Below are positions 1-33,401 of a DNA stretch of 33,401 nt, one piece after another (the stretch's first letter is position 1; each line of letters opens with the position of its first letter). This stretch comes from Planctomycetia bacterium. GTDB lineage: Bacteria; Planctomycetota; UBA8108; UBA1146. Under the pieces are notes generated by a model. That model was not told the origin of the DNA, searched no databases, and worked only from the letters and a program-made list of their open reading frames with translations. The stretch is taken from the NCBI GenBank assembly GCA_009937185.1, contig JAACCY010000027.1, positions 1 to 33,401 of the forward strand, read 5' to 3'. The position numbers and the translations under genes were made by a program.

Positions 1-1
1 C

Positions 2-2263
2 CCGGATGCCCTCGGCGCCAACAATCCGACACTTCAGTGCATGACCGCATACGGACCCAGTGCAACTCTCGCAGTTGAGATTTTCACTCCCGACGGACAA
101 ACTGACGGACACTCATACTTCATGGGTGCTTCTGACACTGCTGTCGAAAATGGAGTCAGTTACATTGTTTCATTGGCTTGCGGCCTGAACAGCCCCAGCC
201 CTCTCTCCGGAATTGGTTTTCCCAACAACCGTTACATCATGGACGTCGGCTACTCCGTCGCAGTTGCAGGAACCTGTGGCAGTGCTGGTGGGGTTTCCAA
301 CCTTCAGTGTAACCAAACTGTCGGAGAACAGACCTGGAACCTGACATGGGACGACGCCGGTGGTGCCACCTCATGGATCGTTGAAGTCGACGGCAATGTG
401 GAGGCCATCCTTCCGAGCACCGACTTGGCGTTCACGACTGGACCCCAGTTCGAGTACCAAGATGTTGACGTTTTGATCAGCTCCTGGACTGGACCTGGTG
501 GAACCGGAACATTGATCAACTCTGCGGGTTGTACTCTTCAAACCGCCCCAGCCAACAACTGGCCAGAGGGTGCAAGCATCACTGCTTCAGGTACTTTCCA
601 GCAGGAGATTGCCACACCGTACACAACGACTATTGGTCAGCCGCTCGATATCGCTGTTTGTGACCCGGGAACTGGTGTCGTCCAGATCAACAACGACATC
701 TTCTTGCGCTACACCGCTACCAACGACGGCGATGTTTTAGTCAGTACCTGTAACCCAAATACGGCCATCAACGGTGATGACACCATGCTTGCCGTCTACA
801 CATATGACGCCGCTCTTCTCGATGATCCGAATCTCGCGATCGCCTGTAATGACGATGTCAATGTAGGTGCAAACCCGACTAATAACCCCGCCTGTAACGT
901 TTTCCTCGCTGAGGCGATCTTTGCAGCGACAACAGGAACCGAGTACCTCATTCGTCTCGGTACCTTCAACGCAGCAGGTACAGGAGCACTCGAGTACACG
1001 ATTAATGATTGTGTCCCTGCGACCAACATCTCAGGAGCTTCAGAGTGCACCACGGGAGACGTGACCTTGAACTGGACACCGAACCCGAACGCTGCGTCTC
1101 AGGAAATCCTGCGTGACGGCGTTTCTCTCGCAGTAATAGGCGCAACAGAAACCAGTTACATCGATTTGGGTGTGGCTGATGGCAACTACCTTTACGAGGT
1201 AGTGACCGATTGTGGTGGCGGCCCCAACCCCATTGGCGTCGCAATCTCTGTGCTGACCTACGCGGGTCAGACTGACCTTATCTTCGCGGTTGAGGGACTT
1301 CTGAACGCTGGAGACCCCGGACTGGTAGACAGTGGAGCACTTCTTGAAACCGCTCTTGCGGGTGCCGGAAGAACCGTCGGCTTGATCCGAGGTAGCTGGC
1401 TTGATTACCCCTGTGCCAGTGACGCAGGAGTTTCCAACGTCTGGATTCTGGCAGGAACCGTACCTAACGATTACCGCATCTCTGTCGCTGAGGGTGACGA
1501 ACTCGCAATACTTGGAGAAGCCGGTAAGGGCGTTTACTTCGAAGGTGGAGATCACTTCGGATTCATTCACGCAGCCAGCCTGTTTGACTCTCGTGATGGC
1601 GTGGACGATGGTACATACGATACTGGTGACGGAGATGACACCTTCACCGCCATGGACGGAGCAGATTCCGGACAGGGTCTCGATATGAGTGCCAATGCTG
1701 ATGTGCCTTACACTCAGGATCAGGCTGACAACGACTGGACAGACCAGTTGACGGTGGCCAATGCTGATACAGGACTGTCTGGCGCTGGTTCACTCTGGCT
1801 CTCTGACGATGCCTTGGTCGATGCCGCGGGTGCTCCGATTCCTCCGTACATTACTGCTATTGCCGGTACTGCAAACGTGGGTGGAAACACCGTCGTTCAG
1901 TCCTGGGAAATCGGTGGATACGGTGGCGATCAAACGGCTCTCGCTCTTGCATACGCAGAGTTCATCGAGGGTGGTGGATCAACCGGACCAATCTTTAAGC
2001 GTGGAGATGCAAACCAAGATGGTGGATTCAATATTGCTGACGAGGTCTTCCTATTGGCAGCCCTCTTCTCGGGTGGAACTCCCTGTGAATGCGACGACAG
2101 TTGTGACCAAAATGACGACGGTGGAGTAAATATTGCCGACGCGATCTATGGTCTTGCTGCGCTCTTCTCGGGTGGCCCCGCTCCTTCAGACCCTGGACCG
2201 AGTGTCTGCGGCGAGGATCCCACGGCTGACTCACTCACTTGTGACACCTACAACGGCTGTTAA
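2..2263 (+). CDS. Large secreted multidomain protein with C-terminal dockerin-like doublet (5' end outside window)
   Basis: The reading frame is open from base 2 with no stop, so the start lies upstream and only about 753 residues are visible. A Met codon at 41 is internal. Counting from base 2, the parts in order are: beta-rich N-terminal sequence; a PPC-like beta-sandwich (~200-340) with the cysteine-rich pattern also seen in the other large proteins here; a short FN3-like segment (~345-415) containing a 'LRDGVSL' strand; an unrecognised ~235-residue module (~420-655) shared with the next gene; and two dockerin/EF-hand-like loops (~668-725; DNA ~2000-2176) of the form D-x-N-x-D-G-G-x-N-I-A-D followed by a hydrophobic helix and LFSGG. 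A tail with three cysteines ends in YNGC. Export is inferred from family and composition because the signal peptide is out of view. No catalytic motif was recognised. A strong terminator follows the stop. Confidence 0.85.
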   Translation, partial: PDALGANNPTLQCMTAYGPSATLAVEIFTPDGQTDGHSYFMGASDTAVENGVSYIVSLACGLNSPSPLSGIGFPNNRYIMDVGYSVAVAGTCGSAGGVSNLQCNQTVGEQTWNLTWDDAGGATSWIVEVDGNVEAILPSTDLAFTTGPQFEYQDVDVLISSWTGPGGTGTLINSAGCTLQTAPANNWPEGASITASGTFQQEIATPYTTTIGQPLDIAVCDPGTGVVQINNDIFLRYTATNDGDVLVSTCNPNTAINGDDTMLAVYTYDAALLDDPNLAIACNDDVNVGANPTNNPACNVFLAEAIFAATTGTEYLIRLGTFNAAGTGALEYTINDCVPATNISGASECTTGDVTLNWTPNPNAASQEILRDGVSLAVIGATETSYIDLGVADGNYLYEVVTDCGGGPNPIGVAISVLTYAGQTDLIFAVEGLLNAGDPGLVDSGALLETALAGAGRTVGLIRGSWLDYPCASDAGVSNVWILAGTVPNDYRISVAEGDELAILGEAGKGVYFEGGDHFGFIHAASLFDSRDGVDDGTYDTGDGDDTFTAMDGADSGQGLDMSANADVPYTQDQADNDWTDQLTVANADTGLSGAGSLWLSDDALVDAAGAPIPPYITAIAGTANVGGNTVVQSWEIGGYGGDQTALALAYAEFIEGGGSTGPIFKRGDANQDGGFNIADEVFLLAALFSGGTPCECDDSCDQNDDGGVNIADAIYGLAALFSGGPAPSDPGPSVCGEDPTADSLTCDTYNGC

Positions 2264-2301
2264 CAAGCAAGATAAGATAGGCTGTAAAGTCTTTCTTTAC
2301 T

Positions 2302-2339
2302 GGGGTGGTGAGAGCATTGCTCTCACCACCCCTTTTTTT
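2302..2339 (+). terminator. Intrinsic terminator after the first secreted protein gene
   Basis: A perfect 14-bp stem (GGGGTGGTGAGAGC against GCTCTCACCACCCC) with a 3-base loop at 2302-2332 is followed by seven T at 2333-2339. It starts 38 bases after the stop codon at 2263. This is a textbook Rho-independent terminator and shows the two tandem paralogues are separate transcription units. Confidence 0.95.
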
Positions 2340-2612
2340 GTGTCCAATAGAAGAGAAACAGTTCATAGGCTGTATTGCGGCCCAGCCCTTAGACCTTTAC
2401 CATTGATACTGGCTTTGTTCTTACACCAAACCCTATTCTTGTCCACTGAGGAGGTGTTCCTCGGTTCTCAATCAGGGTGTGGTGACCGGATCAATACCAC
2501 GGGTTTCGAAGTTCAATCACGTAATCCGGGTTGTTCATATTTTAGGATATTTCTCAGACACACTAAATAGTGTCAGGTGACTCTTGGAGTCGCTTTTTTC
2601 TTGGAGGTTAGA
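2340..2612 (+). other. Intergenic leader region before the second secreted protein gene
   Basis: The gap between the terminator and the next start codon has no convincing gene; the open frames across it lack a family signature or ribosome site. It presumably holds the promoter of the following gene, but no clear -35/-10 pair could be picked by eye. Its last 50 bases contain two adjacent small hairpins, around 2565-2576 and at 2577-2593. The second is followed by six T (2594-2599) and ends just before the Shine-Dalgarno sequence. Confidence 0.6.
2577..2599 (+). promoter_or_regulatory. Terminator-like hairpin in the leader, candidate attenuator
   Basis: GTGACTC (2577-2583) pairs with GAGTCGC (2587-2593, one G-T wobble) around a TTG loop and is followed by TTTTTT (2594-2599). 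The GGAGG ribosome site starts at 2603 and the ATG at 2613. A small hairpin (ACACTA/TAGTGT) lies directly upstream. The position fits a transcription attenuator or a 5'-UTR stabilising structure. No ligand-binding aptamer was recognised. Confidence 0.35.
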
Positions 2613-5600
2613 ATGCTGATGAGATGGATACTCACAGGACTGATTCTGGTGCTCATTAACTTTTCCGGAACTGCCGATGCTCAGGTAACGATCAATGAGA
2701 TTCGTACTGATCAATCTGGCTCGGATACCGATGAGTATTTCGAATTAGCAGGTCCCCCTGCAACCAGCCTTGCTGCATTGACGTACATCGTCATTGGCGA
2801 TGGTTCCACCGCCAGCGGAACTATTGAAGCCGTGGTCAGTCTTGCCGCAGGGAACATCTCCTTTTCGGGTCTGTACGTAGTTGCAGAAGATACCTTTACT
2901 CTGGGCGTCGCAGATATGACTGCAAACCTCGGATTCGAAAATAGTGACAACGTGACTCATCTTTTGGTAGAAGGCTTCTCTGGCGCACTTGCCGATGACC
3001 TCGACACCGACGATGACGGAGTTCTGGATGCCACTCCATGGACTAACATTGTCGACTGCATCTCCCTCCTCGAATTTCCGATCGACCCTCTGACAGGACA
3101 GCCCACTGAAGGAGAGCTCGTATATTGTTCAAATACTGTGGGTCCAGATGGAACCTTTGTTCCCGGACACTCAGGACGTTGCCCCGATGGAACGGGTGAT
3201 TGGGAGATTCTCGACTTTGGTGATCTGGCCTCAGATACCCCCGGAAACCCCAACACCTGTCCGGAAATTTGTGATAACTCCGTAGATGACGATGGAGACG
3301 GATTCATCGACTGCCTAGACGACGAATGCTCAGGAGATCCTGCATGTGCCCCCGCACCGCTCAATGACGACTGTGCCAGTGCCACCAATATCGGAGAAGG
3401 TTCCTTCCTTGTATCCACATTTGGTTCCACGACAGATGGCCCTACCAATTGTGGCGGCAGTACTCTGAATGATGTTTGGTATCTCTATACGGCAACGTGC
3501 AGTGGACTCGTGACCTTGACCACTTGCGGAACGTCAACTTTTAATCCGCAAATGGCGATCTATTCGGGCTCCTCAACTTGTCCTCCAGATTTCGCAAACG
3601 TATTGGCTTGTGATTCCGGAAGCTGTGCAGGATCCGGAGACCCAGAGATTCTCTTCGATGCAATTTCTGGTGAAACATACTTAGTTCAAATCGGTGGATT
3701 CAATGGTGAAAGAGGTGAACTCACCTTAACCGTCAGTTGCCCACCCGACGATTGCCACCAAGCACCCAATCCAAATTTGGAATTTCAGGGATACATTGGA
3801 GTCTCTGGTTCGAGTGCACCCGCAGCTCCGATTGCATATGTCGGAGACCCAGCAACAAACTTCACCTTTGATTCAATAAACATCGCTGGTGCAGGAACTA
3901 TTGAAGATCTTGATGTTGGTGTAAATATCACTCACGGGTTCATTGGAAATCTTGATATCGATTTCGTATCGCCCGCCAATACTCAGATCAGACTTTACCA
4001 AAATGAAAACAACTCTGACGATAACATGTCCTTGATCTTCGATGACGAGGGAGCAACATACGGGAGCGATACCACTTTCAGTGGCATCCGTATGCAACCT
4101 TATGCCTTGTCTCAAGGATCCGGATCATTGGCTGACTTCGACGGCGAGCCCGCTGCTGGTAACTGGACGATTCTTGTAGCAGACGGATTTGCAAGTACTG
4201 CAGGAGGCACCCTCGATGACTGGTCCCTCTTCATTTCCCAGCCAGAAACCATCACCGGTACCCAAGACTTCGTGATCAACATCGATCCCAACTCCCTTGA
4301 AGGAGTCGACGATCTGGATGTGGACATGAATCTTTCCCACCCGGACCTGACTCAGGTCGAAATCGATCTCCTGTCTCCCGGAGGAACCAGTATCCGACTT
4401 CATGACAATGGAGCAGGTACAGATCTAATCGGACGCTTTGACGACGCTACGGGTCTCAACGACGGTTACGGTTCATTGATCCCATCTGGCCCGGGAACAC
4501 TGGCAGACTTCGATGGCGAAATCATCGGCGGCGACTGGACCCTGACAATTGCAGCGGGAACCTCGACCGGTACATTCTCTAACTGGGCGCTACAGGTATG
4601 CCCTGCAAACTGCCCTGCTCCCAGTGACCTTGTCATTGAGAGTGACTGCGCAGGAGATGCCGTGAACTTGTCGTGGATCAACAACACGGCCTACTCAAAT
4701 ATTTCGATTGAACGCGATGGAGCCATCGTCGCCACTCTTGCCGGCGCAGACACAACGTACTCTGACGTCTCACCTCCTGAAGGATTCCACGAATACGTAG
4801 TGAGAGGTTCTTGCACATCAGGTGCAGGAATCGCTTCAGGATTCGTCGATCACTTCTCGTATAATGGTGAAGATACATTGGTCTTTGCTCTCGAAGGGCT
4901 CTTGGACGACGGCGATACTGGATCGAATGATTCAGGTGCTGCTATTCAACAAAGCCTGATCGCCTCTGGCGTCAATTCGAAGCTGATCAGGAAACAGATT
5001 GACGAATTTGCATGCCTCGACCCCGCTCAGATTTCTCAGGTATGGGTTCTTTGTGGAACTTTCCCCACGAACTTCCGTCTCAATAGCGCTGAAGCGGACC
5101 TATTGGCATCGCTTGCAGAAGCAGGAGCTTCGGTCTACTTCGAGAGTTCTGATCATTGGAGCTTCAACCACCCGATTTCGACGTTCGATGATCGAGATGG
5201 TGTTGCAGAACCTTACGAGCAAGACGACAACGACTCTCTCGTCGGCTTAGATGGTGCAGATAGTGGTGTCGGACTGGATATGTCTGCAAACCAGAACGTG
5301 CCTTACTCGCAAGATAATCAATCCACGACCGGAAACCCCAATGACTTCACGAACATCCTCATTCCAGCCACAGCAGAACTCGCAGGAGGAACCGCAGGTT
5401 TGGCATGGAGATTCGACGACGCCATCGGTGTCACTTTTGGAGTCACGACCGCCTACATTCCGGGAACCGGTGGAAGAGTGATCTGCTCCTCATTCGAATT
5501 GGGGGGATACGGTGGAAACCTCGATAGCGTCGTTTCCGCTTACCATGACTTCCTTGGAGATAGTGTCGTCACTCCTGGAACTGGATTCCAGAGAGGTGAC

Positions 5601-5855
5601 TGCAACTCTGATGGTGGATTCAACATTGCGGACGCCATCTTCCTTCTCGGAAATCTGTTCTCTGGTGGCCCAGAAGGCACCTGTACTGACGCTTGCGATG
5701 CGAACGACGACGGCAGTGTCAACATTGCAGATGCCATCGCTGCCCTAGGAAGCCTGTTCAGTGGAGCGGGACCACTTCCTGACCCGTTTGGCGATTGTGG
5801 AGAAGACCCCACTTCAGACAGCATCGAATGCGCTGAGTACAACAGCTGCCCCTGA
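2613..5855 (+). CDS. Large secreted protein: LTD-like, PPC-like, two P-type domains, shared unknown module, dockerin-like doublet
   Basis: 1080 residues. The start at 2613 was chosen because GGAGG (2603-2607) lies 5 bases upstream and the frame then opens with a signal peptide (MLMRWILTGLILVLINFSG, cleavage near TADAQ). In order: a lamin-tail-like region (~24-215, beginning 'VTINEI' and containing 'DEYFELAGP'); a Cys/Asp-rich calcium-type repeat (~218-245, DDDGDGFIDC); a PPC-like sandwich (~249-380); two proprotein-convertase P-type beta domains (~418-540 and ~546-662, both with 'LADFDGE' and 'GxWTL/I'); an FN3-like segment; the ~235-residue module shared with the upstream gene (~750-985); the dockerin-like doublet (~994-1052; DNA ~5592-5768); and a three-Cys tail ending YNSCP. 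No protease or glycosidase active site is evident, so it looks structural or adhesive. It probably arose by duplication of, or from a common ancestor with, the gene upstream. Confidence 0.9.
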   Translation: MLMRWILTGLILVLINFSGTADAQVTINEIRTDQSGSDTDEYFELAGPPATSLAALTYIVIGDGSTASGTIEAVVSLAAGNISFSGLYVVAEDTFTLGVADMTANLGFENSDNVTHLLVEGFSGALADDLDTDDDGVLDATPWTNIVDCISLLEFPIDPLTGQPTEGELVYCSNTVGPDGTFVPGHSGRCPDGTGDWEILDFGDLASDTPGNPNTCPEICDNSVDDDGDGFIDCLDDECSGDPACAPAPLNDDCASATNIGEGSFLVSTFGSTTDGPTNCGGSTLNDVWYLYTATCSGLVTLTTCGTSTFNPQMAIYSGSSTCPPDFANVLACDSGSCAGSGDPEILFDAISGETYLVQIGGFNGERGELTLTVSCPPDDCHQAPNPNLEFQGYIGVSGSSAPAAPIAYVGDPATNFTFDSINIAGAGTIEDLDVGVNITHGFIGNLDIDFVSPANTQIRLYQNENNSDDNMSLIFDDEGATYGSDTTFSGIRMQPYALSQGSGSLADFDGEPAAGNWTILVADGFASTAGGTLDDWSLFISQPETITGTQDFVINIDPNSLEGVDDLDVDMNLSHPDLTQVEIDLLSPGGTSIRLHDNGAGTDLIGRFDDATGLNDGYGSLIPSGPGTLADFDGEIIGGDWTLTIAAGTSTGTFSNWALQVCPANCPAPSDLVIESDCAGDAVNLSWINNTAYSNISIERDGAIVATLAGADTTYSDVSPPEGFHEYVVRGSCTSGAGIASGFVDHFSYNGEDTLVFALEGLLDDGDTGSNDSGAAIQQSLIASGVNSKLIRKQIDEFACLDPAQISQVWVLCGTFPTNFRLNSAEADLLASLAEAGASVYFESSDHWSFNHPISTFDDRDGVAEPYEQDDNDSLVGLDGADSGVGLDMSANQNVPYSQDNQSTTGNPNDFTNILIPATAELAGGTAGLAWRFDDAIGVTFGVTTAYIPGTGGRVICSSFELGGYGGNLDSVVSAYHDFLGDSVVTPGTGFQRGDCNSDGGFNIADAIFLLGNLFSGGPEGTCTDACDANDDGSVNIADAIAALGSLFSGAGPLPDPFGDCGEDPTSDSIECAEYNSCP

Positions 5856-5875
5856 GCTCGATCGCTGACTTATTG

Positions 5876-5915
5876 AAAAGAGACCGGAGAGAAATCTCTC
5901 CGGTCTCTTTTTTTT
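5876..5915 (+). terminator. Intrinsic terminator
   Basis: GAGACCGGAGAG (5880-5891) pairs perfectly with CTCTCCGGTCTC (5896-5907) around an AAAT loop, followed by eight T (5908-5915) and preceded by AAAA. It lies 20 bases after the stop codon at 5855. Confidence 0.95.
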
Positions 5916-6078
5916 GTTCCATCCACTACTACCAGACACGCCTGTAATGGCCCCTCACTCGCTCAATCGATGCCCTATCAAGCCCAAAATTCCCCTCGTC
6001 CTGTGAAAGGAGGAACTCCACCCCTCATAGAGTTTTTTCGTTATCATGCGATTTCCGTGTCACGTAAGTGGAGGATCG

Positions 6079-7685
6079 ATGCAGCCGGAACCCCATAAAT
6101 CGAATGAGCCACCCCAAGGTGCCACCGATGAGGTTCGACGTGCTGGTCCCATCGGAAAAGTACTGCTTCTATCAAGGCTCTTGGGACTGTTTCGAGATAT
6201 GGCACTCACTGCGATGCTCGGTTCAACAGCGACTGCGGAAGCGCTGAGAGCTGCTTTGAGAATTCCTGTCATGCTCAGAGACATGATTTCAGAGGGAACC
6301 CTGTCAGCTTCCTTTTCTCCCGCTTATAGAGAACAGCAACAATCTCAAAATCCGGAAGCGGCTTTGTTGTTTTCCCGTGCAGCCCTGAGTAGCTTGCTCC
6401 TCTTGCTTGGTATCACCCTCACTCTCCTTGCGTGGAATGCCGAAGCAGTGATGACCTTGATTTTCCCGGGACTGGTACTGCACGAAGAAGCCGTAGATAA
6501 TTTCAGAAGGCTGCTGCCCTATTTGGCACTTGTACCGTTGATGGCGTTCTCAAGGGCACTCTTCATTGCCACAGGAAGGACGCTTCCGCTCTCTTCCCTC
6601 AAGCCCTTCAGAATGCCGCCCTAATCCTCGCCGGACTATTTTTGATATGGACACAAGCAGGGGAACCCGAACGCGCTCAGGGGTGGACTATGGCATTCCT
6701 AGCTGGGGCTGGCGTCAGTTTGCTTTGGCTTATCATTCAGCTCCTAAAAGTATCCCGGTTCCCATGGCCCACCTTCAACTGGAAGGTTCCGGGGCAACGT
6801 CGCTTTCTCCTCGATTTCGGGACTCTACTCGTGAGTCAAATCTTGCTCCAAGCATATTCTCTGCTCGCATTCCACCTGGCCTCCGAACTGCCTACGGGAA
6901 GCATTACTTGGCTCGAGACTGCCTTCAGATTCCATTTCTTCCCGGTCGCTCTCGTCGGTGTCAGTCTCGGCATCGTAGCAGGAGACGAATCAGCAGATCT
7001 AGCCAGCCGTGGAGAGCACCAACGTCTTGCCCAAATGTTGACACGGAATCAACGCCTGGCGGCTTTTCTAGGTTTCCTTGCAGGCGCCGGACTTCTCGCT
7101 ACATCCAACTCCATCATCGACACCCTATTTGTTCGGGGTGAGTTCAGTCCCGAAGACGGCCTTAACACTGCAAACATTCTTTGGTGGTACTGCTTCGCTG
7201 TACCTTTTGCTTGCATGAATATTGGCCTTCAAAGAACGGCCATAGCCATTGGGCTAAGGAAAAAGGTCATGCTGATTTCATTGGTCGGTCTTGGACTACA
7301 GCTAGGAATACTCTTTAGTCAGATTCTTCCCATGGATACAGGAACGATCGCTCTCGCTTATGTGGCTTCAACAATACTCAGTTGGATCTTCCTGAAGTGG
7401 ACCCTGCACAAGAATTTGGAATTGCCCCGACCTCGAATAGTTGCCGGTTTGAAACTATTGATTCTCGGTATTATGGTCCAGCAAGCCGCTTCTTATTCCA
7501 TCCATTATCTCGACGAGTACTTACCGCAGTTCCTAGGGAGAGACCTTTCCATACTGGGATTCTCTATCGTGACAGGAATTTTTCTCGCTTTGGTTGTGGG
7601 GCAACGACTTCGAATGAAAGAAGCCCATGACATGTGGATTGTCATCAAATCCTGGACGGTAAAACGATCCGATCAAGCCCGCTGA
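6079..7685 (+). pseudogene. murJ: MurJ/MviN-family lipid II flippase, disrupted by a -1 frameshift
   Basis: Two consecutive frames together encode one ~535-residue multi-spanning membrane protein, close to the usual MurJ length. The first (6079-6624) begins at ATG 6079 with GGAGG 4 bases upstream and contains the N-terminal 'LLSRLLGLFRD' and the 'EGTLSASFSPAYRE' region typical of MurJ. The second is open to 7685 and continues the family, with many transmembrane segments, 'FRFHFFPVALVGVSLG' and 'NIGLQRTAIAIG'. Homology switches frame between about 6575 and 6590: frame 1 reads 'FIATGR', while the other frame then reads 'ALFPQALQNAALILAGLF', the expected continuation. That corresponds to one missing base. 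No slippery heptamer is visible, so this is either a recent mutation or an assembly error. MurJ is normally essential for peptidoglycan export, which makes an error or a second genomic copy likely. Confidence 0.8.
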
Positions 7686-7702
7686 TGTCTTTGAGATATA
7701 GG

Positions 7703-8896
7703 CTACTGGTTCGGCCATACGGGGAGTTCCGGAATTGAATCTGCAGGCAATGCCTTCTTCAGAATCAATTCCTCCTTACCCGGTAAATCTCTCAATATTC
7801 CTGCGATTCTTTTCCCAGCATGACCATCACCGTAAGCATGTGTCATCCCCACTAACTTATCCCTGAAGAGTGGGTCACAGACTTCTTCCAATCCTTGACG
7901 GATCTCTGACTTCTCAGCGGCAACATCGATGATACATCGACTTCGCTCTCTTCCCTGCTGACGGCGTCCGACATTCAAGCACGGTAAAGCAATAGCAGGA
8001 GCTTCCATGATGCCACTGGAGGAGTTGCCCACGATGGCCTTCGCCTCCAGAAGAAGCCCCCAGTAAATCGCGTGGGGAAGGTTGACTCGGATTTGTGCGT
8101 CGTCTCTTTTTTCACAATACTCTGAAGCTCGCTCTCGAATATCGCGACTGCCGGCATCCGCATTCGGAAAACAGAACACAACCGGATCTGTCACATTCTC
8201 CAGAGCTTCGAAAAAAGGATCTGTCTCTGTACGGACATCCGAATCTAATGTTGTAGGATGCCACGCCACGACCACTGGAGGGCGACTCGAGTCTAACTCC
8301 AGCATTGATCTGAGTTCTTCAGGGTCTGGAAGATTCCCACTCGCGAGATGGTCAATACTTGGCGCACCCACTCGGTGCACTCTCCAAGGCTCTTCGCCTG
8401 CCAACAGTAATCTCTTCTTGGCAGTTTCTGTAGGGACGAAATGGACATGTGACATCGCTGTTAAAGCTTGCCGAACTGCATGATCAATAGCTCCCTCTGA
8501 AACTTCTCCACCCTCGATATGAGCCATGGGAATTCCATGTGCCAAAGCTACCGACGCAGGAGCTAACATTTCATATCTGTCTGCTATCAGTAAAGGAATA
8601 TCAGGCGGATGATCCTGCAGAAGGTCAGAGAGCGACAGCGTTGCCAAGCCGATTGTTTTCGACATTCCCTGAGCCGTATCACTACTGAGAAGGCATTCGA
8701 TTTTATGAGAAACTTCAAATCCGTCGGCCAAAATCTCATCCACCGTGAATCCGAATTCTGGTGAAAGATGCGCTCCCATTACAACGAGTGAAAGATCGAA
8801 GGCAGGATCATCTCGCAGAAATTGAAGAGGAGAGGAAAGATGTCCCCAATCAGCACGACTGGTCGTCAGTGCCATCACTTTTTTGGGGAGAATCAC
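7703..8896 (-). CDS. neuC: UDP-N-acetylglucosamine 2-epimerase, hydrolysing type (NeuC/LegG-like)
   Basis: 397 residues, full family length. Members convert UDP-GlcNAc (or a bacillosamine derivative) to ManNAc-type sugars plus UDP, feeding sialic or legionaminic acid synthesis. Visible hallmarks are the N-terminal 'TTSRADWGHL', 'ADRYE' (~105-109), 'HIEGGEVSEGAIDHAVR' (~126-142), 'WHPTT' (~212) and 'VGNSSSGIMEAP' (~289-300). The chosen start is GTG at 8896: it overlaps the upstream stop in GTGA and has GAGG 8 bases before it. An ATG seven codons further in is possible but lacks a ribosome site. It is third in a tightly coupled operon (11678 to 7703). No sialate or legionaminate synthase or transferase lies nearby, so the final sugar cannot be named. 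It converges with the murJ frame with only 17 bases between the stops. Confidence 0.88.
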   Translation of the reverse strand: MILPKKVMALTTSRADWGHLSSPLQFLRDDPAFDLSLVVMGAHLSPEFGFTVDEILADGFEVSHKIECLLSSDTAQGMSKTIGLATLSLSDLLQDHPPDIPLLIADRYEMLAPASVALAHGIPMAHIEGGEVSEGAIDHAVRQALTAMSHVHFVPTETAKKRLLLAGEEPWRVHRVGAPSIDHLASGNLPDPEELRSMLELDSSRPPVVVAWHPTTLDSDVRTETDPFFEALENVTDPVVFCFPNADAGSRDIRERASEYCEKRDDAQIRVNLPHAIYWGLLLEAKAIVGNSSSGIMEAPAIALPCLNVGRRQQGRERSRCIIDVAAEKSEIRQGLEEVCDPLFRDKLVGMTHAYGDGHAGKRIAGILRDLPGKEELILKKALPADSIPELPVWPNQ

Positions 8897-9768
8897 TCTT
8901 CAGCCTCAAGATCCAGCCAGGTCGCCCAGGTCCCTGGGTCGAGTCGACTCTTCACTATCCAAGTTCGAATCCACTCCTTGGGTGAGATTCCCACTGCTTG
9001 TCCATGCTCAAGAACCTTACCTTTTTCAAGGCAATAATGGGCCACGGTATAACTCCATGCCCTGATCTGTTGAGCACTGCTACTGGAGCCAATGATTTCC
9101 AACTCTCGTTGGCCCAGCTCCGTCATACCGTGAGTGACTAATCCCCGGGTTCCGTCCTTGGATTCCCAAAGCCTAAAGTCGATCCAAATTCTCAAGGGAA
9201 GATTGACTGGCGTCATCGAAGCACAGGATTCTTCAAAAGCTTTCCACGAATGAAGAGCGGTAGAACCATCCCAATAGATTCCGAGAGCACCGTAATTGTT
9301 TCCCAATAGAAGTGAGATCCTAGTCAACAACAATGCACCCTGAACCGAATACCGAATCACCGAATCATCGAGTGGCGGTGCATCTGGAGCATCCGGAAAA
9401 ACCTCAAGGACACCCTCGCCTTCAATATTCGGAGTTTCTTCTACCACCTCAGTGGGCTCCATTTTTGGAGGCTCTGGAATTCGTGGATCAGAGATCACCA
9501 CAATAAAGTAGGAAGAATGTTTATTGATTTCAGACTCTGCATCACTCCAGTACCAAGCTGCTTGCAGCGGTTCCTGAAGGATCTCAACCGGAATCGGATC
9601 ATTCCTTAATGAAGCCTTGATGGAAACTCCCGCAACTTCTGCGATGACCGTCCCACCTTCATCTGCTAGGCGGACAATAGTGCCCTCCCCCAGCAGATCC
9701 CTCATTTGGTCTCCCAGTTCATTTAAATCTACATCAGAATTTTCGCGCAACGGAATGAGTGAAATCAT
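8893..9768 (-). CDS. DUF4261-like protein of unknown function
   Basis: 291 residues, with no signal peptide or membrane segment, so probably cytoplasmic. The features resembling DUF4261 are 'GALGIYWDGS' in the middle and 'LWESKDGTRGLVTHGMTELGQRELEI' (about residues 200-226, similar to the family's 'G-T-GM-xxGxxELEI' pattern). A low-complexity acidic/proline linker lies around residues 95-130. The family assignment is from memory of these patterns and is only moderately sure; no function is known. The start ATG overlaps the stop of the upstream phosphatase gene (ATGA at 9765-9768), and its own stop overlaps the start of the epimerase gene (GTGA at 8893-8896), so translation of all three is probably coupled. 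Confidence 0.75.
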   Translation of the reverse strand: MISLIPLRENSDVDLNELGDQMRDLLGEGTIVRLADEGGTVIAEVAGVSIKASLRNDPIPVEILQEPLQAAWYWSDAESEINKHSSYFIVVISDPRIPEPPKMEPTEVVEETPNIEGEGVLEVFPDAPDAPPLDDSVIRYSVQGALLLTRISLLLGNNYGALGIYWDGSTALHSWKAFEESCASMTPVNLPLRIWIDFRLWESKDGTRGLVTHGMTELGQRELEIIGSSSSAQQIRAWSYTVAHYCLEKGKVLEHGQAVGISPKEWIRTWIVKSRLDPGTWATWLDLEAEE

Positions 9769-11678
9769 TGAGACTTTTCAGTTTTGCCAAGCATCAGGCG
9801 ATCAAAAAGGCGACCCTCGATATCGTATGCTGAGATCTCCATTTGATCTCCATTGACATTGACCATCAAGAAGTGGTACCCAACTCTCTTATTACAACTA
9901 AACCATGTTCTGTTGGGTGCAAAGCCCTCGAGGTGACCGCCCCCTCCACCGGTAGTAATGTAAACAACACCTTCACCTGGGCCAACAGTCTTACGGCCTT
10001 GGATCGGCCACGTTCTCTCATACACATGAATATGGCCATTGAACACGACATCCACGTCGTACTTTTCATAGAGGGGGACGAGATGCTCCTGAACTGATAG
10101 AACTCCCTGATTCGAGCTCCCCTTCCAGGTATCGCCATAATCATTCTCGTCAGAGGTCCATGCCGGATGATGGTGATATACAACCTTCCAGCGAGCCTTA
10201 CTGCTTCGCAGTTTCTTCTTGAGCCACTTCACCTGTTCTGAGTTTGAATCAATCTTCTTATTCGTATCCAGAACAAAAAATTCAACATTCCCCCACATGT
10301 AGCCATAGTAAAACTCAGGATCCGGCAAAGTGAAATAGTCATAGTAGAGTTGAGCATTTTGCTCGTGATTACCGAGCGTTGGAAAGATGGCCATTCGTGA
10401 AAGTATTCCAGAAGCTTCGGCGAAGAACTCGTGAACCCATTCACGTTTGTTAGATCCCGTTCCCACCAAATCTCCACAATGCATCAAAAAGTTAGGCCTA
10501 TGCCCCCATGCCAATTCAGATACAGCACGAGTCACTTTAGGATTATTCTGCGTGTCCCCCACAACGAGAAAGCCGAAGGCTGTATCTTTTGAAGCCTGAG
10601 TTTGGAAAGTGAGAACACCTGTTTCCAATAGGTTTCCTACTTCACCTTCACCGCCTCTTGCCGTCACCTTATAAAAGTATGGAGTACCCTCTTTGAGACC
10701 CTTGATCTCAATATGGTGAAGTTTTCCAACTTCGTTACTTTCAATTTTTTCTCCAAAATTCGAATCAAGTCCAAATTCAACGACGACGTCAACAGGTCGA
10801 GAAGCTTCAGTTGACACTGTAATACTATTTTTCGTCGCCCACTGCAGATAAGGAAACACTGAAAACTTCAGGGGCGGAACTGGAGGAGTACTTCGGGTGC
10901 TCTCAGGCCGTCTATCATACAGTTCCTTGACCTGTTCTGGTGTGAGGGCTGTATGCCAAAGTCCAAAATCTTGCATCGCGCCCACGTGAGGATAAAACTC
11001 ATTCGAATCTCGATATGCACCTAATACAAAAGGAGCTTTCTCAGAATAATTCACGGGACCACTCTGCTCTGTAGACATTGCAACCGAGCGACCATTCACA
11101 AAAAGGGACATCCTTTGACCATCATAGGTCGCCGCAAGATGTACCCACTTTCCAAGAGGTAGCTTTTGATCTGCAGAGAGATAGGTGAGAACTCCATCGC
11201 CATCGTCGGCACCATGAGTGGATAATGCAAAGCATGCTCTCCCCTCTCTGGATCCGAGGAGCCAGCCTTTTTCGACACTCCCGTTATCCTGAAGAAAACC
11301 AAATACCCCGCCCCATTCCTGAATTTCTTGATGAGAAACCCATCCTGCAACGGACATACTCTCCTGAGGTAAGACTGACTGAAGATTTCGTTTTTCATTT
11401 CCCAACAAAATCATTCCGCTTCCGCCCTCAGACAGCAGCACAGATCCCGATTCAGATTTCACAATCCGGAGATCTCCACTCACTGATCCTTCCAACTCTC
11501 CTCCTACTGAACTAAGAGTATGGTCTCCTATCATGAACGCAGGACGAAACTGCCATTGGACGACAGGAGTCTCCAAGTCACTGCAAAACAATTCGTTCAT
11601 ACTCCGAGCCTCGCTCACGCCACTCATCAAGCATGAAAGAATTAGGACGAGACGCCAGAATGTCGGAATGACAGGCAT
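9765..11678 (-). CDS. Secreted LamG plus purple-acid-phosphatase-like metallophosphoesterase
   Basis: 637 residues. Start ATG at 11678 has AGGA 7 bases upstream and opens a signal peptide (hydrophobic ~8-20, cleavage near SEARS). Domains: a LamG/concanavalin-like lectin fold (~45-250, with 'GKWVHLAATYDG' and 'LFVNGRSV'); a purple-acid-phosphatase N-terminal FN3-like domain (~270-355); and a calcineurin-like metallophosphoesterase (~368-590). Metal-site motifs are all present: GDTQ (374-377), GDLVGTG (~402), GNHE (436-439), HHHPAW (502-507) and GHIHVYER (548-555). It probably hydrolyses phosphomonoesters or diesters outside the cytoplasm; the LamG domain may bind glycans. The substrate is unknown. 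It is the first gene of a three-gene overlapping operon and is divergent from the candidate selenoprotein gene with a 92-base spacer. Confidence 0.92.
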   Translation of the reverse strand: MPVIPTFWRLVLILSCLMSGVSEARSMNELFCSDLETPVVQWQFRPAFMIGDHTLSSVGGELEGSVSGDLRIVKSESGSVLLSEGGSGMILLGNEKRNLQSVLPQESMSVAGWVSHQEIQEWGGVFGFLQDNGSVEKGWLLGSREGRACFALSTHGADDGDGVLTYLSADQKLPLGKWVHLAATYDGQRMSLFVNGRSVAMSTEQSGPVNYSEKAPFVLGAYRDSNEFYPHVGAMQDFGLWHTALTPEQVKELYDRRPESTRSTPPVPPLKFSVFPYLQWATKNSITVSTEASRPVDVVVEFGLDSNFGEKIESNEVGKLHHIEIKGLKEGTPYFYKVTARGGEGEVGNLLETGVLTFQTQASKDTAFGFLVVGDTQNNPKVTRAVSELAWGHRPNFLMHCGDLVGTGSNKREWVHEFFAEASGILSRMAIFPTLGNHEQNAQLYYDYFTLPDPEFYYGYMWGNVEFFVLDTNKKIDSNSEQVKWLKKKLRSSKARWKVVYHHHPAWTSDENDYGDTWKGSSNQGVLSVQEHLVPLYEKYDVDVVFNGHIHVYERTWPIQGRKTVGPGEGVVYITTGGGGGHLEGFAPNRTWFSCNKRVGYHFLMVNVNGDQMEISAYDIEGRLFDRLMLGKTEKSQ

Positions 11679-11770
11679 GAAGGGTTCCTTCCAAAAAAGA
11701 AAAACCGAACTTGATTTCAGGAGTTATATTAAAGCCCGTGAACTCATGAAGTACAGAAGGAGTCGACTCA

Positions 11771-12781
11771 ATGAACATACCCTCCCTACTCGTACTGTTC
11801 TTATTCCTAGGAGCCCCTTCTTTCGACACCAAACCGCTTGAGACCTCAGACGACAGCAAGGTGACTTCAAATCAATTCCCCAATGGAATCGCCTGGTATG
11901 GCACTTGGGAAGCGGCCAAGTCTGAAGCGGAACGCACCGGGAAACCCATACTTCTCCTATCTGCTGCCCCCCAGTGCCATGGAGTCCCCGGAATTTGGTG
12001 ACCAGGAAAACAAGAAATGGATCAGAGTCTCTGGTCCGATATTGAAGTCGTAAAATTGTCACGCAAATTTGTATGTGCAAGACTTGCCACTTACGAAGAC
12101 GCAAAAGAGGGGAAATTTCTTGAAAGCATCTTTCGTGGAAGATCCGGCCAGTTAGAAAATACTGTCTTCGTTCTTATGGCTCCGGACGGAAAAACAAAAT
12201 TGAGTTCATCTGGAAGATCGCCCCGAATGGTTTTCGGAGGTTCTGAAGGTTGGGAATCTACGGTTCTCGCACTCGAAATGCTCGAGGTCTCTGAAAAGTA
12301 TCCGTGGAAAGAAAAATCGAACGGCCGCCCCAATCTACCCATAAACAAAGACCTGAGGCGTGCCATTAATGTCGCCTCCTGTGATCGACAACTCTTGGTT
12401 ATTGCTCATCAACTTCCTAAAGAAACTATAGAAATACTCTCGAAGATTGCTTGGGGAGATCAACATATTGGACAGTTCGCTTGGGAAATTACGAGCGATG
12501 AAAATGAGTTCCCTGGAGCGGGAATGGAAAATCCCAAGCCCGGTATTTTCATTGGGAACCCCGACGAATTTGGGTTGAAGTTGAATTGGTTAAAAACGCT
12601 CTCTCCTAATGCAAAGGAGGAAGCAATTCTCACTGCTCTCGCCGAAGTCTTAAAAACGAAACGAGCGTCAGAAAAATCAACGAGGCTGCACGTATCCCGG
12701 GGAAAAAGACTCTCGAAAAGTTGGGAATCCGAGATCCCCAATACCGATCCACAGATCCCACCCCCGAATAGAAGAAATTAA
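11771..12781 (+). CDS. Candidate selenoprotein: secreted thioredoxin-like protein with in-frame TGA (C-x7-U)
   Basis: Start ATG at 11771 has GGAG 8 bases upstream and encodes a signal peptide (MNIPSLLVLFLFLGAPS). Residues ~38-69 match thioredoxin-like/DUF255-type N-termini: 'GIAWYGTWEAAKSEAERTGK', then 'PILLLSAAPQCH'. At codon 77 (11999-12001) the frame meets TGA, after Cys69-HGVPGIW. The identical frame continues without another stop to 12781, giving 336 residues if TGA is read. The sequence after it ('MDQSLWSDIEVVKLSRKFVCARLATYED') aligns with the post-active-site helix and strand of the same fold, so both sides belong to one domain. A 7-bp hairpin begins 17 bases after the TGA. Reading TGA as selenocysteine would place Sec eight residues after Cys69, as in redox enzymes. 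Alternatives: nonsense mutation, sequencing error, or TGA replacing a non-redox residue. Other genes here use TGA as a true stop, so a general code change is ruled out. Confidence 0.65.
12019..12037 (+). promoter_or_regulatory. SECIS-like hairpin downstream of the in-frame TGA
   Basis: GGATCAG (12019-12025) pairs over all 7 positions with CTGGTCC (12031-12037), one pair being T-G wobble, around the 5-base loop AGTCT. Bacterial SECIS elements recognised by SelB have a short stem, a small apical loop with a G in its first two positions, and a loop about 16-37 bases after UGA. Here the loop starts 24 bases after the TGA (11999-12001) and G is its second base. The fit is good, but short hairpins also occur by chance. 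Confidence 0.5.
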
Positions 12782-12819
12782 TCTATCTTCAACGCGTAAA
12801 AGGTGAAGTACAGAATGAC

Positions 12820-13347
12820 TTAATATGCGAAGTCATCGTCAAAAGGCGCCCTGTTTTCCAGAGCAGACTGCGTCCTCCACCGACGAATCTGTTCGACATG
12901 AGCAAGGTCATGAGAACACCATGCCAACAGTAGATCTCCAGCCCGAATGGGACCGCCGGAGATATCCTTTCCTTGATGCCAATCGGGATCCTCAATTGAA
13001 ACCAACCAAGCCAGCGATCTCTGTCTCTCATCTTGGAATATCCTGAGCAGTTCTCCGAGAGTTCTCTCGGAATACTTTCGCTCCCCTACCCATTTCTCAG
13101 GGTCCATCGAAGGCCACTCTTCAGCAGGGTCACGAAGTAACAGATCTAATCTAATCCGAAATATTTCTCGATCGGCGTCGATAAGATGTCCCAAGATTTC
13201 CCGCAATGACCAACTCGATTCAGAGGAACTCCAAGCAGACTGCCGCTCTGTCACCTCTTCACTCAGAGATAATATCGCACCGAGAGAAGCGGATAGACGT
13301 TTTATCGTTTCATTTCTGAAATCCACTTCTTCAAAGGAATCCGTCAT
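12820..13347 (-). CDS. DinB-like four-helix-bundle protein
   Basis: 175 residues, cytoplasmic. The DinB/YfiT superfamily pattern is visible: 'SSWSLREILGHLIDADRE' near residues 44-61 with His54, and 'WCSHDLAHVEQIRRW' with His146 and His150. These three histidines form the usual metal triad. Many members are thiol-dependent transferases or of unknown role, so no substrate can be stated. The start ATG overlaps the stop of the LOG-family gene (ATGA, 13344-13347), implying co-translation. It converges with the candidate selenoprotein gene across a 38-base spacer. Confidence 0.88.
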   Translation of the reverse strand: MTDSFEEVDFRNETIKRLSASLGAILSLSEEVTERQSAWSSSESSWSLREILGHLIDADREIFRIRLDLLLRDPAEEWPSMDPEKWVGERKYSERTLGELLRIFQDERQRSLAWLVSIEDPDWHQGKDISGGPIRAGDLLLAWCSHDLAHVEQIRRWRTQSALENRAPFDDDFAY

Positions 13348-13904
13348 GGTCGCTTCTCCATTGAATCAGTTTTCCGTTTCAGCAACTCAAGCCCCTTCAC
13401 GGCTGAATCAGCCGTGAGGACCAAATCACGATGCCCTTCAGATAACATTTTTTCAGACATCATATGATCAAACATCTTCAATAAGGGATCCCAATATCCT
13501 TCGATATTCGCGAGGACTAATGGTTTTTCAATCAGTGATAACTGATTCAAAACCAAAAACTCGATCACTTCTTCCAAAGTTCCAAAGCCACCAGGAAGAG
13601 CGATTGCACAGTCACTCTTCTCCCACATCAATTTCCTTCGTTGCTGCATGTCTTCAGTCAATATAATCTCGTCTGATTCCAAAAATGTGAGTTCCTGATC
13701 GTGAAAAAACTTCGGGATGACTGAAGTGATCTTCACTCCGGATCGATGCGCTGCACTTGCAAGCTTCCCCATGGAACCGATGTTACCGCCGCCATATATC
13801 AGTTCATGACCACCCACAGCAAGCCGAGTACCTAAATCTTCTGCGTCCTGGAAATATTCGGGACGAATCATCTCACTGGCAGAGCAATAGACTGCGACTT
13901 TCAT
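13344..13904 (-). CDS. LOG-family protein (TIGR00730-type nucleotide phosphoribohydrolase)
   Basis: 186 residues, the usual length. It has a Rossmann-like fold with 'YGGGNIGSMG' (~37-46) and the signature PGGFGTLEE (104-112), preceded by 'QQRRKLMWEKSD', the counterpart of the family's R-K-x-M region. Family members release ribose 5-phosphate from nucleotide monophosphates; some activate cytokinin ribotides, but the bacterial role is often general nucleotide metabolism. Start ATG at 13904 has GGGAG 4 bases upstream. It is the first gene of a pair with the DinB-like gene. Confidence 0.92.
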   Translation of the reverse strand: MKVAVYCSASEMIRPEYFQDAEDLGTRLAVGGHELIYGGGNIGSMGKLASAAHRSGVKITSVIPKFFHDQELTFLESDEIILTEDMQQRRKLMWEKSDCAIALPGGFGTLEEVIEFLVLNQLSLIEKPLVLANIEGYWDPLLKMFDHMMSEKMLSEGHRDLVLTADSAVKGLELLKRKTDSMEKRP

Positions 13905-14000
13905 CGTCTCCCCTTATCTATCATTTCTGAAGGTACTACGCACGGAATCAACACCGACAAGATCGACGATACTGCGACCAATCGTTGAGCTAGATTAAAC

Positions 14001-15899
14001 TCATTCACTGCCCGGTCCAAAGTAGACTTCTCCTCCGACAACCGGCAATACTAACGAAGTTCGATCCAAATCAATGCTCAACACGGTTCCTTCTTCCGGC
14101 CAAAGCGTGAACTCCCGGTCACTGGAAAAAATCATCAAACCCAACTGTTGTCCTGCTGGAATAATTTGATCATCGGGCTGCAGATCAAAATTCAGTTCAT
14201 AAAACTGATCTTCAACCAAAGGTTCGCTCTCCGTTAATGAGGAATGATTTTGTGGGTCAGCCCAACCCCTCGTAATGATGTTTTCCGTCATCTTTCTGGC
14301 AGATTTCGCCCAGGGCAATGAAACCAACCAAACCGACAAATTTGCGGCAGGCCGACTACTCGCGACTCTAATTTGTACTCGAGGAATCCCCGAGATATGC
14401 ATAGGCTTTTCTAAAGTAGGCGTCGTAAACAGTAATCGATTTGGCGAATCATCATTCGTTGCCAGTTCTTTGCCTGTGAACTTCACATCATCGACCAAGG
14501 ATCGAATGCCCTGTTCTCCACGATGCGATAAGACCAGAGTCCCTACCCCATCCTGCTCAGGCCGGGGATGAAGCACGACCGACCTTGATTCCGGATTGGG
14601 GAAGTCGGGGTCTGCCGTTGGTTTTCTACGATCATCACCCTCCCGAACGATCCACGCCTTTGGCCCCTCACCCACACCATTCTCGACCCCATACAGATAA
14701 TGTGAGAACCAACGATTCATCATTTCAAATGGAGGAGGGCCCCCATGCCCATTCTGATGATAAAAGATCTCGGTATGATTTCCTTTTGCCCTGATCGCAT
14801 CATAAATTCTCCAACTGTGTTCTGGCATCACGTTCCAGTCATTAAAACCGTGAGCCATTAACATGGCGGCCTTCATTGGCCCCAGTTGGTTCAAGTAATC
14901 CCGCCCTGCCCAGAAGTCGTTGTAATCTCCTGTCACACGATCAAACCCCTGTAACATTTCTTCATCTCTAATATTACAGTCGCAGTATTCTCGATTATCG
15001 GGATCACCACTATTAATCCAATCGTAGAGAACGTCGATATCCTCACCTATGTACCCACCCGGATGCCTCACCAAGCCATGTGATCGGTAGTAGTGATAGT
15101 AGGAAGTGTTCGGTGCAATCGGAATAATAACTTCCAACCCTTCTACACCTGTCGTAGCTGCGGCTAGTGGAATCGTTCCATCGTAAGAAGTTCCGGTCAT
15201 TCCCACCTTCCCATTACACCAATCTGCAAAAACTTGATCGTTACCATCCGGAGTCAAGAAACCTCTCGCACGACCATTCAGCCAATCAATCACTGCTTTT
15301 GGAGCTAAAGACTCGTTCATACCGCCCACTGTGGGACAACCCTGAGACAATCCAGTACCCGGCGATGCGGAGTGAACAACTGCAAATCCCCGCGGCACCC
15401 AACTTCGAATTAATCTCCGCGACATCACCGGACGTTTACTTTGTTGACGAATAGGAGGAGGAGTTTCATGCATGGGCGGCACAGCCCCAACTTCATGACT
15501 AGGGTTCCATGAATATTTCTTGAGCGAAGATCCCGTACCTGAAAAATATGGGCTCGACTCATAGATTACTGGAACCCGAAGACCTTCAGATTCAGTCTGT
15601 TCTTGGCGAGTCACATCCACATGCATTCGATCTAGTTTTCCATCACCATCCGAATCAAAAGACGTTTCAACCCACAGATCATGTTGTATCCAACTACCGG
15701 GAGACAAAAAGGCATCTACAATCTGAGCCTGCCCATCTTCAAAGATAGCTTTTTTCTTAATCTCACGAGATTCCGCTAGCGATATTTCTGGCGAGGTATC
15801 TCCTGCATGTCGACTCTCTGTCTTCCCCAGAAAAAGCATGACGCATACCAGCAATAGAACTGGCAACCCTCCAAGGCCTCGAATCAGATCTGAGCCCAT
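14001..15899 (-). CDS. Secreted Xaa-Pro dipeptidyl-peptidase, S15/CocE family
   Basis: 632 residues. ATG 15899 was chosen over an upstream in-frame start at 15974: AGGAG lies 8 bases before it, and it opens directly into a signal peptide (MGSDLIRGLGGLPVLLLVCV). The alpha/beta-hydrolase triad fits family S15: nucleophile in GTSYDG (Ser ~238), 'AHGFNDWNV' (Asp ~354) and 'HQNGHGG' (His ~385). The N-terminal part contains 'WVETSFDSDGDGKLDRMHVDV', typical of PepX-like secreted peptidases, and the C-terminal ~200 residues form the jelly-roll XPP_C domain. It likely removes Xaa-Pro dipeptides from peptides outside the cytoplasm, a nutritional role consistent with the neighbouring secreted protease and the PepP gene. 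Exact specificity (dipeptidyl-peptidase against ester hydrolase) cannot be read from sequence. Confidence 0.9.
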   Translation of the reverse strand: MGSDLIRGLGGLPVLLLVCVMLFLGKTESRHAGDTSPEISLAESREIKKKAIFEDGQAQIVDAFLSPGSWIQHDLWVETSFDSDGDGKLDRMHVDVTRQEQTESEGLRVPVIYESSPYFSGTGSSLKKYSWNPSHEVGAVPPMHETPPPIRQQSKRPVMSRRLIRSWVPRGFAVVHSASPGTGLSQGCPTVGGMNESLAPKAVIDWLNGRARGFLTPDGNDQVFADWCNGKVGMTGTSYDGTIPLAAATTGVEGLEVIIPIAPNTSYYHYYRSHGLVRHPGGYIGEDIDVLYDWINSGDPDNREYCDCNIRDEEMLQGFDRVTGDYNDFWAGRDYLNQLGPMKAAMLMAHGFNDWNVMPEHSWRIYDAIRAKGNHTEIFYHQNGHGGPPPFEMMNRWFSHYLYGVENGVGEGPKAWIVREGDDRRKPTADPDFPNPESRSVVLHPRPEQDGVGTLVLSHRGEQGIRSLVDDVKFTGKELATNDDSPNRLLFTTPTLEKPMHISGIPRVQIRVASSRPAANLSVWLVSLPWAKSARKMTENIITRGWADPQNHSSLTESEPLVEDQFYELNFDLQPDDQIIPAGQQLGLMIFSSDREFTLWPEEGTVLSIDLDRTSLVLPVVGGEVYFGPGSE

Positions 15900-16198
15900 T
15901 TCCTCTGCTCCTTTATCAATAGAACGACAATATCCCTGCGATACCACTCTTGACACGTCGTCGTTGAATCCCAAAAAAACAATCTCGCTATACGAAGTCG
16001 GTGATACGTCACGAGGGGCTTTGTGGTGAATTCAATCCAAAGATCGAGATTCCCCCCATGTCACCCCCGGAAGATAAGGGGTAGCCAACGCAAACTGAAC
16101 CCTTTTAAAGCCGTCTCAATGAAGTAAAACAAAATCATGCTTCATTACGCTGAATTCAACTTCGGCATTTCAATAGGCTGAGAAAGGCGGATCCCACG
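15900..16198. promoter_or_regulatory. Divergent intergenic region with inverted repeat
   Basis: This ~300-base region lies between the S15 peptidase (minus) and the cupin gene (plus) and should hold both promoters. It contains a perfect 7-bp inverted repeat, AATGAAG (16118-16124) and CTTCATT (16140-16146), with a 15-base spacer, about 50 bases before the cupin start. That could be an operator. The word TGAATTCAA also occurs twice, near 16027 and 16152. No promoter hexamers could be assigned with confidence. Confidence 0.4.
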
Positions 16199-16558
16199 AT
16201 GAGCGTGGTTAATATCCAAGAAAAAATTGACCTCTTCACAGACCAATGGTCGCCAAAAAGAATTGGCGTCCTAAACGGTCAACAAATCATTCTCGCAAAG
16301 ATTCAGGGAGAATTCGTGTTCCACAAACACGATGATGAAGATGAGCTCTTTATGGTGATGAAGGGCCAACTCACACTTGAATTCCGAGATGGCTCAGTCG
16401 TCGTAAATCCAGGCGAGTTTTATACAGTGCCTAAAGGAGTGGAACACAAACCTGTGGCACACGAAGAAACTCACCTTCTGCTTTTTGAACCCCTCAGCAC
16501 TAAACACACTGGAGATGTAAAAGCAGATATCACTGTAGATAGTTACGAAGAGATCTAG
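16199..16558 (+). CDS. Small single-domain cupin protein
   Basis: 119 residues, cytoplasmic. It carries the two cupin motifs: 'FHKHDDEDELFMVMKG' (His42, His44, Glu48/49) and 'PGEFYTVPKGVEHKPV' (His83), which form the usual metal site. Small stand-alone cupins of this type act as isomerases, dioxygenases or sensors; nothing in the sequence decides among these. Start ATG at 16199. The gene is monocistronic: it is followed by a bidirectional terminator and converges with the metalloprotease gene. Confidence 0.92.
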   Translation: MSVVNIQEKIDLFTDQWSPKRIGVLNGQQIILAKIQGEFVFHKHDDEDELFMVMKGQLTLEFRDGSVVVNPGEFYTVPKGVEHKPVAHEETHLLLFEPLSTKHTGDVKADITVDSYEEI

Positions 16559-16587
16559 ACTTTCAGCTATTGCTCACTCACTGTTCC

Positions 16588-16628
16588 AAAAAAAAAGGGA
16601 GTGACGCCAACGCGCCACTCCCTTTTTT
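16588..16628. terminator. Bidirectional intrinsic terminator
   Basis: GGGAGTG-A-CGC (16597-16607) pairs with GCG-C-CACTCCC (16612-16622), with one mismatch and a CAAC loop. Nine A precede it (16588-16596) and six T follow (16623-16628), so it works on both strands. It serves the cupin gene (stop 16558) and the metalloprotease gene (minus strand, stop 16645). Confidence 0.93.
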
Positions 16629-16644
16629 CGCCAAATGCGAACTA

Positions 16645-19600
16645 TTAGGGGCAAGAGTTATACTCTGCACACTCCAGATTAGTACCACTGGGATCAGAAC
16701 CACAGACTCCATTGGAAGGAACTGGGATATCGGGCCCATTGGTAAACAGATAGCTCAACAAGTAAACGGCATCCGCAATGTTACTCAGCTCATCGTCATT
16801 GGTATCGGTTGCGTCATCACAGGACACGACCCCACCTAAGAAAAGTGCGTTGAGTAGCGAGACGGCATCTGCCAAGTTTATCAAAGCATCGTCATTGATG
16901 TCCGCACGAATAAACCCACCTACAGTCGGATTCAATGTGATTGTTCCATTCACTCCTGATACTCCAGCAGACTGTGAACTCACAACTACAACGAGTTCAA
17001 CAGGCGGAACACCAAGAGTATCGGAGAATTCGACCTGAGTACTCAATGGTGCGGTATTACCTGCTAAACCAGCAGGAACTGTATCGTATTCGACAGACAA
17101 CAGGTCTGTTGCAGTAGCAAACGAAATCACGTCCGCACCTACGAATGTATAAACACAGCCCACTGTGAGGCCATCCGCAAAACTATTCACATCAAAGAAG
17201 TCAGGTCCCGTGTTTCCATTCAAGGCCGTCAGTACCGGAGCGGCGATCGCACCTGTCGCGGACAAGATTGCAGGATCATGGACAATACCTAATGAAAATG
17301 CTTGAGTCTCATTGGGATAACCTAGGTTCCCTGGATCTTCCTCAACCGAAACGGAAACTTCAAAGGAGCTGCTACCCGTCGCTTCTGGGTAATCCACTGC
17401 TTGGTCAGCAGCCGTCATGATAAAGCCTGAAGGATCAAGACTGATGGTTCCTGAGTTTCCACCGGCAATAACAGCCGTACCTGACGAAGTCGACACAATC
17501 AACTCTACTGGAGGAGAGCCCAAAGATTCGGAAAAGCTAAGCGTAGAGGAAACGGTGCCCGTGGCACTCGCCAGTGATCCTGGAAGTGAGGTGTAACTCA
17601 CAGAAATGATTTCTGTATCCGACACCATTTGCAATGTTTCGACGAGAGTGAAGTCGTACACCGATCCGACCGTGAGTCCGTCGGAGTAGATGGTGGTATC
17701 AAAGAAAGCAGGACCCGCTCCACCGTCCATGGCAGCAAGATCTCCGAGAGCCTGTGCAGAAACTGCTTCAAACAATGCCCCATCATGAGCTAATCCGAAG
17801 GAGAACCCGGCTGTGTCTGTTGGGAATCCCGGATTGTTCACTTCTTCCTGGAGAGAGACAACACTTTCAAAGCTTGCTCCACCGGCACTGTAGGAACCGT
17901 TGACATTCCCGGCCGTGAACATGAATCCAATCTGCTGAATCACGTCAATACTGCAAGTACTCGTGGGTGCCGCTTGGGATCCTGCACAAAATGGCTGAAG
18001 GGTGTAAACACGACTGCCGACTTGAGCGGAGGAATCCGTGTAACTCGTCGCTGTTCCCGGCAGGGTATCTACCAGTCCGCCATCCCGAAGCACTCCAATA
18101 GAGTCATAGTCTTCTCCATTGTTCCATGAAAGAAGAATTGAGTTCCCACTGACCTGACTACAAGAAAAAGCATTCGCCGATACACAGATACAATCCGGAT
18201 CAGAAATACAATCGGGATCTTCGCAATCGGTCAGCCCATCCAAATCATCATCTGTTCCGTTGTTGCAGTTCTCAGGAGGAGGCGGAGGAGCCTGGGTGCT
18301 GATTTCGAGAGTACCGGATCCAATCGCCGTATTATTCCACCCGCCCAAGCGGATCAATACTGTGGATCCAGCACTGAGATTGGTGGTCACGGAACTGGTC
18401 AAGCCACCGCATCCTGCACCATCACCATTACAGGCGATGGGAGTGAGAGCTCCACAAGTTCCAGAATAAACCAAGATATCGGAATCAAAGGTGACCGTAT
18501 CACACGTTGAGATGACGTACTCTCCGGAGGAAGGCACAGTGAACTCGAACCAAACATCGTTGATAAAATCACCGAGGAATGTTCCTCCACAGGTCGAGTC
18601 ATCTATCGCGTCCGCTCCGGTCGTCGCGGCTGTGTTATCCACTGCATTCGATCCCAGAATAGCGACTTGAGCAGTAGAACATTCGTCACCCGGAATAGCA
18701 GGGACACATGCTGGGTCGCTAGAACAATCGAGGTCCTCGCAATCAGCAAGACCGTCTCCATCGTCATCGACACCATTGCTGCAATTCTCCACAGGTCCAC
18801 CGGATGTCAAATCAAGGATCAGTGCGCCTGGCCCCGGTAATCCATTTCCGGGATGAGGTGTTCCCCATGCCCCGATACGGAACCAATATGTTTCGCCGGC
18901 AGTCACATCCAGAGTCAACTCTGACCAATATTGCTGACATGTTGGAGAAGTGTTTTGATTCACGTCTCCATTACAACCCAGATTAATCGAAGAACCACAG
19001 GACCCTGTGTAGGCCACAAGATCCGTGTCAAAACTTCCGGGCGAACAAGTCGAGACAAACAGGGAACCCGATTGATCAGGAACATAGGAGTACCAGATAT
19101 CACCCAGCATATCTCCGAGTCCTTGACCACAGGTCGCGGCATCCGGAATAGGATCTGTTCCTGTTGTTGCAGCAGTGCTATCAAAAGGATTGGTCCCCAA
19201 GATCGCCACTTCAGCCGAGACACATTCATCTCCAGTCGCGGGTGGAACACAAGCGGGGTTGGTGCTGCAATCAATGTCTTCACAGTCCGCTAACCCGTCC
19301 CCGTCATCGTCCACACCATTGGTGCAATTTTCGACACCGCCACCGCCACTAGGAACAAACAACACTTCCATGTCACCAGAACCGGTGACTCCCTCACTCC
19401 ATGAAGAGACTCGAATCAGATAAGTGGTTCCACCCGTGACAGGAATATTCTCAATACGTGAGGTGAAAGTAGAACAGCCTCCTGTGTCACCGTTACAAGC
19501 AAGTAGATTGAGTGCTCCACAATTACCAGTGAACACTTGAAGGTCAGTGTCCCAGCTCGCAATACCACAAGTACTCACCGACATCGTTCCCGCTTCGGGA

Positions 19601-21471
19601 GCAGAATATGAGTACCAAATGTCATTACCGCAGGCACCAATGGCGGTACCCGGACAAGCAGAGTCATCGGGTCCAGGTCCTCCTGTGGTCGCATTTCCAC
19701 TCGTGATGGAATTCAGACCAATGAATACAGGAGTCGCTCCGGCACAATCATCATTCGCCGGAGGTGGTCCCGGAGGAACCTGACCACAGACCAACTCTGA
19801 CATTCCCACAGCAGTCATCACCGCTGCAATTTGGTCAGCGTCTGATTGCGTGAAAACCGAGCCGGCAACACCCGTCCGAGGGTCGATAGGACTCGAGTTG
19901 AGCAAGTCAGCAGCCGCTTGATTAATATGGGTTTCAGCCTGAGGGAAATCAGTGGCCTGAGTCATGTAGACGCTGAGGGCTCGGAAGTAAACCGCTGTTG
20001 CCTTCGTCAGCCCAATCGGCGTGATCGTTTGGCCATTATAGGTTTTACCATCGACGAGAATGGCAAATGAATGATTCAAGACTCCACTCCCGATGTGCAC
20101 CCCACCATTATCAAATGGACCACAAGCATTTTGGTTATAGAGAGGATCAGTAGTACTCGGAGGATCGTTGAAACACTCCGGGAACATCATATCCCGAATA
20201 GCACCTAGGCTCGTTTCTTCACCCATCCTCCAACGAGCGGAACCATCACCGCATCCTGTTCTTGCATTGTTTGGAGTATCCAGACCAGATCCACTCGAAC
20301 CCGCGATAGGCCAAGGTGTACCGCCGGGAGCGCCAATTTCTGAAACGTCACCGTTCCAAAGATCGATCGCTTCTCCAAAGATATCTGACATCGCCTCATT
20401 CAGCTGACCAGATTGATTTTGGTAAATCAGGTCTGCCGTGAATTGTGTCAATCCATGAGCGAGTTCGTGAGCGATCACATCGTCGGTACCCAGCCCATTA
20501 CAAAACGCACCTTGAGTCCCATTCCATATAGCATTGGGACAAATATTATCGCTCCAGTTGGCAGTGATGATCATGGATCCACCGAATCCGTCTAGGCTAT
20601 CTCTGCCCAGAGAATCAGAGAGCACACGATAAAGATCACCACATGTATCGTAGGAGTTATCGATATCAAGGATTCCGGATGCAGGGGACCCTTCTGTTCT
20701 GGCAAGTGCTCCAGGGAGCCCTCCACCTCCGGATCCGTCATAGATCTCACGGATCAGGGCACTATGTACTGCAGGCCAGTGGTCGAGGACCACTCCGGTG
20801 CTGGCATCAACAAGAATGTTTTCAGCCAACATGTCATTACCTTCGGCAACGAGATGATGCGCCAGTACAGGAGCAGCGATGGGGTCGTCCCCCCACCAGC
20901 CCGGATTCGCGATGACCAGCTGAGCAGGAGCCGTCTCTACTAAAAATTCCTGCCCAAGTTCCTGTGCTGCTAGTTCAACAGCTTGCTCGGCAAGAATCTT
21001 TGGAGCGATCTCTAACTTCTTGGGCACATTGTAAAAATCACCATTGATGGTCAGTGGAGTTCCGTCGTTCGCCAAATGAACTTTGACGACCCCTGTAAGG
21101 ACATGCACCCCATTATATACCTGATGGAATGTGTGGTGGATTTGACCTAGAGAGCACTTCTCAGTTCTTATTTTCTTCAACTGAACTTCAGGGAAATTGA
21201 TCCCAAACTGTTTTCCATGAAAACGAAGAGCCTGGAGTGGATCTGAAAGATCGGGCTCAACACCTTTCGGTAAAGGCAGTCCTTTACCTTGGGCACCACT
21301 CACTAAATGGATTTTGCCTGTCGCTGGGGAACGAAACGATTCTATTCCAGCTTCATTACCTATAAATTGCTGTGCCCCAAGGAAGTGACTCCCGTTGGGT
21401 AAACAAAGGGCGACGAACCCTACAAATATGAGACTAAATACGAAGCGATAAGTATTCAATTTGGCCCTCAC
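16645..21471 (-). CDS. Giant secreted M4 (thermolysin-like) metalloprotease with PPC-like, cohesin-like and dockerin-like modules
   Basis: About 1608 residues. The start is uncertain: GTG 21471 gives the best signal peptide (MRAKLNTYRFVFSLIFVGFV), TTG 21459 has GAGG 6 bases upstream, and TTG 21495 is the longest. In order: FTP/PepSY-type propeptide (~35-225); M4 catalytic domain (~230-560) with HELAH (335-339), third zinc ligand in NEAMSD (Glu359) and GGVHIGSG (His459), a complete active site; three PPC-like domains (~565-707, ~745-890, ~925-1060), each followed by a Cys/Asp-rich repeat containing 'DGLxDCxDxDC'; an FN3-like segment; two ~160-residue cohesin-like repeats (~1180-1515; DNA ~16927-17934); a dockerin-like doublet (~1522-1580; DNA ~16735-16908); and a Cys tail ending YNSCP. 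The first EF-loop has Asp-Ala in place of Asp-Gly-Gly. The protein probably digests proteins outside the cell while attached through its C-terminal modules. Confidence 0.93.
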   Translation of the reverse strand: MRAKLNTYRFVFSLIFVGFVALCLPNGSHFLGAQQFIGNEAGIESFRSPATGKIHLVSGAQGKGLPLPKGVEPDLSDPLQALRFHGKQFGINFPEVQLKKIRTEKCSLGQIHHTFHQVYNGVHVLTGVVKVHLANDGTPLTINGDFYNVPKKLEIAPKILAEQAVELAAQELGQEFLVETAPAQLVIANPGWWGDDPIAAPVLAHHLVAEGNDMLAENILVDASTGVVLDHWPAVHSALIREIYDGSGGGGLPGALARTEGSPASGILDIDNSYDTCGDLYRVLSDSLGRDSLDGFGGSMIITANWSDNICPNAIWNGTQGAFCNGLGTDDVIAHELAHGLTQFTADLIYQNQSGQLNEAMSDIFGEAIDLWNGDVSEIGAPGGTPWPIAGSSGSGLDTPNNARTGCGDGSARWRMGEETSLGAIRDMMFPECFNDPPSTTDPLYNQNACGPFDNGGVHIGSGVLNHSFAILVDGKTYNGQTITPIGLTKATAVYFRALSVYMTQATDFPQAETHINQAAADLLNSSPIDPRTGVAGSVFTQSDADQIAAVMTAVGMSELVCGQVPPGPPPANDDCAGATPVFIGLNSITSGNATTGGPGPDDSACPGTAIGACGNDIWYSYSAPEAGTMSVSTCGIASWDTDLQVFTGNCGALNLLACNGDTGGCSTFTSRIENIPVTGGTTYLIRVSSWSEGVTGSGDMEVLFVPSGGGGVENCTNGVDDDGDGLADCEDIDCSTNPACVPPATGDECVSAEVAILGTNPFDSTAATTGTDPIPDAATCGQGLGDMLGDIWYSYVPDQSGSLFVSTCSPGSFDTDLVAYTGSCGSSINLGCNGDVNQNTSPTCQQYWSELTLDVTAGETYWFRIGAWGTPHPGNGLPGPGALILDLTSGGPVENCSNGVDDDGDGLADCEDLDCSSDPACVPAIPGDECSTAQVAILGSNAVDNTAATTGADAIDDSTCGGTFLGDFINDVWFEFTVPSSGEYVISTCDTVTFDSDILVYSGTCGALTPIACNGDGAGCGGLTSSVTTNLSAGSTVLIRLGGWNNTAIGSGTLEISTQAPPPPPENCNNGTDDDLDGLTDCEDPDCISDPDCICVSANAFSCSQVSGNSILLSWNNGEDYDSIGVLRDGGLVDTLPGTATSYTDSSAQVGSRVYTLQPFCAGSQAAPTSTCSIDVIQQIGFMFTAGNVNGSYSAGGASFESVVSLQEEVNNPGFPTDTAGFSFGLAHDGALFEAVSAQALGDLAAMDGGAGPAFFDTTIYSDGLTVGSVYDFTLVETLQMVSDTEIISVSYTSLPGSLASATGTVSSTLSFSESLGSPPVELIVSTSSGTAVIAGGNSGTISLDPSGFIMTAADQAVDYPEATGSSSFEVSVSVEEDPGNLGYPNETQAFSLGIVHDPAILSATGAIAAPVLTALNGNTGPDFFDVNSFADGLTVGCVYTFVGADVISFATATDLLSVEYDTVPAGLAGNTAPLSTQVEFSDTLGVPPVELVVVVSSQSAGVSGVNGTITLNPTVGGFIRADINDDALINLADAVSLLNALFLGGVVSCDDATDTNDDELSNIADAVYLLSYLFTNGPDIPVPSNGVCGSDPSGTNLECAEYNSCP
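16927..17934 (-). repeat. Two cohesin-like protein repeats in the M4 protease
   Basis: Each copy is about 160 residues and shares the order: 'GFSFGLAHD'-type strand, 'ALNG-TGPDFFD', 'F-DGLTVGCVY-F', 'SVEYDTVPA-LAG', 'LG-PPVELVV' and a final 'GTI-L' strand. The same module occurs in the two proteins encoded just upstream. Resemblance to cohesins is in length, beta-strand rhythm and the 'HD-xLL' position, not in a diagnostic motif. Confidence 0.6.
18187..19332 (-). repeat. Three Cys/Asp-rich repeats separating PPC-like domains
   Basis: Copies at about 19246-19332, 18706-18792 and 18187-18273 encode ~29 residues of the form 'ENC-NGVDDDGDGLADCED-DC---PAC'. The alternating acidic residues and four cysteines suggest calcium-stabilised, disulfide-bonded linkers. 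A fourth copy lies in the protein at 2613-5855 (about residues 218-245), so the unit is shared across both clusters. Confidence 0.75.
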
Positions 21472-21808
21472 TAGAATTAATGTTTTCTCACTCAAAATTT
21501 GATCGGTTCACTCATTAATAACTCCGCCAAGTTGCTCGGGTTTCTTTTTGCAGAATCCAGAATCCAGAGTCCGAGGAGCAATAAATGAACAGATTTCAGC
21601 CCAACTTCACAAAATCCATTCCTAGATTTTGGGCCTGAGCCAATATCTAGGTAAACTCTATGCTAGGCCTTCTGGAGTGGCCGGGCAAATACTGCATTTC
21701 AGGGTCGCGACATGATCAGATTTCTAGATCAAATACCTGTCAATCATCCCGTGCCTGACTGCAAATTCCTTGGCTATTGGCCGCATGAAGGCCTTCTAGG
21801 GCTTTTTT
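21472..21808. other. Intergenic region between two minus-strand genes
   Basis: About 340 bases without a supported gene. It should contain the end of the 21809-23689 transcript and the promoter of the metalloprotease. A short tandem near 21551-21571 (AGAATCC twice, then AGAGTCC) and two copies of AGGCCTTCT (near 21665 and 21788) are visible. GAAGGCCTTC (21787-21796) followed closely by eight T (21803-21810) reads as a weak plus-strand hairpin, but there is no plus-strand gene to terminate. Confidence 0.5.
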
Positions 21809-23689
21809 TTACAAACAAGAGTTAAATGAGTCGCAGCTGAGTGATCCCGGAGTTGAATCTGGACCACAAGTACCATTACCCGGAGGAGCTGGCCCTCCTG
21901 TAAAGAGGGCTGCAAGAGCGCTGACCGCATCCGCAATATCGACTCCCTCGTCGTCATTGTTGTCGCAGGCATTCAGACAACTGACAGAACCCGACAGGAA
22001 GAGGAATGAAAGCAAACTGACTCCATCTGCAATATCAAAGGAGCCATCATCATTGCAATCACCCCGATCGAACCCGCCACCGGGGCTGAGAATGATTTGG
22101 CACCCTGCGACAAACAGGTTTTGCGACTGGCTATTCACAACAATCACTTGCTCAACAGGTGGAGATCCCAAGTTGCTATTGGCCTGTAAACTTGTGGAGA
22201 CGGGCTCCGTCTGACCAACAAAAGCACTAGGAACTGTTTGATAACTCGCCTCAACAATCGCCTGTGCTGCGTCGAAAGAGAGGGTATTGATCGCTGGATT
22301 CGTGAATGAAAAAACACATCCAAAAGTGACGCCATCCGTGAAGATATTCGTATCAAAGAAATCAGGTCCGGACCCACTGTTCAAAGCAGATAAGGCTGGG
22401 CCAGGCCCCCCTCCAGTAGCTTCCAACAGTGAAGAATCATGTCCTAAGCCGACAGAGAAACCTTGCGTGTCACTAGGGAACCCTGGGTTCGAGGATTCTT
22501 CAATAAGTTCCATGAGAACTGAAAAGCTACCTGAACCACTCGCAGGCGAAAAAGATCCCTCTTGGAGAGGTGCACTCAATGAAAAAGCAGGAGTGGGCTC
22601 GATAGAGATTTGTACAGGAAGAACATTAGCGGCAATCGCAGTTCCACCATCGATCACGACAACACTGTCTATGGCAGGCGTGCCCAGTATCGTCGAGATT
22701 TCCAAATTTGTAACGAGTGCTTCGGAAAGATTATCTAAGGACCCTGCAATCGCACTGTATGAAAAAGTCGCCACGTGTAGAGAGTTATCAAAGGTGATGG
22801 TTTCTTGGACTTGGAAATCGTAGAGGCAGCCCACAGCCGCTCCTGATGTAAACAGACTCTCCTGAAAGAAAGCCGGACCTGCTCCATTGTCCAGCCCAGC
22901 GAGATCAGAGCCTTGTATCACCGAATCAGCACTGAACAAACTCGCGTCATGCCCATAAGCAAAACTGAATCCATTGGTAGGTGTAATATCAGCAGGAACA
23001 TCAGGAATCTGAATGAGTGAGAATTCGACCTGAAGGCCATTCGCTATCACCTCGGAAGCCAAGAGAGTCTGGTCTCCAGATGAGATTTGAAAATCTAGAG
23101 GTGGCTCGGGTTGTAAAGTAACTACGCAGTCAGTCCCTATAAGAGTTTCAGTAGTTCCTCCACAATTCGAGACCAAATTGTCGACAGGAGGAGCCCCCAG
23201 ATTGTCAGACATACTGACCACCGTAAGCAAATCGTCAGAGAGGTTTGCTATAGCACTAGGCTGAACAGAATACCCCGCAGAAATCAAAACTTTGGGAACA
23301 TCAAATTGGAGAGTTTGGTCAAACGAGAACGAGAAGACAGAGCCGACGGTGAAGCCTGTTGGAAAAGTTTCTCCGTCAAAGAAGTCTGGACCCGCTCCGC
23401 CATCGAGGGCGGCAAGTGCACCTGCAGTCGTAGCCCCAGAGGGCCCCAACTGAAGAACGGTAGGATCGTGACTAAATTGAAATGAGAATCCACAAGTATC
23501 GATCAGTGCTCCCGATGTCTGCTGAAGACTGAACTCGAGATCAAAGTCTGCGCTCCCTGATCCCACCGGCACCAATTGGTTTGGAGAAGAAACCTCAAAG
23601 ACTTGAGCGTCCACTTCGGAAAAAAGCGCGCCAAAGAGTGTGAGTGCGAAAAACACAATTCCAGATATAAACGACTTCGTATTTATCAC
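21809..23689 (-). CDS. Secreted protein with three cohesin-like repeats and a C-terminal dockerin-like doublet
   Basis: 626 residues. GTG 23689 was chosen because GGAGG lies 8 bases upstream (plus-strand CCTCC 23698-23702) and a signal peptide follows at once (MINTKSFISGIVFFALTLFG, cleavage near VDAQ). An upstream in-frame start at 23743 would bury the signal peptide. Three repeats of ~160 residues span ~29-193, ~198-366 and ~368-535, each with 'GFSF-HD--L', 'AL-GAGPDFFD', 'F-GFTVGSV-F', and 'LG-PPVD--V'. A dockerin-like doublet (~539-599; DNA ~21893-22075) with loops D-C-N-D-D-G-S-F-D-I-A-D and D-N-N-D-D-E-G-V-D-I-A-D precedes a three-Cys tail ending FNSCL. No catalytic residues were seen, so a scaffold or surface-structural role is inferred. 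It has the same domain plan as the next gene upstream and may be its paralogue. Confidence 0.9.
   Translation of the reverse strand: MINTKSFISGIVFFALTLFGALFSEVDAQVFEVSSPNQLVPVGSGSADFDLEFSLQQTSGALIDTCGFSFQFSHDPTVLQLGPSGATTAGALAALDGGAGPDFFDGETFPTGFTVGSVFSFSFDQTLQFDVPKVLISAGYSVQPSAIANLSDDLLTVVSMSDNLGAPPVDNLVSNCGGTTETLIGTDCVVTLQPEPPLDFQISSGDQTLLASEVIANGLQVEFSLIQIPDVPADITPTNGFSFAYGHDASLFSADSVIQGSDLAGLDNGAGPAFFQESLFTSGAAVGCLYDFQVQETITFDNSLHVATFSYSAIAGSLDNLSEALVTNLEISTILGTPAIDSVVVIDGGTAIAANVLPVQISIEPTPAFSLSAPLQEGSFSPASGSGSFSVLMELIEESSNPGFPSDTQGFSVGLGHDSSLLEATGGGPGPALSALNSGSGPDFFDTNIFTDGVTFGCVFSFTNPAINTLSFDAAQAIVEASYQTVPSAFVGQTEPVSTSLQANSNLGSPPVEQVIVVNSQSQNLFVAGCQIILSPGGGFDRGDCNDDGSFDIADGVSLLSFLFLSGSVSCLNACDNNDDEGVDIADAVSALAALFTGGPAPPGNGTCGPDSTPGSLSCDSFNSCL
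22085..23605 (-). repeat. Three tandem cohesin-like protein repeats
   Basis: Approximate copies are 23111-23605, 22592-23098 and 22085-22588. They align with each other over their whole length, with the anchors 'GFS--HD', 'GPDFFD/GPAFF' and 'LG-PPV/LGTPA'. Divergence between copies is high, so these are old duplications rather than recent ones. Confidence 0.65.
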
Positions 23690-24066
23690 TTCTGTATCCT
23701 CCTCATTCGTACCAAATGAAAACCTCTCCCAACGAGCACGCAATGAATCCGGCGAGCTGGAACAGAGTTAGACCTATTTTATCCATCTTGAGAGCAAATC
23801 GGTCAACCACTCGATCCAGCGAAGAAGATCGAAAAACATGTCCAGAAATCATCTAGGGGACAAGTCTTGGTATTTTATCCAGCAATACAAAGAAGACAGA
23901 AAGGACCGATTCTCAACTCTCTCAATCTCAATGATATCGCACCTATTCACCGCCTCCTGCACGAGTGGCGGAGATGAATATTTAATTTGAAAGCACCCCC
24001 GGCAGTTCAAAGTCCGATTTCAAATCACGGACATTATTAATGAACTGCCGGGGGTGCCGGAAATTA
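23690..24066. other. Intergenic region holding a long palindrome
   Basis: The ~377 bases between two minus-strand genes contain no supported ORF. The notable content is the 65-base composite palindrome at 23993-24057, just after the stop at 24067. The rest (23703-23992) presumably carries the promoter of the 23689 gene; no clear hexamers were picked. Confidence 0.6.
23993..24057 (-). terminator. Long nested stem-loop, probable terminator of the 24067-25449 gene
   Basis: GCACCCCCGGCAGTTCA (23993-24009) and its perfect 17-base complement (24041-24057) enclose a second inverted repeat (GTCCG 24012-24016, CGGAC 24028-24032). On the minus strand it begins 9 bases after the stop codon and is followed by TTTCAAATTAAATATT, a weak T tract. 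A terminator or 3'-end stabiliser is most likely. The 17-bp arm and nested structure are longer than the other terminators here. Confidence 0.65.
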
Positions 24067-25449
24067 TTACTCGCAGACAGGGAAGCTATCGCAGGTCAAT
24101 GCACCCTCTGTCGGATCGGGCGCACATGAGCCGGCCCCTGGAGGAGCTGGATCGCCAGAGAACAGAACCCCGAGAAGAACGATTGCGTCAGCAATGTCCA
24201 TGACTTCATCGTCGTTTCCATCGCAGGCATCATTGCAGAGGAGCGTGTCGCCAGCAAACAATCCGCCGAGCAACTTGATCACATCTGCAAGATCCAAGGT
24301 ACCGTCGACATTGCAGTCGCCTCGGTCAAATCCACCCAAAGCGGTCAAGGATAAAACACCACTCAACCCATTCATGGGGATGGAAGTGCCATCTACGACC
24401 ATGACCAAAGTAACGCCAGTAGGGCCAAGGCCTACTACAGGAGTCAATGTTGTCTCAGTCACTGAACTGGGAGCAGATCCGGCAAGGGTACCTGCGACAG
24501 TATCAAAATCGATACTGAGGACCTCTTCAGGTAATCCAAACTCGAGGAATGACACACCTTGGAAGTCGTAAATACAGCCCACGGTTAATCCACCAGCGAG
24601 CAACGATACGTTGAAAAACTCTGCGCCAGCACCACTCTCGAGTGCGGAAAGGCTCGCACCCTGGGTCACTCCAGTTGCGTCAATTACCTGACCGTCATAA
24701 GAAAGGCCCAATGAAAATCCTTGAGTGGGGTTAGCAGAGCCTCCAGCAGAGATGTCCTCTGAGATACTGAGGCCAACTGTTGCTGATCCGGCTCCACTGG
24801 AACCATTAAAGGATGCTGCTGAATCTTCCACCTGACAATTAAAGACGATAGGAGGAGCCGCTTGAATTGTGACACTGCAGGTTTCAACTGAAGCAGGAGC
24901 AGATTCTCCAGAACCGATCACTACAACAGTTGCTGTTGGAGGAGATCCCAGTCCACTTCCTTGAGAAATCTGAGTCAAGAGATCACCCGTCACACCTGTA
25001 AGAGCACCGGGTAAAGTTTCGTAATCAGCACTGATCACCGGCTTGGCAATCTCGTACGTGATTGTTTGATTTTGAGCAGTGAAAGCGTAAATCACTCCAC
25101 AGGTGAATCCATTGGGGAAAATCTCACCCTGAATGAAATCGGGTCCAGTTCCGCCATTCAAAGCGGTGATCGGCCCCAAAGTACCTGGTACGTAGGGTCC
25201 CGTTCCGGAAGGGGTCACTGCTAGTAACGTATCGTCATGACTACAGGAGAAGGAGAAGCCTCTGGTCTCCTCAATGGTCCCTGTTGTTTGTTGGATGCTG
25301 AAGTCGAGTGAAAAACTCGCTTGTCCTCCTGAAGAAGCAACGGATTGATCCGCCGCAGAAATTACAAATGCAGACTGTGCCATTGCGTTTTGTGTTCCAA
25401 AAAGGAAGCAGAACACTGACAGAGCTAAAACTAAAATCTTGGTGGACAT
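24067..25449 (-). CDS. Secreted protein with two cohesin-like repeats and a C-terminal dockerin-like doublet
   Basis: 460 residues. ATG 25449 was preferred over ATG 25464 because GAGGA lies 5 bases before it (plus-strand TCCTC 25455-25459); it gives the signal peptide MSTKILVLALSVFCFLFGTQ, with cleavage near AMAQ. Two repeats (~28-196 and ~203-371; DNA ~24862-25368 and ~24337-24843) share the anchors 'GFS', 'ALNGGTGPDF', 'F-NGFTCGVIY-F', 'SADYETLPGAL-G' and 'GLG-P'. The dockerin-like doublet (~375-433; DNA ~24151-24327) and a Cys-rich tail ending FPVCE follow. It is the most compact of the five dockerin-bearing proteins, and no enzymatic motif is present. It forms a same-direction series with the genes at 21809 and 16645, each separated by more than 300 bases, so they are likely independent units. 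Confidence 0.9.
   Translation of the reverse strand: MSTKILVLALSVFCFLFGTQNAMAQSAFVISAADQSVASSGGQASFSLDFSIQQTTGTIEETRGFSFSCSHDDTLLAVTPSGTGPYVPGTLGPITALNGGTGPDFIQGEIFPNGFTCGVIYAFTAQNQTITYEIAKPVISADYETLPGALTGVTGDLLTQISQGSGLGSPPTATVVVIGSGESAPASVETCSVTIQAAPPIVFNCQVEDSAASFNGSSGAGSATVGLSISEDISAGGSANPTQGFSLGLSYDGQVIDATGVTQGASLSALESGAGAEFFNVSLLAGGLTVGCIYDFQGVSFLEFGLPEEVLSIDFDTVAGTLAGSAPSSVTETTLTPVVGLGPTGVTLVMVVDGTSIPMNGLSGVLSLTALGGFDRGDCNVDGTLDLADVIKLLGGLFAGDTLLCNDACDGNDDEVMDIADAIVLLGVLFSGDPAPPGAGSCAPDPTEGALTCDSFPVCE
24337..25368 (-). repeat. Two tandem cohesin-like protein repeats
   Basis: Copies at about 24862-25368 and 24337-24843, built on the same anchor strands as the repeats in the two proteins downstream. 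Together the three genes hold seven copies. Confidence 0.6.
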
Positions 25450-25794
25450 GGAAATCCTCGCCATTCTTGACCGACAGGAAGCTTCCCAGTCAGGACGGGA
25501 TGATTCCTAGAAAAGTCTTGAAATTTTGTATTCGTAAACCAATTGGGATGATTTCCGGTATCCGAATCAAAAATCGAATCTCTTCGACGATGATTCAATA
25601 ACAGAGAAGAACCGAATCCGGGGTGTTAGAGCTCAGCTGGCGGATCCAACTGGCACAACCTACTGTTGCTGTAGGGGTCTTTCTCCCACGGCAACAATCC
25701 CGGTGTTCTCGAAAACACCCTACTCGCTACCTCCAAGACTACCGATTTAGTAGGAGTGCACAATCTAGCAATTCGCAAGTCACTAAAGACTCAC
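25450..25794. other. Structured intergenic region
   Basis: About 345 bases without a supported gene. The GGAAGCTTCC palindrome (25477-25486) sits inside a wider TGAC...GTCA repeat (25468-25492) just upstream of the ribosome site of the 25449 gene. GGTGTT/AACACC forms a hairpin at 25702-25719, and GGGTGTT at 25621-25627 could pair with the same AACACCC (25714-25720). CCTAC/GTAGG near 25662-25678 forms a third stem. This may be leader RNA of the downstream minus-strand gene or the 3' end of the VKOR gene transcript. Confidence 0.45.
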
Positions 25795-27042
25795 CTACCA
25801 TTCTTGGTTTTTAGACACGAAGGCTTCTTTTAATGAATCCGCCTGGATTTCCCAAAACCCGGGGCTTTTTCGCATCAAACGACTGACTACCCTTCGATTA
25901 AGGAATACTGCAGGTGTTCCTCTAACAGACGCTTTCCTGCCTAGAGCCACATCTTCCGTGATTCTTTTCCGCCCTCCCGGAGAACTCATATCACGGGTAA
26001 ATTTGCCGACTTCAGCTCCGATCGACTGCGCAGCTTCAGCCCACTTTACGGATCCCAGCGACGATCTTCTTTCGAGAAGATAATCCCTCATTTCCCAGAA
26101 TTTCCCCTGAAGCCTTGCAGCCTCAAGAGCTTGGGCTCCGGCAAACGCATATGGGTGCTCAGATGTATTCGGATAATGTTTCCATACAATTTCTAGGTGC
26201 CCATTGAAGATCGGCATAATGACGTCTTCGAGATATTTTTCAAATTGAGCACAGTTGGAACATTGAATATCAGAGAAGATCGTCAGTTGATATCGCAAAC
26301 CCTTCGTCTTTCCTCTTTTGGGATCATCTCTTCGAATATCATCACTATCAAACTTGTAACCGCCCCCACGATACGCGGTCTCCACCTTTTCAATATCTTC
26401 AGCCAACTTTTTGAGTTCTAAAGTTTGTTCCTGAATAGCATCAAATCGTGCCACTGCTTTCCCCTCGGAGATCTGTAACTGTGCAGTCCAGCCCCCAAGA
26501 ATAGCGATCACCCCCACTGCGAGGAGCAACCTCAAGGAAGGCTCTCCTTTCGCCCATGAAACATCGCCAACGGGCCTCAGGATAAAAGCGATGGCAAAGA
26601 TCCCGACGTTACACATGTGACTGATCAAGCACAGCCCGCAGGTATCCCCGATGACTCCGAGCATGAGGATGATATAGGCGATGGAACCGATGACTCCTAG
26701 GCCATTGAACCCAAGCATCCAGCGAGAAAGAACCGCTCTGCCAGTATCCGGTGCACCCAATAACAGGTACCAAGCCGCCAATAGTGCGTAGTAAACAAAC
26801 CCAATGGCAGCGACAGGAATACCCTCATAGGGTCCTTCTGATTGATCATCTCCGGGGGGGAATACTCCCCATACGCCATTGACTACAGAAGCGCAGCCAT
26901 CACCTGATTCCCCACAGACACCCGACAGTAATCCAAGATCCGGTTGTTTTCCTGCATGCAGAGAAAGTAGCGAAGAACACATCCACAGGGCCACTAATGA
27001 AAGCGCTCCTGCAGCCCATCTCAATTTCATAGCTTTTGACAT
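25795..27042 (-). CDS. VKOR-DsbA fusion: membrane disulfide-forming enzyme
   Basis: 415 residues. Start ATG at 27042 has GGAGG 5 bases upstream. The N-terminal half (~8-195) is a vitamin K epoxide reductase domain with several membrane helices, the loop cysteine pair Cys43/Cys50 and the quinone-site CGLC (Cys135, Cys138). A coiled segment (~200-235) leads to a DsbA-like thioredoxin domain with 'DIQCSNC' (Cys261, Cys264) and the cis-proline motif 'RGTPAVF'. Such fusions oxidise exported proteins and pass the electrons to quinone. The context fits: the neighbouring secreted proteins are rich in paired cysteines. All key cysteines are present. Confidence 0.95.
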   Translation of the reverse strand: MSKAMKLRWAAGALSLVALWMCSSLLSLHAGKQPDLGLLSGVCGESGDGCASVVNGVWGVFPPGDDQSEGPYEGIPVAAIGFVYYALLAAWYLLLGAPDTGRAVLSRWMLGFNGLGVIGSIAYIILMLGVIGDTCGLCLISHMCNVGIFAIAFILRPVGDVSWAKGEPSLRLLLAVGVIAILGGWTAQLQISEGKAVARFDAIQEQTLELKKLAEDIEKVETAYRGGGYKFDSDDIRRDDPKRGKTKGLRYQLTIFSDIQCSNCAQFEKYLEDVIMPIFNGHLEIVWKHYPNTSEHPYAFAGAQALEAARLQGKFWEMRDYLLERRSSLGSVKWAEAAQSIGAEVGKFTRDMSSPGGRKRITEDVALGRKASVRGTPAVFLNRRVVSRLMRKSPGFWEIQADSLKEAFVSKNQEW

Positions 27043-27249
27043 CGGTGCCTCCGATTCAGAGTTTCCGTCAATGAGTCGATCTGATCAAGTTCAGAGCATA
27101 CGCAGTTCAATGCAAAATGGCCAAGGGGTAACGAGATTCTTCCTGTTTCATGACGATGAAATTCGTAGATAATGCTCATTCTTGAATCGGGGGGGGGCTT
27201 TTTGTACGCTCTTCCAATACGGCAGCGAATGCCCCAAAGGAGTGCATCC
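27043..27249. promoter_or_regulatory. Divergent promoter region between VKOR-DsbA and pepP
   Basis: The 207-base spacer between divergent genes must hold both promoters. A perfect 6-bp hairpin TTTCAT-GACG-ATGAAA lies at 27146-27161, and a GATAAT -10-like word follows at about 27168. A run of nine G (27189-27197) sits between it and the pepP ribosome site (AGGAG, 7 bases before ATG 27250). Promoter assignment is tentative. Confidence 0.4.
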
Positions 27250-28491
27250 ATGAGTATGCAGGAATCACTAGAAGTCTCACAAGAGGAATTCAGTCAACGA
27301 CGTCAGCGACTCTCGGAAACCTTGGATGGAGCAACCGCCGTCATCTTTGCAGGAAAAGGAGGAGGTCTTCATGACGAATTCAGACCAAATCTTAACTTCG
27401 AATACCTGACAGGCATCACCGATGAATCAGGTGCCATTCTATTGTTGAATCCTGGAGATCAAAATCCCGCTCGCAGAGAGATACTGTTCCTCGAACCCCA
27501 CCTTCCAGAATTAGAAAAATGGGATGGCTGGAGAGGACCCATCGACTCCAAGCTTCGGAGTAGTTATGGCTTCAAAAGCTTGATGAGAGTTTCGGCATTT
27601 CCGGGCGCATTGCTCCAAGCCTGCAAAAGATCATTGCATGGTATGTGTCTGCATCCATTGGTGAACCATCAGTCTCCGGTAGGACCAGACCTTGAAGTTT
27701 TCCAAAAGTTACAACAGAGGATTCCAGGCTTCAAAGTGACGGATGGAAGTTCATTAGTCCCCCAGTTACGGAGCGTGAAATCTAAATCCGAATTAAACAT
27801 GATTCGGAAATCTGCAGAAATCACTGCGAAGGGATTCCAGAGCATTCTTAATACTCTGAAACCTGGCATCACAGAATTCGATGTTCAAGAAGCCGCAGAA
27901 CATGCGTACCGAGCCCATGGCTCTCGTGGTCCGTTCTATGGCACGATAGTAGGAGCCGGATTCAATGGCACCATTCTTCACTACAGAGCCAATTGTGACG
28001 TCATTGCGGACGGAGAGATGGTCGTTATTGATAGTGGAGCGCGATTCGGAAAAGGCTCAGGGGGATATGGCTCCGATGTCACACGAACCTATCCCGCAAA
28101 TGGACGATTCACCGAACGTCAAAAAGAAATCTATTCGATAGTTTTGGAATCTATGGAAACCACCATAGCAGCGGTCAAACCCGGAATTACCTACGCTGAA
28201 CTCGATTCCATCTCTAGAAAAATCATTACGGATGCAGGATACGGCGATTATTACCCCCATGGCGTAGGACACCCCATTGGACTCGAAGTTCATGATGTTC
28301 AACCCGATCATCATGTTGCAGAAGGGGCGATCATCACCATTGAACCGGGAATCTATCTCCCCGAAGAAAACTTCGGCGTCCGCATCGAAGACGACATTTT
28401 GGCGACCTCAGAAGGCCCCGTAAATCTGACCGGAGAGATTCCAAAAACAATCGAGGATATTGAATCCGCTATGGCGAACACCACCCCTTGA
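27250..28491 (+). CDS. pepP: Xaa-Pro aminopeptidase, M24B family
   Basis: 413 residues. ATG 27250 was chosen because AGGAG lies 7 bases upstream; an in-frame start at 27172 has no ribosome site and adds low-quality sequence. An N-terminal creatinase/AMP_N domain (~10-150, with 'DEFRPNLNFEYLTGITDESG') precedes the pita-bread M24 domain. All five metal ligands are visible: Asp261, Asp276, His341, Glu365 and Glu380, with His348 as the catalytic histidine in 'GLEVHD'. It removes N-terminal residues preceding proline, in the cytoplasm (no signal peptide). It pairs functionally with the secreted S15 peptidase at 14001-15899. The HD gene follows 17 bases after its stop. Confidence 0.95.
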   Translation: MSMQESLEVSQEEFSQRRQRLSETLDGATAVIFAGKGGGLHDEFRPNLNFEYLTGITDESGAILLLNPGDQNPARREILFLEPHLPELEKWDGWRGPIDSKLRSSYGFKSLMRVSAFPGALLQACKRSLHGMCLHPLVNHQSPVGPDLEVFQKLQQRIPGFKVTDGSSLVPQLRSVKSKSELNMIRKSAEITAKGFQSILNTLKPGITEFDVQEAAEHAYRAHGSRGPFYGTIVGAGFNGTILHYRANCDVIADGEMVVIDSGARFGKGSGGYGSDVTRTYPANGRFTERQKEIYSIVLESMETTIAAVKPGITYAELDSISRKIITDAGYGDYYPHGVGHPIGLEVHDVQPDHHVAEGAIITIEPGIYLPEENFGVRIEDDILATSEGPVNLTGEIPKTIEDIESAMANTTP

Positions 28492-28508
28492 GAAGGAGTC
28501 GCAAATTG

Positions 28509-29048
28509 ATGACAAGAGAAGAATCCCGAGAACTCCTCACAAGCATGATGGAATCGCCTGCTCTTCTGGCTCATGTCCGATCGGTAGAGATCGTCATGGA
28601 GGCATACGCAACAAAATACGGTGAAGACTCAGATCACTGGGCCATCACTGGCCTTCTTCATGATGCGGATTATGAAAAACATCCTGAAGAACACCCAAAG
28701 GTGATCACAGCTCTCCTAGAGGAACGTGGAGAAACAGAGAAAGCACATGCGATTCACTGTCATTACACGAAGTGGGGATACGAGTGCGAAACACTCCTCG
28801 ATAAAGCCCTACTCGCCAGTGATGAACTGACGGGGTTGATCATCGCTGTCGCCAGATTACGCCCCAACAAACTTCAAGACTTAACCCCTAAGTCGGTGAA
28901 GAAAAAACTCAAGGACAAGAATTTCGCTGCAGGAGTGGACCGGACAGAGGTGCACACGGGTATTGAACTTCTAGGCGTAGATTTAGACGATCACATCTCT
29001 TTTATCATCGCAGCCCTAAAGCCCTTCGAAAAAGAAGTGATCGTTTGA
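28509..29048 (+). CDS. HD-domain phosphohydrolase-like protein
   Basis: 179 residues, cytoplasmic. The start at ATG 28509 (TTG 28506 is nearly as good) follows AGGAG 10 bases upstream. An HD-superfamily core is visible: 'HVRSVEIVMEAYATKYGED' (first His), 'GLLHDADYEKHPEEHP' (HD pair), 'HAIHCHY' and 'ASDELTGLI' (final Asp). Members hydrolyse phosphate esters of nucleotides or other small molecules; the substrate is unknown. It is probably co-transcribed with pepP. A 7-bp inverted repeat (ATCAGCC 29054-29060 and GGCTGAT 29083-29089) just after the stop may mark the operon end but lacks a T tract. Confidence 0.88.
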   Translation: MTREESRELLTSMMESPALLAHVRSVEIVMEAYATKYGEDSDHWAITGLLHDADYEKHPEEHPKVITALLEERGETEKAHAIHCHYTKWGYECETLLDKALLASDELTGLIIAVARLRPNKLQDLTPKSVKKKLKDKNFAAGVDRTEVHTGIELLGVDLDDHISFIIAALKPFEKEVIV

Positions 29049-29156
29049 TTCCAATCAGCCGCCACGAGTGAACTAGGTACTTGGCTGATCAGCTTCTCAG
29101 GATAAGATCAATATCAGATCGATTTATGCTCACATCGAGACAGAAAAGCGGTTTCC

Positions 29157-32060
29157 TTGGTCTATAGAGTTGAACGACCCAGCCTGCCTCTACTGCTACT
29201 GCCGCTATCTGTTCTCATTCTGCCTGCACTCTTGCTCATGGGTCTGCTTCTGATCTCGTCCACTGCCGAACTCGTCTTCGGCAACAACAGCAGTGAAGAT
29301 CCGATGGCTCTTCCGAAAAGATCCTCTCCTGATACCCCCAATACAAATTCCAATGTTGCCGAGCCCAATCTGGACGACGTCGATGAACCTTCAAGGAATC
29401 TGACGTGGTGCGATGTCCCCCTCGATAGACAGCAACTGCGTCAGACTCTCGACCAGTTTTGGTTGTCCCGTTTAGATGAAAACGGACTTACCCCCCCAGA
29501 AGAAGCCTCACCTGAACAACTGCTCCGTAGACTCCATTATGTCGTCACAGGTTTACCTCCCACTCCAGAAGAGTTGGAATCCTTCCTCAATGACACCAAT
29601 GAGAATCGCTGGAACCTACGTATTGAGAATTTATTAGCTAGTGAACAGTACGGCGTTCATTGGGCACGTCATTGGTTGGATCTGGTGCGCTGGGCTGAAA
29701 CCGACAGTTACGAAAGAGATCGCCTCAAACCAGGTGCATGGAGATACCGAGACTGGGTCGTCGACGCATTTAACTCGGATATGCCCTATGACCAATTCAT
29801 CATTTCCCAGTTGGCCGGAGACGAGCTGGAGAATGAATCACTCAACCAGCACGTGGCCACCGGATTCCTTCATCTCGGCGTACGGAATGATGAACCCGCA
29901 GATCTAAAACAAGCCATCTTCGACGATCTCGACAGCATGCTGGATACGACCTGTCGATCAATGCTGGGTATCAGCATGGGCTGCGCACGCTGCCATGATC
30001 ACAAGGGAGACCCTATCCCTACTCGTGACTACTACCGAATGCTCTCATTTTTCGAGGGCATGAAACCTTATAAAACAGGGGGTGGTAACGGGATCAATAC
30101 TACGAATTTTGTACGGGATTTGCCCATCGACCTCGGCAGCAGCAAATTCGATGAGAGCCTCGAAAGTTGGAAACGAGAACACTCAGAACGTCATTCTGAG
30201 ATTACACACCTGTTAGAAGAAGTGAGTGAGCGTTGGGGTGAAGAAATTCTCACCGAGGCAAACAACACCACCTTCAAAGACAGCACGGTTTACTTAGATT
30301 TCAATCAGCCCCCTCATACCGATTCTGCTCAATCGGAAACAACAACTAACATTGAGTATGAAGAGGTCCAAACCCAAAGAGGAATCGGCAAGAATGGTTC
30401 ACCTTCTCTATCTCTCGCTGGTACTGGATACGTAAGTATTCCCCGACCCGTCCAAGACAACTTCACGATATCTTTCTGGTTCAAAACAGATCGTCTCGGC
30501 AGAGGTAACAATAGAGATCTACGCTGGATTCTGGGCTCAGGTTTCGTCGACGGAGAAATCTTCGGGATCGTTCCTGATTTCGGAATCTCTCTCGTTGCAG
30601 ATCATGTCTGCGCAGGTGTCGGAGATCCTGAAGTCTTCATTCATGGTCCAGGAAAAATGAACGATAATCAGTGGCACCATGTTTGCTTCACCCGAAACAT
30701 GGAGACGGGAAGAATTGCTCTCTGGACAGATGGAGTCGAACGATCTTCTGCCACGGGGAGCAAGAAATCTCTGAATCGGCCAGAGAAAATAAACATTGGA
30801 AGAATGCTCCCTGGTGCAGGATCACTCAACGGGGAAATGGATGATGTTGTTTTTTGGAACAGGGTACTTTCTTCACGAGAAATAATAGACCTATCGATGG
30901 GTGGAGGCACTCTTCCGGGACATGTTCAACTCGTTTCGGAACGACTCGGCAAGGCAGAAGGCCAAAGGCTGGAACAGGCGATAGAGCGTCTTATCGAGTT
31001 AAAACGTCCCACACGAGAGTTCGTTCAAGTCCTCTCTGCACAGGAACAAAATAAAATCCCTAAAAGCTATATTCGGATTCGCGGTACCGCTTCCGCTCTA
31101 GGAGATGAAGTCACACCAGGATTCCCTCAGATATTAGGTGGAGCAGATGCTTCCATCGAGAAGCCTACGGATGGAGAAAGCAGCGGTAGACGTTTGACTT
31201 TAGCACGCTGGATTGCAAATGAAGAGAACCCCCGAACTGCACGAGTCATGGCCAACAGAGTCTGGCAGCATGTTTTTGGTGAACCAATAGTTCCGACTCC
31301 AAATGATTTCGGAATTTTCGGACTCCCTCCTTCAGATGCTCAACTTCTCGACAAGTTAGCTCTCGATTTAGTCGAGAGCGGTTGGAGCATTAAATCTCTC
31401 CTTCGTTCCCTGTTGAACAGTTCCGTATTTCGTAGTTCGGGGCGTTTCCATCAAGGCAATGACCGCACGGATCCCAGAAACCGGTACAACTGGAAGTTCC
31501 GCGGACGAAGACTCTCGGCTGAAGAGATTAGGGATTCTATTCTCTCTTTCAGCGGTGATCTCAATTTGAAAATGGGTGGCCCAGGGGTATACCCTCCTCT
31601 TCCAGATGAAGTCCTCGCCACATCTTCCAGACCAGATTCGGCATGGAATGAATCTTCAGAAGAGGACTCTTCCAGAAGAAGTATTTATATCCATGTGAAA
31701 CGATCTCTTCTTCATCCGCTGCTTCAAGCATTTGATATGGCAGACACTGATAATCCATGTCCGGTTCGATTCAATACGATTCAACCCACCCAAGCACTCG
31801 CTCTGCTCAATAGTGATTTCTCCGAGCGACAGGCGATATCATTTGCAGATCGACTTGAAAACGAACACTCCAATAATCGGGACCGGATTCGAGCCTGCAT
31901 GCTCATCGTTTCCCAGAAAATACCGACTCCACATCGAGTTGATGAGAATCTTACGTTTTTTGAAAACTTAAAATCAGAGTATGAACTGAATGACCGGCAA
32001 GCCCTTGAGATCTATTGCCTGATGGCATTAAACCTCAATGAAACGGTCCACATAGACTGA
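29157..32060 (+). CDS. DUF1549-LamG-DUF1553 protein of the planctomycetal type
   Basis: 967 residues. The frame is open only from 29106 and holds no ATG or GTG before the N-terminal hydrophobic segment, so TTG 29157 is the most likely start; its ribosome site is weak. A membrane or signal segment occupies ~9-35. DUF1549 (~82-300) includes 'GVHWARHWLDLVRWAETDSYERDR' and a heme-type CARCH (Cys276, Cys279, His280). A LamG domain (~410-590, 'DNQWHHVCFTRN') is inserted before DUF1553 (~665-920, 'TLARWIANEENPRTARVMANRVWQHVFG', 'RRLSAEEIRDSIL', 'FNTIQPTQALALLNS'). This family is greatly expanded in Planctomycetota and nearly always sits beside a DUF1501 gene, as here; its biochemical role is unproven. 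The usual N-terminal cytochrome (PSCyt1) domain is absent. Confidence 0.93.
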   Translation: MVYRVERPSLPLLLLPLSVLILPALLLMGLLLISSTAELVFGNNSSEDPMALPKRSSPDTPNTNSNVAEPNLDDVDEPSRNLTWCDVPLDRQQLRQTLDQFWLSRLDENGLTPPEEASPEQLLRRLHYVVTGLPPTPEELESFLNDTNENRWNLRIENLLASEQYGVHWARHWLDLVRWAETDSYERDRLKPGAWRYRDWVVDAFNSDMPYDQFIISQLAGDELENESLNQHVATGFLHLGVRNDEPADLKQAIFDDLDSMLDTTCRSMLGISMGCARCHDHKGDPIPTRDYYRMLSFFEGMKPYKTGGGNGINTTNFVRDLPIDLGSSKFDESLESWKREHSERHSEITHLLEEVSERWGEEILTEANNTTFKDSTVYLDFNQPPHTDSAQSETTTNIEYEEVQTQRGIGKNGSPSLSLAGTGYVSIPRPVQDNFTISFWFKTDRLGRGNNRDLRWILGSGFVDGEIFGIVPDFGISLVADHVCAGVGDPEVFIHGPGKMNDNQWHHVCFTRNMETGRIALWTDGVERSSATGSKKSLNRPEKINIGRMLPGAGSLNGEMDDVVFWNRVLSSREIIDLSMGGGTLPGHVQLVSERLGKAEGQRLEQAIERLIELKRPTREFVQVLSAQEQNKIPKSYIRIRGTASALGDEVTPGFPQILGGADASIEKPTDGESSGRRLTLARWIANEENPRTARVMANRVWQHVFGEPIVPTPNDFGIFGLPPSDAQLLDKLALDLVESGWSIKSLLRSLLNSSVFRSSGRFHQGNDRTDPRNRYNWKFRGRRLSAEEIRDSILSFSGDLNLKMGGPGVYPPLPDEVLATSSRPDSAWNESSEEDSSRRSIYIHVKRSLLHPLLQAFDMADTDNPCPVRFNTIQPTQALALLNSDFSERQAISFADRLENEHSNNRDRIRACMLIVSQKIPTPHRVDENLTFFENLKSEYELNDRQALEIYCLMALNLNETVHID

Positions 32061-32076
32061 CGTTGAAAGGCACGGC

Positions 32077-33401
32077 ATGAGTCAAAACAAGGGTAAAGAT
32101 CCAGCAGGGCAGTTTTGCGGTAGAACCCGAAGAGAGTTTCTGTGGGAAGCCGGAGCAGGCTTCACATCACTCGCACTTGGGGGTTTATTGGGCCAAAATT
32201 TCTTTGCTGGTCAAAGCCTTGCGGCCGATGGACTGAGTTCATACACCAGCCCCCTAGCCCCCAATCCTGCAATGCTTCCAGCAAAAGCAAAGTCAGTCAT
32301 TTTCCTCTTCATGTATGGAGGCCCGAGTCATGTCGACACCTTTGACTACAAACCCAAGCTCTATCCTTTAGATGGTCAAAACATTGAAGTGAAAACCTTC
32401 GGGCGAGGAGGTCACCGTAAAAGCGGTCGCGTAGTCGGACCGAAATGGAATTTCAAACCCTACGGAGAATGCGGAAAATACGTCAGTGATCTCTTCCCAA
32501 ATGTAGGCTCAATGGTCGACGACATTTCATTTGTTCATTCTATGACTGCTGATTCACCTCTTCATGGTTCTGCTATGCTGATGATGAACTCCGGAAAAGT
32601 TCTCAGTGGAGCACCCTCTTTAGGATCATGGGCCAATTACGGCCTAGGCTCTCTCAATGAGAACCTACCTGGCTTCGTTGTCATGCTCGATAAAACCGGG
32701 GGGCCCATTTCCGGTGCAAAAAACTGGTCCAGTGGATACATGCCTGCCCAATACCAAGGCACCGTTTTGCGATCAGAAGGCGTTCGGATATTAGATTTAG
32801 AACCGGGTCAACTCCTTGGAGGAGGAATCCAAAGATCGGTACTCGATCACCTCCGTACTGAAAACGAAATTCATGCCGCAGCTCGAGTGGGAAATCCTGA
32901 CCTCGCCGCTCGCATCGCCAGCTATGAATTGGCCTATCAGATGCAAAGCAGTGCACCAGAGGCGGTAGACATCGCTACCGAGGATGAGGAGACAAAATCT
33001 CTCTACGGAATCGATCGAGACAAAACTGCAGACTTCGGTCGTAAATGTCTCATGGCCAGACGACTCGTCGAACGTGGAGTCCGTTTCATTCAGATCTATT
33101 CTGGAGGGAACCATAATGACAACAATTGGGATGCCCATGGAGATCTCAAGTACAACCACGACAAGCATGCTGGAGCCACGGACCTCCCCGTAGCAGGACT
33201 CCTCAAAGATCTCAAAAGAAGAGGCCTACTCGATGAAACACTGGTGATTTGGGGTGGAGAATTCGGACGACAACCCACTGCAGAATATGAACATCTTACT
33301 GGAAGAGATCACAACTCTTATGGATTCACCATGTGGATGGCAGGGGGCGGTGTGAAGGGTGGAACCAGCATCGGCAGCACCGATGAACTGGGAGCTGAAG
33401 C
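32077..33401 (+). CDS. DUF1501 protein with twin-arginine signal (3' end outside window)
   Basis: 441 codons are visible and the frame is still open at the window edge. Start ATG 32077 follows AAGG 6 bases upstream and lies 16 bases after the stop of the DUF1549/DUF1553 gene, so the two form an operon. The N-terminus has a Tat motif (RTRREFLWEAG) and a hydrophobic stretch, so it is likely exported folded. Family hallmarks are 'SVIFLFMYGGPSHVDTFDYKP' near residue 73, 'HGSAMLMMNSG', 'FGRKCLMARRLVERGVRFIQIYSGG' and 'VIWGGEFGRQP'. The fold belongs to the sulfatase/alkaline-phosphatase-like superfamily; whether it is catalytic is not established. Confidence 0.95.
   Translation, partial: MSQNKGKDPAGQFCGRTRREFLWEAGAGFTSLALGGLLGQNFFAGQSLAADGLSSYTSPLAPNPAMLPAKAKSVIFLFMYGGPSHVDTFDYKPKLYPLDGQNIEVKTFGRGGHRKSGRVVGPKWNFKPYGECGKYVSDLFPNVGSMVDDISFVHSMTADSPLHGSAMLMMNSGKVLSGAPSLGSWANYGLGSLNENLPGFVVMLDKTGGPISGAKNWSSGYMPAQYQGTVLRSEGVRILDLEPGQLLGGGIQRSVLDHLRTENEIHAAARVGNPDLAARIASYELAYQMQSSAPEAVDIATEDEETKSLYGIDRDKTADFGRKCLMARRLVERGVRFIQIYSGGNHNDNNWDAHGDLKYNHDKHAGATDLPVAGLLKDLKRRGLLDETLVIWGGEFGRQPTAEYEHLTGRDHNSYGFTMWMAGGGVKGGTSIGSTDELGAE

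Follow-up and report, generated by a model that had tools for sequence, protein, structure and literature searches.

Prokaryotic selenoproteins are catalogued as 119 families in a 2026 review, and most searches for selenoproteins depend on pairs of Cys and selenocysteine (Sec) proteins (PMC13188914). Among the described systems, the thioredoxin-fold selenoproteins of the UxxC type (Sec-thioredoxin, DsbG-like proteins, and others; PMC13188914, table 1) carry Sec where the first active-site Cys would be. The protein analyzed here does so as well, but it differs from the UxxC proteins in having Lys80 for the second Cys, Asn130 for the cis-Pro, and an 8-residue insertion that bears an extra Cys. 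The Trx7/PDZ (seleno)protein of NF041199 is likewise a bacterial selenoprotein with a Thioredoxin_7-type domain, but its motif is CxxU and it has a PDZ domain, whereas none was detected in our protein. The VPGUxxT family (NF041382/NF041383) shares the thioredoxin-like fold and has TGA-containing members in the same phylum, but its VPGUxxT motif contrasts with the VPGIWUPGK, preceded by a Cys, of the present case. Here, we describe a gene in a stretch of planctomycete DNA of 33,401 nucleotides, which we call the window. Comparative evidence strongly supports reading this gene as one that encodes a selenoprotein.

The reading frame and its in-frame TGA

Translated with TGA as Sec, positions 11771 to 12781 of the window (+) encode 336 residues, with a lone in-frame TGA at codon 77 (Sec77; 11999-12001, +) and a closing TAA at 12779-12781, and homologues align to the window protein over its full length. 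One frame with a single internal TGA is what a sequence-only reading of this DNA had described, and the translation bears that out. The same reading had pointed to a ribosome site and a signal peptide, and the sequence has a likely candidate for each. A Shine-Dalgarno-like GAAGGAG (11755-11761, +), read in the sequence, lies 9 nt upstream of the ATG, and the N-terminus is hydrophobic (MNIPSLLVLFLFLGAPS), with a signal-peptide-like segment, MNIPSLLVLFLFLGAPSF (11771-11824, +), read by eye from the translation. Signal-like segments open the homologues as well, and we infer from the signal-like N-terminus that the window protein is exported. Genome annotation would split the gene in two. TGA is indeed a genuine stop elsewhere, as had been claimed: of the window's 18 main genes, 8 end in it.

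Gene neighbors offer no conserved operon or partner across lineages, and neighbor conservation is confined to close lineages. Within the window's own family, the neighbor is a divergent metallophosphoesterase, and in Verrucomicrobiota a sulfatase is often found downstream of the selenoprotein gene, a frequency that takes no account of the background abundance of sulfatases. Downstream in the window (12820-13904), DinB-like and LOG/TIGR00730-like genes, named by eye, lie on the opposite strand and form no operon with the selenoprotein gene. We note that five large secreted proteins of the window (41-5855 and 16645-25464) have a common C-terminal module, RGDxNxDGxxxIADxxxLLxxLFxGG ... CDxNDDxxxxIADxxxxLxxLFxGG ... 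CGxDPTxxxLxC, which is probably a dockerin-like or sorting domain.

Conservation of the TGA is without exception. Among the homologues, 80 distinct sequences cover the site, and each has TGA at the Sec77 codon and TGG immediately 5' of it. Identities range from ~30 to 98%, and the sequences come from Planctomycetota, Verrucomicrobiota, Kiritimatiellia, and MAGs titled Eremiobacterota. The in-frame TGA stands in each of the 80 at a conserved and functionally important position, that of the thioredoxin nucleophile. None of the 80 has a Cys, Arg, or Trp codon at the site; Arg or Trp was an outcome that the sequence-only reading had held would tell against it. A genome search found homologues in 22 of 59 related genomes, and the site-spanning copies in those 22 have exactly one in-frame TGA each, all in one aligned column; the exception is the copy in genome G007, which a contig end cuts.

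Broader searches gave the same result. A scan of 84,980 species (one genome per species, two peptide patterns) returned 77 loci in records titled Planctomycetota, Verrucomicrobiota, Kiritimatiellia, and Eremiobacterota. The pattern FVC[AIV]RL[AS]TY excludes the Sec site, and the second pattern, by our own interpretation of its back-translation, would if anything favor Cys codons. Moreover, a profile search of 830 genomes from three phyla found 60 site-spanning genes, 60/60 with TGA: 52 in Planctomycetota (392 genomes, such that the family is present in ~13% of those sampled), 3 in the phylum of the Verrucomicrobiota locus (289 genomes), and 5 in the SZAS-1 phylum (149 genomes). A Cys form of the family was found neither in the 830 genomes nor among the 77 loci. 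Cys homologues are a usual, if not essential, support for a bacterial selenoprotein, and these searches yielded none. Of the two states that the sequence-only reading had proposed to look for in relatives, TGA or Cys, only TGA was observed.

The downstream hairpin and the Sec machinery

In the first four codons past the TGA, +1 to +4 (Pro, Gly, Lys, Gln/Thr), the encoded residues are conserved but the third positions are not, and the region after the TGA is therefore translated. Codons +7 to +12 are instead frozen at the nucleotide level. Ser is AGT in 75/75 cases and Arg is AGG in 50/53, both of them minority codons in these same genes, and the codon excess relative to each gene's own usage reaches a z of 26 to 63 at +7 to +12, compared with at most ~12 elsewhere. 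These codons form a hairpin, GGACAGGA-GUU-UCCUGUCC in its family form and GGAUCAGA-GUC-UCUGGUCC in the window, where it lies within a 9-bp stem (12018-12038, +; stem 12018-12026/12030-12038, loop GUC 12027-12029) with a folding energy of -12.8 kcal/mol. The loop begins 25 nt after the UGA with G first, in agreement with the published bSECIS model, which has G first in the apical loop (PMC13188914).

No part of the window matched a known RNA family in Rfam at the gathering threshold, and the hairpin was assessed by our own alignment and controls. Pairing was found in 93.8% of cells in 75 distinct sequences, versus 88.4% in shuffles and 26 to 60% in slid registers. Double-sided changes numbered 29 cells versus 7.0 in shuffles, and 0 of 500 shuffles reached 29. 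Moreover, the bSECIS criteria, taken from the published model (PMC13188914), were satisfied by 75 of the 80 sequences versus 16% of synonymous recodings. By these sequence features, the hairpin at 12018-12038 is a bacterial SECIS element. A conserved, covarying SECIS after the TGA was absent from the sequence-only reading and strengthens its selenoprotein proposal.

The window's genome, a MAG that is 87% complete, encodes the Sec machinery for which that reading had called: tRNA-Sec (over cut-off, 65 bits, anticodon TCA), selB (366 bits), selD (347 bits; contig C70, 15343-16266), and selA (518 bits; contig C70, 13854-15215; L047). The selA, selD, and tRNA-Sec genes cluster on one contig, and selD is itself a selenoprotein gene with Sec at the catalytic site CAGUAAK. 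One caveat is that selA in this assembly has two nonsense codons, 164 (TAA) and 382 (TGA), both absent from the sister genome G005, and were they real the strain could not make Sec. Relative to G005, selA has 36 synonymous and 5 other nonsynonymous codon changes, and by this comparison the remainder of the gene is under purifying selection. Likewise, a murJ/mviN-like gene in the window (6046-7685) is split by a frameshift, while the copy in G005 is intact at 546 aa. Given this purifying selection and the frameshift in murJ, we consider assembly error a likelier source of the selA stops than loss or very recent decay. Among the 392 Planctomycetota genomes, selA was over cut-off in 49 of 52 carriers of the family versus 189 of 340 noncarriers (Fisher p 9e-9); the 3 carriers with no selA match over cut-off are fragmented MAGs. 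The gene was also present in 5/5 non-planctomycete carriers tested. The family may help explain why carrier genomes retain the Sec machinery.

Other readings of the TGA can be weighed against this evidence. Translation might stop at the TGA and re-initiate at ATG 12017, such that the locus would be two separate genes, the downstream one encoding 254 aa. An open reading frame does run from that ATG, and an ATG is found at the same place (codon +6) in 71 of the 80 homologues. What rules re-initiation out is that the codons between the TGA and ATG 12017 keep their amino acids with synonymous variation and that the other 9 homologues have no ATG at codon +6. Moreover, ATG 12017 sits at the foot of the conserved stem-loop, the spacing is invariant across homologues, the product would lack both the signal peptide and the opening strand and helix of the fold, and the downstream-only genes encountered were contig-truncated or fragmentary. 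We regard re-initiation as very improbable.

A pseudogene or a base-calling error might also produce a false TGA, in an assembly that has premature stops in selA and murJ, and base error was a weakness that the sequence-only reading had itself foreseen. We exclude base error because TGA was found in all 80 distinct homologues and in all 60 site-spanning genes from the 830 genomes. The identical codon appears in independent genomes and assemblies from at least three phyla, and it is followed by strong conservation and a covarying SECIS; the likelihood of an artifact or decayed gene is negligible. Finally, the TGA could be read as Trp or another residue by way of a suppressor tRNA or a change of code, which would account for a frame that is open given read-through. 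TGA, however, ends 8 of 18 main window genes and many of the homologues, no homologue has TGG or another sense codon at the site, the adjacent Trp is always TGG, and both the SECIS and the Sec machinery are present, making such a reading vanishingly unlikely. We conclude that the candidate selenoprotein is supported: every outcome by which the sequence-only reading had said it could fail was sought, and none came out against it.

Active site and probable function

The Sec codon falls in a thioredoxin-like domain (approximately residues 41-178; 11891-12304, +), delimited with Pfam Thioredoxin_7 and hhalign. The window protein scores 26.4 bits against Thioredoxin_7 (PF13899), for which the gathering cut-off is 27, and 20 of 23 members match at an E of 0.01 or less; hhalign to Trx7 proteins gave a probability of 98.6 and an E of 6e-16, and BLASTP to a small UxxC protein gave an E of 5e-8. 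In profile-profile comparison and BLASTP, Sec77 aligns with the nucleophilic first Cys of the thioredoxin WCxxC, Lys80 sits at the second Cys, and the invariant Asn130 occupies the cis-Pro position. The protein has Sec-Pro-Gly-Lys in place of the CxxC-type motif of Thioredoxin_7. Ahead of Trp76, an insertion of 8 residues holds Cys69 (TGC, 11975-11977, +), a candidate resolving Cys. Cys69 is found in 77 of 79 homologues, and in the remaining two the loop has its Cys 1 or 3 residues closer to the N-terminus, such that a loop Cys is found in 79/79. Residues that are invariant or nearly so include C69 (77/79), W76, U77, P78, G79, K80, C102, R104, E109, E113, N130, and R149.

The sequence-only reading had described a C-x7-U arrangement, CHGVPGIWU. 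The motif is there as described (C69-x7-U77), but it is Sec, and not C69, that is at the canonical nucleophile position. A better description, judging from the alignments, would be that Sec replaces the first Cys of WCxxC and Lys the second, with an extra Cys in an inserted loop. Overall, the comparative analysis establishes recoding of the UGA by a SECIS, Sec at the nucleophile position, and loss of the CxxC partner.

After residue 195, an AlphaFold2 model (pLDDT 84, pTM 0.81) has a second thioredoxin-like, PDI b-like unit (approximately residues 195-295; 12353-12655, +), with secondary structure in the order H-E-H-E-E-E-H. The best Foldseek matches were the tandem-thioredoxin proteins PDI, QSOX1, ERp44, and calsequestrin (E ~1e-5), while a sequence search of the PDB gave an E of ~0.2 to 1 at best. 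In overall fold, the model is similar to tandem thioredoxin domains of the PDI/QSOX type.

How the protein might work can be outlined. We propose that SelB and tRNA-Sec read UGA77 as selenocysteine, guided by the coding-sequence hairpin 25 nt downstream. The product, presumably exported in view of its signal-like N-terminus, would have a catalytic thioredoxin-like domain followed by the predicted second fold and would most likely be an extracytoplasmic Sec-based redox enzyme. The Sec77 selenolate would attack a peroxide, an oxidized thiol, or a disulfide substrate. This would leave a selenenic acid or a selenenyl-sulfide, to be resolved by Cys69 or an external thiol rather than by a CxxC partner. 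We infer a redox function for the window protein, and a role in it for Cys69.

Alternatively, the selenoprotein might have a peroxidase-like site composed of Sec77, Asn130 at the cis-Pro position, Trp76, and Lys80, and might act as a one-Sec, GPx-like enzyme in which C69 is structural. N130, W76, and K80 vary little or not at all, there is no CxxC partner, and the active-site residues may parallel the Sec/Gln/Trp/Asn set of GPx. Against a peroxidase-like site, a C69-type loop Cys is found in 79/79 loop-covering sequences (77 at the exact position), and the Foldseek matches resemble PDI and thioredoxin, the best 50 including no GPx. We consider the peroxidase-like site possible but unlikely.

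Returning to the enzyme with a resolving thiol, we think it highly probable that the gene encodes a secreted selenoprotein for which no catalogue entry was found, made by SECIS-directed recoding of UGA77, and that the product is probably an extracytoplasmic Sec-based redox enzyme. Perhaps Sec is obligatory, and the Cys form was lost in at least three phyla because Cys cannot do the reaction; we suggest this tentatively, with slightly more doubt than belief. The chemistry would then perhaps be peroxidase-like or one-electron, with Asn130 at the cis-Pro position. Obligatory Sec, if true, would also account for the family's escape from Cys/Sec-pair searches: an always-Sec family is nearly invisible to standard discovery, which works by matching Sec proteins to homologues with Cys. 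The family is a test case for chemistry that requires selenium over sulfur.

Comparison with known systems

No NCBIfam selenoprotein model matched the window protein over its cut-off, and NF041199, the one model to register at all, gave 12.3 bits (E 0.06) relative to a cut-off of 300. The VPGUxxT models NF041382 and NF041383 (cut-offs of 350 and 275 bits) gave no match at an E of 1 or less, while a VPGUxxT selenoprotein of a relative (L133), used as a positive control, scored 368 bits. The window motif was matched to none of the 119 families of the 2026 review (PMC13188914).

Other in-frame-TGA genes of the thioredoxin-like kind were encountered. Four (L128, L132, L137, and L140) are ~400 aa, occur in several Planctomycetota, have the motif NGHPxGCTUNNG, and match no NCBIfam model; they constitute a second uncatalogued family of secreted thioredoxin-like TGA genes. 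They resemble the window gene in encoding secreted thioredoxin-like proteins with a TGA in the same region and in the same phylum, but their motif is CxU, alignment is limited to the first 70 residues, and the family is separate. Three more (L127, L131, and L139) have the motifs GGTUPAC after cytochrome-like CxxCH segments, SVUGVRC, and EGCUAAG, and none is over an NCBIfam cut-off.

In structure, the best Foldseek matches included PDI, the QSOX1 oxidoreductase fragment, AGR2, and TXNDC12, which share tandem thioredoxin domains with the model, and a weak profile match to TXNDC12 (E 0.97) places Sec on its WCGAC. These, however, are eukaryotic Cys enzymes, with identities of ~10 to 20% and low full-length TM-scores. 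Judged against NCBIfam and the 119 reviewed families, and allowing that it may be mentioned elsewhere, the window protein apparently represents a new, Sec-only family.
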